Source of the DNA: Lachnospiraceae bacterium | GTDB lineage: Bacteria > Bacillota > Clostridia > Lachnospirales > Lachnospiraceae | Reading direction: 5' to 3' | Assembly: GCA_017467805.1 (NCBI GenBank) | Contig: JAFUKJ010000048.1 | Coordinates: 1-64,000, forward strand | Length of the DNA stretch: 64,000 nucleotides | The notes under the pieces: generated by a model | What the model was told of the DNA's origin: nothing | The model's database searches: none | Seen by the model: the letters and a program-made list of their open reading frames with translations, nothing else | Shown here: positions 1 to 64,000 of the stretch, piece after piece | Numbering within the stretch: position 1 is the stretch's first letter | How the letters are laid out: each line of letters opens with the position of its first letter | Position numbers and translations under genes: made by a program

Positions 1-1640
1 TCAAATGGATAATGATGCTGTGCAAATGGCATAGCTCCTGAGTCGAACCAGCAATCAAGAACCTCTGGTACACGACGCATAGTCTTACCACACTTAGGAC
101 ATGGATATGTCACTTCATCAATGTATGGTCTGTGAAGCTCTACCTTAGCTGACTCAGGGTTTCCTGTCTTCTCAGCAAGCTCAGCACGGCTTCCGATACA
201 CTCCTGATGTCCGCATTCACACTCCCAGATATTTAAAGGAGTTCCCCAGTAACGGTTACGAGAGATAGCCCAGTCCTGAATATTCTCAAGCCAGTTACCA
301 AAACGTCCCTTACCAATTGACTCAGGAATCCAGTTAACTGTGTTATTGTTACGAATCAAATCATCCTTAACTGCTGTCTCCTTGATGTACCAAGACTCAC
401 GTGCATAGTAAATCAATGGAGTATCACATCTCCAGCAGTGTGGATACTCATGCTCAAACTTAGGTGCATCGAATAACTTGCCCTCTGCCTCTAAATCCTT
501 CAAAATAGCAGGGTCTGCATTCTTAACAAAAGTGCCTGCATAAGCAGTCTCTTCTGTCATCTCACCCTTACCATTTACGAACTGTACAAATGGAAGATCA
601 TACTTACGACCAACGTTCGCATCGTCCTCACCAAATGCAGGTGCGATATGAACGATACCTGTACCATCTGACATAGTAACGTAGTTATCACATGTTACGA
701 AGTGTGCCTTCTTACCCTGCTTTGCAGCAACCTCTGTTGCCCATGGGAATAATGACTCATATTCCTTATACTCTAAATCCTTACCCTTGTAAGTCTCTAA
801 TACTTCGTATGCCTTAACACCATTCTCTTCATCTGCAAGCTTACCAAGTACATTGTCAAGAAGTGCCTGTGCCATATAGTAAGTATAGCCATCAGCAGCC
901 TTAACCTTGCAGTATGTCTCCTCAGGATTCATACAAAGAGCAACGTTTGATGGTAATGTCCAAGGTGTTGTTGTCCATGCTAAGAAATAAGCATCCTCAC
1001 CTACAACCTTGAAACGAACTACTGCGGAACGCTCCTTAACGGTCTTATAGCCCTGTGAAACCTCAGCTGTTGAAAGTGGAGTACCACAACGAGGACAATA
1101 AGGAACAATCTTGAAGCCCTTGTATAATAAGTTCTTATTCCAGATTTCCTTTAAAGCCCACCACTCAGACTCGATAAAGTTATCATCATAGGTTACATAT
1201 GGGTCATCCATATCAGCCCAGAAACCAACTGTTCCTGAGAAATCCTCCCACATGCCCTTGTACTTCCATACAGACTCTTTACACTTACAGATAAATGGCT
1301 CCATACCATACTCTTCAATCTGCTCCTTACCGTTAAGGCCAAGTAACTTCTCTACCTCAAGCTCTACAGGAAGACCGTGTGTATCCCATCCAGCCTTACG
1401 AGGAACCATGTAGCCCTTCATAGTTCTGTAACGAGGAATCATATCCTTAATAACACGAGTTAATACGTGTCCAATATGTGGCTTACCATTAGCTGTTGGT
1501 GGTCCATCATAGAATGTATAGGTCTCACCTTCCTTACGATTCTCCATACTCTTTCTAAAAATGTCATTGTCTTTCCAGAACTTCTCAACTTCTTTTTCTC
1601 TTTCAACGAAGTTCATATTAGTCGATACTTTGTTATACAT
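1..1640 (-). CDS. ileS: Isoleucyl-tRNA synthetase, 5' part (runs off the window)
   Basis: Charges tRNA-Ile with isoleucine in the cytoplasm. The translated N-terminal ~547 residues include the class I HIGH-type motif in GPPTANGKPHIGH near residue 50, the editing-domain segment TTTPWTLPSN and the motif ENIQDWAISRNRYWGTP. A full enzyme has about 1,040 residues, so the KMSKS loop and C-terminal zinc region lie beyond base 1. The start is the ATG at 1640-1638, preceded by a strong AGGAGGT site. It is driven by the promoter and T-box leader just upstream, so it should be induced when tRNA-Ile is uncharged. Identity is firm. Confidence 0.97.
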   Translation of the reverse strand, partial: MYNKVSTNMNFVEREKEVEKFWKDNDIFRKSMENRKEGETYTFYDGPPTANGKPHIGHVLTRVIKDMIPRYRTMKGYMVPRKAGWDTHGLPVELEVEKLLGLNGKEQIEEYGMEPFICKCKESVWKYKGMWEDFSGTVGFWADMDDPYVTYDDNFIESEWWALKEIWNKNLLYKGFKIVPYCPRCGTPLSTAEVSQGYKTVKERSAVVRFKVVGEDAYFLAWTTTPWTLPSNVALCMNPEETYCKVKAADGYTYYMAQALLDNVLGKLADEENGVKAYEVLETYKGKDLEYKEYESLFPWATEVAAKQGKKAHFVTCDNYVTMSDGTGIVHIAPAFGEDDANVGRKYDLPFVQFVNGKGEMTEETAYAGTFVKNADPAILKDLEAEGKLFDAPKFEHEYPHCWRCDTPLIYYARESWYIKETAVKDDLIRNNNTVNWIPESIGKGRFGNWLENIQDWAISRNRYWGTPLNIWECECGHQECIGSRAELAEKTGNPESAKVELHRPYIDEVTYPCPKCGKTMRRVPEVLDCWFDSGAMPFAQHHYPF

Positions 1641-1656
1641 GTTCTACCTCCTAAAA

Positions 1657-1755
1657 TTATTTATCCTTTTTATCTTTCTTTTCCTTTTTCGATGTCACTA
1701 CTACATCAATAATATCAATAATTATCTCTATTATGCCTTCTATAAAGTCTGACAA
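1657..1755 (-). CDS. Possible 32-codon leader ORF between the T-box and ileS
   Basis: A short frame begins with TTG at 1755, seven bases after a strong AAGGGGG ribosome site, and stops 14 bases before the ileS start. The predicted peptide has an acidic, hydrophobic amphipathic first part (SDFIEGIIEIIIDIIDVVV) and a lysine-rich tail (KKEKKDKKDK). It lies after the T-box terminator, so it would be translated only when ileS is read through. It could be a real membrane-associated small protein, or a ribosome-loading leader for ileS. I do not recognise a family, and a chance ORF remains possible. Confidence 0.45.
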   Translation of the reverse strand: MSDFIEGIIEIIIDIIDVVVTSKKEKKDKKDK

Positions 1756-1775
1756 TTATTTACCCCCTTAGAAAA

Positions 1776-2058
1776 CAAAAAGCTTCCGCCCGTAAAGGAC
1801 GAAAGCCATAAAGTTTCACAACCACCATTACGTCATACGCATCGATTAAACGATTTAATATGCTCTCCTGTAACGTAGAAGCTACGTCAGCACTTACTGT
1901 TCTCAAAATATATCGCAAAAACAATCTTTTCAGCACTGCAACTCAGAAGTGATATTCCATATCTTCCTACTCTTATCGGCTCTCACCATCTCCGACTCGC
2001 TGGGAATTTCCAAAGATATGTACTGTCTTCGTCATAGTCTTTATATTTTATTACATTA
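1776..2058 (-). promoter_or_regulatory. T-box riboswitch of ileS (isoleucine, AUC specifier)
   Basis: Reading the minus strand, the leader has a long Stem I region and a specifier-like loop GGAATATCACTTCTGAG with ATC at 1953-1951, an isoleucine codon. It then carries a T-box-like core (TAATGGTGGTTGTG at about 1830-1817) and a terminator whose arms GCTTTCGTCC and GGGCGGAAGC are followed by TTTTTGTTTT (about 1806-1776). Uncharged tRNA-Ile would stabilise the antiterminator and let ileS be transcribed. Exact stem borders were judged by eye. Confidence 0.88.
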
Positions 2059-2065
2059 TTTTCTT

Positions 2066-2095
2066 AGTATAGTCTTTCTACCACGGACTTGTCAA
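2066..2095 (-). promoter_or_regulatory. Promoter of ileS
   Basis: Minus-strand -35 TTGACA (2095-2090) and -10 TATACT (2071-2066) are separated by 18 bases, just before the T-box leader. The -35 box begins only 13 bases from the left direct repeat of the integrated phage, so the insertion left this promoter intact. Confidence 0.8.
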
Positions 2096-2107
2096 GAATA
2101 TATCATT

Positions 2108-2121
2108 AAATAAATGCTGTC
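2108..2121. repeat. Left 14-bp direct repeat (candidate attL)
   Basis: AAATAAATGCTGTC, identical to 12004-12017. Joining the host flanks across this repeat would let the minus-strand ATPase gene end with the codons ATG ACA GCA TTT ATT TAA, a tidy stop inside the repaired site. Confidence 0.65.
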
Positions 2122-2184
2122 TGAAAAATCTATAATAAAAGAGTAATAAGAAATCGCACTAAAAAGTGCCAAAATACAAAGGTT

Positions 2185-2202
2185 TTTCCGTTTAAACGGA
2201 AA
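2185..2202. repeat. Palindrome copy 1 (TTTCCGTTTAAACGGAAA)
   Basis: Perfect 18-bp inverted repeat in the leader of the first phage gene, directly before its purine-rich ribosome site. Identical to five other copies inside the phage. Confidence 0.95.
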
Positions 2203-2220
2203 GGAAAGAGAGAAGAAAAA

Positions 2221-2466
2221 ATGAAGAGTTTAATGACAGTTTTTAACACACCGATTACCGTTACGCATAATGGAATGCACGTAGAATTTTTTAACAATGA
2301 CAGTGAAGTACTTGACTTTATCAGTAAGACAATTTCACATAATGCCAATCTCAAACCGCAGTTAGTAGTAGATAACAACATCAATGGCGATATGATTCTA
2401 ATTGTATATCAGTACTCTACCATTTACAAAGAAATGTTTTTAATTGAGATTGAGGAGGATTTCTAA
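2221..2466 (+). CDS. Phage protein of unknown function (81 aa)
   Basis: First gene of the phage's left-hand operon. It starts at ATG 2221 after a purine-rich ribosome site (GGAAAGGAAAGAGAG) that immediately follows palindrome copy 1. The product is small, soluble and slightly acidic, with no membrane segment or recognisable motif. The stop TAA shares one base with the start of the next gene (TAATG), so the two are translationally coupled. Its position before the DNA-binding and ssDNA-binding genes suggests a part in replication or control, but that is inference only. Confidence 0.72.
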   Translation: MKSLMTVFNTPITVTHNGMHVEFFNNDSEVLDFISKTISHNANLKPQLVVDNNINGDMILIVYQYSTIYKEMFLIEIEEDF

Positions 2467-2741
2467 TGTTTTTCAGAAATTTTATTGAATTATATTTTAA
2501 CTTCTTCAATGAGCTTTGCTTGGATTTAGGACAGATTACAAGTTGTTTTGAAAGAAAAGAGCTTGCACACGCTCGTACAATGTACGACAAAGCAATGGCA
2601 CGAATTGAATTATTTCTTGCTTTAGGTTTTATCAATAAAGACATATTCGATTTGTTGACATCTGAATTAGATAACTACTACAATGATAAATTTTTAAAAT
2701 TTTTGATAGGAGAATTTGACAATGGCAAAGAAGAAAACTAA
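2466..2741 (+). CDS. Phage protein of unknown function (91 aa)
   Basis: Starts at the ATG that overlaps the previous stop, with GAGGAGG 6 bases upstream (2454-2460). The product is helical in character: a hydrophobic N-terminus (FFRNFIELYFNFFNELCLDL), a central charged segment and a C-terminal acidic tail. It overlaps the start of the next gene by 20 bases, so three genes form one tightly packed unit. I recognise no family. A replication accessory or host-takeover role would fit the position but is unsupported by any motif. Confidence 0.7.
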   Translation: MFFRNFIELYFNFFNELCLDLGQITSCFERKELAHARTMYDKAMARIELFLALGFINKDIFDLLTSELDNYYNDKFLKFLIGEFDNGKEEN

Positions 2742-3522
2742 CGATATAGAAACCGCTATCAATCCGCCAGTAGTTGCGGAAGAAATAAAAAACTCAAATA
2801 ACGTTTCATCTCCCGATGAACCCGCAGAAGTAAAAGGGGTAGAAGTGGAAACACTTCCCCCTGCTACTGCAAAAGATGAAACACTGCTTGGTTTTACAGT
2901 AGACGAAATCAAAGAGGCAGACAAACACGCAAAACGCGTTGTATCCGAGCTTGGCAAGGCAGAAAAAGCATTTATTCAAGTAGCTTGTGAAATGGCTTGG
3001 CTCTACTGTGGCAACCGTTGGCAAGCATTAGAAACCAACATGAACTTTGAAGAGTTCGCAAAAGCTCGTTTTGGCTTCAAGAAGTCGCAAGCCTACGCCC
3101 TTGTAGACCTCGTAAACCGCTTTGGCGATGAAGATGAAAACGGTAATTTCAAGATTGACGCAAAGTATAAAGATTACAGTCAGACGCAGTTAGTCAATAT
3201 CATGCGTTTAACGAATGAACAAATCGCCGAACACATCACGCCAAAGATGACTGTAGCGGAAATTAAAAAGATTGTGAAAGAGCTTAACAACCGCGAACCG
3301 CTTGAAATCGAGGGCGAAACCGCTGACGCAGGACAGACAGACGAAACCGAGCAGGACGAAAACATCATTGATGTAAACGCAAAGGAATTGAATGTCAATG
3401 ACCTAATGACATTTGCAGACTTTGAGACATTCGAGGGCGAAAGCGACACACTTTTTAATCTCGTAAACAACGCTTTTAAGGAACATAAAGCGTGCAAAGT
3501 TAGGGTTTGTGTGGAGTGGTAA
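2722..3522 (+). CDS. Phage DNA-binding-like protein (266 aa)
   Basis: The ATG at 2722 is preferred because AGGAGA lies nine bases upstream; an in-frame TTG at 2716 is too close to that site. The first ~55 residues are low-complexity and rich in Glu, Pro and Val. Residues ~60-200 form a helical region containing FAKARFGFKKSQAYALVDL and later TPKMTVAEIKKIVKELNN. Both segments look like helix-turn-helix or ParB/replication-protein helices. The C-terminus is acidic. Such proteins occur in clostridial mobile elements, but I cannot name the family with certainty. It could bind the six palindromes or the replication origin; this is inference. Confidence 0.72.
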   Translation: MAKKKTNDIETAINPPVVAEEIKNSNNVSSPDEPAEVKGVEVETLPPATAKDETLLGFTVDEIKEADKHAKRVVSELGKAEKAFIQVACEMAWLYCGNRWQALETNMNFEEFAKARFGFKKSQAYALVDLVNRFGDEDENGNFKIDAKYKDYSQTQLVNIMRLTNEQIAEHITPKMTVAEIKKIVKELNNREPLEIEGETADAGQTDETEQDENIIDVNAKELNVNDLMTFADFETFEGESDTLFNLVNNAFKEHKACKVRVCVEW

Positions 3523-3630
3523 AATACCACTCCTACAGATAAATAATAATTAACATAATCACTATCAATAAGGCGCAAGCCACAAGAGGAACGGCTATAA
3601 GCCAAGAGAAGAAAAGGAGTATAAAACAAG

Positions 3631-3918
3631 ATGAAGATTACAAACAACAAAGTAGAAAACGTAAGAGTATTAACAATTGACGATTCAAGCAAGAGCAAGG
3701 ATGGCAAAGCAACTTACTGGAAATTAGGCGTAATGATTGGCTCTACTGTCGGCATGGTAAAGTGTAATGATGATGTTGCAGAAATCGTAAAGCCAAACGG
3801 CGTGTATGACCTCGAGGCAACATATGATGATACATACGAGACAGTTTCATACAAATTTACACGCGTATTACGCGAACACCCTCAGAACGCAGGCGCAGGG
3901 GCAACCGCTACAAAATAG
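3631..3918 (+). CDS. Probable ssDNA-binding protein (gene V-like, 95 aa)
   Basis: In filamentous phages a protein of this size coats the single-stranded genome before assembly and can repress translation. The product begins MKITNNKVENVRV and alternates beta-strand-like stretches (YWKLGVMIGSTVGMVKC, GVYDLEATYDDTYETVSYKF), consistent with a small OB-like fold, then ends in a flexible AGAGATATK tail. The ATG follows AAGGAGTATAAAACAAG. It sits between the DNA-binding-like gene and the coat gene, where gene V lies in many inoviruses. Sequence identity to known gene V proteins could not be tested, so the role rests on size, composition and position. Confidence 0.6.
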   Translation: MKITNNKVENVRVLTIDDSSKSKDGKATYWKLGVMIGSTVGMVKCNDDVAEIVKPNGVYDLEATYDDTYETVSYKFTRVLREHPQNAGAGATATK

Positions 3919-4317
3919 CCTTACTTACTCATTGGGGCGTTGGTAGACAGTCCGCGCCCCTTTGACCTCAATATAGAATTTTCCGTTTAAACGGAAAACG
4001 GTATCATTCCAATATGAACCAAATCCGAGAGCGAGGAGCGGTTCGGATAGATACCCACACAAAGATTATAACGTTCGGGAGAGTTTCTTCATTAGACACA
4101 CTTACGGCTTGTGTCTCTCTCCCACTCTTTCCTTACTAATTAACCGCCTAGCGTCTAGGCTGGCACAAAGCACTTAGCAAGGACAAGAGTAAACGCAGTC
4201 CGCGCTTAGTGCGACTGACTGATACGCTGAATACCTAACGGTATTCAATAACTTTAATCATTCGACTTGTGGGAGAAGTCTTATGATAAATAATTAATGT
4301 AGAAAGGGGAAAAGCAT
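3919..4317 (+). other. Structured non-coding region before the coat gene
   Basis: About 400 bases without a convincing ORF but with many inverted repeats: palindrome copy 2 (3980-3997); ATCCGA/TCGGAT (4023-4028/4043-4048); a two-part hairpin GGGAGAG/CTCTCCC (4077-4083/4117-4123) enclosing AGACACA/TGTGTCT (4094-4100/4110-4116); GCCTAG/CTAGGC with a 3-base loop (4146-4160); and GAATACC/GGTATTC (4229-4246). Filamentous phage intergenic regions hold the replication origins and packaging signal in such hairpins. Which role applies here cannot be told by eye. Confidence 0.6.
3980..3997. repeat. Palindrome copy 2
   Basis: Same 18-bp palindrome, here extending to 20 bp (3979-3998), 60 bases after the ssDNA-binding-like gene. 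At RNA level it would form an 8-bp stem with a UUAA loop, so it could also act as a processing or termination hairpin. Confidence 0.95.
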
Positions 4318-4512
4318 ATGTTAGGATTACTAGCAACAGAAACAACAGCTTCTGCTATTGATATGACAGTAGTCAATATGTTGATTGAACTTGTAAAGTC
4401 TTTATTGACATTATTTACAGTGTTCCCAATTAACATCTTTTTAGTAGCAGGACTTGTCGGTGTAGGCTTCGGTATTTTCCGTAAAGCAAAGGGCGCGGCA
4501 GGCGGTAAGTAA
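4318..4512 (+). CDS. Major coat protein, pVIII-like (64 aa)
   Basis: Thousands of copies of such a protein sheath the phage filament. The product has the classic layout: a short mildly polar N-terminal region (MLGLLATETTASAIDMTVV), one long hydrophobic stretch (about residues 22-52) and a basic glycine-rich tail (RKAKGAAGGK) that would contact DNA. There is no obvious cleaved signal peptide, unlike M13 pVIII. The ATG follows AAAGGGG at good spacing. It precedes the pIII-like gene. Identification is from architecture and context rather than sequence match. Confidence 0.75.
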   Translation: MLGLLATETTASAIDMTVVNMLIELVKSLLTLFTVFPINIFLVAGLVGVGFGIFRKAKGAAGGK

Positions 4513-4589
4513 AAACAGTTTATGTAAAAGGGGAAAGGCAGGGGAAATGTTCCCTTGCCTTTTAACTTTAATAAGGAAAGGAGTATAAA

Positions 4590-6455
4590 GTGAAAGAAAA
4601 GATAAAAGACTTTTTCCGTTTAAACGGAAAATATACAACAAAACAACGAAACCTTGAAAAAGAATGCCAACGGGCATTATTCAAAGCAGAATTAAAAGAA
4701 ATACTTGTAACAGTTGGTATATCCATATTAATTTCGTTACTGATTTGCGCATTTTTATTCGGTAATTTAGTAGTTCACGCGGAAGAAACAAGAACCGTTG
4801 ATTTTAGGACTGGTTTTACATCAAATTATGATGAATCTAACGTTGCTGACCATAGATACGATGTAAGCGTAACGGGAACTGGTAACTTTAATGTAAGAGG
4901 TTATTTTTTTGAACAGTCTGTTGGCAATACAAATACGGTGTACAGAGGTATTATTTACTTGTTGTCAAACGAGGATTTCAGTTACTCTATAACTTCTGTT
5001 AGTAGCGGTGCTACTCAGAAATTTAGTGCTACTGAGGAAGATGGTGTATATTACAGTGAACTTTTCGACGGTACATTCTTTTGTCGTAACGGCGAAACAA
5101 TCACACCGTACGGAACGTATTACTACACTTTCAGCAGTAACTTAACAACTGACTGGAACGCAGGATCGATTGATTTAACACAAGATAATTATGATTCTTC
5201 TGAAACGTTTACCGTATCAGAAACAGAAGTAGACAGTTCAAGCAATGCCACCACTACAGAAACAACAGTATTTTCTTGTACTGTTCCGTTTGAGGTAGCG
5301 CGAATTGATTATACTTTAGATGAAGTAAATTATAGCGAATATTACGCACTCTTTACTAATTATGACAAAACCGAAACGCTTACCGTTACTGTTGATGGCA
5401 CTCTTTTTGCATCATACTATCTATCTGATATTAGTAGTAAAGAATCGGGCGATAATTATTACGGCATTTATAGAATTGCAGAAACTATAAACGGCTACTA
5501 CACCACTACACGATATTTCCAACATACTGCCGACGCTGTCGACTACATTTACAACTATGGCGAATACACATCAACAATATGGTCAGAAATATTTGATATG
5601 TACATCAACGGCGAATTATTAAAAGATACAGAAAATGAAGAAACTCAACCGACTTACATATATAATTCAGCTTTAGATTTTGCGCAAATTTCCGCTGAAT
5701 ATAATTTGAAATACACTATAAAAAAAGACCTTACTGGTGCATGGAATTTTATATCCCCTAGCGAAGCAGGAATTCAATTTCACTGGACTAATAATCGAAG
5801 TGTAGATGATGCATATTTGAAATTTGATATATACGGCACATTTTACGATAGTATGTGGGCGACAAGCGGAACGTATACGCATATTACTGTTAGCGATGTT
5901 AATAAATCAGATTGTGCATATTTGTTGCAGCAAAATAATCTTGTTGAATTAGCAAGACAAGCAAACGGTGTTGAAAACGGACATGGTTTAGATATTAATT
6001 ATATTTATGTGCAAGCTTATGGAACTGTTGACGGTGTTTTATCTCGCTCTAGAATTTACAAATTTAATAATGAATTGATAAGCGATTATGGCAATGCTGA
6101 TTCTGAGTATGACGAGTATGTACCCGAAATTACAAGCGGTGTCAGCTTACCAGTAGATTATGAATTAGATGAAACATTGACTGACCCCGAAGTAGTAGAA
6201 CCCGATGCGGATACAACATCTACAACGGTTATTACTACCCCAGTGGATGACCTTGACTATACATCATATTACGATGAGGAGTCACTTTTAAAGGCATTAA
6301 CAAAATTTTACGATATGTTGAAAAACATTATTTCTACATTAGGACAATTTCCAACGTTGTTTGCTAATGTATTTAGTTTTTTACCTGCGGAAATAACTGT
6401 TTTAATTTGCGGTTCACTATTGGCTTGTATATTCCTCAGATTTATAGGTAGGTAG
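4590..6455 (+). CDS. pIII-like adsorption/minor coat protein (621 aa)
   Basis: The start is GTG at 4590 behind GGAAAGGAG. The N-terminus is a long basic stretch, then a hydrophobic segment (about residues 39-60) ending VVHA before EETRT, which looks like a signal peptide with an unusually long cytoplasmic part. Residues ~65-570 form a large Tyr/Asn/Thr/Ser-rich exported domain. The C-terminus has a membrane anchor (about 598-618) and a short basic end (FLRFIGR), as in pIII, which binds the host receptor and frees the virion. Palindrome copy 3 lies inside the gene and encodes FFRLNGK at residues 8-14. The receptor-binding part resembles nothing I know, as expected for a fast-evolving phage tip. 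Confidence 0.72.
   Translation: MKEKIKDFFRLNGKYTTKQRNLEKECQRALFKAELKEILVTVGISILISLLICAFLFGNLVVHAEETRTVDFRTGFTSNYDESNVADHRYDVSVTGTGNFNVRGYFFEQSVGNTNTVYRGIIYLLSNEDFSYSITSVSSGATQKFSATEEDGVYYSELFDGTFFCRNGETITPYGTYYYTFSSNLTTDWNAGSIDLTQDNYDSSETFTVSETEVDSSSNATTTETTVFSCTVPFEVARIDYTLDEVNYSEYYALFTNYDKTETLTVTVDGTLFASYYLSDISSKESGDNYYGIYRIAETINGYYTTTRYFQHTADAVDYIYNYGEYTSTIWSEIFDMYINGELLKDTENEETQPTYIYNSALDFAQISAEYNLKYTIKKDLTGAWNFISPSEAGIQFHWTNNRSVDDAYLKFDIYGTFYDSMWATSGTYTHITVSDVNKSDCAYLLQQNNLVELARQANGVENGHGLDINYIYVQAYGTVDGVLSRSRIYKFNNELISDYGNADSEYDEYVPEITSGVSLPVDYELDETLTDPEVVEPDADTTSTTVITTPVDDLDYTSYYDEESLLKALTKFYDMLKNIISTLGQFPTLFANVFSFLPAEITVLICGSLLACIFLRFIGR
4613..4630. repeat. Palindrome copy 3, inside the pIII-like gene
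   Basis: Same palindrome, 24 bases into the coding sequence of the pIII-like gene and contributing in-frame codons. As an mRNA hairpin it would sit just downstream of the start codon, where translational control is plausible. Confidence 0.95.
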
Positions 6456-6457
6456 AT

Positions 6458-6610
6458 ATGGATAATATAAAAATTATAATTGATACTTGTATTAGTATTT
6501 TTAAATTGAGTATTGATGTGTGCGGTTACACAATATCGCTTTTGGAAGTGTTGGCGTTTTGTGTATGTGGCTATTTGTTATTACTACTATTTTATGGTTC
6601 ATCAAAGTAA
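6458..6610 (+). CDS. Small phage membrane protein (50 aa)
   Basis: A short frame starts two bases after the pIII-like stop. It reads as a hydrophobic protein with a membrane segment near its C-terminus (LEVLAFCVCGYLLLLLFY) and no charged tail. Its ribosome site is weak (GGTAGG), so coupling to pIII is likely. The placement after pIII matches the minor coat or assembly proteins of filamentous phages. Its stop codon abuts the stop of a gene on the other strand at 6611. No sequence family was recognised. Confidence 0.5.
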   Translation: MDNIKIIIDTCISIFKLSIDVCGYTISLLEVLAFCVCGYLLLLLFYGSSK

Positions 6611-6784
6611 TTATTCATTATTATTGCTTTGGTTGTTCTTTTCTTTGTCGTATTTAATAAGTGCTTCATACACTCCATTTTTAACGGCTGAACTTATAAA
6701 TAACCATACTATAAATAATGATATTACTAAGTAAGCAATTATAGTAATAATTCCGCCACTTATTATTTGCTCTAATATATCCAT
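6611..6784 (-). CDS. Small membrane protein on the opposite strand (57 aa)
   Basis: On the minus strand an ATG at 6784 follows AGGAG and, just before it, palindrome copy 4. The product has one clear membrane segment (ISGGIITIIAYLVISLFIVWLF) and a polar, charged C-terminal tail ending KNNQSNNNE. That pattern, together with a good ribosome site, makes it a credible gene although no other phage gene is on this strand. It is tail-to-tail with the 50-residue gene with no gap. It might serve superinfection exclusion or control, but this is speculation. Confidence 0.6.
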   Translation of the reverse strand: MDILEQIISGGIITIIAYLVISLFIVWLFISSAVKNGVYEALIKYDKEKNNQSNNNE

Positions 6785-6801
6785 TATATTACACTCTCCT
6801 T

Positions 6802-6819
6802 TTTCCGTTTAAACGGAAA
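6802..6819. repeat. Palindrome copy 4, between divergent genes
   Basis: Same palindrome, placed between the minus-strand membrane-protein gene (start 6784) and the plus-strand Glu/Thr-rich gene (start 6864). This is a natural spot for an operator serving both directions. Confidence 0.95.
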
Positions 6820-6863
6820 TTTTATCATTTATCACTATAGCACAAAAGAAAGGATTTTTAAAC

Positions 6864-7454
6864 ATGGAAAATGAAACAAATACAATTGTTGAAACTGTCG
6901 AAGAAACAGAAGAAATGACAGAATTAACCGTAATAGAAACTGAATCAATTATTGATTCTGAAATAGCTACAGAATCGGAAGAAGTTACAGAAGCAAGCGA
7001 AACAGAACCCGAGTCTATTATTGAATCAGAAGCTACTACAGAAGCGGAAGAAACAACAGAAGCTACAGAAGCAAGCGAAACAGAACCCGAATCTATTCTA
7101 GAAGAAACCACAACCGAAGTCGAAACGGAAGAAACGACAGAAACGGAGTGCGCCACGCAAAGCGAATCTGAAAGCGAAACTGGAGAGTCTGACGGAAGAG
7201 GAACTGAAAGCAGTGATAATAACGCTACTATTGACGGAGAATATTATCAAGGCTATTTGGAAAGCATTGAAACGTTAATGCAAGAGCATAACGACCTTAT
7301 TCAAGAGCAAACAAATGTTATAAATAACGGCTTTAATATGCTTGCGGTTATCATCTTAGGAATATATGTTTGTAAGAGCGTGAAATGGTCTGTTCAAAAG
7401 GCAACTAAAAAAGAAGTGCCTTATATGCCAATGAAAAGAGAGGGGAAAAAGTAA
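6864..7454 (+). CDS. Glu/Thr/Ser-rich protein with C-terminal membrane anchor (196 aa)
   Basis: The first ~125 residues are almost all Glu, Thr, Ser and Ala with internal repeats such as EASETEPESI (twice) and runs of ETTE. There follows a short helical segment (LESIETLMQEHNDLIQEQTNV) and one membrane segment (about residues 153-171), then a basic tail (KATKKEVPYMPMKREGKK). There is no signal peptide. The gene lies between pIII-like and Zot genes, where minor coat protein pVI is found in other inoviruses. The acidic repeat region may vary in length by slippage. ATG 6864 follows AAAGAAAGGA. Confidence 0.7.
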   Translation: MENETNTIVETVEETEEMTELTVIETESIIDSEIATESEEVTEASETEPESIIESEATTEAEETTEATEASETEPESILEETTTEVETEETTETECATQSESESETGESDGRGTESSDNNATIDGEYYQGYLESIETLMQEHNDLIQEQTNVINNGFNMLAVIILGIYVCKSVKWSVQKATKKEVPYMPMKREGKK

Positions 7455-7597
7455 TGAATGAATTTATAACATTTGTATTAGGGGAAAATTCAAACATATT
7501 CACTCCTGCTACTGTCCTAGCAATATTCGCTTTATGTCTTGGACTGGAATGTATTGCAAGTATAATCTCTAACACATTGAGAGCAGGGGGTATGTAA
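7454..7597 (+). CDS. Small phage membrane protein (47 aa)
   Basis: The ATG shares one base with the stop of the preceding gene (TAATG), and the stop is directly followed by the TTG start of the Zot gene. The product has a short polar N-terminus, one membrane segment (ATVLAIFALCLGLECIASII) and ends TLRAGGM. The gene's last codons contain the AGGGGG ribosome site for Zot. This tight packing supports a true gene. It is the size of the phage end-cap proteins pVII and pIX, but no sequence evidence assigns it. Confidence 0.62.
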   Translation: MNEFITFVLGENSNIFTPATVLAIFALCLGLECIASIISNTLRAGGM

Positions 7598-8497
7598 TTG
7601 GTAACATTATTCTTAATAGCATTAATCGTGCTTTGTTGTTTTTCGGTAACTGTGCGCGTTATCTGCTTTCATCCATTTAAAGCCTGCTATTATGCCGTAG
7701 TGGATTTGTATGACTATATCATACATAAGAAATGGCGTAATGCTGATTACGGTTTCATCATTGGTATTATTGGCTTGTTTGGTAAGGGCAAGACTTTAAC
7801 CGCCGTACATAAGGTTATCAAAGCATACAACAAACATAATGATAAAATGGTGTGGTGTCCGCGTCGTAAGAAGTGGGTAACTCAAAAAGTCCGTATCATT
7901 TCAAACGTAGAATTGCAAGGCGTACCATATGAACGCTTTATTAGCCTTATGCAATTAGTACAGATTGCGGAAAGCATAACCGAATATGATGACGAACACG
8001 ACACATTGACAATCACGCTTGTGCTTGGCGATGAATTCAGCGTTCAGCTAAATTCAAGAGCATTTAAAACAAACATTGACCCACTATTTTTGAATACTAT
8101 CCTAACTTGTAGACACTTCCATATGGGTTTGTATTACACCGCGCAAAGATTCGGTCATGTAGACGCTCTCTTGCGTCAAGTAACGCAGACTGTTGTCAAC
8201 TGTATCAAAGTATGGCGTGTTGAGGTGCAAGAGGACTTTGACGCATGGGAACTTGAAAACGCAACAAGCCCTACTATGATAACACCTAAACGCCGTTACG
8301 GTTGGTTTATCAGCAACAAGGATTACAATTCATATGATACATACGCAACAGTAGGCAATCTTTCCAAGTCATGCAAAGAGGGAGATATGCTGACGCAAGA
8401 GGAAATTCTGCAACTGCAAGTCGGCGCAACAACTGATAGCGGTCAGATTATGAACCCGTCTAGGAAATACCGCAGACATAGGAAGAAAATGGCATAG
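7598..8497 (+). CDS. Zot/pI-type assembly ATPase (299 aa)
   Basis: Drives extrusion of the filament through the membrane using ATP. The protein opens with a membrane segment (residues 1-17), has a Walker A motif GLFGKGKT at 59-66 and a Walker B motif LVLGDE at 141-146, followed by the Zot-family stretch LNTILTCRHFHMGLYYTAQRFGHVD. The C-terminus is strongly basic (RKYRRHRKKMA). The membrane segment is N-terminal rather than behind the ATPase domain as in M13 pI. The start is TTG after AGGGGG. Together with the Rep this is the best evidence that the element is an inovirus. Confidence 0.88.
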   Translation: MVTLFLIALIVLCCFSVTVRVICFHPFKACYYAVVDLYDYIIHKKWRNADYGFIIGIIGLFGKGKTLTAVHKVIKAYNKHNDKMVWCPRRKKWVTQKVRIISNVELQGVPYERFISLMQLVQIAESITEYDDEHDTLTITLVLGDEFSVQLNSRAFKTNIDPLFLNTILTCRHFHMGLYYTAQRFGHVDALLRQVTQTVVNCIKVWRVEVQEDFDAWELENATSPTMITPKRRYGWFISNKDYNSYDTYATVGNLSKSCKEGDMLTQEEILQLQVGATTDSGQIMNPSRKYRRHRKKMA

Positions 8498-8548
8498 CAT
8501 ATAGCAGGCGGCGCGACAAGCCTTTAGGCGCGCGCCCCTGCTATATGC
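8497..8548. other. Long hairpin directly after the Zot gene
   Basis: Perfect 12-bp arms GCATATAGCAGG (8497-8508) and CCTGCTATATGC (8537-8548), one mismatch, then an inner GGCGCG/CGCGCC stem and a 15-base loop. No T-run follows, so a simple terminator is unlikely. A long imperfect hairpin is the form of filamentous phage packaging signals. Confidence 0.7.
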
Positions 8549-8564
8549 GGAAAGGGAAAGAGAA

Positions 8565-8828
8565 ATGAAAAAAGCTAGATTACATTTTACACCTTTAGAA
8601 ATGGAATATATCAAGAAATACAAAGAAACAGATGATACTACCCGTCAAAAACTTAGAGAGCAAGGGGTAGATATTGCTATTTATGATGAGCTTGTACAGT
8701 TGCGCTATGACACTATATGGCTGAGAGGTCAAAGAGACCACCTACAACAACGTTGTCAAGAGCTAGAACAGTCCTTGTATGAGTTCCAAAGCGAAATACC
8801 ATTTGCAGATGTACCCGCTCCTACTTGA
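8565..8828 (+). CDS. Phage protein with coiled-coil character (87 aa)
   Basis: ATG 8565 follows GGAAAGGGAAAGAG. The protein is soluble and helical, with a charged middle and heptad-like leucines and glutamines (LRGQRDHLQQRCQELEQSLYEF), then a short acidic proline-containing end. It lies between the Zot-end hairpin and the Rep gene, so it probably belongs to the replication unit. A regulator or a Rep accessory protein would fit; I do not recognise the family. Confidence 0.68.
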   Translation: MKKARLHFTPLEMEYIKKYKETDDTTRQKLREQGVDIAIYDELVQLRYDTIWLRGQRDHLQQRCQELEQSLYEFQSEIPFADVPAPT

Positions 8829-8885
8829 CAGTAGTAATAAGTTATACTCACGTTAGTGAAAAACTTATATCAAGGGGAGTACATC

Positions 8886-9653
8886 ATGTTATACGACACA
8901 AGGGTCAAGGGTTACGCTAAAGGCGTACAAGTAACAATGTATTCCAAAACATTTGAAAAATCAGAAACGCAGGAAGAAAAGAAAATAAATGAAAAATTTA
9001 CTAAGGCTTTTCAAAATGAAAATCGGACGGAAGAAAGCGCAAAGGACTGTATGCGCATTTCCATTAATCAAACTAAAAATAGAATATATGATATAGCAAG
9101 GTCGAATGACTGGAGTTGGTTTTTCACGCTTACATTTGACCGTAAAAAGGTAGATAGTTCCGATTATGACGAAGTGGTAAAGAAATTTACAAAGTGTTTA
9201 AATAATTTACGCGAAAGGGTATGTCCCGATGTGAAATATCTATTCGTACCCGAATTACACGCAGACGGCAAACACTACCACTTCCATGGCATAGCAAGTG
9301 ATTGTGATGAATTGCAATTTTCTTTTAGTGGTAAATTCGATAAAAAAAGCGGACTGCCAATATACAACGTGCGTAACTGGGCGTGGGGATATTCTACCGC
9401 TACACAAGTACAAGATACACAAAGAGTATCAAGCTATATCACGAAATATATAACAAAAGAATGTGTTGGAATACTGAAAAACAAAAAGCGTTACTATGCA
9501 AGTCAAAATGTGCTACGTCCTGCTATCAATTACACGCTTTGTACACAAGATGAATTTCTAGAACAATTCGCAAGTGAAATTTCACACTGTAAAACGATAA
9601 CAGTACCGCAAGCACATTTGCAAGTAACATATTATGAGTTAGATAATATCTAA
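8886..9653 (+). CDS. Rolling-circle replication initiator, HUH family (255 aa)
   Basis: Nicks the double-stranded replicative form to start rolling-circle synthesis of phage ssDNA. It shows the three expected motifs: FFTLTF at 79-84, the metal-binding HFH (132-134) within LHADGKHYHFHGI, and SSYITKYITK with candidate catalytic tyrosines at 184 and 188. ATG 8886 is preferred because AAGGGGAG lies six bases upstream; an in-frame GTG 30 bases earlier lacks such a site. Palindrome copy 5 follows the stop at once. The size and motif spacing fit phage and plasmid Reps of Gram-positive hosts. Confidence 0.88.
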   Translation: MLYDTRVKGYAKGVQVTMYSKTFEKSETQEEKKINEKFTKAFQNENRTEESAKDCMRISINQTKNRIYDIARSNDWSWFFTLTFDRKKVDSSDYDEVVKKFTKCLNNLRERVCPDVKYLFVPELHADGKHYHFHGIASDCDELQFSFSGKFDKKSGLPIYNVRNWAWGYSTATQVQDTQRVSSYITKYITKECVGILKNKKRYYASQNVLRPAINYTLCTQDEFLEQFASEISHCKTITVPQAHLQVTYYELDNI

Positions 9654-9656
9654 CAT

Positions 9657-9674
9657 TTTCCGTTTAAACGGAAA
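9657..9674. repeat. Palindrome copy 5, after Rep
   Basis: Same palindrome, extended to 20 bp (9656-9675), three bases after the Rep stop and directly before the purine-rich ribosome site of the next small gene. The arrangement copies that at palindrome 1. Confidence 0.95.
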
Positions 9675-9703
9675 AATACGGAAAGAGAAAGGAAAGAGGA
9701 AAA

Positions 9704-9847
9704 ATGCCAAGTGATATTTGGATTTTAATTTTAATATTATTTTTAAATTTTTTAGTTTTTTATTTCGCAGAATATGTTTACCCAAAAATAAAAGATAAGA
9801 AAGAGCATAAAGAATTTTATAAAGACCGTTACATACAAATTAGATAA
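9704..9847 (+). CDS. Small phage membrane protein (47 aa)
   Basis: ATG 9704 follows a clear AAGGAAAGAGG site. The product has an N-terminal membrane segment (IWILILILFLNFLVFYFAEYV) and a basic, charged tail (KIKDKKEHKEFYKDRYIQIR). This single-span plus basic-tail plan is typical of filamentous phage minor coat proteins, which place a basic end against the DNA. It begins a run of four tiny genes between Rep and the structured region. Confidence 0.6.
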   Translation: MPSDIWILILILFLNFLVFYFAEYVYPKIKDKKEHKEFYKDRYIQIR

Positions 9848-9865
9848 AGGAAAGGGAAGAGAGAA

Positions 9866-10003
9866 ATGTTGATTTTAGAAACTTACGAATTTTATCGTTT
9901 TGATTTATTTTTTGATTTAATGGCGTTGCTATATCTTATAGCTATTATTGTGTTTTTTGGTGTTGAAATTTACAGAATGAGCGGGGGATGTGTTAAATTA
10001 TGA
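9866..10003 (+). CDS. Small phage membrane protein (45 aa)
   Basis: ATG 9866 follows AAAGGAAAGGGAAGAG. The product has a polar aromatic N-terminus and one membrane segment (LMALLYLIAIIVFFGVEIY), ending RMSGGCVKL. Its last codons hold the GGGGG ribosome site for the following frame, whose ATG overlaps its stop. The function is unknown; coat, assembly or inhibitor roles are all possible. Confidence 0.55.
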   Translation: MLILETYEFYRFDLFFDLMALLYLIAIIVFFGVEIYRMSGGCVKL

Positions 10004-10170
10004 TGAATATAATATTGGCAGTAATTGGATTGTATATGATGTTTATAGCCGTCATAGGCGAACCGCAGTATACTGCAACTATCTTTGTTGTAAAAATACC
10101 ATTGTTTATAATGGGTTTATTTTGTCTTATATATGCTTTAATTTTAGGGGGTGTGATTGCATTATGCTAG
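10000..10170 (+). CDS. Small phage membrane protein with two spans (56 aa)
   Basis: The ATG at 10000 (or the next codon, 10003) overlaps the previous stop. Two hydrophobic stretches (ILAVIGLYMMFIAVIG and PLFIMGLFCLIYALILGGVIAL) are separated by a short loop. The ribosome site GGGGG is 12 bases upstream, somewhat far. Its end overlaps the start of the Cys-rich gene by seven bases. It could be a pore or assembly component; no family is recognised. Confidence 0.52.
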   Translation: MMNIILAVIGLYMMFIAVIGEPQYTATIFVVKIPLFIMGLFCLIYALILGGVIALC

Positions 10171-10400
10171 GAAGAATTAAATTGTTTTTTAATAAAAACA
10201 GACAATGCAAGGCTAACTGTTTAATTTGTAAATATTATGAAACTTGTGTGACCGATTTTGAGATTGCAGAAACAAGCTATATGTTGTGTACAAATAATAA
10301 AGCGTATTACATATGTAAACGTTGTGACAGATTGGTAGATGCTCAACGATATAATTTTAGTAATCACTTATGTTCCATATGTGATAGAGGTATATTTTAA
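10164..10400 (+). CDS. Cys-rich zinc-ribbon-like phage protein (78 aa)
   Basis: The ATG at 10164 overlaps the preceding stop and follows AGGGGGT. The protein carries CKANCLICKYYETC and then CKRC and CSIC pairs 17 residues apart, a C-x2-C/C-x2-C pattern typical of zinc binding. The frame is open upstream to 9990, but that part overlaps two better-supported membrane-protein genes in another frame, so the shorter start is chosen. It may bind nucleic acid or protein as a phage regulator; this is inference from the cysteines. Confidence 0.6.
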   Translation: MLGRIKLFFNKNRQCKANCLICKYYETCVTDFEIAETSYMLCTNNKAYYICKRCDRLVDAQRYNFSNHLCSICDRGIF

Positions 10401-10653
10401 AATAAAGATTTGGCTAAGGAGTTAAAGTAGTGAGTAGTCGACGAATTAAAGCGCGTTTTTTCGAGAGGTGCTCGAAAAATAGACGGCATAGCGCAAAGGA
10501 ACGCCAGTAAAATTGATTTTGAGCGTTAAGAAATAATTAGGTGTTCCTAATTATTTTAGTGAAAAATTGATTTTACCAGTGGTTGCGATATGCCGACGTA
10601 AGCGCAACTAAACTGAAATTTAAAAGGGAGCATAAACAAATTAATAAGCGATA
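10401..10653 (+). other. Main structured non-coding region of the phage
   Basis: About 250 bases with no credible ORF. It contains the hairpin TTTTTCGAG/CTCGAAAAA (10457-10479) and the 116-base cruciform listed separately. In filamentous phages the main intergenic region carries both strand origins and the packaging signal, so this and the region before the coat gene are the chief candidates. Confidence 0.65.
10482..10597. other. 116-base cruciform (candidate origin or packaging signal)
   Basis: Three nested stems share one axis. The outer arms are 10482-10496 and 10583-10597 (13 of 15 pair). The middle arms are 10504-10520 and 10563-10582, each holding AAAATTGATTTT, with a small bulge. The apex is a perfect 11-bp stem AAATAATTAGG/CCTAATTATTT with loop TGTT (10531-10556). 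An element this long is unlikely by chance even in AT-rich DNA. Confidence 0.75.
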
Positions 10654-10685
10654 AGGGTATAGATATATAAGCTATGCCCTTTTTA
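10654..10685 (+). terminator. Rho-independent terminator before the transposase
   Basis: Arms GGGTATAG (10655-10662) and CTATGCCC (10672-10679) with one G-U pair are followed by TTTTT. It separates the structured region from the transposase gene. Confidence 0.7.
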
Positions 10686-10759
10686 TTGCATATGGACGAA
10701 AGCAAACAAAGCGCTAGAAGCGATAAAGCAATATAATCTATAACAAAATATCAAGCTAT

Positions 10760-10799
10760 CTCGTTTTGCGCAGTTTGCCCTGCAAACAAGCAAAACGAG
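10760..10799. other. Nested hairpin upstream of the transposase
   Basis: A perfect 10-bp stem CTCGTTTTGC/GCAAAACGAG encloses a second perfect 6-bp stem GTTTGC/GCAAAC with loop CCT. It ends 11 bases before the transposase ribosome site. It may be an attenuator, a transposase-binding site or a single-strand origin. Confidence 0.65.
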
Positions 10800-10822
10800 C
10801 GAACACAAAAGAGGTCAAAAAA

Positions 10823-11845
10823 TTGAGTGAATACATAACAGAAAATCAGCGGTATATTATAGAGACAATGTTAAAAGATGGCAAAGAACCAAAAGAGATA
10901 GCGAAGCGAATCGGGAAACATTACACAACAGTTTACAGAGAAATAAAACGCGGTACTGTCCTATTACGCAACGGCACAACATGGGAAGATATACCCACCT
11001 ATTGCGCAGATGTGGCGCAACGTAAGCAGGAAACTGCAAGCCATAATAAAGGACTTCCTTTAAAAATAGGTTCAGATATCCAAACAGTGCGTTTCATGGA
11101 ACATTTAATAAAAGACTTGCGCTATTCTGCCTATGCGGTCAATATCGCTTTAAAAACTACTGGCAAGCCTACATTGTGCGTACAAACAATATATAACTAC
11201 ATAAATACTGGTGTATTCCTTAACGTAGATAGAAACGACTTAATATATAATAAGACAAACAAGAAGAAAGAAGAAACCACAACGCGCAGACCGTCATTGC
11301 ATAACCTTGGTGCGCGCTCTATCGAGGACAGACCAAAAGAAGTAAATAAACGGCGTGTATTTGGTCACTGGGAAATGGACACTGTACAAGGCATGAAAGG
11401 CACAACGCCCTGCTTGCTCGTGCTTACAGAACGCCTAACCCGTATTGAGATAATACGCCTACTCCCTAACAAGTGCGCCGATAGCGTATTGAAAGAAATC
11501 AACAGAATAGAGCGTGAACTAGGCGTAAAGCGTTTTAGACAGATATTTAAAACGATTACTTGTGATAACGGCGTAGAGTTTCTAAAACATAGAGAAATAG
11601 AAACAAGTTACAAATCAAAAATGCGTAGAACGTGGCTATATTTCTGTCATGCGTTCGCGTCCTCGGAACGTGGTAGTAATGAAAACGCAAATAAACTGAT
11701 ACGAAAGTATGTGCCAAAAGGTGCGGATATTGGCAACTACACGCGCGAAGAGATAAAGCAGATTGAAAATCTCATTAACAACTACCCTAGAAAGCTATTC
11801 AACGGTTTGTCGTCCACTGAATACGCCCACTCTATCGGGTTTTGA
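10823..11845 (+). CDS. IS30-family transposase, probable phage integrase (340 aa)
   Basis: Starts at TTG 10823 with GAGGT seven bases upstream, giving MSEYITENQRYIIE. An upstream in-frame TTG at 10766 lies within the nested hairpin and lacks a ribosome site. The N-terminal helix-turn-helix (EPKEIAKRIGKHYTTVYREIKRG) and the DDE triad are clear: D186 in HWEMDTVQG, D248 in TCDNGVEF, E287 in GSNENANKLIRKY. The usual IS30 length is 320-380. No flanking IS inverted repeats were seen, so it appears to be a phage gene rather than a separate IS. Spiroplasma filamentous phages also carry IS30-type transposases. Confidence 0.88.
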   Translation: MSEYITENQRYIIETMLKDGKEPKEIAKRIGKHYTTVYREIKRGTVLLRNGTTWEDIPTYCADVAQRKQETASHNKGLPLKIGSDIQTVRFMEHLIKDLRYSAYAVNIALKTTGKPTLCVQTIYNYINTGVFLNVDRNDLIYNKTNKKKEETTTRRPSLHNLGARSIEDRPKEVNKRRVFGHWEMDTVQGMKGTTPCLLVLTERLTRIEIIRLLPNKCADSVLKEINRIERELGVKRFRQIFKTITCDNGVEFLKHREIETSYKSKMRRTWLYFCHAFASSERGSNENANKLIRKYVPKGADIGNYTREEIKQIENLINNYPRKLFNGLSSTEYAHSIGF

Positions 11846-11846
11846 T

Positions 11847-11864
11847 TTTCCGTTTAAACGGAAA
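11847..11864. repeat. Palindrome copy 6, after the transposase
   Basis: Same palindrome, extended to 20 bp (11846-11865), starting at the base after the transposase stop and running into the terminator stem. Copies 1 and 6 lie near the two ends of the element. Confidence 0.95.
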
Positions 11865-11894
11865 AATAGACCGCTATTCTCTAACGGTCTATTT
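11864..11894 (+). terminator. Terminator after the transposase
   Basis: A perfect 10-bp stem AAATAGACCG (11864-11873) and CGGTCTATTT (11885-11894) with an 11-base loop. The T-run is short, so efficiency is uncertain. Confidence 0.6.
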
Positions 11895-11977
11895 ATTGTG
11901 CAATTCTTATAAATTATCAACTATTTCCCTACCATAAAACCACATATTTTAGTGCATTTTGCTACTTTTGAAAAATT

Positions 11978-13354
11978 TTAGCGATTTTTGTTGACTTTTT
12001 CATAAATAAATGCTGTCATATAAATAGGTATATATGTGATTCCTTCTTCATATTTCAAGTCCTTTGTATAGATAATATATCTATCTTCCATTTTTATTTG
12101 ATATTTTTGAACTAGATAATCAAAAGATTTATGTGACCTGTAGTTCGAGGACTTTACTTCTATCGGACATATTTTCTTCTTTTTTACCGTCATAAAATCG
12201 ATTTCATATTTCTTTTCTTTGGTAACCTCTTTTGGCTTATACATATACTCGTGAAAATACAATCCATGACCTGAAGCACGTAACATTTGTGCTACCATAT
12301 TTTCCAATATCATCCCTTGATTAATTCCTAAATCATCAATAATCAATGCTTTATATAAGTCCTCGTCTGATTCGTCTCTATTTCTCATAATCTGTGTCAC
12401 TAACAAGCCTGTATCACCCATATAAAGCTTAAAATTACTTCTATCAGAAAATAATTCTAATGCTACTTCGGGAGCGGTTACATTAATACATTCATTTCCT
12501 ATCATGGATTCTGCTATAAAACTTACCGCATCAACATAATTTTGAAAACGAGCATTCTTATCCACTAGCGAAAACTTAAAATGTGAATTTTTATTTTCCA
12601 ACTGCTCTGGAATGGTTTTATATACAACCGATGCTTTTTCCCTATTCTCATCATCATATTTCGCTAAGTCTTCTTCATACAAATTCAATATATTTCTTTT
12701 AATAAAATCAATTTGTGCAAAGGTCTTACCACTAACAAATGCTTCAACTGCTTGCGGCATCCCCCCTACTGCCATATAAGTACGAAATGTTTTCATAATT
12801 TTTCTATGAATTGCATCACCTAAGGGTTTTCTTTTCTCATAAGCATTTCTAATTGTATCATATGTAATATCATCGCCCATCGCCCATAAATATTCTTCAA
12901 AATCCATGGGATACATTTTGATTCGATATTCTTCGGAAGGGATAAGAATATCCTTTACATTTTTCTTAATCGAAATCAATGAACCTGTTTCAATATAGTC
13001 ATATCTTCCATCTGCAACAAGATATTTGATAGCTTGCCTTGCTAATGGGAATAACTGAACCTCATCAAATATTAATACACATCTTTTCCCCTTTAAACTT
13101 CTACCCTTAAGCAAAAACAGATTGCGAAAAAATGTATCTAGATCATCCATATTTTCTACAAAATTATTCTTAATATCTTTATTTTCTTTTGCAAAATCCA
13201 AAATCATATAATCATCGTACTCTTGCTTTGCAAACTCTTCAACAATCGTACTTTTTCCAATTCGTCTAGCACCTTCCAACAGCACTGCAGAAGATCCTGC
13301 TGATACTTCTTTCCACTCTAGCAGTTTCGTATATACCTTACGCTTGAAAAGCAT
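11978..13354 (-). CDS. AAA-type ATPase with DUF4143-like C-terminus (458 aa)
   Basis: An ATP-binding protein of a widespread bacterial family of unknown role, often thought linked to mobile elements or toxins. Walker A is GARRIGKST near residue 29, Walker B CVLIFDEVQ near 94. The C-terminal part has EIDFM and CPIEVKS, the E-V-K pattern of a PD-(D/E)XK-like fold. M10 of the open frame is chosen as start because GGAAG lies seven bases before it. The last residues (YEKVNKNR) lie beyond the phage direct repeat and seem phage-supplied; the original end was probably -YMTAFI. The ATPase core is intact. Confidence 0.82.
   Translation of the reverse strand: MLFKRKVYTKLLEWKEVSAGSSAVLLEGARRIGKSTIVEEFAKQEYDDYMILDFAKENKDIKNNFVENMDDLDTFFRNLFLLKGRSLKGKRCVLIFDEVQLFPLARQAIKYLVADGRYDYIETGSLISIKKNVKDILIPSEEYRIKMYPMDFEEYLWAMGDDITYDTIRNAYEKRKPLGDAIHRKIMKTFRTYMAVGGMPQAVEAFVSGKTFAQIDFIKRNILNLYEEDLAKYDDENREKASVVYKTIPEQLENKNSHFKFSLVDKNARFQNYVDAVSFIAESMIGNECINVTAPEVALELFSDRSNFKLYMGDTGLLVTQIMRNRDESDEDLYKALIIDDLGINQGMILENMVAQMLRASGHGLYFHEYMYKPKEVTKEKKYEIDFMTVKKKKICPIEVKSSNYRSHKSFDYLVQKYQIKMEDRYIIYTKDLKYEEGITYIPIYMTAFIYEKVNKNR
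12004..12017. repeat. Right 14-bp direct repeat (candidate attR)
   Basis: Identical to 2108-2121 and located within the 3' coding end of the ATPase gene, where it encodes part of MTAFI on the minus strand. Confidence 0.65.
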
Positions 13355-13536
13355 ACCATCACTTCCTTTCTTCCATGTCATTATTATATCACGAATTTCA
13401 CATTTTTATGCAATGGTTTTTCACGAATTTCCAAAATCTTTTTCGCTGTTTTTCACGCTATTTCAAAATCATGTAAAATACCACATTTTTCCTACTGGTT
13501 AAACACCTATTTCACACATTTTTCCATATACTAAAA

Positions 13537-13558
13537 TAGGCTGGATATTTCCAGCCTA
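13537..13558 (-). terminator. Terminator after the DUF2500-like gene
   Basis: Perfect 9-bp stem TAGGCTGGA (13537-13545) and TCCAGCCTA (13550-13558) with a 4-base loop; a short T-rich stretch follows on the minus strand. The ~180 bases between it and the ATPase start hold only AT-rich sequence with a repeated CACGAATTTC. Confidence 0.65.
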
Positions 13559-13594
13559 CTAATCCAACTAAAGATGACATTATTAACTTATGTT

Positions 13595-14020
13595 TTACTC
13601 TTCTAATGAAATAAACTTTCCTCCCTTGCCCCCATAATTTTGAATACCGTCAAAACATATTAGTTCATGCCCCCTGTATATTAAAATACCTTGGTTATTT
13701 TCTTGTACCTTATCATACATTTCCCTCGATACTTCAAATTCTAATTCTCTCTTCACATCCCCCACAATACAAAATAATAGTCTGCAACTATGTCTTATCT
13801 CCATTACTCCAGCTTCGCAATTCCGGGTAGTCTTATACATAGTTTGTGCTGTATTTTGCTCTATATGTTTTGACAGAAGTGTAGCTGGAACCTCTACCTT
13901 CTTTTTTCCTCGATGCTCTTTTACTTCTTTGCCACAAATTACAACGAACACAATACATATAAATGCCACAAATAGTAATGAAATACTATGTTCAAACCAT
14001 GTTACTTCTACTCCTACCAC
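13595..14020 (-). CDS. DUF2500-like membrane protein (141 aa)
   Basis: One N-terminal membrane segment (about residues 12-29: SISLLFVAFICIVFVVICG) is followed by a basic linker and an exported or cytoplasmic beta-rich domain. The stretch VPATLLSKH and later LEFEVSREMYDKVQENNQGILIYRGHELICFD match the plan of DUF2500 proteins, whose function is unknown. The gene lies last in a row of minus-strand genes behind the BlaI/M56 locus, but may be independent of it. Family assignment is from memory of the motif. Confidence 0.65.
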   Translation of the reverse strand: MVGVEVTWFEHSISLLFVAFICIVFVVICGKEVKEHRGKKKVEVPATLLSKHIEQNTAQTMYKTTRNCEAGVMEIRHSCRLLFCIVGDVKRELEFEVSREMYDKVQENNQGILIYRGHELICFDGIQNYGGKGGKFISLEE

Positions 14021-14054
14021 ACACGTTCCTCCTTTACATCTTCATTATTGATGA

Positions 14055-15731
14055 TTATATGCATTTAATTTTCAAATTACTGCGAGTATCTTCCTCTATT
14101 AAATCTACCATCATATACGCAATAGGCTTTCCTTTCTCATATGCAACAGCAACCAAACCTACCGGCGTATCATCAAATGCGTCTGATACAAATGCAGAGT
14201 ATACTACCGTATCATCTTGTTGTAGTGTTGCTTGAAACTGATACATTTCATAAGACGTTTGCGCATAAAATTCTTTTACCAAATCATTAACACAATTTTT
14301 CTCTTCTTCGCAAAATCTCAACTCCTTGGTATCCAAATCAATAGATACGAGAGCATTCTCTGTCGCAATATAGATACTATTCTCTATGCGGTAGCAGGTA
14401 TGAATCCAATAAAGTAAATCTGATGTTTCATATGGATACAGGGTATATTCACTTGGATTATTTGTAGTAAATTCTAACAGAATGAGAGCAGGATTTTCTA
14501 TAGTTTCAGATTCTACATCGAAGTGATGAAAAACCACATATGTTTTATTCGCTATTTCATCAGGATATATTCCAATCACATTCCAATCCCACTTTTCTGT
14601 ATCCGACAATAAATCATTACCATCAAATGAATATGTCTCACCATCGATATAACAACTAAACTTTGCATCCTCATATTTTCCACCACCTGTTACCCCTTCA
14701 TCCCAATATGTATAAATAGGTGATGTTATGGTCTGCATATATACATCGCGAGAAGTTTCTAACTCTTCAATGATAGATAAAAAATACTTTGGATAAGCAC
14801 ATTCTTCTGTGATTAACAACTTCAAGAAATCAAAAGTATATGTTCCTTGTTCATCTGCTATGGTACACTCTTCCTCGTTTACTATGTACTCTTTATTACA
14901 CTGCATTGCAATCGGTGACTTATTTGATTCAGCAATCAGTTCATGAAACAAGAGTACTTGATTATCCTTTACAGTATAAAAGCTCCTTTCATACAAGACA
15001 GCTTCATTTTCGCCCTCATACGAATATTGGAAAAAAATCAGCGGATACTTAATCCCACCCTGCTCCATAGTATATACCTTCATGTACTCTTCAAACATGT
15101 CCGTTTCTACCACAAATCCTGCCTGTGTTTGATTTACTGAATAAATAGCTTCTGTCGCAATTCTATCCTCTCTAGAATATAAGCTTATCTGCCAATCTGC
15201 AGCATAGCACTTATCTTGGTACTGACATACATAATCAGATTCCAATTTAATATCGTACTCTCCCACACTCTCTGTATCAAAGCAGTAATAGCCTCTGTTC
15301 TCTGTGAACTCCAATAAGTTTTTCTCTTCTGTTACAACGGGAATCTTCATCCCCTCATACACCACTCTTATATCATCACAATAATCTCTGTCACATTTGT
15401 AAACGTTGCTATCAATTACGATATCTTCTGACGTAACAACAATCCTATTCATCTCATCATCCAAATGGTATATCTCTATCGCAAAGGCATATCCATCCTT
15501 ATTATTGGGCAAACTCTTTTTCAAATTCATTGATTGCAATACATTGGCCATCTTCTCAATATTTTCCTGATTTGTTATTGTAACCTCTCCAGCTGGATTG
15601 TATATCACTATTTTACTTATTGTGGTCATATCTACTACATCAGATATATTTGTACTTCTCCTACATATTAAAATACCTGCCAATACCACAAAAACCACTA
15701 CACTAACTAATGTCACAATTTTCTTTCGCAT
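14055..15731 (-). CDS. Exported protein of unknown function, paralogue A (558 aa)
   Basis: The third codon of the open frame (ATG 15731) is preferred, with GAGGT six bases upstream. A signal-type hydrophobic segment (VTLVSVVVFVVLAGILI) starts the protein; the rest is predicted outside the membrane, rich in Tyr, Glu and Asp, without catalytic motif. A central segment SPIAMQCNKEYIVNEEEC with ADEQGTYTFDFL closely matches a segment of the neighbouring 527-residue protein (IPIAMQCDKAYEVNETER, ADGQGIYTFDFL), so the two share a duplicated module. The role is unknown; a sensor or surface partner of the M56 locus is possible. Confidence 0.75.
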   Translation of the reverse strand: MRKKIVTLVSVVVFVVLAGILICRRSTNISDVVDMTTISKIVIYNPAGEVTITNQENIEKMANVLQSMNLKKSLPNNKDGYAFAIEIYHLDDEMNRIVVTSEDIVIDSNVYKCDRDYCDDIRVVYEGMKIPVVTEEKNLLEFTENRGYYCFDTESVGEYDIKLESDYVCQYQDKCYAADWQISLYSREDRIATEAIYSVNQTQAGFVVETDMFEEYMKVYTMEQGGIKYPLIFFQYSYEGENEAVLYERSFYTVKDNQVLLFHELIAESNKSPIAMQCNKEYIVNEEECTIADEQGTYTFDFLKLLITEECAYPKYFLSIIEELETSRDVYMQTITSPIYTYWDEGVTGGGKYEDAKFSCYIDGETYSFDGNDLLSDTEKWDWNVIGIYPDEIANKTYVVFHHFDVESETIENPALILLEFTTNNPSEYTLYPYETSDLLYWIHTCYRIENSIYIATENALVSIDLDTKELRFCEEEKNCVNDLVKEFYAQTSYEMYQFQATLQQDDTVVYSAFVSDAFDDTPVGLVAVAYEKGKPIAYMMVDLIEEDTRSNLKIKCI

Positions 15732-15763
15732 AATCATACCTCATAATTTCATTAATAGAGTAT

Positions 15764-15963
15764 TCAAACTACATAAGTATTACCAACTTGTACATAATCC
15801 ACCATTATTTTTAATGCTAATCTTCTTTCCCCAACATTTTCTATTAATACATTCAATTCATTATCCAAAAAGTCCTGCAAGAAAGCAACCGTATTCCTTT
15901 GCCGAATGCCGAGCTTTCTCCACCGTAAATTACCACTTCTGATATGATTCATCTCATGTTCTA
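15764..15963 (-). pseudogene. Relic of a second M56 (BlaR1-like) gene
   Basis: The minus strand reads EHEMNHIRSGNLRWRKLG, matching the metal-binding HExxH-like region of the intact copy (HEMNHILSGDLQWRKLG). Then, after an internal deletion of about 130 bases, it carries sequence matching the following part of that copy (GGCAAAGGAATACGGTTGC). Stops follow in the homologous frame. It lies directly before the 558-residue gene, just as the larger M56 copy lies before the 527-residue gene, so a segment holding both was duplicated. It keeps TCG (15905-15903) where the large copy has TAG. Confidence 0.72.
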
Positions 15964-15994
15964 TGCCTTTTTATCACAAAAGACACCTCAATTG

Positions 15995-17578
15995 TTATAA
16001 AGATGTGTCTTCAATTTCTGAATCTGCTTCGACTTCTTCATAAACTAATGTCAATTTCTCATCAATAATTCCCCATATACTAACCATATCTCCCACATGG
16101 TCTGTCATATCTTCACCAGCCACATACTGTTTGATTTTAATATAGTTGGTTCCTTCGTTCTCTAACACATCCAATACATAAAATCCTGTTACCATACCAA
16201 TAGCCGATTCATATACATAATCCTTTGCTATCTTTACCTCTTCTCCATTTGATTTACAGATTAGGTAGCCACCATTGTTACCTGCCTTAACCTTTACCGT
16301 ATACTTACTTCCTGAGAAAAAATCTTCTACCAAATTCGCATACTTTTCCCCATCAAAATCTAATAGCTGAATACCAAGACATCCCTCAGCGCCAGCATAT
16401 CTTGTATCAAATAATAACAAAATTTCTGTATCATTATCACTATCAAAATTGCCTGATATAATATCAATAAAATAATAATCCAAACCTTCCAAAATATATG
16501 TAGAATCACAGTCAGACATAGTCAATTCGAACTTTTTTATTACTTCTGAACCTTCTAGTTCTTCTGTTTCAATTATGAGACAATCATCCTTACCATCATG
16601 ATTCCAGTCTTCGACCAACATCCCATGCTTAGCTGATGCGTCCTCTACCGAATTATCCCAAGTATAGACTACTTCATATCTGCTTTCTTCTGTAATTGTC
16701 ATATTCAAGAAATCAAAAGTATATATTCCTTGTCCATCTGCTATGGTACGCTCTGTCTCGTTTACTTCGTACGCCTTGTCACACTGCATTGCAATCGGAA
16801 TTGTATCTTCCCCCTGCACATAATAGTACACCTGCTCATCACAGCCCATGATTGCATACCGGTCAAAAAAACAACAATAAACAGACTCTCCTTTTATTTT
16901 GCCAACAAACAGTTCGCCTTTCTCTGCCTGCGCCAAGCTATGAAGAAGCTCATCATGTAAAGATTCTTCTAAAACAAACCACTTATCTTTGCTACTCTGG
17001 GAAATTCGTTCCTGCACTATCTCATCGGATAAAATTCCCTTCTCATTTATTCCGAAAACAACATTCATAGAAACGATAATTTCTTCCAGCTCCGGCACAA
17101 TCATATTATTCGCTATAATCGGAGCCACATACGGCATTGCCTCGACTACAGCCTTTATTTTATCTTCCTCATATTTTACAGCTCCACCTACATACTCCAA
17201 GAAAACACCTTCTCCATATGCCTTCAAAGTGCATAGCGTCGACAATTTCGCTTTCTCCTCATCATTTAAATAAAATATGATATCCGATACTGGTTCAGTC
17301 TCTGGCACCTTTGTAACCTTCTGATATTCCATATCATTTAACAACTTTTGTAGCATCATTTCCATAAATCTCGGTGCTCCACCAACTCCATCATCAGTAT
17401 AAGGATATCCCAAACCAAATACTACTTCCTCGTCTTGCATAAATTTTAAAATCTCTGCGAGTGTATATTTAGTTTCTTGCTGTCCTACACTATGCATAAC
17501 CAAACACGCAACTATTAAGCATATGCTTACTAATATAATAATTACCTTGAATCCATTTTTCTTCATTTTATTGTTCAC
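15995..17578 (-). CDS. Exported protein of unknown function, paralogue B (527 aa)
   Basis: Begins at GTG 17578 after GAGGGGG, with a signal segment (FKVIIILVSICLIVACLVM). The C-terminal half has VEDWNHDGKDDCLII and GNFDSDNDTEILLLF, calcium-loop or FG-GAP-like repeats found in surface proteins. A central module (IPIAMQCDKAYEVNETER, ADGQGIYTFDFL) is shared with paralogue A. The gene has a BlaI-type TACA-N2-TGTA site just upstream of its ribosome site, so it is probably controlled by the nearby BlaI protein. No enzyme motif was seen. Confidence 0.75.
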   Translation of the reverse strand: MNNKMKKNGFKVIIILVSICLIVACLVMHSVGQQETKYTLAEILKFMQDEEVVFGLGYPYTDDGVGGAPRFMEMMLQKLLNDMEYQKVTKVPETEPVSDIIFYLNDEEKAKLSTLCTLKAYGEGVFLEYVGGAVKYEEDKIKAVVEAMPYVAPIIANNMIVPELEEIIVSMNVVFGINEKGILSDEIVQERISQSSKDKWFVLEESLHDELLHSLAQAEKGELFVGKIKGESVYCCFFDRYAIMGCDEQVYYYVQGEDTIPIAMQCDKAYEVNETERTIADGQGIYTFDFLNMTITEESRYEVVYTWDNSVEDASAKHGMLVEDWNHDGKDDCLIIETEELEGSEVIKKFELTMSDCDSTYILEGLDYYFIDIISGNFDSDNDTEILLLFDTRYAGAEGCLGIQLLDFDGEKYANLVEDFFSGSKYTVKVKAGNNGGYLICKSNGEEVKIAKDYVYESAIGMVTGFYVLDVLENEGTNYIKIKQYVAGEDMTDHVGDMVSIWGIIDEKLTLVYEEVEADSEIEDTSL

Positions 17579-17595
17579 ACTTTCCCCCTCAATTT

Positions 17596-17605
17596 TACAT
17601 TTGTA
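17596..17605. promoter_or_regulatory. Probable BlaI-type operator before paralogue B
   Basis: TACATTTGTA fits the TACA-N2-TGTA consensus of BlaI/MecI/CopY repressors and shares the half-site ATTTGTAGT with the larger palindrome before blaI. Confidence 0.6.
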
Positions 17606-17621
17606 GTTAAATTATCTATAA

Positions 17622-17646
17622 TTTAAAGGGACAATGTCCCTTTAAA
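17622..17646. terminator. Palindromic terminator after the M56 gene
   Basis: Perfect 12-bp arms TTTAAAGGGACA and TGTCCCTTTAAA around one central base, ending 9 bases from the M56 stop. It separates the regulator operon from paralogue B. Confidence 0.6.
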
Positions 17647-17654
17647 ATCTGTAT

Positions 17655-19046
17655 TTAATACATCACTGCCCCCATAACCTCCATAGTATCTGTACTACAG
17701 TTCTGTATATATGCTGCATATTTGCCTGCCTTTGATATCACAAAGCTATTTGCCACATGACCATTTCCTTGCAAATAAATCATTTCCCCTGTATCACAAT
17801 TCTTAATTCCTATTCGATACAATAGACTTGTATCATCACATGCTGACATAACTATAATAGTATCTCCTTTTGTCATATAATGTTGTGGACATGTAATTCT
17901 CTTACTAGCCTCAATCTCCTCTATTATATTTATATGTGAAGCATTCCCTGAACTGCTCACATTACTTTGAGTACTCATCTCTACTTCAACCACGCCATCA
18001 TCATCAGTACCATGCTGCTCCACAGATTTGTCTTCTAAGTTAGAAACTGATATCTCTTCTTCTGTTTCATTTGCCACTATCCATTTCTCCTGTAAGTCAG
18101 CACTTGCTGCTGATACCATTCCCGATGGAATCATGGCAGATATCATAAGTACAATACAACTCATCGCCAACTTCTTTCCTGTTGGTTTTGTTGCATTTCT
18201 CATTGTTACCATCGCATCGATTCTTCTCATCACTTGTTTTTTCGATTCGCATAACGCGATACTTGATATATTAAATAATTCATTATCTGAAAGTCCTGCC
18301 AAAAAGCAACCGTATTCCTTTGCCTAATACCAATCATTTCTCATGCCCGCCTTCATATCACAGACTATCTCTTGTTGCAATATTAGATATTTCAACTGCA
18401 CATATACAATAGGATTGTACCAGTGCATCATCAGTGTAAGTAATCCCAGCTTTCTCCACTGCAAATCACCACTCAGAATATGATTCATCTCATGTTCTAA
18501 TATCATCCGAAACTGTTTCTTCGTATACCTTGCGTATGGCACTACAATCTTATACCGCCATGTGCCGTAGGTGACAGGTGATTTCAATAAATCATTCTGG
18601 TAAAGCTCTACTTTGGAAATACCGAAACACTCCTTATATTCCTCGAAAAGTTCAAGCAATTCCTCTTGCTCTAATGGCACGTTCCCTCTCCATGTAACAG
18701 TTAATCTCCTCTGTCTATAGCATATCCACAAAATAGATGCACCAAATCCAACCAGCCATATACAGCCAAGCATAATAAACGGACTCGTAACCGCTGATGA
18801 CCTAGCGCAAATAAATTCTCCTGTAACAAGCCACGCCGAGCTGGCATATTGTAATCTTGATACACAGGTCAACATAAACGGAAATGGTAGCCAATATAAC
18901 ACAAATCCTAACTTCTGTCCCTGCATAATCACATATGGATTCCTATTTCTTCGGAATGTATCATATAGCCTCAATAAAATATATGCTATACTTCCTGCCA
19001 CACCCACGGTAAGCAAACAGGATAATCCCAATCTAATCCAAAGCAT
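17655..19046 (-). pseudogene. M56-family (BlaR1/MecR1-like) sensor peptidase, broken by an in-frame TAG
   Basis: BlaR1-type proteins sense an outside signal and cleave or inactivate the BlaI repressor. The first 240 codons give four membrane segments and the zinc motif HEMNH with downstream EIVCD. At 18326-18324 a TAG interrupts the frame, yet the same frame continues at once with AKEYGCFLAGLSDNELFNISSIALCESKKQVMRRIDAM, the usual M56 continuation, then a membrane segment and an exported tail to 17655. The relic copy at 15.9 kb has TCG (Ser) at this codon, so a single substitution explains the stop. The start overlaps blaI by 14 bases. If not read through, the sensor loses its outer domain. 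Confidence 0.82.
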
Positions 19047-19410
19047 CCAACATACTCCTTATACTCTTCTTCTCATCCTCTGTAAGCTCTCGAACCTCTG
19101 TAAAAGCAGCTAATAAGGTATCTACCTTGCCCTTCCCCCAGAATTCCACACACTTTGTAATCTCTCTCTTACCATACTCACTCTCAGAAACAAGAGGATA
19201 ATAATAGAACAGTCTGCCCTGACGCTTCATGGTTAGATATTCCTTCTTTACCATACGACTTAAAAAAGTCGATACCGTCTGTACCTTCCAATCCTTCTGA
19301 TACTGCTGATTAATTCTTGTCGTAATCTCTTGGATAGACAGCGCTTCTTCGCTCTGCCAGATTACCTTCATCACAAGCTCTTCACATTCTGATAATGCTT
19401 CCTGATTCAT
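19033..19410 (-). CDS. BlaI/MecI-family transcriptional repressor (125 aa)
   Basis: A winged-helix repressor that binds TACA-N2-TGTA sites as a dimer and is inactivated by its partner M56 peptidase. The sequence has the typical start EALSECEELVMKVIWQSEEALSIQEI, the recognition region TVSTFLSRMVKKEYLTMKRQGRLFYYYPLV and a C-terminal dimerisation helix. M5 of the frame (19410) is chosen because GGAGGAG lies directly before it, while the first ATG has no site. It overlaps the M56 gene, and a 30-bp palindrome sits upstream. Whether it serves beta-lactam response is not shown; no beta-lactamase gene is nearby. Confidence 0.88.
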   Translation of the reverse strand: MNQEALSECEELVMKVIWQSEEALSIQEITTRINQQYQKDWKVQTVSTFLSRMVKKEYLTMKRQGRLFYYYPLVSESEYGKREITKCVEFWGKGKVDTLLAAFTEVRELTEDEKKSIRSMLDALD

Positions 19411-19435
19411 ATTCTCCTCCATATATTTTTAATCA

Positions 19436-19465
19436 ACTACAAATATAATTAATTATATTTGTAGT
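19436..19465. promoter_or_regulatory. 30-bp perfect palindrome, blaI operator
   Basis: A perfect inverted repeat with half-site ACTACAAATATAATT centred at 19450/19451, 26 bases before the blaI start. Its outer ends, ACTACAAAT and ATTTGTAGT, are BlaI-type half-sites, so autoregulation is likely. Confidence 0.75.
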
Positions 19466-19526
19466 TATATTACCACTTTACATGATATTTGACAAGCCTA
19501 TCTCAAAACATTTTTCATATAAACAA

Positions 19527-19555
19527 AAAAGTGCTGACATAACAGCCAACACTTA
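19527..19555 (-). terminator. Terminator after the EcsC-like gene
   Basis: On the minus strand AAGTGTTG pairs with CAGCACTT (one G-U pair), followed by TTTTTTG, just after the gene's stop. Confidence 0.7.
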
Positions 19556-19562
19556 TCATAAC

Positions 19563-20345
19563 TCACAGCTTCTCTCTCAAAAACCTATACTGATACTTCA
19601 GATTCGCATACTCCACAATCTGCTTCATATAGATGGCATCATAGAAGCCGCCAACTGCACCCACAACGGGAATACCCTGTAAGAACTTCATATAGAGAAG
19701 CTCCTTAGAAAGTGTTCCTGCTGTATCCTTAATCTGCTGCGCTCTGTCGTAGCAATCGGGCAATTTTCCCGTTCTCATATATTCATTGAGCCTTTGATTA
19801 ATGTCTATCAGCTCGTCACCATAGGACAACGCGCCCTGTATCAACGTCAGAATAAAATATCTCTCCTGCTCAGACTCATAGGAATATCCATAGCTTAGTG
19901 CAATTTCATAGATACCCTTTAACACCATTCCCGTAAACAACGGAATATCAGGCAATCCAATTCCAAGCACACCCATTCCAACTCCTGATGCTCCCGAAAG
20001 TAAAAGATTCACACTACCCGAGCCCTTTGCTTTCTTGGAAAATGCCTTCAGCGACTTTCTATCCTGCTTAATCTGTGAAGTAAACTCGTTAATCTGATAA
20101 TTCTTCTCCGCCTCTTCACGCTTATAGGTCTTCTCTATAATACCTGTTCCCTTTTCAAATATCAGCTCAAATGCCTTGCAAAATGCGGTATCCAGTGTCG
20201 TCTGTAGTTTCTCAGGCACCTTTTCCTCCAGCTTACGATTCAGAAAGCTGTCCTTCTTATTAGAACGCGAATTCAGATACTTTAATTCCTTTTTACGAAT
20301 GGCATCCCATTCCTTTTCTATTGGTGTTCTTCTATCTCCTATCAT
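19563..20345 (-). CDS. EcsC-family protein (260 aa)
   Basis: EcsC proteins are membrane-associated companions of an ABC exporter in Bacillus, with an unclear role. The first part is charged (EKEWDAIRKKELKYLNSRSNKK), the middle has a glycine-rich hydrophobic segment (LLLSGASGVGMGVLGIGLPDIPLFTGMVLKGIYEIALSYGY) typical of the family, and the end has GIPVVGAVGGFYDAIYMKQIVEYA. Residue M19 of the frame (20345) is the likely start because GGAAGG lies eight bases before it; earlier codons overlap the HD gene. No ecsA or ecsB genes are adjacent. Confidence 0.8.
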   Translation of the reverse strand: MIGDRRTPIEKEWDAIRKKELKYLNSRSNKKDSFLNRKLEEKVPEKLQTTLDTAFCKAFELIFEKGTGIIEKTYKREEAEKNYQINEFTSQIKQDRKSLKAFSKKAKGSGSVNLLLSGASGVGMGVLGIGLPDIPLFTGMVLKGIYEIALSYGYSYESEQERYFILTLIQGALSYGDELIDINQRLNEYMRTGKLPDCYDRAQQIKDTAGTLSKELLYMKFLQGIPVVGAVGGFYDAIYMKQIVEYANLKYQYRFLREKL

Positions 20346-20376
20346 AAAAGCATCCTTCCTTTCTACACGCCAAACA

Positions 20377-21153
20377 CTACCCTTTACTACGACGAGCAAG
20401 ATATTCCCGCATCTTCTCCTTCATCATGGAAAACTGTTTTTTCGTTTCCTCACACTCCGATTCAAAATCCATCAGCTTATCCAGATACCCCTGCTCCTCT
20501 ACGATGCGATAGCTTACAGGATATACAAGCTCATACATCAGTGAAATATGACCGACTACATGGTCCACAGGTGTCTTCTTCAAACTTCTAAGTACTGCAT
20601 GTTCCTCGTAAAACGCCTGAACAACCTCCTCTGTAATCTTCGCCTCCCGTAGTTCCTTTGTCGTTACATTATAAATTTCCTCTAATGGAAAGATAATATT
20701 TACCTTTAAAATATCAATCTTATCCGCATCTCTAAGCAGATGTGCAAACCTTTGCTCACGCTGTGTATAGTCCTCAGGAATACGATATGCACTATGAGCG
20801 CGGATTGCTTTCTCAAGCAACTCGTCCTCAGAAGTGTCCTCTATGTAATCTCTGATTCTGCCTTCTTTAAACAAAATGTCCGCACCAAACTGCGCATGGT
20901 CTATAGAATCCGCATCGATAAATGTTCCATAGATACGCACCTGCTCAAACCGTCCTACATCGTGTAAAAGTCCTGTCAACCACGCGATATCAACCTCATC
21001 ATCCGTAAAGCCTGACTCTTTGGCAATTCTCTCACATAACTCACTGACACGATAGGTATGCTCTACCTTAAGCCTAATCTTTTCATCCTCGATATTATAA
21101 TCCTTCACATAGTCCTGAAAGCATTTCAGGGCTTTTTCTCTGTCTATTATCAT
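20377..21153 (-). CDS. HD-domain phosphohydrolase (258 aa)
   Basis: HD proteins hydrolyse phosphate esters, often of nucleotides, using two metals. The key residues are visible: H in KVEHTYRVSELC, the LLHDVGRFEQ doublet (about residues 62-67), a further H in IDHAQFGADIL and D in LLRDADKIDILK. The substrate is unknown. It begins eight bases after the DHFR stop and overlaps nothing of note, so folA and this gene are probably co-transcribed. Confidence 0.82.
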   Translation of the reverse strand: MIIDREKALKCFQDYVKDYNIEDEKIRLKVEHTYRVSELCERIAKESGFTDDEVDIAWLTGLLHDVGRFEQVRIYGTFIDADSIDHAQFGADILFKEGRIRDYIEDTSEDELLEKAIRAHSAYRIPEDYTQREQRFAHLLRDADKIDILKVNIIFPLEEIYNVTTKELREAKITEEVVQAFYEEHAVLRSLKKTPVDHVVGHISLMYELVYPVSYRIVEEQGYLDKLMDFESECEETKKQFSMMKEKMREYLARRSKG

Positions 21154-21160
21154 TGAAATA

Positions 21161-21634
21161 CTATGCCTCTTTTCTTATATAGGTCACATACTCATACGGC
21201 ATTTCGCCATCTACAGTTTTCTCTACTTCCCTTGTAAAATCATTCTCATCAAACTCAGGAAAAAAAGTATCACCATCTATCAGGGCATCTATCTCGGTAA
21301 TATACATCTTATCCACAAGTGAAAGCGCCTCTTCGTAAAGTTTTCCACCGCCGCCAATAAAGATATCCCTATCTCCTGCGATTCTTAGAGCCTCCTCCAA
21401 AGAGCCTGCCGTTGTGCAATTCTCAGCTTCAAAGTGCTGCGTCTTCGATATGATAATATTGTAGCGATTCGGTAAAGGCCTACCAATGGACTCATAGGTA
21501 CGCCTTCCCATGATTACCACATTCCCTGTGGTTAAATCACGGAAGCGCGACAGCTCACCATGAATATTCCACGGAATACTGCCGTCCTTACCAATCACTC
21601 TGTTCTTCGTATGTGCAACAATTAAACTTATCAA
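21161..21634 (-). CDS. folA: Dihydrofolate reductase (157 aa)
   Basis: Reduces dihydrofolate to tetrahydrofolate with NADPH, the step blocked by trimethoprim. It has the family's ISLIVAHTKNRVIGKDGSIPW start, the catalytic acidic residue in HGELSRF, the NADPH loop NVVIMGRRTYESIGRPLPNR and FIGGGGKLYEEAL. The length is normal. It lies 12 bases after the M3 peptidase gene and leads into the HD gene, so these form one transcription unit. Confidence 0.93.
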   Translation of the reverse strand: MISLIVAHTKNRVIGKDGSIPWNIHGELSRFRDLTTGNVVIMGRRTYESIGRPLPNRYNIIISKTQHFEAENCTTAGSLEEALRIAGDRDIFIGGGGKLYEEALSLVDKMYITEIDALIDGDTFFPEFDENDFTREVEKTVDGEMPYEYVTYIRKEA

Positions 21635-21646
21635 CTAAATCTACCT

Positions 21647-23311
21647 CTAAGCTTCAAACTTCTCAATCAACTCCTTGATACAGCCATCCTCAAACGGACT
21701 CTTTAAGCCAACCTCTTCTATCATATTTACAAAGAAATCCTTGGCTGACAGCTTACAAAGCTTCTCATAATTTGTCCATGCCTTATCAAAGTCTTCATCC
21801 ATCATTACCTTAAACTGCATTGCACACACGCTGGCAAGACAGTAATCAATATAGTAAAACGGCATTCCAAAGATATGCGCCTGTCTCTGCCAGAAGCCGC
21901 CCTTACTGTAAAATGCGTCATCCTCATAGTCCATATGCGGACGATACACCTTCTCCAAACCAAGCCATACCTGCTTTCTCTCCGATGGCGTCAGCTCTGG
22001 CTTCTCATACATAATATGCTGGAACTCATCTACCATACAGCCATAAGGCACAAACGCTGTAGAATCCTCCAAATGCATCTTAAGATATTCTTCCTTCTTA
22101 TCACCGAAGAAAAGCTCCATCCACTGATAAGTAAAATACTCCATAGACATAGAGTGAATCTCTGCCGTCTCCATAGTAATATCAAGATGTTCTCTAATCT
22201 CCTCATCACGCACCACATAGCCCTGGAAAGCATGTCCACACTCATGGGTAATGACATCCACATCGCCACTGGTACCATTAAAGTTTGCAAAGATAAATGG
22301 TGACTTAAAGTTCGGAATATAGGTCATATATCCGCCCTGACGCTTGGTCTTTCTACCCAACACATCAAACAGCTCATTCTCCTGCATAAAGTCAAAGAAT
22401 TCCTTCGTCTCTGCTGAGAGCTCCCCATACATCTTCTGTCCTGCTGCCAGTATCTCCTCTGGAGTACCGATAGGCGACGGATTACCATTCGGGAAATATA
22501 CCTCATGGTCGATAAAGGAAAGCTTCTCTACACCAATACGCTGTCTTCTGCGCTCGTGAAGTCTGTTCGCATATGGCACAAAGTATTCCTTCACCTGATT
22601 TCTGAAATTCTCCACCATTTCCTTATCATAGCAGTTTCTACGCATACGATAATAGCCAAGCTCCACATAGTTCTCATAGCCAAGCTCTTTTGCCTGTTTG
22701 GTTCTATTCTTTACCAGCTTGTCATAGATTTCGTCAATCTCATCCGTCACAGACTGAAAATACTCGCTAACCGCCTTCCAAGCCCTTCTTCTCACCTCTC
22801 TGTCAGGGCTTGTCTGGAACTTTCTCATAAGAGACAGGTTATATACCTCTCCCTCAAATGGAATCTTCGCTGTTGCAATCAGCTTACTGTATCTGCTGCT
22901 TAATGCATTCTCCTCCTGCATCAGCGGCACAATCTTTTCATCAAAAGACTTCAAGGAAAGCTCTATATTCTTAAACGAAACCTTTCCTATCTTCTCCTCC
23001 AGATATTCCCTATATGGCGAATCATACAGTATCTTCTGATACTCTGTGTCATACTGCTCTATCAGTGGGAGTATCTCATCATAGAAATTACGCTCCTTCT
23101 CATAGAACTCGTCTGTCGTATCAATATCATGACGAATCATGGCAATCTCAATATTCGTCTGTACATCATTCTTCAATTTATAGTATTCCTTGTGAATCGC
23201 AAACTGCTCCTCGCCGCTCTTCGCATTCTTCGAAGCTTCCATAATACGCTTGTATTCTGCTTCTACCTGCTTCATATCTACTCTCTCGTAAGGCATCTGT
23301 GAAAATTTCAT
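21647..23311 (-). CDS. M3-family oligoendopeptidase (554 aa)
   Basis: A cytoplasmic zinc peptidase that trims short peptides. The zinc motif HECGHAFQGYV is clear near residue 340, with a glutamate ligand expected in ETAEIHSMSMEYF about 25 residues on. The rest fits the PepF-like M3B group (KEYLKMHLEDSTAFVPYGCMVDEFQHIMYE, YYIDYCLASVCAMQFK). The length is normal for the group. It is the first gene of the unit with folA. A pepF symbol is withheld because several subgroups exist. Confidence 0.9.
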   Translation of the reverse strand: MKFSQMPYERVDMKQVEAEYKRIMEASKNAKSGEEQFAIHKEYYKLKNDVQTNIEIAMIRHDIDTTDEFYEKERNFYDEILPLIEQYDTEYQKILYDSPYREYLEEKIGKVSFKNIELSLKSFDEKIVPLMQEENALSSRYSKLIATAKIPFEGEVYNLSLMRKFQTSPDREVRRRAWKAVSEYFQSVTDEIDEIYDKLVKNRTKQAKELGYENYVELGYYRMRRNCYDKEMVENFRNQVKEYFVPYANRLHERRRQRIGVEKLSFIDHEVYFPNGNPSPIGTPEEILAAGQKMYGELSAETKEFFDFMQENELFDVLGRKTKRQGGYMTYIPNFKSPFIFANFNGTSGDVDVITHECGHAFQGYVVRDEEIREHLDITMETAEIHSMSMEYFTYQWMELFFGDKKEEYLKMHLEDSTAFVPYGCMVDEFQHIMYEKPELTPSERKQVWLGLEKVYRPHMDYEDDAFYSKGGFWQRQAHIFGMPFYYIDYCLASVCAMQFKVMMDEDFDKAWTNYEKLCKLSAKDFFVNMIEEVGLKSPFEDGCIKELIEKFEA

Positions 23312-23361
23312 CTTTACTCTACCTCTCTTTTTTCATTACTATAATAAAGTATAACAAAAAA

Positions 23362-23387
23362 GGTGTAGCGGTTTCAACCGCTACACC
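23362..23387 (-). terminator. Terminator after the DUF5722 gene
   Basis: An 11-bp stem GGTGTAGCGGT/ACCGCTACACC is followed on the minus strand by TTTTTTG. Confidence 0.85.
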
Positions 23388-23406
23388 CTGTCTAAACTAT
23401 TAAGTT

Positions 23407-24987
23407 TTACTGAACTCCCAACTGTGCCCAGCTGCTTACTCCGATAATCGGTAATGCAAAGTCAGTATAAGCTGTATTTCCTGTATCCATATACTTGAAT
23501 ACTTCATATGCATACTTCTTATAGGTTGGTGTTCTCAAACCATATGCCAGACCCTCTGCTGTCTCACTTGCCGCATCTACATGCTTATGCACGATAAATG
23601 CCTGAATTGGTAACTGGTCTGCAATCTTATATGCATATACCATTGATGCTGCCTGAATCTGCTCATTTGTCGCATAAGCACCTGTTGATGTAAAGCCAAT
23701 CTCAGAAATGATGATGCTTCTGATATTACCTGAAGGATTTAACATCTCTGCCTTCTGCATGTAATCTGTCATAACATGCATATTCTGAATTGTAACAAAC
23801 TTAGTATTCTCTGTATCATCAATCAATCTCATGGCTGCATAATCAGCAGGTACATTCCAGAACATACAGTTTGTCATAGGAACTGCATGTGGATGGAAAG
23901 ATAATCCCCAGTTAATATCACCAGTTGTCTTCATATAAGATGCAAAGTTATTTAAGAATGACTTACATGAATACTGATTAGCTGTACCATCTTCAAAATT
24001 CCATCTCTGGTCAATATTTGTATAAACCTGAGCACTACTATTCTGGCTCTTAATTGCGTTGTACATTACTCTGAACTGCTTTGCATAATCTACAGAGAAC
24101 TCTGTAACGTTCATATTTCCAGCAAAATGTCCAGGATAATTGTTATTTACTTCGTTTCCGATAATCCAGCTGTGGATTGCACCATTAGAACCACCATTGT
24201 ATCTTGAAGCCAGGAATGACATTAACGCCTCTAACTTCTCAGCAGGTATCTGCTCCTGAATATTAAATGAATAGTTATAAATATTAGGAATACGAGCTGC
24301 TGCAGGTACTAAATCTGCTGTAGCTGGTGAATAATCGTTGGTTAATACCATAACTAAATTACAGCCTGCATCTGTAAACATCTTACATAACACATCGTAA
24401 GCTGCTACCTGTGTTGCATTAAAGCTATATGTCTTGCCGTTATATGTATAATTTACACCTGAACCCTGGAAGAATGTATTGATATCCATTGTATAGGTTG
24501 CATATCCAACATTCAAATCCTTTAAATCACTTACATACTGCCAGTCTGCAATCAAGCCCTTCTTAGACTTTGCAGGATTACCTACTGCCTTAGTTGCTAA
24601 TACTTCAGGATTGGTAATATACATCTCATTACTAATCGGTACATATACACCATTTCTATAAGCTGTGATAACAAAACGTGAAGTCAGCTTAGAACTTGCT
24701 GTATTGTAATTAAGCGGTGTTGTAAACTGTACTGCTTCAGCAGCTGGTACTGCTGCACAGTAATCCTGTCTTGCACCAACACTTGTTTCATACACCTTTA
24801 ACTCAAATAAGTAATACATCCCTGTATCACTCTGTGCCACAGGACCTGCGGCAATAACATTTACGTCTGTTCCTGCGATAAAGCAATGACTTGCTATTAC
24901 GGTAACTTCTGCAGCACCAACTGTCATCTGCACCATAGCTACCATCATCAAGAGGATTGCAAATCCCATACAAAAACGTTTCTTCAT
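23407..24987 (-). CDS. Secreted DUF5722-type glycosidase-like protein (526 aa)
   Basis: M11 of the frame (24987) is the start, behind AAGGAGGGG at 7 bases. A signal peptide (FCMGFAILLMMVAMVQMTVGAAE) is followed by a ~110-residue beta-rich domain and a TIM-barrel-like part. Two candidate acidic catalytic residues lie in SWIIGNEVNNNYPGHF and SIIISEIGFTSTGAY, spaced as in glycoside hydrolases with a double-displacement mechanism. I recall this layout as DUF5722, for which a substrate is not established to my knowledge. It has its own promoter and terminator. Confidence 0.72.
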   Translation of the reverse strand: MKKRFCMGFAILLMMVAMVQMTVGAAEVTVIASHCFIAGTDVNVIAAGPVAQSDTGMYYLFELKVYETSVGARQDYCAAVPAAEAVQFTTPLNYNTASSKLTSRFVITAYRNGVYVPISNEMYITNPEVLATKAVGNPAKSKKGLIADWQYVSDLKDLNVGYATYTMDINTFFQGSGVNYTYNGKTYSFNATQVAAYDVLCKMFTDAGCNLVMVLTNDYSPATADLVPAAARIPNIYNYSFNIQEQIPAEKLEALMSFLASRYNGGSNGAIHSWIIGNEVNNNYPGHFAGNMNVTEFSVDYAKQFRVMYNAIKSQNSSAQVYTNIDQRWNFEDGTANQYSCKSFLNNFASYMKTTGDINWGLSFHPHAVPMTNCMFWNVPADYAAMRLIDDTENTKFVTIQNMHVMTDYMQKAEMLNPSGNIRSIIISEIGFTSTGAYATNEQIQAASMVYAYKIADQLPIQAFIVHKHVDAASETAEGLAYGLRTPTYKKYAYEVFKYMDTGNTAYTDFALPIIGVSSWAQLGVQ

Positions 24988-25041
24988 AAATGAACCCCTC
25001 CTTGTTTTCATCCACACATTTCGTTTTTCAACGCTTATTTA

Positions 25042-25070
25042 ATTATAACATCGTTGATTGAGTCAGTCAA
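25042..25070 (-). promoter_or_regulatory. Promoter of the DUF5722 gene
   Basis: Minus-strand -35 TTGACT (25070-25065) and -10 TATAAT (25047-25042) spaced by 17 bases; ATTGACTG is repeated once more just upstream, which may mark an activator site. Confidence 0.75.
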
Positions 25071-25126
25071 TTACCAAACCAGTCAATCATTTTCAGTTAA
25101 TTTATTGTTAAAGATGCCTAAAACAG

Positions 25127-25158
25127 AAAAAGGTTTGCACACTTATGCAAACCTTTTT
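25127..25158 (-). terminator. Terminator after the lipoprotein gene
   Basis: Perfect 13-bp stem AAAAAGGTTTGCA/TGCAAACCTTTTT with a 6-base loop. It works in either direction by sequence, but only the minus-strand gene ends here. Confidence 0.8.
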
Positions 25159-25250
25159 CACTCTAATGACAATATTTTTTCAACTTCCGCAAATTTGTGC
25201 ATAACACAAATTTGCCATATACAAAATCGTCGATTTAAGGATTTTGCATA

Positions 25251-25859
25251 TTATTCACCATATATTTCAATAAAACTAACAGAATCACCATCTAACTCAA
25301 TACCTAAAGTCTTATCTCCTAACTCATAGGTCATACCGTATTCATCCTCTTCACAGTCGCTTCCAAAAGCCGCAACCACCTCATCTCTGGTACTTCCAAC
25401 GCCAATTCCTGAAGCCATCGTCTCTTCCCCGACAAACTCAATCGCACTTACCACGTCTACACCATCTATCGGATAGGTATAAACTGTAATTCCGCCATAC
25501 TCATATACCTTATCTTCTCCAGCGCCCATACAGCTCTTAGCTGTCTCATAGGAATCAGGCTCTCCAAGGCTTTCCTCTAATGTGCTCATATCATCGCCAA
25601 GCTTAACAGCTACACCTTTGATATCTACCACAAAGTCTTCCTCGCTCAAGGAACCTGCTGCCTCTGCAGCCTGTGTTTCTACTACAGCTTCCTGTGCAGC
25701 TTCACTCTGTACAATCTCACTTGTCGCCTCTGTAGTCTGCTCTGTCACCGCTCCTGCGTTATCCTCAGAACCGCCGCCTGCATCCTGCTGCCCACAGCCT
25801 GTCATACCAAGCACCATCAATGATGCACAAATAATTGCCTGTAATCTGTATCTTTTCAT
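25251..25859 (-). CDS. Lipoprotein of unknown function (202 aa)
   Basis: The N-terminus KRYRLQAIICASLMVLGMTGCGQQ is a lipoprotein signal with the cleavage-box cysteine after LGMTG. An acidic, Ala/Glu/Thr-rich linker of about 50 residues follows, then a compact domain with FVVDIKGVAVKLGDDMSTLEESLGEP and ITVYTYPIDGVDVVSAIEF. This resembles beta-rich periplasmic sensor or binding modules, without a named family. It lies two bases after the SGNH gene, so both are probably one operon and both act at the cell surface. Confidence 0.75.
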   Translation of the reverse strand: MKRYRLQAIICASLMVLGMTGCGQQDAGGGSEDNAGAVTEQTTEATSEIVQSEAAQEAVVETQAAEAAGSLSEEDFVVDIKGVAVKLGDDMSTLEESLGEPDSYETAKSCMGAGEDKVYEYGGITVYTYPIDGVDVVSAIEFVGEETMASGIGVGSTRDEVVAAFGSDCEEDEYGMTYELGDKTLGIELDGDSVSFIEIYGE

Positions 25860-25861
25860 GT

Positions 25862-26695
25862 CTAAACTCCTTCTGTCTCTTTATTACAGTCATATTCTCC
25901 CGACTGAATCTTTGTAATTATATCATTAAATAAAGATATATAAGTGTCATTATTCCAGTGAATAGAATCTGGCTTCTGGTCAGGATCTAACATCTGGTCA
26001 GGATATCTTTCCTTAAAGAACGCAGTATAGTCCAAAAATCTTTCAGGAAATGCTTTCTTAAGCTCCTTATCAAACTCTCCTGCCACCTTACTCTGTCTAT
26101 AGAACTTCGTCATAGTTGCATGAGAAACAATATAAATATCCGCCTCAGGAAACTCATAATCTATCCAGTTCCTATAGCTGTTCACATAGTACTTTCCCGC
26201 TACACTTCCCTCAAGTGCTGACACCGCACCTTGGAAGGAAATGATATTCCAATGCTTAATATTAGGATTTGTTTCCATAATGTTGTGAATCTTCTCAACA
26301 CCTGCTCCATGATTACCTTGTCCATCACTATAGATGTAGCTCTTATTCTTCTGCTTCTCACCCTCAGCAACAATATTACCTTCTACTACAAAGAACAGGT
26401 TACCACTCATCAAAAAGGTATTCGGTGCTCCATCCTCTGTTACAGATAAGGAATCATCCCAGTTAAAGAAAAACTGCACATCCTCTAAACCTGCCACATA
26501 CCCCTCTGAATCGATGGACTGCGCATATGCATTCATAGTCAATACAACATGACTCTCTCCTACAATAATATACCCCTCTTCATGTTCGATATCATCTGTT
26601 CCATATACAGTTACTGCATTCGCCTCACTAACAGAGGTCATCAGAATACAAACTGCAACAAACAATGCCGAAAGCAATTTCATCATTCGCTTCAT
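25862..26695 (-). CDS. Exported SGNH-type hydrolase (277 aa)
   Basis: A signal peptide (KLLSALFVAVCILMTSVSEANA) starts the protein. The catalytic serine block is GYIIVGESHVVL, and the C-terminal D-x-x-H block is PDSIHWNNDTYISLFNDI, as in SGNH/GDSL esterases. The middle has VEGNIVAEGEKQ and a YIYSDGQGNHGAG segment. Such enzymes remove acyl groups from wall polymers or polysaccharides; the substrate here is unknown. The ATG follows GGGAG. It is upstream of the lipoprotein in the same direction. Confidence 0.72.
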   Translation of the reverse strand: MKRMMKLLSALFVAVCILMTSVSEANAVTVYGTDDIEHEEGYIIVGESHVVLTMNAYAQSIDSEGYVAGLEDVQFFFNWDDSLSVTEDGAPNTFLMSGNLFFVVEGNIVAEGEKQKNKSYIYSDGQGNHGAGVEKIHNIMETNPNIKHWNIISFQGAVSALEGSVAGKYYVNSYRNWIDYEFPEADIYIVSHATMTKFYRQSKVAGEFDKELKKAFPERFLDYTAFFKERYPDQMLDPDQKPDSIHWNNDTYISLFNDIITKIQSGEYDCNKETEGV

Positions 26696-26747
26696 AAGGT
26701 TCTCCCTTCTACAACAATTGTATATTTATTGTATCACACCTAATTAG

Positions 26748-27863
26748 TTATGCCAAGTTTTCAGGATTCAGACACATAAGCTCTGGCACTACAAAACGAC
26801 CATCCTTACGAACTAATACATCATCAAACCAGATTTCTCCACCGCCATATTCAGGTCTCTGAATCCATACCAAATCCCAATGAACCGCAGAATGATTACC
26901 GTTTGGTGCATCATCATAGCTGTTACCTGGTGTAAAGTGAATCGAACCGTTAATTTTCTCATCGAATAAGGTGTCCTTCATCGGATGCATCACAAAAGGA
27001 TTTACTCCAATCGCAAATTCACCTACATAGCGCGCTCCCTCATCGGTGTCCAGCACCTTATTAATACGCTCTGTATCGTTAGCTGTTGCCTTTACAATCT
27101 TGCCATTTTCAAAGGTAAACGAAATATTCTCAAAGGTAAAGCCCTGATATACAGATGGTGTATTATAGGTAATCGTACCATTGATAGAATCCTTCACAGG
27201 AGCCGTATATACCTCTCCGTCAGGAATATTCATCTCTCCCGCACATGGAATCGTTGGAATATCCTTGATACTAAAGGTAATATCTGTTCCAGGACCTACC
27301 ATTCTAACCTTATCTGTTTTATTCATATAATCAACCAAAGACTCCATCGCTTTGCCCATCTTGCTATAATCAAGACAGCATACATCAAAATAAAAGTCCT
27401 CAAAAGCCGCAGTACTCTTTCCTGCTGCCTGCGCCATTGCCTGATTCGGATAGCGAAGCACCACCCATCTGGTATGCGGAATTCTAATCTGCATATGCAC
27501 TGGAAGCATAAAATACTTCTCAAATAATTCCATCTTCTCCGCTGGCACATCTGAAAGCTCTGCGCTATTGTCAGGTCCCTTTACACTGATATAACAGTCC
27601 ATCTGCTTCATCTCAGCTGCTCCCAGCTCGCCAATCAGCTTCATCTGCTCCTCTGTGCAGTTCAGCAACAGTTCTCTTCGTGTGCGCATATCTGTGTAAT
27701 GCGGGAATACCATACCTCCCACCTTATAAATCTCCTCAATAATTGCTCTTGCGAGTACTCCTGTTTCTTCACCTGCATACTCTAAATATACCTTTTCACC
27801 CTGCTTAACCTTACAGGAATGATTTACCAAATTCTTAGCTAATAATCTGATTCTCTCGTCCAT
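26748..27863 (-). CDS. M29-family aminopeptidase (371 aa)
   Basis: Cleaves N-terminal residues from peptides with two metal ions in the cytoplasm. The family pattern is present: EEKMKL-like N-terminal start (DERIRLLAKNLVNHSCKVKQGEKVYLEY), NIPDGEVYTAPVKDSINGTI with a metal-binding glutamate, GEFAIGVNPFV, and SAVHWDLVWIQRPEYGGGEIWFDD with His and Asp ligands. The length is a little short of the usual ~410 but complete. Twelve bases separate it from the large upstream gene. Confidence 0.85.
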   Translation of the reverse strand: MDERIRLLAKNLVNHSCKVKQGEKVYLEYAGEETGVLARAIIEEIYKVGGMVFPHYTDMRTRRELLLNCTEEQMKLIGELGAAEMKQMDCYISVKGPDNSAELSDVPAEKMELFEKYFMLPVHMQIRIPHTRWVVLRYPNQAMAQAAGKSTAAFEDFYFDVCCLDYSKMGKAMESLVDYMNKTDKVRMVGPGTDITFSIKDIPTIPCAGEMNIPDGEVYTAPVKDSINGTITYNTPSVYQGFTFENISFTFENGKIVKATANDTERINKVLDTDEGARYVGEFAIGVNPFVMHPMKDTLFDEKINGSIHFTPGNSYDDAPNGNHSAVHWDLVWIQRPEYGGGEIWFDDVLVRKDGRFVVPELMCLNPENLA

Positions 27864-27875
27864 AACCTTTCCTTT

Positions 27876-30446
27876 CTATTCATATTGAATATAAGTTACA
27901 AATCGGTTTCCATTCTCTGCAAACCACTTCGTTGCATCATTCATACCTACTTTATATACCTTACCGTTTTGTGGATTCATAACTACCACATTCAACTCAT
28001 TAAAACCGATTACAAGTACTGCACTTCCGTCCTCAACCGTTGCCAATACAGGAATATCCATATTTACATAGTAAAGAACTGCATCCAGACTCACGCCTCG
28101 AAGCTCCAACACCTCTATATCATTCAGATTCTCAGATAAAATCTCTGTAACGGTCTGTCCTTTATCCAACATATCCTGCGCGTTTTTCACAGAACCAGCA
28201 AAGCCTAGGATGGTTTCAAGGCACACCGCCAAATCAGAGGTATCCTCGTCACTTTGCGTTCCACCAATTGCCATAATCTGATTTCTGGTACTTCTGGTTG
28301 TTTTCTTCCAAATGTATCTTCCCTCCTGGTCAACCACGGTACCACTCAGCTCATAAGCAAGATTCACCGCATTTGCAGGATGTGTATATGCTCCAACAAT
28401 ACCATCCTTACTGTATACATAGAATCTCTCCGCAGCGTCCGTAAAGTCTATTGCCAGTTCTCTGCTTCCTTCATACAAGATTTCCTTTGGTGTAACCACC
28501 TTAAGGCTCTTTGTCTCGATTGCAGACTTTAACACCAGCTGCACAATCTTTTCATAATTCTGTGTTACTACTATCTCCACTGAATTATGACCTGCTTCCT
28601 CTAATATATTGTTAATAATCTGGTCATCTGTCGTTTGCTCATATACGCCCTCATCCTCTGTTTTGACAACGCGCTTTAGAGTAATAAGATTATCCTGCAC
28701 GACACTATCTACTACATAAATGCCTGTCTGTTCATAACTCTTTAGAATATCTCCCTGCTCATTCTGGATATAAACAGCATACATCGGGAAGGTAACTGCA
28801 CCATTGGCATCAAGCTCAATATCCTCGTACTCTGCAACACCATATATCAAATCCTCGCCAATAAAGCCGAGTGGAAGCAATCTCTTATTATCTCTTACAC
28901 TGATTACCTTTTCCTTTCCCGTATTGAGGTTCTTTAAGGTCAGCGCATCACAGTCATATGCATCTGCGGAATTCTGCCACACCAACATCTCTTCACTCTC
29001 AGCTACCTGGAAGCTGTCCTCCTGAAGCTGTGTTGCAATTTCCTTGCTGGTCTGTTTCGTCAGGTCAATTTGCAAAATGGCACCATCCAGATACAGATAA
29101 CAGATATTTGCGGAATTTACATAGGAAAGCTGCTCTATATCCGCTGCCAATACCTCATAGGACTTGTTATAAGGAATAAATATCTGCTCTTCAATCGTAT
29201 TAAGCGCAGCATTATACTGATAAATCAGAATACCGATTCTTCCTTCATATTTGCCACGATTCATATAGCCATATACCATAAAGGTAACGCCGCCTGTCTC
29301 ATCCACATTCAGTATCTTAATGTCATGGTTGCCATAGAAGGTTCTGATATCCTTATCCTCATAAAAGCCAAAGAGAGAAGCAATCTTCTTATCACCTGCA
29401 TGATAACAGAATAACTGGTCTTCATTTACGAAAGCAAGGTTATTTCCATCCTCGCTTTCCATCATCTGAACCTCTTCATTGCGTATTCCAAGCATAATCT
29501 TATTACTTGCGTAAACATCTGCATCAGGCTCAAAAATCTGATTCATGGTTCTTTCAAACTCCAGCAGATAAACACGGCTTGTTGTATAACGAATCCGATA
29601 AAACTCACTGACATTATATTTGGTTCTTGTATTGTCAACCAGTACCCCTACCTGATAATTGATTCGAATGGAAGCAGTCTGCTTTTCCATTTCCGAAATA
29701 ATAATATCAGGCTTTGTCGTTCTTCCTACTGTCAAATCTCCCCACGAAACCTGGTCAAGACTACTATGAATATCTACCAGACTATACTTCGTATTATCTC
29801 CCTTTGAGTTAGACTCCAGATTAGGAATCAAATCCTTTGCAGCCTCTTTATCGAAGGTCTTTTCATGAAAATTCAAGACAAAATTAAGCTTCTCTGCTGT
29901 ATAATACTCATCTGCATCAATTATTCTTGTATAATAACGAATGGTTTCCTCAGGAGTCTCTACCAGCAGAATCCAACTGTATTCAACATTCTTATCAATC
30001 AAATCCTTTATCGTAACAGTTGCAGTAATCTCATCCTCACTCTCACGATAATCTGTAATCTGCGTACTTTCTACCAAACGTGTTCCGTCAATACTTCTAA
30101 CCTCAAAGGAAAGACCAACAATTGTGTTCTCATATTTTTCTAATGAGAAGCTTAAGGTTCTTCCTTCTCCCAGTGGTGTAATGGTATCTCTGTAAAATCT
30201 GCCATCCACCTCCTGACGTAAGCCATGCAGAGTATTAAAAGTAATCTCCTCCGTAACAGGCTTAGCCTCTTCTTCTGTGCCTTCCTCTGCCACATAAGTA
30301 GTCACCATGTGTACTAGGGGAAGCGATGCCTCTCCCATAGTAGATGTCATATCTGTTTTATTCTGATTAAATGCATTACTACTGATAAATAATGTAGCCA
30401 GAAAGACTACAATACATACCACTACCTTAATGATTGCTTTCTTCAT
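27876..30446 (-). CDS. Large exported protein with degenerate C39-like C-terminal domain (856 aa)
   Basis: A single N-terminal membrane segment (KVVVCIVVFLATLFISS) anchors a large outside part. It contains repeated beta-propeller-like stretches but no clear catalytic motif. The last ~120 residues look like a C39-type peptidase fold: SDLAVCLETILGFAGS in the place of the catalytic cysteine helix and AVLVIGFNELNVVVMNPQNGKVYKV where active enzymes have the histidine; here that histidine is missing (SAVLVIG). It is probably non-catalytic. It overlaps the methyltransferase gene by 20 bases, so both are co-expressed. The function is unknown. Confidence 0.65.
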   Translation of the reverse strand: MKKAIIKVVVCIVVFLATLFISSNAFNQNKTDMTSTMGEASLPLVHMVTTYVAEEGTEEEAKPVTEEITFNTLHGLRQEVDGRFYRDTITPLGEGRTLSFSLEKYENTIVGLSFEVRSIDGTRLVESTQITDYRESEDEITATVTIKDLIDKNVEYSWILLVETPEETIRYYTRIIDADEYYTAEKLNFVLNFHEKTFDKEAAKDLIPNLESNSKGDNTKYSLVDIHSSLDQVSWGDLTVGRTTKPDIIISEMEKQTASIRINYQVGVLVDNTRTKYNVSEFYRIRYTTSRVYLLEFERTMNQIFEPDADVYASNKIMLGIRNEEVQMMESEDGNNLAFVNEDQLFCYHAGDKKIASLFGFYEDKDIRTFYGNHDIKILNVDETGGVTFMVYGYMNRGKYEGRIGILIYQYNAALNTIEEQIFIPYNKSYEVLAADIEQLSYVNSANICYLYLDGAILQIDLTKQTSKEIATQLQEDSFQVAESEEMLVWQNSADAYDCDALTLKNLNTGKEKVISVRDNKRLLPLGFIGEDLIYGVAEYEDIELDANGAVTFPMYAVYIQNEQGDILKSYEQTGIYVVDSVVQDNLITLKRVVKTEDEGVYEQTTDDQIINNILEEAGHNSVEIVVTQNYEKIVQLVLKSAIETKSLKVVTPKEILYEGSRELAIDFTDAAERFYVYSKDGIVGAYTHPANAVNLAYELSGTVVDQEGRYIWKKTTRSTRNQIMAIGGTQSDEDTSDLAVCLETILGFAGSVKNAQDMLDKGQTVTEILSENLNDIEVLELRGVSLDAVLYYVNMDIPVLATVEDGSAVLVIGFNELNVVVMNPQNGKVYKVGMNDATKWFAENGNRFVTYIQYE

Positions 30447-31638
30447 TCAAGTCAGCCTCCGACTGTGTATTAGTATCAAGTAAATTCCGAAGCGTCGGAT
30501 TCACATCAAGAAAATCACATACCTCTGCTATCGAATTCGTGCCTTTATGCGCATCCGTACGATAACGCATTCCCTGTTTCTTCACCGCACGAATTAATAT
30601 GTTCTTTGGTGTATGCTCCATATCAATAAACTCTAATATCTGCGTATCATAGCCCTGCTCCTCCAGGAGATTTGCTCTAATCGCATCCGTCATCAGTGCA
30701 GCCATTCTCTCTTTAATCAAGCCGTACTTTAAGAGTGGCTCAAGCTCTTTGCACTTTATCTGCTTATTCAGCTCATGCTGACAGCATGGCACAGAAAAAA
30801 TAACCTTGGCATTCCACTTAACTGCCTTCTCGAGCGCATAATCCGTTGCCACGTCACAGGCATGAAGTGTTACTACCATATCAACCTCTACAGGACCTTC
30901 AAAGCTGCTAATATCTCCTACATGGAAGGTTAAGTCATCATATCCGTATTTGCGGCTCAATGCATTACATTTCTCTATCACATCTTCCTTCAAATCCAGA
31001 CCAATCACTCGAATATCATAGTGATTCATTACCTTTAGATAATGATAAAGCGCAAAGGTCAGATAGGACTTACCACATCCAAAATCCAATATGGTTAAGG
31101 TTCTGTCCTTTGGTAAATTAGGCAATATATCCCTTACAAACTCAAGATAACGGTTAATCTGGCGGAACTTATCATACTTCGCCTTAATAATCTTTCCCTC
31201 AGCAGTCTGCACTCCAAGCTCCACTAAAAATGGCACAGGCTCTCCCTCAGGCAGCACATACTGCTTGGTCTTATTGTGGCTTAATTCTGCCTTATTCACA
31301 GACTGCGCCTGTGGCTTATTTTTCACATTAAGGGTCTGCTTACCCTTCTTACTAATCAGAACAATCAGCTTCTGTGTTTCGGTCTCTATCTCAATCTGAC
31401 GAAAGACCTCCGTAAGCTCCTCGACATATGCAGGAAGCGCTGTCGGCTCAAGATTCTCATGAAAAGCCTTTGTCCCTACAAAGCTCTCTGCCTGATAAAT
31501 CAGCTGCTCTTTCTTCATCAAAGGACGAAGCTTTATCTTACTAATCTTCTCTTTATCCTTAGAGTTACTTGCTACCAAACCAAGCACCATCTCGCCTTTA
31601 TCAATATATTCCTGAATTTTATTCTTTAACTCACTCAT
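30427..31638 (-). CDS. Class I SAM-dependent methyltransferase (403 aa)
   Basis: The SAM-binding motif I is LTILDFGCGKSYLTFALYHYL near residue 185, followed by IRVIGLDLKEDVIEKC and MVVTLHACDVATDYAL, the usual Rossmann order. It fits the Methyltransf_32-like group (a cytoplasmic enzyme with a long N-terminal extension); the substrate is unknown. A Cys-rich stretch VPCCQHELN is conserved in that group. It has its own start after AAGGAAAGTA, 94 bases from the neighbouring diguanylate cyclase gene and separated by a terminator. Confidence 0.78.
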   Translation of the reverse strand: MSELKNKIQEYIDKGEMVLGLVASNSKDKEKISKIKLRPLMKKEQLIYQAESFVGTKAFHENLEPTALPAYVEELTEVFRQIEIETETQKLIVLISKKGKQTLNVKNKPQAQSVNKAELSHNKTKQYVLPEGEPVPFLVELGVQTAEGKIIKAKYDKFRQINRYLEFVRDILPNLPKDRTLTILDFGCGKSYLTFALYHYLKVMNHYDIRVIGLDLKEDVIEKCNALSRKYGYDDLTFHVGDISSFEGPVEVDMVVTLHACDVATDYALEKAVKWNAKVIFSVPCCQHELNKQIKCKELEPLLKYGLIKERMAALMTDAIRANLLEEQGYDTQILEFIDMEHTPKNILIRAVKKQGMRYRTDAHKGTNSIAEVCDFLDVNPTLRNLLDTNTQSEADLNEESNH

Positions 31639-31659
31639 ATTACTTTCCTTCTGAACGCA

Positions 31660-31702
31660 AAAATAAAATCATAACGCCGTTAAGGCATTATGATTTTATT
31701 TT
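31660..31702 (-). terminator. Terminator after the diguanylate cyclase
   Basis: Long stem AAAATAAAATCATAA(C/T)GCC with loop GTTAA and TTTT on the minus strand; arms at 31660-31678 and 31684-31702. Confidence 0.8.
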
Positions 31703-31731
31703 AATTGTTATTGAAGAAAACTACAAGTCTA

Positions 31732-34700
31732 TTATACGCTTTCTACTTCTTGGAAACGCATCATACCATAACGATTCTTTCCTGTATTCTTAGACTGATA
31801 TAGTACCATATCTGCCACCTTGAACATCTCCTCGAAGGAAACCGCCTCCTCAGTAAAAACGGCACCTAAGCTGATAGATATCTTTTTTGTAATGTCATGA
31901 TATACCAGCTCTGTATCCATTCGGCGGATTAATGTTGCCAAAAGCTCCCGAACCATTTCCTCTTCCATACCATATAGCATCAGCATAAATTCGTCGCCGC
32001 CATAACGTGCTACAATTGCATGATTAGCAAACATTTCCATCAAAGTATCTGCAAGGAAACAAAGTGCCATATCACCACCGGCATGTCCTAGCGTATCATT
32101 TACACTCTTAAAGCAGTCAAAATCCATAACTGCAACCGTCATTGGCTCTACCGTTTCACCCTTTTCATATAGCTTGTTCAAATGGTAAAAAAATCCTTCT
32201 CTGTTATACAATCCTGTCAACGGATCTTTATGTGCCTTATCCTCAATTTCCTTTTTCTCTTCAATCTCCTTTTGTACGTTCATAACCTTACCAATCAAAT
32301 GGTTCGGTTTGTTATTCTTATCTCTAATAATATGCGCAAAGACACGATACCACTGCACTTCATTATCCTTATCACATAACTGAAAGGCAGTTGTCATACC
32401 GTCATCGTCCTTCATATCTTTATATTGTCTGTAGATTTCCTCTAATACCTTACCCTGCTCATTCCTTACCTCGAAATCCTTCATGCACAATTCCTTTGGC
32501 AGTCCAAATTTCTTACGAAACTTATCATCAAAGCTTATTGTATCGGTACGAAAATCATATTCAAACAAATATTCATTTACAAGAGATGCCAGAAATTCAT
32601 ATCTTTGCATATCCATTGCATGCTTTTGCGCACTCTTATTTTTTTCCTGCATTACCATTACAACTGCTGCCACAATCAACAGACAAAAGCCAAGAACAAC
32701 CATAATACAGGTAATCGGATTATCTTCTATAAATCGTTTTAGCGTAACCTCTTTTTCAGGCTGTACCATATACTCTCGTAACATAACCTGAATACTATTA
32801 TCAGGTATTCCATAAATACACTTATTACAAATAGAAATTAATCGTGTATCCACTTCCTTGTGGAATGCCAAATACAATCCGCCTGTCTCTGATAGTGGAA
32901 GCATCGTAACATTCTTACACTCTTCCAATTTCATATAGTAATCAGCACTATAATAATTCATGACTGCATAATCAGCCTCAGATGCTTCTACCTTATTAAT
33001 GGCCTCCGCAAAGCTGGCACATTCTATTACACCGGCTTCCTTACCTTCGTTTAATACATTCTTCTCTCCCACAACCTTGGCAAATGTACCACTCTCTTCA
33101 AAATTCATTGACTGTTCATCGTCTCTGACAACAACATTCATACAACTGAGATATTCTCTGGAATAACGTATATCTCCTTCATATCCGGCATTTTTATCAA
33201 TTCCGGCAATCATATCTATCTCTTTTGCATTTAATGCCTCTAGTATCTGTTGTGTATTTTCAAAGGCATAATACTCCATATCTATGCCCGTATTTTCTTC
33301 AACGATACTGCAAATTTCATATGCAATACCGGCAAATTCACCTTCCTTTGCATATTGAAATGGAGCCATATTCTTAAGATAACCTACTCTAAGCTGTGTC
33401 TGCTCCTTCAAGAACGCTCTCTCTGTCGGCGAGAAATCCGCTTCATATTCATCTGTAATTATGACATTACTATGAATCGCCTCTACTTCATTCTCTACTA
33501 TCGGTATATCTTCTGTACGCGCAGATTCCCACTTCGCATGCCAATCATTAGTAATATCCTCAAAGCTCTCGTCGCTAATTCCACTTGCAGCTTCAATTAT
33601 TCTTTTTGCACCCGAACCGTCTTCTAAACGTACATTTGAACTTAATTGCAGCCATTTGCCATAATTATTTCCTTCCGCCGGATTATCAATTAATAAAACA
33701 ACATTCTCCATATCGCCATACGAATCCGGATATGGATCTGTCTTATTTACCGACAATCTTTCATGATCCAAAGCATATCCTGATTCATCTAACATGTAAT
33801 CAATATACGCTCTTGCAGCTTTTCGATTCTCACTCTTCTTACTGATTCCATAGCAAAAATCAGTCGCTACTGAAACATACTGTGTTCCATTAATCTCATT
33901 CGGAAATGGCATAAACGCTATAGCATCACCATTAGGTCCTGCCTCTTTTGTCTGAGCCAAAGCCCATGAACCCGTTACAAAGCAAGCGATTTTTCCTTCA
34001 TTTAATAGCTTCTGCGCCTGCTCAAAACCGGAATTCTGTGGTTCTTCTTCGCATAAGCCATTAGCAACAATATCATATAATAGCTTATAAACCTCATATT
34101 GCGTCGAACCTTCCAAATATACATTCGGTTCACCTAGTACAATATTGTAATAGTAATCCGCATTTCCTGTCATTTCAACATACGGAAAATTATTCCAAAA
34201 TCGTAACGCCCATTCATCTGTATAATTCGTATAAAACGGAATTGCTTCTGTTCTATCTTTAATATCTATTAATGTCTGCATGAATTCTTCCATCGTTTTA
34301 GGTACTTCCGTTATTCCTGCCTGGTCAAATACATCCTTATTGTACAGAATTCCTACCGCATAGGCTGATGATGGAATGCCATATACTAAATCATTAGCAT
34401 TTTTACTATTCTCCATGTAATTATATTTTGCTGATAATAACGTGCGCCCTCCAAGAGCAACAAAATAATTTGTATATTCGGTCGCGCCTACATAAGATGG
34501 AACAAAAAGTACATCACCATAATCACCACTATCGATTCTCTTTTTGACATCTTCTTCGTAATTTTCATAAAATGTCCATTTAACCTCTACATTGGGATAT
34601 TTTTTATAGAACCCCTCCAAATATTCCTTCATATGATCTTCTGAGACATTTGAAATAACTTCTATCGTTCCTGACAATTCTTCATCCTGTGCCGCGTATA

Positions 34701-34782
34701 CAACCGTTCTCCCCCAAAATTGCCAATTTACAATCAAAGCTAACATGAATAATATTATATATTTTCCCACTTTTATTTTCAT
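31732..34782 (-). CDS. Diguanylate cyclase with a fused binding-protein sensor (1016 aa)
   Basis: Makes the second messenger c-di-GMP. ATG 34782 is chosen, seven bases after AAGG; the frame is open nine codons further. After a signal-anchor segment comes a type 1 solute-binding domain (about 25-430) whose sequence resembles the mannan importer's binding protein (LYNKDVFDQAGITEVPKT against LYNKAVFEAAGVTELPKT). A second, type 3-like binding module (about 445-700), a membrane segment (about 715-735), a PAS-like part and a GGDEF domain follow. GGDEF is intact (residues 928-932); no RxxD inhibitory site was seen. It lies next to the mannan genes. Confidence 0.85.
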   Translation of the reverse strand: MKIKVGKYIILFMLALIVNWQFWGRTVVYAAQDEELSGTIEVISNVSEDHMKEYLEGFYKKYPNVEVKWTFYENYEEDVKKRIDSGDYGDVLFVPSYVGATEYTNYFVALGGRTLLSAKYNYMENSKNANDLVYGIPSSAYAVGILYNKDVFDQAGITEVPKTMEEFMQTLIDIKDRTEAIPFYTNYTDEWALRFWNNFPYVEMTGNADYYYNIVLGEPNVYLEGSTQYEVYKLLYDIVANGLCEEEPQNSGFEQAQKLLNEGKIACFVTGSWALAQTKEAGPNGDAIAFMPFPNEINGTQYVSVATDFCYGISKKSENRKAARAYIDYMLDESGYALDHERLSVNKTDPYPDSYGDMENVVLLIDNPAEGNNYGKWLQLSSNVRLEDGSGAKRIIEAASGISDESFEDITNDWHAKWESARTEDIPIVENEVEAIHSNVIITDEYEADFSPTERAFLKEQTQLRVGYLKNMAPFQYAKEGEFAGIAYEICSIVEENTGIDMEYYAFENTQQILEALNAKEIDMIAGIDKNAGYEGDIRYSREYLSCMNVVVRDDEQSMNFEESGTFAKVVGEKNVLNEGKEAGVIECASFAEAINKVEASEADYAVMNYYSADYYMKLEECKNVTMLPLSETGGLYLAFHKEVDTRLISICNKCIYGIPDNSIQVMLREYMVQPEKEVTLKRFIEDNPITCIMVVLGFCLLIVAAVVMVMQEKNKSAQKHAMDMQRYEFLASLVNEYLFEYDFRTDTISFDDKFRKKFGLPKELCMKDFEVRNEQGKVLEEIYRQYKDMKDDDGMTTAFQLCDKDNEVQWYRVFAHIIRDKNNKPNHLIGKVMNVQKEIEEKKEIEDKAHKDPLTGLYNREGFFYHLNKLYEKGETVEPMTVAVMDFDCFKSVNDTLGHAGGDMALCFLADTLMEMFANHAIVARYGGDEFMLMLYGMEEEMVRELLATLIRRMDTELVYHDITKKISISLGAVFTEEAVSFEEMFKVADMVLYQSKNTGKNRYGMMRFQEVESV

Positions 34783-34896
34783 AAGCTTACCTTTTCCTTG
34801 TAGATACACATTAATGAAACTAATTTTATATTTTATTTTATCACTATTTTCAGTCTATTTCAAACCAGCATGTATTAAAAACTGTTTTATAGCAAT

Positions 34897-34941
34897 AAGG
34901 CTATAGATATTTTTCTTCCAGAATCTACCTATAGCCTTATC
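34897..34941 (-). terminator. Terminator after the GH130 gene
   Basis: 10-bp arms AAGGCTATAG and CTATAGCCTT on the minus strand, just after the gene stop. The T-run is short, so strength is uncertain. Confidence 0.65.
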
Positions 34942-34946
34942 ATCAC

Positions 34947-35969
34947 TTATCTTCTTCCAATTTCCTTATCAGAATCTGAAAGCTTACTATTCTCTTTAAT
35001 ATAATCTACAATATCGTCAACCTCGGTAAATGCCAAGCCTACATAACTGTCTGCCGCGCCATAGTAGATTGCAATTCTTCCCGATTCTGCATCATGAATC
35101 GTTGCACATGGGAAGCATACATTTGGCACGAAACCTCTTTCCTCATACCACTCTTCCGGCGTTAAAAGAAAGTTCTCGCAACGATACTTCACAATGGATG
35201 GATTATCAATATCCAAAATCGCACCACCAATGCTGTATACTAGACCATTACAGGTTCCGCTTACACCATGATAAAACAGTAACCAGCCCTCGCTTGTCTC
35301 AATCGGAGCTGCACCGCCGCCAATCTTCACCGACTCCCACCATTCGTTGCCACGTCCCATGACATGTCTGTGCTTACCCCAATAAGTGAGGTCCGGACTC
35401 TCGCTTACAAAGATGTCACCAAATGGTGTATGACCACTATCGGAAGGTCTTGACAGCATCATGAAATTACCATCTATCTTTCTCGGGAAAAGCACTGCAT
35501 TTCTATTAAATGGAAGGAATGGATTCTCAATTCGTGTAAAGGTCTTGAAATCTGTTGTCTTAGCCATTCCAATTGCCGCACCATAAAAGTCTCCACACCA
35601 AATGATGTAATAGGTATCCTCTACCTTCACAAGACGTGGGTCATATGCATAGACTGGCATAAATGGCTCGCCATTCTCATCTACAAAATTAATCTTATTC
35701 TCATCAAAATCCCAGTGAATTGCATCCTTGCTTCTTCCCATGTAAATATATGGAATACCATTTGTCTGCTCTCCACGGAACACACCGATAAACTCATCTC
35801 CATAAGGCATAACAGCACTATTGAAGATTCTGGCAACTCCCTTTACTGGGTTACGTCCGATAATTGGATTCTCCTTGTAACGCCATATTGGTGCTCCGAT
35901 TATATTTTCTGGTCTATCCTGCCAAGGCATATTCGGTACTGCCTGGCTCATAATCTTTACTTTACTCAT
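34947..35969 (-). CDS. GH130 beta-mannoside phosphorylase (340 aa)
   Basis: Phosphorolyses beta-1,4-linked mannooligosaccharides or mannosyl-glucose to mannose 1-phosphate in the cytoplasm. The sequence shows GH130 hallmarks: ENPIIGRNPVKGVARIFNSAV, VFRGEQTNGIPYIYMGRS, YAYDPRLVKVEDTYYIIWCGD with the catalytic Asp, LFPRKIDGNFMMLSRPSD and GWLLFYHGVSG. The length is typical. It is the last gene of the unit with the ABC importer. Which GH130 subtype it is cannot be fixed by eye. Confidence 0.9.
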   Translation of the reverse strand: MSKVKIMSQAVPNMPWQDRPENIIGAPIWRYKENPIIGRNPVKGVARIFNSAVMPYGDEFIGVFRGEQTNGIPYIYMGRSKDAIHWDFDENKINFVDENGEPFMPVYAYDPRLVKVEDTYYIIWCGDFYGAAIGMAKTTDFKTFTRIENPFLPFNRNAVLFPRKIDGNFMMLSRPSDSGHTPFGDIFVSESPDLTYWGKHRHVMGRGNEWWESVKIGGGAAPIETSEGWLLFYHGVSGTCNGLVYSIGGAILDIDNPSIVKYRCENFLLTPEEWYEERGFVPNVCFPCATIHDAESGRIAIYYGAADSYVGLAFTEVDDIVDYIKENSKLSDSDKEIGRR

Positions 35970-35997
35970 TTCTATCTTCCTCTCTCTATCAAAAAAC

Positions 35998-36843
35998 TTA
36001 ACCTTTTACTGCTCCTGAGGTCAATCCGCTGTAAATCTGCTTCTGGAATAACAGGAATACAATCAACGCAGGAATCAAACTTATGATTACGCCTGCACAA
36101 ATCAAATTGTATTTGCTTCCAAGCGGTCCTACGAATGTATAAAGTGACAATGCCACTGTTTTTAACTCTGGCGAGCTTAAGTAAAGGCTCGCATTATAAT
36201 ATTCATTATACGTACCAACACCCTTTAAAATCATTACTGTTACAACTGCAGGCTTCAACAGTGGAAATAATATTTTAAAGAAAATGGTCATATAAGATGC
36301 CCCGTCAATATACGCTGACTCGTCCAATGAAGTTGATATATTTTCAAAAAACTGAATAAAAATATAGATTGCAATAACATCCGTTCCCATGGATAAAACA
36401 ATATATCCGAGCAAGCTGTTAATCAGATGCAATCTATACATCAACTGATAGGTCGATACCTGCATCGCAATACCTGGAAGCAATGTGGCAAATAAAAACA
36501 AGCTTCTTATCAAACCATTTCCAGGAAATTTGAATCGGTTCAAAACATATGCCAGCATAGAACCTATCATTACAGAACCAGCTACTACAAATATAAGAAT
36601 AATCGTAGAATTAATAAAAGCTCTGCCCATGTCTGCTTTCTGAAAAGCTTCTATAAAATTGTCAAAATTAAACCAATTCTCTGGCATTGTCATTACATTT
36701 GTTGTCTGATATTCCTCCTCTGTCTTAAAGGCCGTAATTACGCAGGAAACAATCGGCAGCAACGCCACAAAGGAAAAGAAAATTAATGAAAAATACTGGA
36801 TTACAATCCATGCATAATGCTTTATTTTTTGTACGATTGACAT
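35998..36843 (-). CDS. Sugar ABC transporter permease, MalG-type (281 aa)
   Basis: One of the two membrane subunits of the oligosaccharide importer. It has an N-terminal membrane segment, five further segments and the EAA-loop-like stretch DESAYIDGASYMTIFFKILFPLLKPAVVTVMIL in the usual place. The other permease precedes it by two bases. The ATP-binding subunit is not in this window, as is common for carbohydrate importers that share one ATPase. Confidence 0.9.
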   Translation of the reverse strand: MSIVQKIKHYAWIVIQYFSLIFFSFVALLPIVSCVITAFKTEEEYQTTNVMTMPENWFNFDNFIEAFQKADMGRAFINSTIILIFVVAGSVMIGSMLAYVLNRFKFPGNGLIRSLFLFATLLPGIAMQVSTYQLMYRLHLINSLLGYIVLSMGTDVIAIYIFIQFFENISTSLDESAYIDGASYMTIFFKILFPLLKPAVVTVMILKGVGTYNEYYNASLYLSSPELKTVALSLYTFVGPLGSKYNLICAGVIISLIPALIVFLLFQKQIYSGLTSGAVKG

Positions 36844-36845
36844 AA

Positions 36846-37838
36846 TTATCCTCTCCTTTTCAATCTTGCTTTTTCTCTTGCCAGCTTCTTCTCACGTCTC
36901 TTAGCTGCATTTACATCTTCATCCTCTCCATCCTTGAAGACATACTTGAAGAAAAGCTTCTGTAAAACTGTTGCTGCGAAAATTATCAGCAACAATATAA
37001 TCGCCATAGCTGATGCAAGTCCAACCTTCTGACTTGTATGCGCTATTTCATGCATCTTTACAAAGTATGTCGCTGTACCATTTGCACCACCCGACATGAT
37101 AACAAACGGAGGCTCAAATGCACTTAACGAACCTGTAATAGACATAATCAGATTTAACATAACAATAGTTTTAATACTTGGTAGCATAATATATTTAAAC
37201 TGCTGCCATTTATTTGCACCGTCTAACATAGCTGCTTCATACAGCTCATTATCAACTGACATCATCGCACCAATAAACAGAACCATATTGTTACCAAAAT
37301 ATTTCCAAACACTAGTCGCAACTAATGAAACATTATTGATGCTTGTATCCTTCAGCCAATACGGAAGATTTTCCAACTCAAAGCCAAACCATTGAAGAAC
37401 TGTATCAAATACAAATCCTCTCGTATAAAAGAACTTAAAAATAAATCCAATCGCAATACCATTAATCAGATACGGAAAGAACATACATCCCTTGAAGAAG
37501 TTTCCTCCCTTTACCTTGAAGCTCAAAATTGCCGCAAGATATAGCGCTAACGCCAGCTGAACAACAGCACCGCACATATAATACACAGATAACCATAATG
37601 CCTGAAAACAGTCATCTCTTTTAAATACATCTATATAGTTTTTTAAACCGATAAACTCTCTTTCTCCTACATACTTCATCTTGTAGAAGCTGAATTTAAA
37701 CATTTCCGCAAATGGAAAATATGTAAATGTCAAAAGCAGTGCAAGGGGCACCGCCATAAACAATACAATAATGATTGCCTGCTGCCCCTTTCTGCCACGA
37801 AGCCATTTACGAAGATTGAATGGAGTTGTTCTCGTCAT
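36846..37838 (-). CDS. Sugar ABC transporter permease, MalF-type (330 aa)
   Basis: The second membrane subunit. It has a membrane segment at the N-terminus (IIIVLFMAVPLALLLTFTYF), several more, and the EAA-type motif ELYEAAMLDGANKWQQFKYIMLPSIKTIVMLNLIMS. A long charged C-terminal tail (DGEDEDVNAAKRREKKLAREKARLKRRG) is unusual in length. It lies 15 bases from the binding-protein gene, in one operon with it. Confidence 0.9.
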   Translation of the reverse strand: MTRTTPFNLRKWLRGRKGQQAIIIVLFMAVPLALLLTFTYFPFAEMFKFSFYKMKYVGEREFIGLKNYIDVFKRDDCFQALWLSVYYMCGAVVQLALALYLAAILSFKVKGGNFFKGCMFFPYLINGIAIGFIFKFFYTRGFVFDTVLQWFGFELENLPYWLKDTSINNVSLVATSVWKYFGNNMVLFIGAMMSVDNELYEAAMLDGANKWQQFKYIMLPSIKTIVMLNLIMSITGSLSAFEPPFVIMSGGANGTATYFVKMHEIAHTSQKVGLASAMAIILLLIIFAATVLQKLFFKYVFKDGEDEDVNAAKRREKKLAREKARLKRRG

Positions 37839-37853
37839 GCAACCTTCCTCCTT

Positions 37854-39260
37854 TTAATACTTAACTTCGATTCCTAATGAACTCTGTGCATTATTCCATG
37901 CCTCTGTCCACTCAGCCATAAGCTCATCAAATGAACCGCCATTAGCTGCAATTTCAACGATTCTCTGAACCTTTAAGTCTCCACCTGCATTGAAGTTCAA
38001 CTCTGACTCAGCGTTCATCTCATTCATAACATCCTCTTCACCTGCTAAGGATGTCTCATTATTTACAATCTCAACACCATCAAATACGAATGATGTAGGA
38101 GCTGTCTTAGAGATTGGATATCCGCCTTCGAAATCACACCAGCCTGACTTTTCTACCATCCACTTTACAAATACCATAGCTGCTGTCTGATTTGTAGCTG
38201 ATGCCTTTGCATTGATTGCATATGAGTAGTCAGGACCTGCTGTTGCATACTGCTTTCCATCGATTGTGATAGGGAATGGCATATAACCGATATCATCACC
38301 ATTCTCACCAGCAGCCTTCATCTGTGCGACAGCCCATGAACCAAGAACCATAGTTCCGATTTCGCCTCTGTTAATCATTCCCTTACAGCCTTCCCAGTCT
38401 GTTGTAGAATAATCTTCTTCTGTTAAGCCCATAGAAACTGCATCAAAAAGAATCTTATATAATGCATATGCGCCTGTTCCATCACCATTGTCCTTAAATG
38501 GCTCTGCTGTATATGCAAACTTCTGATTTAACCATGTTGTATCGCCTGTTGTAATGGCGCCAAGGAATGCATCCCACTGGCCACCCATTGTCCAACCAGC
38601 TGCATAGTTAGTATAAAGAGGAATCGCATCCGTATTATCATTAATCAACTGTAATGCTGCGATGAACTCGTCTGGAGTCTTAGGTAACTCTGTCACACCT
38701 GCTGCCTCAAATACAGCCTTGTTATAAAGAAGACCCTGTGCATTTCCCATGTAACCGATACCGTAGCACATACCGTCATACTTCTGATTATCAGCAAAAT
38801 TAATGAACTCTGACATCTCTTCTACTGTTCCGTAAGGAAGGAAATATGTAGATAAATCCTTTGCATCTACAGAAGGGATAAACATTACATCGCCCCAATC
38901 CTCTGTAGGTAAACGAAGAAGTGCTGTCTCTGCGTAATCTGTGATACCCTCTGTCTCAACAGTGATATTTGGATATACTTTATTGAACTCTGCAATTAAG
39001 TTTGCCATTGTACCGTCTTCCTCACGGTCTGTCTTATGATGCATAAATTTGATTGTTGCAGTAAGATCTGTGTACTCTTCACCCAAATCAACCTCTGCAT
39101 AAGTAGGTACTGCTGTTTCTGTTGTTGCTGTCTTTTCTTCTGTAACCTCTGTTGTGTCAGTCTTGGTATCAGTGTTTGATATTTCACTGCTACCACATGC
39201 AGCTAATGACATTGTCATGATTGCTGCCATTCCAAGTGCAATTGCTTTTCTTAACTTCAT
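37854..39260 (-). CDS. Oligosaccharide-binding lipoprotein of the ABC importer (468 aa)
   Basis: Captures the sugar outside the cell and hands it to the permeases. The lipoprotein signal is RKAIALGMAAIMTMSLAACGSS, a Thr/Glu-rich linker follows, then a type 1 solute-binding fold (LLYNKAVFEAAGVTELPKTPDEF, MINRGEIGTMVLGSWAVAQMK). It leads the operon with two permeases and the GH130 gene, which points to mannooligosaccharides as ligand. The sensor part of the nearby diguanylate cyclase is a relative. Confidence 0.92.
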   Translation of the reverse strand: MKLRKAIALGMAAIMTMSLAACGSSEISNTDTKTDTTEVTEEKTATTETAVPTYAEVDLGEEYTDLTATIKFMHHKTDREEDGTMANLIAEFNKVYPNITVETEGITDYAETALLRLPTEDWGDVMFIPSVDAKDLSTYFLPYGTVEEMSEFINFADNQKYDGMCYGIGYMGNAQGLLYNKAVFEAAGVTELPKTPDEFIAALQLINDNTDAIPLYTNYAAGWTMGGQWDAFLGAITTGDTTWLNQKFAYTAEPFKDNGDGTGAYALYKILFDAVSMGLTEEDYSTTDWEGCKGMINRGEIGTMVLGSWAVAQMKAAGENGDDIGYMPFPITIDGKQYATAGPDYSYAINAKASATNQTAAMVFVKWMVEKSGWCDFEGGYPISKTAPTSFVFDGVEIVNNETSLAGEEDVMNEMNAESELNFNAGGDLKVQRIVEIAANGGSFDELMAEWTEAWNNAQSSLGIEVKY

Positions 39261-39356
39261 TTCATTAACCTCCCATTTTTAAGTTGTTTTAGCTAATATT
39301 TAGCTTGTTCTTAATCTATATCAAAAGACTAATTTAGTCACTACTTATTATTGCGG

Positions 39357-39371
39357 ATAATCGCCGATTAT
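39357..39371. promoter_or_regulatory. Candidate operator of the mannan operon
   Basis: ATAATCG-C-CGATTAT, a near-perfect palindrome flanked on both sides by TTATTGCG (39348-39355, 39368-39375), about 100 bases before the binding-protein gene. The other ~300 bases up to the next terminator are AT-rich with three TTTAGCTA repeats and no ORF. A LacI- or AraC-type regulator would be the usual partner; none is in the window. Confidence 0.45.
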
Positions 39372-39587
39372 TGCGTTTTTATTGCTTTTCCATGTTATAC
39401 ACAAAGTAAAAAGCTTAAATTTGTAGCTAATTACTAGTTAAAAAGAATAAAAATCAATTGTTAAATTTAGTTTTTAGCTAAGAAAATTAATTGTTTTTAA
39501 ATTTATTTTAGCTATTTAATTAGTTTTGTATTAAAAATTAGTAATTGTTTGGTTTACAAAATACACACTACTAGGTGCACATATAAA

Positions 39588-39633
39588 AAAGCTGCGACAT
39601 ATGATGCTTACAAAACACCTATATCACAGCTTT
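39588..39633 (-). terminator. Terminator after the 95-residue gene
   Basis: Minus-strand arms AAAGCTGTGATAT and ATATGTCGCAGCTTT pair with two G-U pairs, followed by TTTTTT. Confidence 0.6.
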
Positions 39634-39720
39634 ACTCTCTTATAATTCTTTATACCTTAAATCAATGGTAAATATTAGATATCATATCAATCCACTGACC
39701 AATGTACCAAAATGCCCAAA

Positions 39721-40008
39721 TCAAATATGCCAACCCAATTGCTCCCTGCTTATCCTTGCTTTTTCGATAATCTCTTCTTTATTACAGTACATATTCGGAA
39801 TCATCAATTCATCAACATCATCAGAAAAGCGTCCTGCCATTTCCGCCAACTCTCCAAACAATACATTCTCTTCATTCGTTAACTCATCATAATCTAATTC
39901 CAAATTGTATATCCTTGTAAATTCATCACAAAATGTTCCTATTTCGTATAAGTCATTAAGCAACCCATCTACTAAATACCGTAACTTATCTTTTTCATTC
40001 ATATTCAT
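39721..40008 (-). CDS. Small acidic protein, possible immunity protein (95 aa)
   Basis: A soluble helical protein with many acidic residues (NEKDKLRYLVDGLLNDLYEIGTFCDEF, DVDELMIPNMYCNKEE). I recognise no family. It is last in a line of small minus-strand genes (barstar-like remnant, 131- and 164-residue proteins) that follow a broken surface-toxin end. Immunity proteins against contact toxins are usually small, acidic and arrayed in this way, so that role is the best guess. Confidence 0.5.
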   Translation of the reverse strand: MNMNEKDKLRYLVDGLLNDLYEIGTFCDEFTRIYNLELDYDELTNEENVLFGELAEMAGRFSDDVDELMIPNMYCNKEEIIEKARISREQLGWHI

Positions 40009-40115
40009 ACTCCTATTTTATTACTGGTAGTTTAACACAAGCTCCCTCTTACTCTAAACTCTTCTATTTGGATAATGTTTGGGGAATCAAAAGCAGCACC
40101 ATAATATACACTAAT

Positions 40116-40375
40116 TTACAATTCGATTTCAAACACTACTCCATCCAACTCAGCCGAAGCATCTTCAAATACACATTTTAAATCTTCTGCATATTTTCCT
40201 AGCTGTTTATAACTCTCATTATAGTATTTCCACTTAATTCGGATAGGTTCCTCAATCCATCCTGTCATACAATCCCAAAGAGCATCTAAATTATTCCCGT
40301 AATATTCTGGCAAATCAAATGTCTTCGCACAATAAGCTAATGCCGGAATTTCACATAATATTGTATCCCCTTCAC
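40116..40375 (-). pseudogene. Barstar-like (barnase inhibitor family) gene without a proper start
   Basis: The core LPEYYGNNLDALWDCMTGWIEEPIRIKWKYY is typical of barstar-type ribonuclease inhibitors, down to the acidic tail. The frame stays open upstream (VSEGDTILCEIPALAYCAKTFD) into the end of the previous gene, but holds no ATG or GTG; the only start is a TTG at 40313 without a ribosome site, which would remove the first strand and helix. The N-terminus was probably replaced or lost. It may be inactive. Loss of function is inferred, not proven. Confidence 0.68.
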
Positions 40376-40771
40376 TTACAAATAATCCCCATGTACTATA
40401 TCATTTACTTGTATTAAGTCCTTTCTGGAAATCTTATAATAAAACCAATCTCCATTTATAACATCCATGACTTTATCTACAGGAATATAATATTCATCAC
40501 TACATACTAATACTTTAATCATAGATTTTTTCCCGACAAATATATCTTTATCTATAATATTGCACAGAATAGCATCTTCTTTCTGTTCTACAATTTCTCC
40601 AAATAGCTTTATTTTACACTGGTATTGTTTTTGTAATTCCATAAATTCAAAGTTTCGTTCCTCAACAAGTCCCGAGTCATCAAAACATACATCTACTGTC
40701 CCAGTTATAATATTTTCCAATTTTATTTGTCTTGTCATTACATCATCTTGAATAGACAGTACCTTATACAT
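40376..40771 (-). CDS. Unknown protein in the immunity-like cluster (131 aa)
   Basis: A soluble beta-rich protein (IQDDVMTRQIKLENIITGTVDVCFDD, MIKVLVCSDEYYIPVDKVMDVI) with no known motif. Its start overlaps the end of the 164-residue gene by eight bases, so the two are translated together. Members of toxin/immunity arrays often look like this. A true function cannot be assigned. Confidence 0.5.
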   Translation of the reverse strand: MYKVLSIQDDVMTRQIKLENIITGTVDVCFDDSGLVEERNFEFMELQKQYQCKIKLFGEIVEQKEDAILCNIIDKDIFVGKKSMIKVLVCSDEYYIPVDKVMDVINGDWFYYKISRKDLIQVNDIVHGDYL

Positions 40772-41258
40772 ATATTTTCTCCAACTTCTTCTTTTGTTCC
40801 CTCATCTCTCTCATGGGTTTCGACTTTAGCAATTCCTTATTTTCTCGACTAATACATTCCATAAACTCTCCAACAGCTCTATAAATCTCCATGCAATATT
40901 CCTTATGGTCTACTCTCTCACACCACAGAACTCTATTTCCATGTTCATGTATACAGGATATTATCAAATCTACTTCTAACTTCAAGTGCAATCTTAATAA
41001 GTTACTTGACAATAACTGTATTTCATATTCTTGTCCATCATGCGTACGGATAGCGCCTTCTGCCATTTTATACAAAGCATACCAGATATCTTCTGTCCAT
41101 TCTTCCCCTGGAAATAATTCTCTCTGCGGACAATACCCTACTGCTTGATGATTTACACAAAGTTCAACTCCTCCGTAAATACTAAGCCATTCTTTCATAA
41201 AATCCTTAGTCCTATATTGGCGAATATCATCCGTAATTTTAAAATGTATTTTTACCAT
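40764..41258 (-). CDS. Unknown protein in the immunity-like cluster (164 aa)
   Basis: A soluble protein with several conserved-looking aromatic residues (EWLSIYGGVELCVNHQAVGYCPQRELFPGEEWTEDIWYALYKMAEG) and a basic C-terminal helix (SKPMREMREQKKKLEKIYV). It starts 26 bases after the stop of the toxin-end fragment. I know no family name with confidence; immunity protein is the contextual guess. Confidence 0.5.
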   Translation of the reverse strand: MVKIHFKITDDIRQYRTKDFMKEWLSIYGGVELCVNHQAVGYCPQRELFPGEEWTEDIWYALYKMAEGAIRTHDGQEYEIQLLSSNLLRLHLKLEVDLIISCIHEHGNRVLWCERVDHKEYCMEIYRAVGEFMECISRENKELLKSKPMREMREQKKKLEKIYV

Positions 41259-41283
41259 CTTACTCTTCCTTCATATTTGTATA

Positions 41284-41737
41284 CTACAAAACGACTTTTT
41301 CTTGATGAATATTTCTATATTCATCTATCTCTGCCTGCCAACCTCTAATTGCTTCATCACTAATCTTGTCTTCCAAACCATTCTCTATCATTCTGTTTTT
41401 TCGCTCTTCAATTGATGGAATATGTCCAATTCTTTTACTTTTACACTTCTCTATAAATGCAATAAAACTTGTAGTCAACTCAGCCATATCAAATCTATCA
41501 TGGTAAACAAAATATACTTTATTATAATTGTAATCTGCAATTCCTATCGCTATCTTATTACCAAAGACATTATATCCTATTGAAACTTTAGTATATCTAA
41601 GTTTATTAATATATTCAATTGCTTGTTGCTTATCCAAATATCTATTACCAGCAAAAGAATACAATCTAACCTGTTGCGTTACAATCTCCTGACCATCAGC
41701 AATTCCATTGCCATCAAAATCAGACTTTAACGAATTC
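41284..41737 (-). pseudogene. 3' fragment of a large surface or polymorphic-toxin gene
   Basis: The frame is open from a stop near 41740 and begins NSLKSDFDGNGIADGQEIVT, a calcium-loop repeat of the DSDGDG kind seen near the C-terminal end of long surface proteins. It continues into a 126-residue region (YSFAGNRYLDKQQAIEYINK...) followed by the gene's natural stop. No start codon with a ribosome site exists at the 5' border, which coincides with an abrupt change to atpC-like sequence at the shared bases CGAATTC. The gene therefore seems cut off and fused to the atp relic. The small genes behind it may be its immunity genes. Confidence 0.62.
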
Positions 41738-41886
41738 TAGTGATTGAACGTCTTAGAGCAGCCTCTGCCCTAATCATATCGATGTCCGCACCACCGCTGG
41801 AAAGTCTGCCTTGCGCTCTTTCTCTTGCTGCTCTGCTATGTGGAATGGCTCGCTCCTGACGGCTCGTTCATCTGACCGAATACCAT
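41731..41886 (-). pseudogene. Collapsed copy of atpD-atpC
   Basis: Three short pieces match the atp operon in the same strand and order. 41850-41886 matches atpD near 45746-45782 (coding MVFGQMNEP) with one mismatch in ~37 bases. 41836-41852 matches atpD near 45168-45184. 41731-41840 matches the atpC 3' end at 44618-44733 at roughly 85-90%. The atpD and atpC pieces join at shared GCAGAGCAG, so an earlier copy of the two genes shrank by deletions at short repeats. No product can be made. Confidence 0.78.
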
Positions 41887-41888
41887 GC

Positions 41889-41929
41889 AAAAGCGATTCA
41901 ACCCTATGTATATAGAGCGAATCGCTTTT
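41889..41929 (-). terminator. Terminator after the GH5 mannanase gene
   Basis: Perfect 11-bp stem AAAAGCGATTC/GAATCGCTTTT with a 19-base loop; T-rich sequence follows in either direction. Confidence 0.75.
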
Positions 41930-41952
41930 TTGCATATCCTTAAATATAATAA

Positions 41953-43884
41953 TTAGTTAAATACATAAATAACCGAAAGTACAGTAACAGAGGAATCTGT
42001 TGCACCCACATGAATCATATCCAGCTTATTGGCAAAGTCCTTAGAACCAAAGGTTGAAACACAATTGTCGTAAGAAAACTTTGCATAATAATTTCCATTT
42101 GCAGTTCCCGACTCACTAATAGAAACCTTTCCCCAGTTAGAGCCGCCTGACCAGCTTTGTAAAATAAGTTCCAGCTTATCCTGAGTACCCTTATATTCTA
42201 CATAGAAGTGGCCGCCCGAGGTAATATCCGATGCATCGTATGAACCGCCTGCGCGTGTAGTAGCAACAGAAACTGCCTGCCCCCAATTAGAAGCTGATGA
42301 TTCACCCCAGAAGAGAGAGGTATAGCTGTCAGATGAACTATCGGACGAATCATATGAGCTATCAGTTGAAGTATCAGAAGAACTATCGGATGAACTATCG
42401 GATGGCGAAGAAGAATCTCCGCTATCATAGCATACAGAAATTACTTCGATACCAGAGCCAGCAGCACCCACATGAATCATATCCAGTTTATTGGCAAAGT
42501 CCTTAGAACCAAAGGTTGAAACACAATTATCATAAGAAAACTTTGCATAATAATTTCCATTTGCAGTTCCCGACTCACTAATAGAAACCTTTCCCCAGCT
42601 AGAGCCGCCTGACCAGCTTTGTAAAATAAGTTCCAGCTTATCCTGAGTACCCTTATATTCTACATAGAAGTGGCCGCCCGAGGTAATCCCCGATGCATCG
42701 TATGAACCACCTGCGCGTGTAGTAGCAACAGAAACTGCCTGATTCCACCCCGAAGCAGAAGCGCTGCCCCAGAAAAGTGATGTATAGCTACCTGCCGAAC
42801 TATCTGATGAATCATCGGACGAACCATTCGAAGAACTACCTGATGAACCTGTATTTGAATCATCGGATGCCCCTGTGTATACCGAGCATATTTTTGATGT
42901 TTCTTTGATACCATTAGAACCATTAATTAAAGTATTTCCCCATGTTGAAAGGCTTGAACCGTCCCATGTATTAGAAATATCAAGGTATGCAAGGTCTGAA
43001 TTGTTGCCCTTCCATGACCAGCCAATATAACCTACGTTTTTAGAGGTACAGTAGCTCATAATGGTCGCTTCGTCTACATCACCATTTGTATGTTCTGAAG
43101 CAAATTCACCTATAACTACAGGTACACCTATATTAAGCGCATTATCAATATTGGTTTTTACAGTAGACGCATTACCGCCTGCATATTCATACATATGGAT
43201 AGAGAATACGGTATTTCCTAGAGAATCTGCGTTGAATACACTTTTTCCATAATCTTTAATAGAATCCGGATACTGCCCCCAGCCCGCACAATCAACCATA
43301 ATCATATTTGAAATGCCTGCATTTCTGATTGACTGAATTGCTGAAATATTACCACTTGCCCATGCGCTTCCATTCCATGTTCCGTACCATTCATTTGCAA
43401 TATTTAGAATGACATATGCTTCATTGCCAATTAAAGCATTTTTCATTTCAATCCAGTAATTAACCGCCTTATTTAAGTCAGCTGTGCTATCACTGCCTGT
43501 CGCATCGTGAATTTCAAGAATACAAATAAGGTTGTTTGCCTTACACAAGTCTATGATATTTGTAAGTTCTGAGTAACTTGTTTTATTGTATTGCGCGCCG
43601 TTGGAAATTACAACTCTGACAGTATTAGCTCCAGTAGCAGCAATTGCTTTCAGAGATGTTTCTGTATACGAGGTATACCAAGCATGTGGAACATTGATAC
43701 CTCTCATAACAAACTGCTTTCCATTTGCATCATAAATAGAAGTGCCGCTGACATAAAATCCATCAGTAGCAGCATTTGCATCAAAATGAGTGGTACTGAT
43801 GCATACAAATAAGAGTAGGAATGAAGTAATGATGGCCAATAGCCTTTTTCGAGTCGTAAATACTGTTTCTGTTTTGTTGGTCAT
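41953..43884 (-). CDS. Secreted GH5 (subfamily 8-like) beta-mannanase with twin C-terminal modules (643 aa)
   Basis: Cuts beta-mannan outside the cell. A signal peptide (RLLAIITSFLLLFVCISTTHFDANA) leads into a GH5 domain (about 42-335) with GFYVSGTSIYDANGKQFVMRGIN, acid/base Glu165 in NIANEWYGTW, nucleophile Glu260 in VVIGEFASEH and IGWSWKGN. A Ser/Gly/Asp linker is followed by two almost identical ~100-residue beta modules (SLFWGSASASGWNQAVSVATTRAGGSYDAS..., SLFWGESSASNWGQAVSV...), presumably carbohydrate-binding, joined by a Ser-Asp linker. ATG follows AGGAG. Its promoter lies upstream. Confidence 0.9.
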   Translation of the reverse strand: MTNKTETVFTTRKRLLAIITSFLLLFVCISTTHFDANAATDGFYVSGTSIYDANGKQFVMRGINVPHAWYTSYTETSLKAIAATGANTVRVVISNGAQYNKTSYSELTNIIDLCKANNLICILEIHDATGSDSTADLNKAVNYWIEMKNALIGNEAYVILNIANEWYGTWNGSAWASGNISAIQSIRNAGISNMIMVDCAGWGQYPDSIKDYGKSVFNADSLGNTVFSIHMYEYAGGNASTVKTNIDNALNIGVPVVIGEFASEHTNGDVDEATIMSYCTSKNVGYIGWSWKGNNSDLAYLDISNTWDGSSLSTWGNTLINGSNGIKETSKICSVYTGASDDSNTGSSGSSSNGSSDDSSDSSAGSYTSLFWGSASASGWNQAVSVATTRAGGSYDASGITSGGHFYVEYKGTQDKLELILQSWSGGSSWGKVSISESGTANGNYYAKFSYDNCVSTFGSKDFANKLDMIHVGAAGSGIEVISVCYDSGDSSSPSDSSSDSSSDTSTDSSYDSSDSSSDSYTSLFWGESSASNWGQAVSVATTRAGGSYDASDITSGGHFYVEYKGTQDKLELILQSWSGGSNWGKVSISESGTANGNYYAKFSYDNCVSTFGSKDFANKLDMIHVGATDSSVTVLSVIYVFN

Positions 43885-43935
43885 GTTAAATACTCTCCTT
43901 TTTTATTGTATGAAACGAAGCTTCTTTTCAAATTT

Positions 43936-43965
43936 AATGTATCATAAATTAAATTTCACAGTCAA
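43936..43965 (-). promoter_or_regulatory. Probable promoter of the mannanase gene
   Basis: Minus-strand -35 TTGACT (43965-43960) and -10-like TACATT (43941-43936) with 18-base spacing. Confidence 0.5.
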
Positions 43966-44069
43966 TATTGTGTTCTAATATTAGGCATTTAAGTAAAATT
44001 GCAACTTAAACAACTAAAAACGCAGGCTAATTGTGCTAAAAATTGTCTAGTTTTCAAAGTTACTACACA

Positions 44070-44104
44070 AAAACGACTTCTGAATATTCATTCAAAAGTC
44101 GTTT
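44070..44104 (-). terminator. Terminator at the end of the atp operon
   Basis: Arms AAACGACTTTTGAAT and ATTCAGAAGTCGTTTT on the minus strand, followed by TTTTG, after the 139-residue gene. Confidence 0.75.
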
Positions 44105-44125
44105 CCATATCCACAATATTCACAC

Positions 44126-44545
44126 CTAAAAGAAATAATAACTCTTCCTCTTCTTCCTTCTCTTCAATATCTCATAATACAGAAGTACCGTAACCAATTC
44201 TCTTATCCACGGTTTACGAATCTGCCAATCCTCCATTGACATCATCGGCTCCTGTAAGATTTCCATATCTTCTCTGTTCATTTCCTCAGACTCTATCAGC
44301 TGCATAATCGTATTCACCAACTGCTCTAACTGCCATTTGTCAGGGTACTGGTCATATATCATACTGCCGTCAAAGTCCACTTTATTCAGCAATTCGTATA
44401 TTTTTGCCTGATATCTCTTTGAATACATGGGGTACATCTGCTGCAAGTACTCCAAATCCTCCAGCATCTGGTCCTCATTCATCTGATTCCAATCCTGATA
44501 TCTTGGAAAACCCGAATAAAAAGGGAACGCTCTTTGATAATCCAT
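44126..44545 (-). CDS. Protein of unknown function downstream of atpC (139 aa)
   Basis: A soluble, very Tyr/Met/Gln/Glu-rich protein starting MDYQRAFPFYSGFPRYQDWNQ, with two predicted helices and a basic end (ILKRRKKRKSYYFF). The gap to atpC is 53 bases with no terminator, so it is probably read with the atp operon. I know similar uncharacterised proteins from the same bacterial family; no function is assigned. Confidence 0.68.
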   Translation of the reverse strand: MDYQRAFPFYSGFPRYQDWNQMNEDQMLEDLEYLQQMYPMYSKRYQAKIYELLNKVDFDGSMIYDQYPDKWQLEQLVNTIMQLIESEEMNREDMEILQEPMMSMEDWQIRKPWIRELVTVLLYYEILKRRKKRKSYYFF

Positions 44546-44598
44546 GCTTTTTACCTCGCTTTTTGATTATCATATGCGTTCCCTTTGTTATTTGTTCA

Positions 44599-45003
44599 TT
44601 ATCTCAAATCCGATACGCGAATTCGTGTAAGCGAACGTCTTAGAGCCGCCTCAGCTCTAATCATATCGATGTCAGCACCGCCACTGGAAAGTCTGCCTTG
44701 AGCTCTTTCCTTTGCTGCTTCTGCTCTGCTTCCATCAATTTCACCAGGCCATTCTATAATCTCTGCAAGAATAGTTACTTCATCTGGTAAAATCTGTACA
44801 AAGCCTGCATGCAATGCCGCATGTCTTACCTCGCCATCCTGAGTGATTTTAAGTACTCCCGACTTCACGATTACCGTTAACGGAACGTGATTCGGATAAA
44901 TACCTACTTCTCCCTCAGTTGTATTGAATTCCACCATATCCACCTCTTCATTGAAGAATTCGCGGTCTGGTGTAACGATTGTTAAATTCATTTTCTCCGC
45001 CAT
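44599..45003 (-). CDS. atpC: ATP synthase epsilon subunit (134 aa)
   Basis: A regulator of F1 that can block ATP hydrolysis. The N-terminal beta-sandwich (LTIVTPDREFFNEEVDMVEFNTTEGEVGIYPNHVPLTVIV) and the C-terminal helices (SRAEAAKERAQGRLSSGGADIDMIRAEAALRRSLTRIRV) are complete. It is the last classical atp gene in the order I-B-E-F-H-A-G-D-C. Its 3' end is the source of the relic at 41.8 kb. Confidence 0.95.
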   Translation of the reverse strand: MAEKMNLTIVTPDREFFNEEVDMVEFNTTEGEVGIYPNHVPLTVIVKSGVLKITQDGEVRHAALHAGFVQILPDEVTILAEIIEWPGEIDGSRAEAAKERAQGRLSSGGADIDMIRAEAALRRSLTRIRVSDLR

Positions 45004-45015
45004 TCAATCACCCCT

Positions 45016-46479
<1,464 letters not shown>

Positions 46480-46521
46480 TTAGTAAATTCTTGCCAGAGA
46501 TTGCCGCCGGGCAATCTCTTG

Positions 46522-47376
46522 TTATGAAATTGCTTCTGCGCCTGCTATAATCTCTGTTAATTCCTGAGTAATAGAACCCTGACGTGCTCTGTTGTACAAC
46601 AGTGACAGCTTACTAATCATCTCTTCAGCATTGCTGGTCGCCGAATCCATTGCCTGCATTCTGGCACCATTTTCACTGGCTACAGACTCTATCATTGCTC
46701 CGTATATCAGACTCGTAATATATTTCGGTATGATTAACTCAACTGCTTCTTCTGTTTCAGGCTCAAATTCCAATACCGCTTTCTCATTGTCATCTCTCTC
46801 GTCTTCTACCTTAATAGGAAGAAGCTTGAGTAAGGTTGGAATATGTGTCACAGTATTCTTGAATGCAGTGTATGCAACGTAAATCTCTCCGATTTCACCC
46901 GCTGCAAAATCATCTAACACCTTCTTACTGATTTTCATCGCATCAGTATAGACTGGTTCCTCAATCATATCGGAATAATCCTCACTCATCTCATAACCAA
47001 ATCTAGACAATGCTTCCTTACCCTTTCTACCTACAGGATAAATGATAATATCATCTTTATCGAAGTCCTCATTATTTTTAATCAATTTGACAATATTGGA
47101 ATTATAACCGCCAGCCAGTCCACGATTACCCGTGATTACGATAATTCCCTTTTTCTTGGATTCACTTGGCTGTAAAAACGGATGGTTTATCTCCCCTGCC
47201 CTTGACAGCATGGAAACAACCGTATCATACATACACGAAAAATATGTCTTGGAGCGTTCCGCACGTCCTTTGGAACGTTGGAGCTTAACAGTAGAAACAA
47301 GCTTCATGGCTTTCGTAATCTGCTGCGTACTTTGTACAGAGCTTTTACGTCTTTTAATGTCTCTCATTGAAGCCAT
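46522..47376 (-). CDS. atpG: ATP synthase gamma subunit (284 aa)
   Basis: The rotating stalk subunit. It has the family's N-terminal helix ASMRDIKRRKSSVQSTQQITKAMKLVSTVKLQRSK and C-terminal helix ASENGARMQAMDSATSNAEEMISKLSLLYNRARQGSITQELTEI. It starts 14 bases after the alpha gene. Confidence 0.96.
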   Translation of the reverse strand: MASMRDIKRRKSSVQSTQQITKAMKLVSTVKLQRSKGRAERSKTYFSCMYDTVVSMLSRAGEINHPFLQPSESKKKGIIVITGNRGLAGGYNSNIVKLIKNNEDFDKDDIIIYPVGRKGKEALSRFGYEMSEDYSDMIEEPVYTDAMKISKKVLDDFAAGEIGEIYVAYTAFKNTVTHIPTLLKLLPIKVEDERDDNEKAVLEFEPETEEAVELIIPKYITSLIYGAMIESVASENGARMQAMDSATSNAEEMISKLSLLYNRARQGSITQELTEIIAGAEAIS

Positions 47377-47390
47377 AAGAAAACTCCTTT

Positions 47391-48923
<1,533 letters not shown>

Positions 48924-48944
48924 CTAACACTATCAATTCATATG

Positions 48945-49493
48945 TTAAGCAAGCTGAATCGCTAATAATTCTCTTTCCAGCTTCTCTAACTTTGTACGAA
49001 TACTGCTATCCACAACTCTGTCACCCATTCGGATTACCATGCCTCCAATCAGAGACTCGTCCACAGTATAGTGACATTCGATTTTCTCATACTTTGTGGT
49101 AGCTAACAGACGATTTTCCACATCTGTGCGTTCTTTATCCTGTAACGGAATTGCTGTCGTGACATATGCCGTACCAATATTGCTATATTCCTTGATTCTA
49201 TCAACTACATATGACAATATTGATTGAATTTCCGTGTATCTGTCCTTCTCAATGATAGTTATCAGGAATCCCAATAACTCTCTGGAAAGCTTGTCCTTAA
49301 AGACATTCTCTACCACCCCAAGCTTCTCTTCCTTAGGAATCTTTGGATGATTCATAAATCTCTCGAACTCCTTGTTCTCCTCTATAATCTGAAGAACTGC
49401 AGATACCTCTTCCAAAAAGAGACCTGTTTTATTCTCTTCCACAGCAAGCTCAAACAACGCATCTCCGTATGTTTTGGAAACTAGCTTAGCCAT
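48945..49493 (-). CDS. atpH: ATP synthase delta subunit (182 aa)
   Basis: Links F1 to the outer stalk. The start AKLVSKTYGDALFELAVEENK and the C-terminal segment GGMVIRMGDRVVDSSIRTKLEKLERELL are diagnostic. It overlaps the atpF end by 13 bases, so the two are translationally coupled. Confidence 0.94.
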   Translation of the reverse strand: MAKLVSKTYGDALFELAVEENKTGLFLEEVSAVLQIIEENKEFERFMNHPKIPKEEKLGVVENVFKDKLSRELLGFLITIIEKDRYTEIQSILSYVVDRIKEYSNIGTAYVTTAIPLQDKERTDVENRLLATTKYEKIECHYTVDESLIGGMVIRMGDRVVDSSIRTKLEKLERELLAIQLA

Positions 49494-50044
49494 GTACTAT
49501 CACCTATTTCTTTCAAAGTCTCTTCGATAAGTTGATGCTGTGCATTTGTATCAATATTCGCCTGAACAATCTTAGCAGCCATAACAGATGCAACTGCAAT
49601 CATCTCGCGTTTTACTTCATCTGTTACCTTCTGCTTCTCAAGCTCAGCCTCTGTCTTGGCTCTTTCAATAATCTTTGCAGCATTTTCCTTAGCTTCAGCA
49701 ACAATCTTTGCTTCATTCTCTAAGCCGCGCTTTCTTGCATCTGCAAGAATCGCCTCTGCTTCCTTGTCAGCCTGCGCTAATAATGCTTCATATTTTGCAC
49801 GTTCCTCTGCAGCGTTCTTTTTATCATCCTCTGCTGTCTGCAAATCGTTTCGGATTCTCTCCTGTCTGTCCTGTAACATCTTTCTCACAGGATTAAACAA
49901 AAAATGAGATGCAAACATGAATAAGACGAACATTGCAATAATCATGAGTGCTGCGTCAGCAATCAGCTGGAATTTTAAATCGAATAAATAATTAAATCCA
50001 ACCTCTTCTGTCGCAAGAATATAATTCATGCTTTGTGCTTCCAA
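49481..50044 (-). CDS. atpF: ATP synthase b subunit (187 aa)
   Basis: The outer stalk. One N-terminal membrane segment (FQLIADAALMIIAMFVLFMFASHFLF) is followed by a long charged helix (AEDDKKNAAEERAKYEALLAQADKEAEAILADARKRG). TTG 50044 is the likely start because AAAGGGGG lies eight bases upstream; the internal ATG five codons later has no site. Confidence 0.93.
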   Translation of the reverse strand: MEAQSMNYILATEEVGFNYLFDLKFQLIADAALMIIAMFVLFMFASHFLFNPVRKMLQDRQERIRNDLQTAEDDKKNAAEERAKYEALLAQADKEAEAILADARKRGLENEAKIVAEAKENAAKIIERAKTEAELEKQKVTDEVKREMIAVASVMAAKIVQANIDTNAQHQLIEETLKEIGDSTWLS

Positions 50045-50106
50045 GCGTTTAGCCCCCTTTCCTACTTATTCCGTTCGATATTTCTATACCGAAAAACTTT
50101 TCTTAA

Positions 50107-50373
<267 letters not shown>

Positions 50374-50384
50374 CTAAAATAATT

Positions 50385-51101
50385 TTAATCTCCAATTGCG
50401 TCACTAATGTACGTCATTGTTAACATCGTAAATACATATGTCTGAATTGCTCCTGAGAACAAATCAAAGTACACATGTAATGCGGCTGGCCATACGGTAG
50501 CAATCCAACCAAGTAATCCATAGACTAATGCCATCATAACCGTTCCTGACAATACATTTGCAAACAAACGTAATGACAAGGAAATAGGTACTGCTATATC
50601 ACCAATCATATTAATCGGTGCCCAGAATGGCCATGGATCACACAATCCCTTGATAACGCCTGATACCTTCTGATGCTTGAACTTATTGAAATGAATCAAC
50701 GTAAAGCTTATCAGACCAAGCGCAAGTGTTACACCGTAGTCAGCTGTTGGCGGTCTCAAGCCAAACAAACCTGATATATTACTGAGCAGAATAAACATGA
50801 AAAGAATGCCAATATAGTTTGCAAACGCTGGACCATTCTTTCCCATAACGCCCTTAATCATGTTGTCCAACATCTCGACAATCAACTCAACTACGTTCTG
50901 GAAAGCTCCAGGGACCTCTGTCGCACGCTTTACTGCTCTATTTGCCAATAAGCAAAAAATCATAATGATTCCCATTACAATAAGCAGGCAGACATGCGTT
51001 GTTGTTATCCATACCTTTTGCCCAAAGATTTCATACTGGAAAATACCATGTATCATGAAATCAACGTCAGCAGATGCGGATAACAGGATTCCTGTTCCCA
51101 T
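50385..51101 (-). CDS. atpB: ATP synthase a subunit (238 aa)
   Basis: The stator channel that passes ions to the c ring. It has several membrane segments and the key arginine in PISLSLRLFANVLSGTVM. The C-terminus GAIQTYVFTMLTMTYISDAIGD is typical. The first residues are variable as usual. Confidence 0.95.
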   Translation of the reverse strand: MGTGILLSASADVDFMIHGIFQYEIFGQKVWITTTHVCLLIVMGIIMIFCLLANRAVKRATEVPGAFQNVVELIVEMLDNMIKGVMGKNGPAFANYIGILFMFILLSNISGLFGLRPPTADYGVTLALGLISFTLIHFNKFKHQKVSGVIKGLCDPWPFWAPINMIGDIAVPISLSLRLFANVLSGTVMMALVYGLLGWIATVWPAALHVYFDLFSGAIQTYVFTMLTMTYISDAIGD

Positions 51102-51127
51102 AAACTCACCTCCTTAATTCTATTCTA

Positions 51128-51535
51128 CTATTCAATTGTCTCTTGATTCTTTGTGAAACATTTTGCCAAAAGCGGTTGCATGTACGCAGACACCTTTAAT
51201 CCCATCGTCCCTATGAAAGCAGCAATAGGATTTCCAATATTTGTCATCATTAATATAGCTAAGATAATAACAACAACTACATATCGGATGACATTCTGTG
51301 CCACAACTGTTTTTTGCGCTCCATTCTCGCCTAGCTCCATTGCGTTATCAATCACGCGCGCCATGTGATAAGCCATGAACAGAGCCGTCAGTACCCCTAC
51401 CCATAAACCAATGCTGAAATTCGCCTTGTCTGTTGTAAGAAAGATTCCTACCAGCTGGCAAATTCCACCATACAGAATAATTCCTGCCATTAACCGCGGT
51501 AGAGCAGTGTTAATACTTGAAAGTCTTTTTATCAT
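51128..51535 (-). CDS. ATP synthase subunit I-like membrane protein (135 aa)
   Basis: Four hydrophobic segments (GIILYGGICQLVGIFL, FSIGLWVGVLTALFMAYHMA, VIRYVVVVIILAILMM, PIAAFIGTMGLKVSAYM) in a small protein directly before atpB, which is the place and form of AtpI, an assembly helper for the c ring. It overlaps the upstream small gene by four bases. Sequence is poorly conserved in this family. Confidence 0.78.
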   Translation of the reverse strand: MIKRLSSINTALPRLMAGIILYGGICQLVGIFLTTDKANFSIGLWVGVLTALFMAYHMARVIDNAMELGENGAQKTVVAQNVIRYVVVVIILAILMMTNIGNPIAAFIGTMGLKVSAYMQPLLAKCFTKNQETIE

Positions 51536-51765
51536 CTTTCTTCATCCTCATCTTTGTCTTGATAGATTTTTCTTGCCAGAATATATATATTCCGAAATCC
51601 AGCCAAAGCACCGACAAAAAATAATACAACGAACCAATAGCTGGTACCGATTTTCTCATCAATGTACCAACCAACTATGGAACATAAAAAGATGGGAACC
51701 AGCATCGTAATACCAAACTGTGAAATTAATGATAATGACTGAAAAACTTTTTTGTTATATTTCAC
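51532..51765 (-). CDS. AtpZ/AtpI-like small membrane protein (77 aa)
   Basis: Two membrane segments (SLISQFGITMLVPIFLCSIVGWYI and SYWFVVLFFVGALAGFRNIY) with a basic-acidic end, as in AtpZ-type proteins that often lead atp operons and help assembly or ion import. It is the first gene after the atp promoter. Confidence 0.78.
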   Translation of the reverse strand: MKYNKKVFQSLSLISQFGITMLVPIFLCSIVGWYIDEKIGTSYWFVVLFFVGALAGFRNIYILARKIYQDKDEDEER

Positions 51766-51809
51766 TCTGTACCCTTGCCTTTCCGAAACTTTTTACATAC
51801 CTAATATAA

Positions 51810-51838
51810 ATTATACAGAAATTACAGAATTCTGTCTA
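51810..51838 (-). promoter_or_regulatory. Promoter of the atp operon
   Basis: Minus-strand -35 TAGACA (51838-51833) and -10 TATAAT (51815-51810) spaced by 17 bases, 45 bases before the first gene. Confidence 0.75.
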
Positions 51839-51931
51839 GAGAATGGATATTTTTTCTTGTATTTTAACGACAATTTCAACTTCTAGTGACTTTTTTGTGT
51901 TGAACACAGAATTACGGTATTTGCACAAAAA

Positions 51932-51961
51932 AAATAAATCCCCTTACTAGAGGATTTATTT
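51932..51961 (-). terminator. Terminator after the kinase gene
   Basis: AATAAATCC/GGATTTATT stem with TTTTTTT on the minus strand, 17 bases past the stop. Confidence 0.85.
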
Positions 51962-51977
51962 CCATTTTTACGTTTCC

Positions 51978-53204
51978 TTATTCTATTTTTGCCGTACGAT
52001 TCATCTCGGCTTCTTCAATTCCCTTTGTCTGTACATATGTAATATCCTGTAGAATTTCCCAATCTGCACCGACGTTCTGCATTAACTGCTCATCTCTATC
52101 TGCATAATAAGCCGCTCTTGGTGCAAGCTCTACTGTTACTGGTGGTGCTGTCTGCACTTTTTTCTTCTTTTTCTTTTTTAGCCTTTTTCGATTATCAAAA
52201 GAGAAAAACAGAAGCACCGCCGCTACTGCAAACACTATTGCCATCCCAAACATGAAGGCAGACTGTTCTACTGTATGTCCAATAACAGGTAACTTCATAT
52301 CTCTGTCCTGTAAGCCCAAAGATGCACCTGCACACAGGAACGATAACAAAGTCATACCGCCCGCAAAAAAGATTCTTTTTCTATAACGCTTCTTTCTATG
52401 CATACCATATTCCCGATAATGTAGCAACGCCCGCATAAGCTCATCCGCAGACTGAAATCTGTCATTTGGATTTTTCTGTATACACTTATGAATTATTTTT
52501 TCCAATCCTGTTGATAACTTAGGATTCCATTTTGTAATCGGATAAATCTCATAGGGCGGCTCCGCAGGATTGTGTGCTGTAAGTAATTGGTATAATGTCA
52601 TTCCAAGGCAATAAATATCGGTTCTTGCATCCGTCTGTCCCTTTTTCCCAAACTGCTCAGGCGCTGCATATCCGCGTGTTCCCAAATTATTGGTATCCAT
52701 CGCAGCATCTTCCTTAAACTCCCTTGCCGTACCAAAGTCAATCAGCACAACTGTACCATCTGGCTTTAAGACAATATTAGATGGCTTCATATCCCTATAA
52801 ATAATTGCAGGCTTTCTCGTATGCAGATAGCTTAATACATCGCAAAGCTGTATTGCATAACGGACAACCTGCTCCTCATCCAGCATATCCTTCTCTTCCA
52901 ATAGATTCTCCAAGGAAATCCCTTCTATATAATCCATAACTACCAGATATTCGTCCTGCTGTTCTATAACCTCCACCACACTTGGCAGATTGGGATGCTT
53001 CAATTTCTTTAATGTATTAATCTCTGTCTGCAAGCTTTCCTTTAACAGATTACTGTCCTGCGAATCTGCCTTACGAACTTTTTTCATCGCCCACAGCTTG
53101 TTCGTCTTTTCATTGACGACCAAATAAACGGTACTCATACCGCCCTGTCCCAGTTCACTCAATATTCTGTATTTTTCGCCTATTACACTTCCAACCTCAA
53201 ACAT
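51978..53204 (-). CDS. Ser/Thr protein kinase, PrkC-like without PASTA repeats (408 aa)
   Basis: A Hanks-type kinase. The glycine loop ELGQGGMSTVYLV, the ATP lysine in AMKKV, the catalytic YRDMKPSNI and the DFG in LIDFGTARE are intact. The kinase domain is followed by two membrane segments (about 284-303 and 318-340) and a basic-then-acidic tail, with no PASTA domains, unlike Bacillus PrkC. The fourth codon (53204) is chosen because GAGG lies nine bases before it. It pairs with the phosphatase upstream. Confidence 0.9.
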   Translation of the reverse strand: MFEVGSVIGEKYRILSELGQGGMSTVYLVVNEKTNKLWAMKKVRKADSQDSNLLKESLQTEINTLKKLKHPNLPSVVEVIEQQDEYLVVMDYIEGISLENLLEEKDMLDEEQVVRYAIQLCDVLSYLHTRKPAIIYRDMKPSNIVLKPDGTVVLIDFGTAREFKEDAAMDTNNLGTRGYAAPEQFGKKGQTDARTDIYCLGMTLYQLLTAHNPAEPPYEIYPITKWNPKLSTGLEKIIHKCIQKNPNDRFQSADELMRALLHYREYGMHRKKRYRKRIFFAGGMTLLSFLCAGASLGLQDRDMKLPVIGHTVEQSAFMFGMAIVFAVAAVLLFFSFDNRKRLKKKKKKKVQTAPPVTVELAPRAAYYADRDEQLMQNVGADWEILQDITYVQTKGIEEAEMNRTAKIE

Positions 53205-53226
53205 ATCCCGCATCCTCTATTTATCT

Positions 53227-54015
53227 CTATGTACATAATGTTCTAACTAAAATAGCCGATATATTATCCTTTTCTTTTCTCTTTTTATTCACATCAATCA
53301 ATTCTTTCAAATGCAGATTCATGCTTTCTATACTTCTGTTATTATCCGCATGACAGGTCTCATAAATCTCCTGTGGCGTAATCATATGTCGAAATCCATC
53401 CGTACATAAAAGGTAGCTGGCATTAGGGCGTATCTTTCCACATATAAAGTCAGGCTCTATTCCATAATTCACACCTACGCATTGTAATAACACATTACGT
53501 CTTGGGTCATTTGCAGCCTGCTCAGGTGTCATATGTCCCAACTCTACCTCTCGTCTGACAAAGGTCTGGTCATTGGTAATTTGTACCATATTCTCTGTCA
53601 ACTCATAGACTCTGCAATCCCCTACATGAATCAGATAATAATTGTCCTTCACAAACAAAACTGCAGTCAAGGTAGTTCCTACATTTGTTGCATTCTGCCT
53701 GCCATAGCTGACAATCGTATCATTACACTGGTGTACAATTCTATACCAGCTGCTTCTTATATCTTCTATACGGATATCTCCTTCCGACAAAGCCTCCGCT
53801 ATCAACTGCCTGCACTCTGTCCGAAACCACTCTTCAAATGCAAGAACAACATGACTACTTGCAACCTCACCATATGAAAGCCCGCCCATTCCATCACAAA
53901 TAACCGCAAGAACAATCTGTCCCTGCGGTGTCTGTGCAACCTTTACGGTAAGGCTATCCTGATTCACTTTCTTAACATTCCCCATATCTGTCTGTGCTGC
54001 TGCCAAATAACGCAT
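53227..54015 (-). CDS. PP2C-type protein phosphatase (262 aa)
   Basis: Removes phosphate from serine and threonine in partnership with the adjacent kinase. The metal-binding motifs are present: TDMGNVKKVNQDS, VICDGMGGLSYGE, HVGDCRVYEL, LLCTDGF and KEKDNISAILV. It lies just before the kinase gene and 14 bases after the cell-wall hydrolase, so all three are probably co-transcribed. Confidence 0.92.
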   Translation of the reverse strand: MRYLAAAQTDMGNVKKVNQDSLTVKVAQTPQGQIVLAVICDGMGGLSYGEVASSHVVLAFEEWFRTECRQLIAEALSEGDIRIEDIRSSWYRIVHQCNDTIVSYGRQNATNVGTTLTAVLFVKDNYYLIHVGDCRVYELTENMVQITNDQTFVRREVELGHMTPEQAANDPRRNVLLQCVGVNYGIEPDFICGKIRPNASYLLCTDGFRHMITPQEIYETCHADNNRSIESMNLHLKELIDVNKKRKEKDNISAILVRTLCT

Positions 54016-54028
54016 CTATAGTCCCCCG

Positions 54029-55195
54029 CTAATAGAAAATATGTCCACCGATACTGATACCTGTTAGTCCTGGCTTTGGCGTTCTGAAGAAAAGACACTG
54101 ACCTACATTCGTAACTCCTGCCATCGCTTCATCAGCCGCTTTGTAGCACTTAGCCGTCGCTTTATTTACCGCCAGTGCTGCTGCCAGACGACCACTCTTT
54201 ACTGGAGAAAACTGATTCTTCTGATAAATAACGCCAGCTATGGTATCTGGAAATTTCGAGCTTAGTACACGGTTCATAACTACCGCTCCTACCGCCACCT
54301 GACCCTCATAAGGCTCTCCACCAGCCTCACAGTAAATCAGATTTGCCAATAAGTATCTGTCACCTTCCGCAAAAACAACCTCAGATACATCTCTCCATGC
54401 AGACATAGCTGCCAGCTTTGAAAGCGCAAGCTCTTCCTCATACTGCTTCTGCAATGCCGCAATGTCTTCCTCCTGCTCGTCCAACATAGCTTCATAATCT
54501 GCAATTGCTTTCTCAGCATCTGCTATCTGACTCTCATACTTTGCCACACTCTTTGATGTATCAGATACCAATACAGATACCCTTGCCTGTTCATCTACTG
54601 CTGCCTGTTCCAAGCCTTCCAGTTCAAGCAATTCAGTATCTAATTGTGCTTTCGCCAAAGTAACCAGCTCTCTGGTCTCCTTATATTGACTGAGCATTTT
54701 CCTGTCATACTCATTAATACTTTCAATATATTCGCTTTTATTTAGAAAATCTCCAAAACTCTTCGCAGAAAAAATAAGCTCTAAATATGTACTTTCTCCA
54801 GCTTCATACATAAAGCGTATTCTTTCCTTCATAGCCTCATATTGTTCATTCTCTGTTTGAATCGCTTCCTCAAGCAGCTGCTGCGTATCCGCAATTTCCT
54901 GCTGTTTATCATCAATATCCGATTCAATCTGCTCCAAATTATCTCCAATCTGCAACAGCTCATCATTAAGCGAGCTTAACTCTCCCAACAGAGAATTCTG
55001 TGTAATCTCCAGAGCTTCCTTCGCATCCTGTTGATTCCCCATAGCTTCTTCGGTCTTTTTCTTCTCCTCCTGTGCCTTCTGCAGCTTTTCCAAAGTGGTC
55101 TCTGCCTGCACCTGATAAGACGCTTTTGTAGAAACTGTAATTACCATCACAAGAAACATAAGTACTGCAAGTACCTGTTTGATTGTTGACTTCAT
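54029..55195 (-). CDS. Exported coiled-coil protein with SleB-type hydrolase domain (388 aa)
   Basis: A signal peptide (QVLAVLMFLVMVITVSTKASYQVQA) leads into a long coiled coil (about 30-250), then a C-terminal hydrolase domain of the SleB/Hydrolase_2 kind: LLANLIYCEAGGEPYEGQVAVGAVVMNRV with the catalytic Glu, and QFSPVKSGRLAAA. The combination resembles wall hydrolases that need activation by a partner, as with CwlO-type coils. ATG follows GGAGGA. It stands before the phosphatase and kinase genes, which may control wall growth. Confidence 0.87.
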   Translation of the reverse strand: MKSTIKQVLAVLMFLVMVITVSTKASYQVQAETTLEKLQKAQEEKKKTEEAMGNQQDAKEALEITQNSLLGELSSLNDELLQIGDNLEQIESDIDDKQQEIADTQQLLEEAIQTENEQYEAMKERIRFMYEAGESTYLELIFSAKSFGDFLNKSEYIESINEYDRKMLSQYKETRELVTLAKAQLDTELLELEGLEQAAVDEQARVSVLVSDTSKSVAKYESQIADAEKAIADYEAMLDEQEEDIAALQKQYEEELALSKLAAMSAWRDVSEVVFAEGDRYLLANLIYCEAGGEPYEGQVAVGAVVMNRVLSSKFPDTIAGVIYQKNQFSPVKSGRLAAALAVNKATAKCYKAADEAMAGVTNVGQCLFFRTPKPGLTGISIGGHIFY

Positions 55196-55228
55196 GCACT
55201 TCCTCCATTATCAGTATGTGTTCGCCTA

Positions 55229-55708
55229 CTATAATCCCATCTTAATCTCACGACCAGTTCTGCTGTACGGATAATATCTTACTCCAGCCGCATCCAGCAT
55301 TCTCTTGGATGCACGAACCGACACACTATCCGCATATTTATCACAGTCATATACAACGGTCTTAATACCTGCCTGAATGATTGCTTTTGCACATTCATTA
55401 CATGGGAACAAAGACACATAAAGCTTTGCGCCCTCTAAGCTGCCTCCACGATAATTAAGTATTGCATTTAACTCGCTATGTGTTACATAAGGATACTTTG
55501 TATCAAACTCTTCCCCTTCCCTTTCCCAAGGAAAGTCATCATCATCAATTCCATTCGGGAACCCATTATACCCCATTGACAGGATTCTGTTTGTCTCACT
55601 GACAATACATGCTCCTACCTGTGTATTCGGGTCCTTTGAGCGCATTCCCGAAAGCTTTGCAACACCCATAAAATATTCATCCCAAGAAATATACTCCCGT
55701 CTCTTCAT
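55229..55708 (-). CDS. dCMP deaminase family protein (159 aa)
   Basis: Deaminates deoxycytidylate to dUMP for thymidylate synthesis. The zinc motifs are HSELNAI and PCNECAKAIIQAG, with THSEL in place of the usual HAE. The length is normal. Another cytidine/deoxycytidylate family activity is possible but less likely from the N-terminal segment. Confidence 0.88.
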   Translation of the reverse strand: MKRREYISWDEYFMGVAKLSGMRSKDPNTQVGACIVSETNRILSMGYNGFPNGIDDDDFPWEREGEEFDTKYPYVTHSELNAILNYRGGSLEGAKLYVSLFPCNECAKAIIQAGIKTVVYDCDKYADSVSVRASKRMLDAAGVRYYPYSRTGREIKMGL

Positions 55709-55769
55709 ACGTCCCCCAATATTCTGCCTGAAATTCTGCCCACAAAAAACTCTTCGATATTAAGAGGCT

Positions 55770-56204
55770 TTAGCCTTCGATTAAGTTGATTCTTCTCACG
55801 TGCTTCTCCTCACCTGAGAACTCTGTATTTAAAAATGTCTCTAAAATGCTCATTGCAAGTCCTTCTCCTACAATAGCAGCTCCCATAGCAAGTACATTTG
55901 CATCATTATGAAGTCTTGTCATCTTAGCTGAATGTGTATCTGCACAAAGTGCGCAACGTACACCCTTTACCTTATTTGCTACCATAGAGATACCAATACC
56001 TGTTGTACAGATAACAATTCCTCTCTCGCACTCTCCGCTTGCTACTGCTTCTGCTGCTGCACGTCCAAAAATCGGATAATCGCAAGAATCCTTGCTATAG
56101 CATCCAAAATCCTTATATTCTAAACCATGCTCCTTTAAATAAGCAACTACCTTCTCCTTTAACTCAAATCCACCATGGTCACATCCAATTGCTATCATTT
56201 TCAT
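55770..56204 (-). CDS. rpiB: Ribose-5-phosphate isomerase B (144 aa)
   Basis: Interconverts ribose 5-phosphate and ribulose 5-phosphate. The family start IAIGCDHGGFELKEKV, the catalytic Cys in GIVICTTGIGISMVANKV and the stretch NDANVLAMGAAIVG are complete. It begins seven bases after the Sua5-type gene. Confidence 0.94.
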   Translation of the reverse strand: MKMIAIGCDHGGFELKEKVVAYLKEHGLEYKDFGCYSKDSCDYPIFGRAAAEAVASGECERGIVICTTGIGISMVANKVKGVRCALCADTHSAKMTRLHNDANVLAMGAAIVGEGLAMSILETFLNTEFSGEEKHVRRINLIEG

Positions 56205-56210
56205 ATCCTC

Positions 56211-57263
56211 CTAATTTAAAAAAATTATCTTATGACCTGCTGCCTTTAACAGTCGGTTCATGATTGCCTGTCCCTTTTCTCCTACATCGAAAGCCTCAGA
56301 ATAAATAAACTCAACGCCTTCGTCATCAAACTCCCGAAGAAAAGTATATAACTGTCTTGCTATGGCATCTGCGTCTGCTCTGCTGCCCGCACACTTCACA
56401 CAGTCCGCTTTGTACTGAGAAATGCTCTCCTGCGTTCCGATAATTCCTGTTCTCTTACCCTGTGCGACATGCTCCTTACAAGCCTGATTAATATAAGAAA
56501 CCACCTGCTCTGGCTCGCCCTCTACAATGACAAGCTCTCCCTTTGGCGCATAATGTCTATACTTCATTCCAGGTGCCTTTGGCTTGGCTGTACTATCTAT
56601 ATTAAGCAGTGCCACATCCATTTCTACAGGTCCAATAACCTTTGACAACATCTCTAACGTAATAAATCCTGGACGCAGTATCATTGGAACTTCACCTGTC
56701 ATATCCACAATCGTAGACTCCAGTCCAATTTCCACTCCATCTGCATCAATAATCATATCAATTCTGCCATCCATATCCTGAATCACATATTTAGCTGTAG
56801 TAGGGCTTGGCTTACCTGAAATATTCGCACTTGGCGCCGCCACATATCCGCCTGCTGCCCTGATAAATTCCCGTGCTACAGGATGACTAGGCATTCTGAC
56901 TGCTACCGTATCCAGACCTCCTGTTGTCTGTAATGGAACAACTGACGACTTTTTCATAATCATCGTAAGCGGTCCTGGCCAAAATTCTAAAGCTAACTTT
57001 TCTACACCCTCAGGAATCTCCTCCACTATATACCCCAACTGCTCCATATCCGCAATATGCACAATCAAAGGATTGTCTGAAGGTCTTCCCTTTGCAGCAT
57101 ATATCTTACGTGAAGACTCAGGATTCAGTGCATCACCACCAAGACCATATACAGTCTCTGTCGGAAAAGCTACCAAACCACCATCGCGAATCACTGCACC
57201 AGCCTGCGCCAAATCTTCAGTCGATATATGTTCGATATCCATTCGTAATATCTTCGTTTCCAT
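56211..57263 (-). CDS. Threonylcarbamoyl-AMP synthase, Sua5 type (350 aa)
   Basis: Makes the activated group for the t6A modification of tRNAs reading ANN codons. The N-terminal YrdC-like domain has GLVAFPTETVYGLGGDA, KAKGRPSDNPL-like AAKGRPSDNPLIVHI and APSANISGKPSPT; the C-terminal Sua5 extension (PGMKYRHYAPKGELVIVEG) is present, so this is the long form also called YwlC in Bacillus. Confidence 0.93.
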   Translation of the reverse strand: METKILRMDIEHISTEDLAQAGAVIRDGGLVAFPTETVYGLGGDALNPESSRKIYAAKGRPSDNPLIVHIADMEQLGYIVEEIPEGVEKLALEFWPGPLTMIMKKSSVVPLQTTGGLDTVAVRMPSHPVAREFIRAAGGYVAAPSANISGKPSPTTAKYVIQDMDGRIDMIIDADGVEIGLESTIVDMTGEVPMILRPGFITLEMLSKVIGPVEMDVALLNIDSTAKPKAPGMKYRHYAPKGELVIVEGEPEQVVSYINQACKEHVAQGKRTGIIGTQESISQYKADCVKCAGSRADADAIARQLYTFLREFDDEGVEFIYSEAFDVGEKGQAIMNRLLKAAGHKIIFLN

Positions 57264-57381
57264 TATAATTTCTATGCCTTTCTAACTACTGACATTCTAA
57301 CTCAGTATTAGTATAGCACACTCGACATATTTCTGAAATCTTTTTCCGTCCAAACACTTCTTTATTTTCATTCTATTGCAT

Positions 57382-58128
57382 ATGATTGTAAAAAACTCCT
57401 TGGAAAACATCGTGAATATCAAAGAATCTCAAGTTTTAAATTACACTATGACCTGCTTATTGATTCTATCCTTGCTGGTTGTTGCAAAGGAATCCTCCAA
57501 TATTATTTCCGTATTTCATCTATTAGATACTACCCCTGCCAAATGTGTTGTCATTGACGCAGGTCATGGCGGAATGGACCCTGGTAAAATTGGAACAAAT
57601 GGTGCATTAGAAAAAGACATTAATCTTTCTATTGCAAAGAAGGTTAAGAAATATTTAGAACAGCAGGACGTTACCGTCATTATGACTCGAGAGGATGATG
57701 CAGGATTATATCAGGAAAGCTCATCAAACAAAAAAATGGAAGACCTGAATAACCGTATTCAGATTATCGACTCCTCCAACGCCCAGCTGGCTGTCAGCAT
57801 TCATCAAAACAGCTATACCTCCGAATCTGTTGAAGGAATTCAGGTATTCTACTATGACGGCAGCACGAAGGGTAAATATGTCGCTGAGCTTATGCAGGGA
57901 CAGCTTATTTTAGGCATGAAACCCAATAAGGAAAGAACCGCCAAGGCAGACGGCAGCTATTATCTTCTCAAGAACTCCTCAATTCCGATGATTATCGTGG
58001 AATGCGGCTTCTTATCCAATCCCACGGAAGCTAATCTGTTAACTCAGGAGGATTATCAGGAAAAAATGGCTTGGAACATATCCCTTGGTATTCTGAAATA
58101 TCTAAATAAAGACAATAATATTTCTTAA
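57382..58128 (+). CDS. N-acetylmuramoyl-L-alanine amidase, CwlD-like (248 aa)
   Basis: Cleaves the peptide from the glycan of peptidoglycan. The domain starts VVIDAGHGGMDPGKIGTNG with the zinc-binding His, has the second zinc ligand in AVSIHQNS and the catalytic Glu in IIVECGFLSNP. An N-terminal membrane segment (YTMTCLLILSLLVVA) anchors it. The ATG at 57382 has no strong ribosome site, and an alternative TTG lies two codons earlier. CwlD in Bacillus acts in spore cortex formation; this is inferred here. Confidence 0.85.
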   Translation: MIVKNSLENIVNIKESQVLNYTMTCLLILSLLVVAKESSNIISVFHLLDTTPAKCVVIDAGHGGMDPGKIGTNGALEKDINLSIAKKVKKYLEQQDVTVIMTREDDAGLYQESSSNKKMEDLNNRIQIIDSSNAQLAVSIHQNSYTSESVEGIQVFYYDGSTKGKYVAELMQGQLILGMKPNKERTAKADGSYYLLKNSSIPMIIVECGFLSNPTEANLLTQEDYQEKMAWNISLGILKYLNKDNNIS

Positions 58129-58131
58129 CAA

Positions 58132-58165
58132 AAAGCATGTGCTTTCCAAAGATTGCACATGCTTT
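58132..58165. terminator. Bidirectional terminator between the amidase and GH18 genes
   Basis: 11-bp arms AAAGCATGTGC/GCACATGCTTT with a 12-base loop between two convergent genes. Confidence 0.7.
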
Positions 58166-58190
58166 CCTTACATATATTATATTCGTATGA

Positions 58191-59909
58191 TTACATGGAT
58201 CCATCAACATACTGTCCGATTACTTCCCAAATGTCTGTATCCTCGATACCAAGCTTCCACGCCGCTACTCCTGCAATATCCTGCGCCTGCATAACCTGTA
58301 GCTTAACCTTAATCGACTCTTCATCCTCAAGCCAGCACTGATATACATTGCCATCCTTTTCTAATTCCACATAGCTCTGGCAATATTCATCAAGCCACAT
58401 TGGTGTCGCGCCTGAATTCTCTACCCACTCATCCTGATTCTCCATCGTAAGAGTAGATACATTCAGACCTTCGCTTCCGCTTTCCCATACCTTTGTATAG
58501 AACGGTATCGCATTAATAATCTTATTAGCAGGTACACTTTCCTTCGTCTTAATGATTCCATTCTCCACATAATCAATAGAAGCATTAGAACCTGCAACAC
58601 CACCGCCTGCATAATGCTCATCATAACCCATAATGACCACATAGTCTACAACAAGCCCCTGCTCCTTGCGGTTATAATGTGCCGTATACTCTGTAGGAAC
58701 ATAATTATCTACAGATAATACAACGCCGCGCTTTCTTGTCTCTATAGACAATTCTCTCAAAAACTGTATAAAATGAGTACCTGCATTGCTCTTTACCTGT
58801 TCAAAGTCAATATTGATACCATCCAAATCATAGGTATCCACCTGAGCCATCAAGCCATCAATCAAACGCTCTCGATTTGCGGAAGAAGACAGTAACTCGT
58901 AAAAGTCAATATCAACGCCATATAAAGACTTACTATCAACATCTGTAATCAATGCCCATACCTCAACACCATTCTCATGTGCATTGGTAACATACGCTTC
59001 ACTTGCAATACTTGTAAAATTACCTTCATTATCACTTAATCGGAACCATGTTGGAGCAATTACATTAACGCCCTTTGTATTCTTCAAAAGCTTAGACGGC
59101 TTTCCATTAGAATCCACGTCAAACACCTGATGGAATACCATATTAATCGTTCCATCCTTCTGGATGCTGTTAATCACAACCTCCATCGCATCTGTTACAG
59201 GCTCCTGCTCTACTAACGAAGCACTTGCCAGCTGCTTATTCTCTACATAACCAATAAAGCCTGTCTGTGTCTTTACCTTAGTCCAGGTCTCCATCTCTTC
59301 TAAGACAATGACCTTATCTCCTGCTGACACATCCGTAAGAATCGCACTCTTAATACCACCCTTAATTCTTACACTGGTATCCTCTGTAACCTTAGCTTCA
59401 TTTACCATGCCCCACTCTGTATACACCTGCATATGCATCGGGTCTCCATACAGATTATAGCTCATATTCACATATTTTTTAATGTAATCAGCTGCGATAT
59501 ATAATGTATCGCCCTCATAAAGCGCCGCCTTATATTCCAAAGAATTACCTATATCTGAAACATAAATAACATCACTTTCATCACCGATTTGTATTCGAAT
59601 TACATCATCCGCTGTTGTAAATAAAAGAAGCTTCTCCTCTTCACTTACATAAAAACGGTCTGTAAAATATTTATCAACCGTAGCAAAATCAAAATAAACC
59701 GTGCTGCCTATCAGCTTTGCCTTCTCTTCAATAATCTCATCCTGCATTATAATCGCAATCTCATCCTCTGCAGTCACACCAAAATAGACATTCAAATCTG
59801 CTCTTTCCTTAGAATAAGAGTATTTCTCTACAATCTTTCCTCCAAACGCAACTGCCCCTATAATAACAATAAGAACGATTGCAACAAGTACCGGAATAAT
59901 TTTCTTCAT
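58191..59909 (-). CDS. Exported GH18-family protein with SH3-like domain (572 aa)
   Basis: An N-terminal membrane segment (IIPVLVAIVLIVIIGAVAFGG) is followed by a copper-amine-oxidase-like region, an SH3-type stretch (VRIKGGIKSAILTDVSAGDKVIVLEE) and a GH18 domain. The catalytic signature DLDGINIDFEQV is intact. Proteins of this layout act on peptidoglycan or spore cortex rather than chitin in many clostridia. ATG 59909 follows GGGAGGTG. Confidence 0.85.
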   Translation of the reverse strand: MKKIIPVLVAIVLIVIIGAVAFGGKIVEKYSYSKERADLNVYFGVTAEDEIAIIMQDEIIEEKAKLIGSTVYFDFATVDKYFTDRFYVSEEEKLLLFTTADDVIRIQIGDESDVIYVSDIGNSLEYKAALYEGDTLYIAADYIKKYVNMSYNLYGDPMHMQVYTEWGMVNEAKVTEDTSVRIKGGIKSAILTDVSAGDKVIVLEEMETWTKVKTQTGFIGYVENKQLASASLVEQEPVTDAMEVVINSIQKDGTINMVFHQVFDVDSNGKPSKLLKNTKGVNVIAPTWFRLSDNEGNFTSIASEAYVTNAHENGVEVWALITDVDSKSLYGVDIDFYELLSSSANRERLIDGLMAQVDTYDLDGINIDFEQVKSNAGTHFIQFLRELSIETRKRGVVLSVDNYVPTEYTAHYNRKEQGLVVDYVVIMGYDEHYAGGGVAGSNASIDYVENGIIKTKESVPANKIINAIPFYTKVWESGSEGLNVSTLTMENQDEWVENSGATPMWLDEYCQSYVELEKDGNVYQCWLEDEESIKVKLQVMQAQDIAGVAAWKLGIEDTDIWEVIGQYVDGSM

Positions 59910-60499
59910 TCGGCCACCTCCCAATCGTTCTCATTATAGCAAAAGTTTAATTTTAAGTCATTACCAATTTGTTGTTAATTCGTAATAATTCTTTCTTTTT
60001 GGACAGCCTCATCCTATTTTCTTATGCATATGATAAGATATGACCTGTATATAGCTTTATATTTCAGTATTCCATTGTATAGAGGGGCATCTATCAGGAT
60101 AAACTTATTATAAACTACATATCTTCATATAATAATAGGAAGAAACTATCCTTTCAGCCTTCCATGGCTTTTTGCCAAAAGGATGTGATATATATATTTT
60201 TTATAAAAATGTCAGAACATGTACCTTTTATCAAAAAAATGTTGTATAATGGATATATAAACTTGAAAAGTTTGGAAAAATAATGTTTCCACAAAGCACA
60301 TAAGCTAATAAGACTACTACTTAATCAATGGGAATTCCATTTCTTGATGTAGAATTGAAATAAATTTAGAAATTCTTAGAATTTATTCGAACTGTTATTA
60401 CCTTAAAGTACTCAATCTCAAATCCTCCTTTCTGTACGGATTTGCTGGCTGACATCTTACAAATGCATTTTTAGCATGTGCTTAAAAATTATGCAACTC

Positions 60500-60531
60500 G
60501 AAATGTAAAAAATGGGTAATTTTTACATTTC
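60500..60531. promoter_or_regulatory. 12-bp inverted repeat upstream of mecA
   Basis: Perfect arms GAAATGTAAAAA (60500-60511) and TTTTTACATTTC (60520-60531), 15 bases before the -35-like box of mecA. The rest of 59925-60600 is AT-rich, with no credible ORF and only promoter-like boxes (TATAAT at 60247). Confidence 0.6.
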
Positions 60532-60545
60532 AAAATGCAGTACTA

Positions 60546-60572
60546 TTGACTTGACACCCTCAACAGTATAAT
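60546..60572 (+). promoter_or_regulatory. Probable promoter of mecA
   Basis: TTGACT (60546-60551) and TATAAT (60567-60572) with only 15 bases between; a second TTGACA overlaps it at 60551, so the exact pairing is uncertain. Confidence 0.5.
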
Positions 60573-60652
60573 ATATGTTGAAAGAGTTTTAACCGATATA
60601 TATAATAGATTAATAGTCTGTGATACTTGATTATAGAAGAGGAAGTGATATT

Positions 60653-61435
60653 ATGAAAATCGAAAAAGTAAATGATCATCAGATTCGTTGTACTCTTACA
60701 AAGGCAGACCTTGCCGATCGTGAATTAAAGATAAGTGAACTTGCATACGGAACAGAGAAAGCTAAAAGTCTTTTCCGTGATATGATGCAGCAGGCATCTT
60801 TCGAATTTGGTTTTGATGCCGAAGATATCCCTTTAATGATAGAAGCTATTCCATTAAACTCAGAATGTATCGTACTTGTTATAACCAAGGTAGAGGACCC
60901 TGAAGAATTAGACACCAGATTTTCTAAGTTTGCCCCATCAGTACATGATGATGCAGATGACAGTGATAACAACGGTTTGGACAGTATGCTCCAGAGCTTA
61001 TCTGAAGGTGCCGATGAAGTATTAGATTTATTCAAAAAGATTCACGACACTGCTCTTGATAGCAAGGCAAAGGATATTGCCCCTATGCCAAGCACTAAGA
61101 AGCCTGTTGCAGTTAAGTCTGATTCTGCTAAGTCTTCTGTAGAATTAACGAGAATTTTCTCCTTTAATTCACTTAATGAGGTTACAAGACTTGCTCATAT
61201 GCTGGTAAATCATTATGATGGAGCTAATTCTTTATATAAGAACGAAAAGTCCTCCACATATATGCTGGTTGTTACACAGTCGGCACATACACCAGAGGAG
61301 TTTAATAAGATATGCAACATGCTCTCTGAGTACGGAAGTCCTGAGAAATATGTTGCTGCAAGCGAAGCATATATGGAAGAGCATTTTGAGCCTATCATCA
61401 AGGACAAAGCAATTCAGTCACTTGCATTAATTTAA
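60653..61435 (+). CDS. mecA: MecA-type adaptor protein (260 aa)
   Basis: Delivers selected proteins to the ClpC unfoldase for degradation. It has the family's N-terminal start MKIEKVNDHQIRCTLTKADLADR, an acidic linker (DDADDSDNN) and the C-terminal half RIFSFNSLNEVTRLAHM. ATG 60653 is preferred, behind GAGGAAGTG, over an in-frame codon 33 bases earlier. The target set is unknown. Confidence 0.88.
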   Translation: MKIEKVNDHQIRCTLTKADLADRELKISELAYGTEKAKSLFRDMMQQASFEFGFDAEDIPLMIEAIPLNSECIVLVITKVEDPEELDTRFSKFAPSVHDDADDSDNNGLDSMLQSLSEGADEVLDLFKKIHDTALDSKAKDIAPMPSTKKPVAVKSDSAKSSVELTRIFSFNSLNEVTRLAHMLVNHYDGANSLYKNEKSSTYMLVVTQSAHTPEEFNKICNMLSEYGSPEKYVAASEAYMEEHFEPIIKDKAIQSLALI

Positions 61436-61467
61436 TTTGGATAACATTTTATATTTAAAAAATAAAA

Positions 61468-61491
61468 AACCGAAAGCAAACGCTTTCGGTT
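61468..61491. terminator. Bidirectional terminator between mecA and the DUF1858 gene
   Basis: Perfect 10-bp stem AACCGAAAGC/GCTTTCGGTT, loop AAAC, T-rich on both sides. Confidence 0.85.
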
Positions 61492-61505
61492 CTTTATTTT
61501 TTAAT

Positions 61506-61700
61506 TTACGCTAAAGCTTCAAGCTTTGACATAAGGTCGTTGATGTCCATTCCATGAACCATAGCAGCCTCTTCTAAGCTCTCACCCTGTGCTGAAGGAC
61601 AGCCAAGGCAATGCATACCTGCTTCCATAAGAACTGCAGCAGCTTCTGGCTTAGTTCTAAGAATCTCTCCAATTGTCATTTCCTTTGTTAATGTAGCCAT
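61506..61700 (-). CDS. DUF1858-type small redox-like protein (64 aa)
   Basis: The sequence [57 protein letters not shown] is a complete DUF1858 domain with its paired cysteines CLGC. Such proteins are thought to help in metal-cluster or hybrid-cluster chemistry, but the role is not settled. A good AGGAGG lies upstream. Confidence 0.85.
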
Positions 61701-61834
61701 TAGATAATCCTCCTTTTTTAGATATCCTTATCTACTATAATACTTTCACATTCCGAAAGCAAGTATTCGTTTATTTTTCACAAATTTTTTACAGTTTATT
61801 GTCGTCTGTACACAAAAAAGTACATCCTAAAGTG

Positions 61835-61864
61835 TTGACGTGTATACAAGGTAAAGGCTATAAT
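61835..61864 (+). promoter_or_regulatory. Promoter of pflB
   Basis: TTGACG (61835-61840) and TATAAT (61859-61864) with 18-base spacing, 114 bases before the start. The leader holds a CGGCTTTAGCCG hairpin. Confidence 0.75.
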
Positions 61865-61977
61865 ACACTTACGGAATGTTCATGGCATAATGTCAGTCTA
61901 TTTATATAACATTCTCATTCGGTAACTAGCGGCTTTAGCCGTATATCATTTTAAATTTTTTTAGGAGGCTTTGCAAA

Positions 61978-64000
61978 TGAAACCAGAATGGAAAGATTTT
62001 GTAGGTGGCAAATGGGAATCAGAAATCAACGTACGTGATTTCATTCAGAAGAACTTCACTCCATATGATGGAGATGAGTCATTCTTAGCTGGTCCTACAC
62101 AGAACACAAAGGATTTATGGAACATGGTTCTTGATCTTCAGAAGCAGGAGAGAGAAGCAGGCGGTGTACTTGATATGGACACTAAGGTTGTTTCTACTAT
62201 CGTTTCTCACGGACCAGGATACCTTGACAAGAGCAAGGAGACAATCGTTGGATTCCAGACAGATAAGCCTTTCAAGCGTTCATTACAGCCATACGGCGGT
62301 ATCAGAATGGCAGAGAAAGCTTGTTCAGACAATGGATATGAAGTAGATCCAGAGATTAGTGAGTTCTTCTCTACACACAGAAAGACACACAACGCTGGAT
62401 GTTTCGATGCATACAATGATGAGATGAGAGCTTGCCGTTCTTCACACATCATCACAGGTCTTCCAGATGCTTACGGACGTGGACGTATCATCGGTGACTA
62501 CAGACGTGTTGCTTTATACGGTATTGACAGACTTATCGAGGATAAGCTTGCACAGAAGGATTCTACAGGAAAGGTTATGACAGATGATGTTATCCGCCTT
62601 CGTGAAGAGATTTCTGAGCAGATCGTTGCTCTTAAGCAGATGAAGGTTATGGCAGCTTCTTATGGTTGCGATATCTCTAAGCCAGCTTCTAACGTTCAGG
62701 AAGCTATTCAGGCTACTTACTTTGGTTATTTATCAGCAGTTAAGGAGCAGAACGGTGCTGCTATGTCATTAGGACGTACATCTACATTCCTTGATTGCTA
62801 CGCTCAGAGAGACTTAAAGAACGGAACATTTACAGAGGAGCAGATTCAGGAGTTCGTAGACCACTTCATCATGAAGTTACGTTGCATCAAGTTTGCTCGT
62901 ACACCTGAGTACAACCAGATCTTCGCTGGTGACCCAGTATGGGTAACAGAGTCATTAGGTGGTGTTGGTGTTGACGGACGTCCATTAGTAACAAAGATGT
63001 CATTCCGTTACTTAAATACATTATCAAACTTAGGCGCTTCTCCAGAGCCAAACTTAACAGTTCTTTGGTCTCCAAGACTTCCAGAAGCTTGGAAGAAGTA
63101 CTGTGCTAAGATGTCTATCGAGTCATCTTCTATCCAGTACGAGAACGATGAAATCATGAGAGTTGATCATGGTGATGATTACGCTATCGCTTGTTGTGTA
63201 TCTTCAATGGTAGTTGGTAAGGAAATGCAGTTCTTCGGAGCACGTGCTAACCTTGCTAAGTGCTTACTTTACGCTTTAAACGGTGGTGTTGATGAGGTTA
63301 CTAAGAAGCAGGTTGGTCCTAAGTACCGCGCTGTTGAAGGTGACGTTCTTGATTACGATGATGTTATGAGCAAGTTCACAGACATGATCGAGTGGCAGGC
63401 AGGTGTATATGTTAATACTCTTAACATTATCCACTACATGCATGACAAGTACTGCTACGAGAGAGCAGAGATGGCTCTTCATGATAGAGATGTTAAGCGT
63501 TACTTCGCTACAGGTGTTGCTGGACTTTCTATCTGTGCTGACTCATTATCAGCTATTAAGTATGCTAAGGTTGAGGTTGTTCGTGACGAAGACGGTATCA
63601 TCGTTGACTTCAAGACAACTGGCGAGTTCCCTAAGTATGGTAACGACGATGACCGTGTAGACTTAATCGCTCAGGAGCTTGTTACAAAGTTCATGACAGC
63701 TGTAAGAAGACATCATACTTATAGAAACGGTATCCCTACAACATCTATCCTTACTATTACTTCAAACGTAACATATGGTAAGGCAACAGGTAACACACCT
63801 GATGGACGTAAGAAGGGACAGCCATTCGCTCCAGGTGCTAACCCAATGCACGGACGTGATACTCATGGTGCTGTAGCTTCATTAGCTTCAGTTGCTAAGC
63901 TTCCATTCAAGGATGCTCAGGACGGTATCTCTAATACATTTACTGTTATCCCAAGCGCACTTGGTAAAGAAGCTAAGGTATTCTCAGGAGACCTTGAGAT
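61978..64000 (+). CDS. pflB: Pyruvate formate-lyase, 5' part (runs off the window)
   Basis: Converts pyruvate and CoA to acetyl-CoA and formate in fermentation. The first ~674 residues are visible, opening [24 protein letters not shown]. The catalytic cysteine pair lies in [10 protein letters not shown] near residue 404. The glycine that carries the radical (near residue 730 in E. coli) is beyond base 64000. ATG 61978 follows AGGAGG. Codon use is strongly biased, as for an abundant enzyme. Confidence 0.96.

Follow-up and report, generated by a model that had tools for sequence, protein, structure and literature searches.

Repeated palindromes in a Lachnospiraceae inovirus-type prophage as probable operators of a phage-encoded ParB-like protein

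Noc, a protein that works at the membrane and on the chromosome, contains a CTPase domain, and partition of the plasmid prophage N15 requires a ParA-type partner of its own. As described in the passages of the literature cited here, KorB of plasmid RK2 is a CTP-dependent sliding clamp with O_B operators and the partner KorA (PMC11790492), and Cluster A mycobacteriophages carry stoperators, many asymmetric sites per genome that keep one main orientation relative to transcription and whose word changes with the protein from phage to phage (PMC6550527). The same body of passages gives N15 a ParB-family protein, SopB, together with several palindromes (four IR sites) on one phage (PMC7205306), has phi29 borrow a host protein (PMC9437464), and presents ParZ of Borrelia as a DNA-binding protein that replaces ParB and is possibly phage-derived (PMC9712426).

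We analysed a stretch of 64,000 nucleotides (the window) from a Lachnospiraceae bacterium. Judged by its genes, the element within it is an inovirus-type (filamentous) prophage: a Zot/pI-like ATPase, a rolling-circle Rep, and small coat-like and pIII-like genes are present in order (Table 1), and inovirus relatives with matching genes were found at three loci (L301, L342 and L382; handles of this kind are ours). The proteins of L301 and L342 in the same place as the Zot/pI-like ATPase match phrog_197 Zot and phrog_1675 pI. The transposase is presumably of IS30 type, and for the product of the small gene ahead of palindrome copy 2 neither Pfam nor PHROG gave a match at E 0.001.

The element resembles the Cluster A system in its many sites per genome and in a word that changes with the protein, and in one phage (L195/L204) also in orientation; it differs in that the window sites are perfect palindromes, polarity having been counted in L195/L204, and the Cluster A repressor is not termed ParB-like in the passages of PMC6550527. 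Unlike KorB, the window protein has no detected CTPase domain, and its element is a small phage. The N15 half-site GTGCGAC (PMC7205306) is also that of L305, but 23 of our 25 loci lack a ParA signature nearby. Phi29, whose DNA polymerase is related (34% identity) to that of phages studied here, likewise bears repeated ParB-type palindromes, which a motif-blind scan recovers; whereas phi29 borrows its protein from the host (passages of PMC9437464), these phages encode their own. The ParZ parallel rests on the NCBIfam family borfam_49 (NF033725, 'chromosome replication/partitioning'), which matches 7 of 23 homologues of the window protein.

Table 1. Palindrome copies and principal genes of the prophage (window coordinates)
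Feature	Position	Strand	Description
Palindrome copy 1	2185..2202		exact; ends 18 nt 5' of ATG 2221, which opens the gene run with 2722-3522
Palindrome copy 2	3980..3997		exact; 61 nt past the stop of the SSB-like gene 3631-3918
Palindrome copy 3	4613..4630		exact; within the start of the pIII-like ORF 4590-6455; encodes FRLNGK
Palindrome copy 4	6802..6819		exact; divergent-gene gap, 17 nt before the minus-strand start 6784
Palindrome copy 5	9657..9674		exact; 3 nt past the Rep stop, 29 nt before small-ORF ATG 9704, 5' of a ribosome site
Palindrome copy 6	11847..11864		exact; 1 nt past the transposase stop; adjoins a terminator-like hairpin (minus-strand flag)
Candidate ligand, 266 aa	2722..3522	+	predicted ParB/Noc-type DNA-binding domain, residues ~60-190
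Small protein, likely phage ssDNA-binding protein	3631..3918	+	assigned from position and size; homologues in L301, L342
pIII-like gene	4590-6455		named from size and position
Zot/pI-like morphogenesis ATPase	7598..8497	+	phrog_20922, 2e-5; 56% identity to L382 protein
Rolling-circle replication protein	8886..9653	+	PF23343, 6e-13; phrog_3419, 5e-12
Transposase, presumably the integration enzyme	10823..11845	+	phrog_4646 transposase, 3e-100

The 18-mer TTTCCGTTTAAACGGAAA occurs in six exact copies, and an exact search together with a whole-genome count of its core confirmed the preliminary description in placing all of them within the element. No seventh copy with up to three mismatches is present in the 64-kb window. 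Base composition predicts 3e-7 copies per 9.7-kb stretch, and six copies were reached in 0 of 100 shuffled sequences (mean 0.03). The 12-bp core CCGTTTAAACGG has six copies in the whole genome (2,994,647 bases), every one in this element, and among 39 genomes of the genus the 18-mer was found in the source genome only. The ORF positions also agree with the earlier placing of copies 1 and 5 (plus strand) and copy 4 (minus strand) before ribosome sites, of copy 4 between divergent genes and of copy 3 within a coding sequence; where three copies had been put just after a stop codon, we count two (copies 5 and 6), copy 2 lying further downstream. A promoter-like match with an extended -10 on the minus strand ends at 6834, about 15 nt upstream of copy 4.

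When the 56 ORFs of the window were set against 1000 ORFs in 14 stretches from relatives, the sole one matching loci that are not inoviruses was 2716/2722-3522 (L352, 7e-8; L280, 9e-5; L310, 1e-4; L305, 9e-9). Its product matches the profile phrog_15077 (unknown function; E 5e-15), as do 21 of 23 homologues, and an HMM of 14 homologues, from the window and other genomes of the host family, detects the proteins of L271 (1e-13), L204 (3e-9) and L280 (4e-6). Single-protein searches found no relatives of the window protein in INPHARED and IMG/VR, none of the L271 protein in INPHARED and, for the L280 protein in IMG/VR, the self-match alone. In the AlphaFold2 model, residues 61-190 have block pLDDT values of 88-97; residues 1-59 lie mostly below 60, and secondary structure is absent before residue 60. 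In VIA-align, the best 11 of the matches listed for this model are all ParB/Noc/Spo0J DNA-binding domains, Noc with its binding site (PDB 7ol9, 6y93) being among the best structural neighbours, and the same holds for the first ten matches of the distant homologue from L280, with KorB and SopB lower down. A sequence search of solved structures gave eight weak matches, the best of which (E 0.0097) were designed coiled coils. Measured against a full ParB, the protein has a helix-turn-helix DNA-binding domain, as modelled, but not the N-terminal CTPase domain, a family absent from the Pfam matches of the 23 members at E 0.01. No KGGxGKT-type signature of a ParA partner occurs in window positions 1-12500. 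The preliminary description had proposed this protein as a ligand, and both its reach beyond inoviruses and its predicted ParB/Noc-type fold mark it as the right candidate; they also favour the first of the roles suggested there for the palindrome, a shared DNA operator.

Repetition of the core is not confined to the inovirus, and extends to a second, unrelated kind of phage: the phi29-like contig 3300032030_000463 has 22 copies and the phi29-like L271 has four exact copies and two variants. Genomes and viral contigs with a single motif copy were taken as chance matches, a verdict dropped for contig L007 once the 12-mer core gave 22 copies. Phages picked through protein homology, blind to the motif, carry a different repeated palindrome of their own, with at least three copies in five of seven stretches and two copies in the other two, which are truncated contigs. 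In elements picked, again motif-blind, through homology of the protein or of replication genes, copies of the respective word number four in L301, five in L342, four to five in L352, six in L305, four in L310, five in L315, seven to eight in L372 and three in L382. A repeated palindrome was found in 6 of 25 homology-found elements and in none of 29 control loci that lack the protein (Fisher p 0.007); in one control, L358, one shuffle reached three copies. Among 11 phi29-like phages without the protein, the only one with a repeated palindrome is phi29, where it resembles the host parS. The core is missing from the Rep-related loci L320-L335, and no palindrome reaches three copies there.

Over 14 elements, similarity of the helix-turn-helix tracks similarity of the palindrome (Mantel test, 11/5000, the words of L204, L310 and L352 entering as a consensus or in symmetrised form), and L342 and L382, at 38% identity, have GTTCGAACGTTCGAAC in common. 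Absence of the motif from close relatives had been named as a finding that would count against the repeat. The window word is indeed missing from L301, L342 and L382, but this does not refute it, because these relatives carry another repeated palindrome, some of whose copies lie at matching places. A palindrome private to each precedes the first gene in L301, L342 and L303, as with window copy 1, and a site at 8700 in L301 lies 58 nt past the homologue of the SSB-like gene, comparable to copy 2. In the related phi29-like pair L271 and L352, sites match in four places and the words differ; one of these places is inside the DNA polymerase gene, directly after FDIETTSF. Altogether 50 of 83 sites fall within -30 to +60 nt of a start codon, against 11% of random places, and 31 lie 14-20 nt upstream of one; starts in the window are under-counted in this statistic, as a simple gene caller lost small ORFs, and the window distances were taken from ORF positions. 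Sites of phage L195/L204 are polar relative to genes (centre CA 18, TG 5).

Computation shows the repeated motif, a predicted DNA-binding domain, that protein and repeated palindrome occur together in unrelated elements, and that word and protein change jointly at partly conserved places; from these we infer both binding and function. The best overall explanation, to which we give a probability of roughly 0.75, is that the palindromes are operators of the phage ParB-like protein 2722-3522. That the protein binds the sites as DNA is very probable; that silencing or autoregulation is its main role is a reading we somewhat favour. The six palindromes would be double-stranded DNA operators of a ParB/Noc-type helix-turn-helix protein without a CTPase domain, each presumably taking one dimer with a half-site per subunit. 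Occupying the copy in front of its own operon, the protein would keep its synthesis in check; at copies between genes it would stop transcription from starting or from proceeding, in the manner of KorB on RK2 and the Cluster A stoperator repressors, and a private word would make this control specific to one phage. More tentatively, such CTPase-less ParB-type regulators, with private distributed palindromes whose whole set switches word with the protein, may form an undescribed class, one that could span filamentous phages, phi29-like phages and at least one conjugative element; the phi29-like members would then live as repressed, possibly plasmid-like prophages. Among open-licence papers, none that we found describes sites of this sort for inoviruses or phi29-like phages in its title or abstract, and the 18-, 16- and 12-mer strings turn up in seven unrelated papers. 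If operator control is correct, a group of inoviruses would offer a testable immunity or silencing switch, and a silent state would be suggested for phi29-like phages with the protein. The elements would also be naturally occurring variants for following how a ParB-type domain and its sites, up to about 29 per genome, shift specificity jointly, and they would be a further phage source of partition-like proteins such as ParZ.

The same protein and sites could instead serve mainly partition or tethering, as a distributed centromere, although we consider this unlikely. The protein would then pair copies, fasten them to the nucleoid or to a ParA of the host, or hold the phage's DNA captive in spores or daughter cells. 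The ParB-type domains predicted in the window and L280 proteins accord with such a role, as do the NF033725 matches and the L305 homologue, which lies directly behind a ParA-type gene, with that of L317 about 1 kb from one. Phi29 has TGTTTCACGTGGAACA at four places, one mismatch from the parS word, which we take to be parS-like sites of the host Spo0J. Passages of the literature further report that Spo0J traps phi29 DNA in spores (PMC9437464) and that N15 bears ParB-type sites IR1-4 (PMC7205306). However, the KGGxGKT signature is present at L305 and L317 but absent from the fetched stretch of the other 23 of 25 loci, inoviruses and phi29-like phages included, and an integrated inovirus should not need partition. 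Nor does a centromere demand sites 14-20 nt before starts, though compact genomes offer little other space.

Control of translation, termination or mRNA stability by RNA hairpins in leaders and gene ends is improbable. Every window copy does fold, with a 7-9 bp stem and a 4-nt loop (z -2.1 to -4.0; folding energies are -7.0 to -8.7 kcal/mol in copies 1 to 5 and, flanks included, -12.9 in copy 6), and the crowding of sites near start codons and their polarity in L195/L204 would suit an RNA. Pair 7-14, however, is G-C at 13, A.C at 10, G.T at 4 and A-T at 2 of the 29 L195/L204 sites, so that A.C breaks the stem at 10 of them, and compensating changes do not preserve it at this pair; conservation of the loop equals that of the arms, and words change among relatives alongside a protein of predicted DNA-binding fold. 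The hairpin bound by the ssDNA-binding protein, as earlier suggested, fares no better, the SSB-like gene having matched, in the 14 stretches compared, only the inoviruses L301 and L342. Since copies 2, 3 and 4 each score as resembling a terminator on one strand (the region holds 10 sites scored this way, against an expectation of 6.7), some RNA effect is nevertheless conceivable.

Recombination, transposase or restriction-related sites are a very improbable reading, for although a transposase is encoded and the gene set is bounded by copies 1 and 6, four copies lie within it, the transposase-bearing relatives L301, L342 and L382 have other words, and the transposase, in the 14 stretches, matched only inoviruses whereas phi29-like phages reach 22 copies. 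Equally doubtful are sites for a host protein captured by phages: phi29 with Spo0J is a precedent and six contigs repeat the core with no homologue detected, but the host genome has no core copy outside the phage, and the word varies among phages with their own ParB-like gene. Looser scans gave AT-rich matches: a gapped 20-mer scan was discarded, with many such matches, controls included, and a 16-mer test found four AT-rich places in the control phages AD70P2 and Cp-7.

The preliminary description had reported six perfect copies of an 18-bp palindrome within the element and had noticed none outside it. All six were perfect at the positions in the table, and a search of the 64-kb window returned no further copy at up to three mismatches. 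Throughout the 2.99-Mb genome the 12-bp core CCGTTTAAACGG is confined to these six copies, and the 18-mer was present in 1 of 39 genomes of the genus, the window's own. The element is an inovirus-type prophage, in which a stretch of about 300 bases lacking any long ORF, possibly an origin or packaging signal, separates the second site from the coat-like gene. Ahead of the first site lies a left-end sequence, TATAATNAAAGAGTAATAAGAAATC, conserved in two further inovirus-type stretches (L342 and L303); it may represent the end of the element together with a promoter −10 box. L302 and L303, two contigs of one genome (G145:C135, C78), carry near-identical inovirus left ends in differing flanks, which suggests two insertions.

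Features of the window element and of the compared stretches
Feature	Stretch	Position	Remark
18-bp palindromes	window	2185, 3980, 4613, 6802, 9657, 11847	
Rolling-circle Rep	window		PF23343
Zot/pI-like ATPase	window		
Transposase	window		phrog_4646
Coat-like and pIII-like genes	window		named from size and position
Region without long ORF	window	4000-4318	possible origin or packaging signal
Conserved left end	window	2128-2165	
Conserved left end	L342	1-48	
Conserved left end	L303	8210-8265	
Longer palindrome (three copies)	L214	7159, 7511, 8411	
ParA-type gene	L317	7189-8034	
Matched site	L271/L352	near end of first long gene	next gene starts 23 nt from site end in both
Matched site	L271/L352	after head-protein gene	
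Matched site	L271/L352	before gene downstream of large tail gene	14 nt in each phage
Matched site	L271/L352	within DNA polymerase gene	directly after residues FDIETTSF

In a comparison of the element's 56 ORFs against a set of 1000 drawn from 14 stretches, the 2716/2722-3522 product, a predicted ParB/Noc-type protein, was the only one matching outside inoviruses (BLASTP: L352, 7e-8; L280, 9e-5; L310, 1e-4; phmmer: L305, 9e-9). The Rep, transposase, Zot-like, SSB-like and other ORFs matched exclusively in the inovirus relatives L301, L342 and L382. Because distant members of the protein escape single-sequence comparison, a profile was built on 14 homologues from the window and other host-family genomes; against 11,361 ORFs it found L271 (1e-13), L204 (3e-9) and L280 (4e-6). 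Homologues were present in 19 of 397 host-family genomes. Two profiles run on genomes of the class picked up 6 of 391 and 8 of 351, the own genome and overlaps counted, and Rep and protein scans of IMG/VR supplied others. In L317, another homologue has a ParA-type gene roughly 1 kb away.

The palindrome itself recurred in unrelated phages. Scans with the 18-mer matched two stretches in IMG/VR, including contig 3300032030_000463 (17,948 bp), a phi29-like phage with 22 core copies (DNA polymerase: phrog_1907, E 2e-130; 34% identity to that of phi29), and 18 among genome contigs, including L271, a phi29-like phage on a 12,663-bp contig of a ‘Tenericutes’ MAG, where the 16-mer occurs four times exactly and twice with one mismatch. 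No homologue was detected in six phage contigs with a repeated core, which may be fragments or users of another protein. A group of related IMG/VR phage contigs (L081, L106, L051, L070 and L047) carries four to six cores each, with conserved flanks (e.g. CTATCCGTTTAAACGGAT) and spacing mostly of ~0.5-1.5 kb; a ParB-like homologue was looked for in this group and not found, nor was one found in phage contig L214, which has the longer palindrome CGCACCGTTTAAACGGTGCG.

A fixed test, which scored each stretch by its most often repeated near-perfect 14-bp palindrome and counted places with at most one mismatch, was applied to 31 stretches of 29 homologue-bearing elements and to 29 control stretches, in which the homologue was absent at E up to 10. 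Ten elements had at least three copies (window, L301, L305, L310, L315, L271, L280/L041, L195/L204, L342 and L352). After removal of the four found via the motif, the comparison stood at 6/25 versus 0/29 controls (Fisher, 0.007). Short contigs, and loci whose homologues are larger, are among the remaining 19 elements; in L302, L303, L316, L318 and L353 a good palindrome appears twice. L342, retrieved through its Rep, has five AAGTTCGAACGTTCGAACTT sites, of which three carry one or two mismatches, and L382, retrieved through the protein, carries GTTCGAACGTTCGAAC three times. INPHARED supplied twelve phi29-like phages, out of 100 and 32 DNA polymerase-matched records; the only one with a homologue (L372; weak, E 3e-4) carries eight TGTTCGACGTCGAACA sites that deviate by no more than two mismatches. 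Among the other 11, the 14-mer test found a repeat in phi29 alone, TGTTTCACGTGGAACA, presumably the parS sites of the host Spo0J. According to PMC9437464, Spo0J traps phi29 DNA in spores. Of seven compact phage stretches found without the motif, five (L301, L342, L352, L372 and L382) had at least three copies, as against 1/11 phi29-like phages lacking the protein (Fisher, 0.013) and 0/16 Rep-related loci (Fisher, 0.0006); the other two, L302 and L303, are truncated and have two each.

Some sites also kept their places while their sequence changed. The related phi29-like phages L271 and L352 have differing palindromes with four sites at matching places (table); within the polymerase gene, one phage's site encodes FRLNGK and the other's NQLDN. 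Two sites in L271 and one or two in L352 are partnerless. A site ahead of the first gene and another ~60 nt after the SSB-like gene are common to the window and L301, and one 16-17 nt ahead of a small coat-like gene is common to L301 and L342; no clear partner in L301 was found for window copies 3, 5 and 6.

We favour, as the predicted role of the palindromes, multi-site silencing and autoregulation by the phage's own ParB-like protein. The gene for the protein, or the run of genes it belongs to, has a site in front of it in the window, L301, L342, L303, L271 and L280, an arrangement that fits autoregulation. Across 11 stretches, 50 of 83 sites fall between −30 and +60 nt relative to a start codon (random places, 11%), 31 of them at 14-20 nt, an enrichment that alone proves no function because small genomes leave little other room. 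The main rival to silencing is partition or tethering through the sites. The half-site GTGCGAC of the N15 SopB sites, as given in PMC7205306, is also that of the palindrome of L305, a conjugative element (G118:C13). Every window copy folds as RNA and three score as terminator-like, yet action as RNA hairpins is disfavoured because the 29 sites of phage L195/L204, near TCAACC[G/A]TTCAAACGGTTGA, show a polarity with respect to genes (CA at the centre in 18, TG in 5) and 10 have an A.C pair that breaks the RNA stem. This polarity recalls the one-way orientation of stoperators described in PMC6550527. Many of the L195/L204 sites lie immediately before a ribosome site, and a recurring TIQTV is coded where an ORF runs through one.
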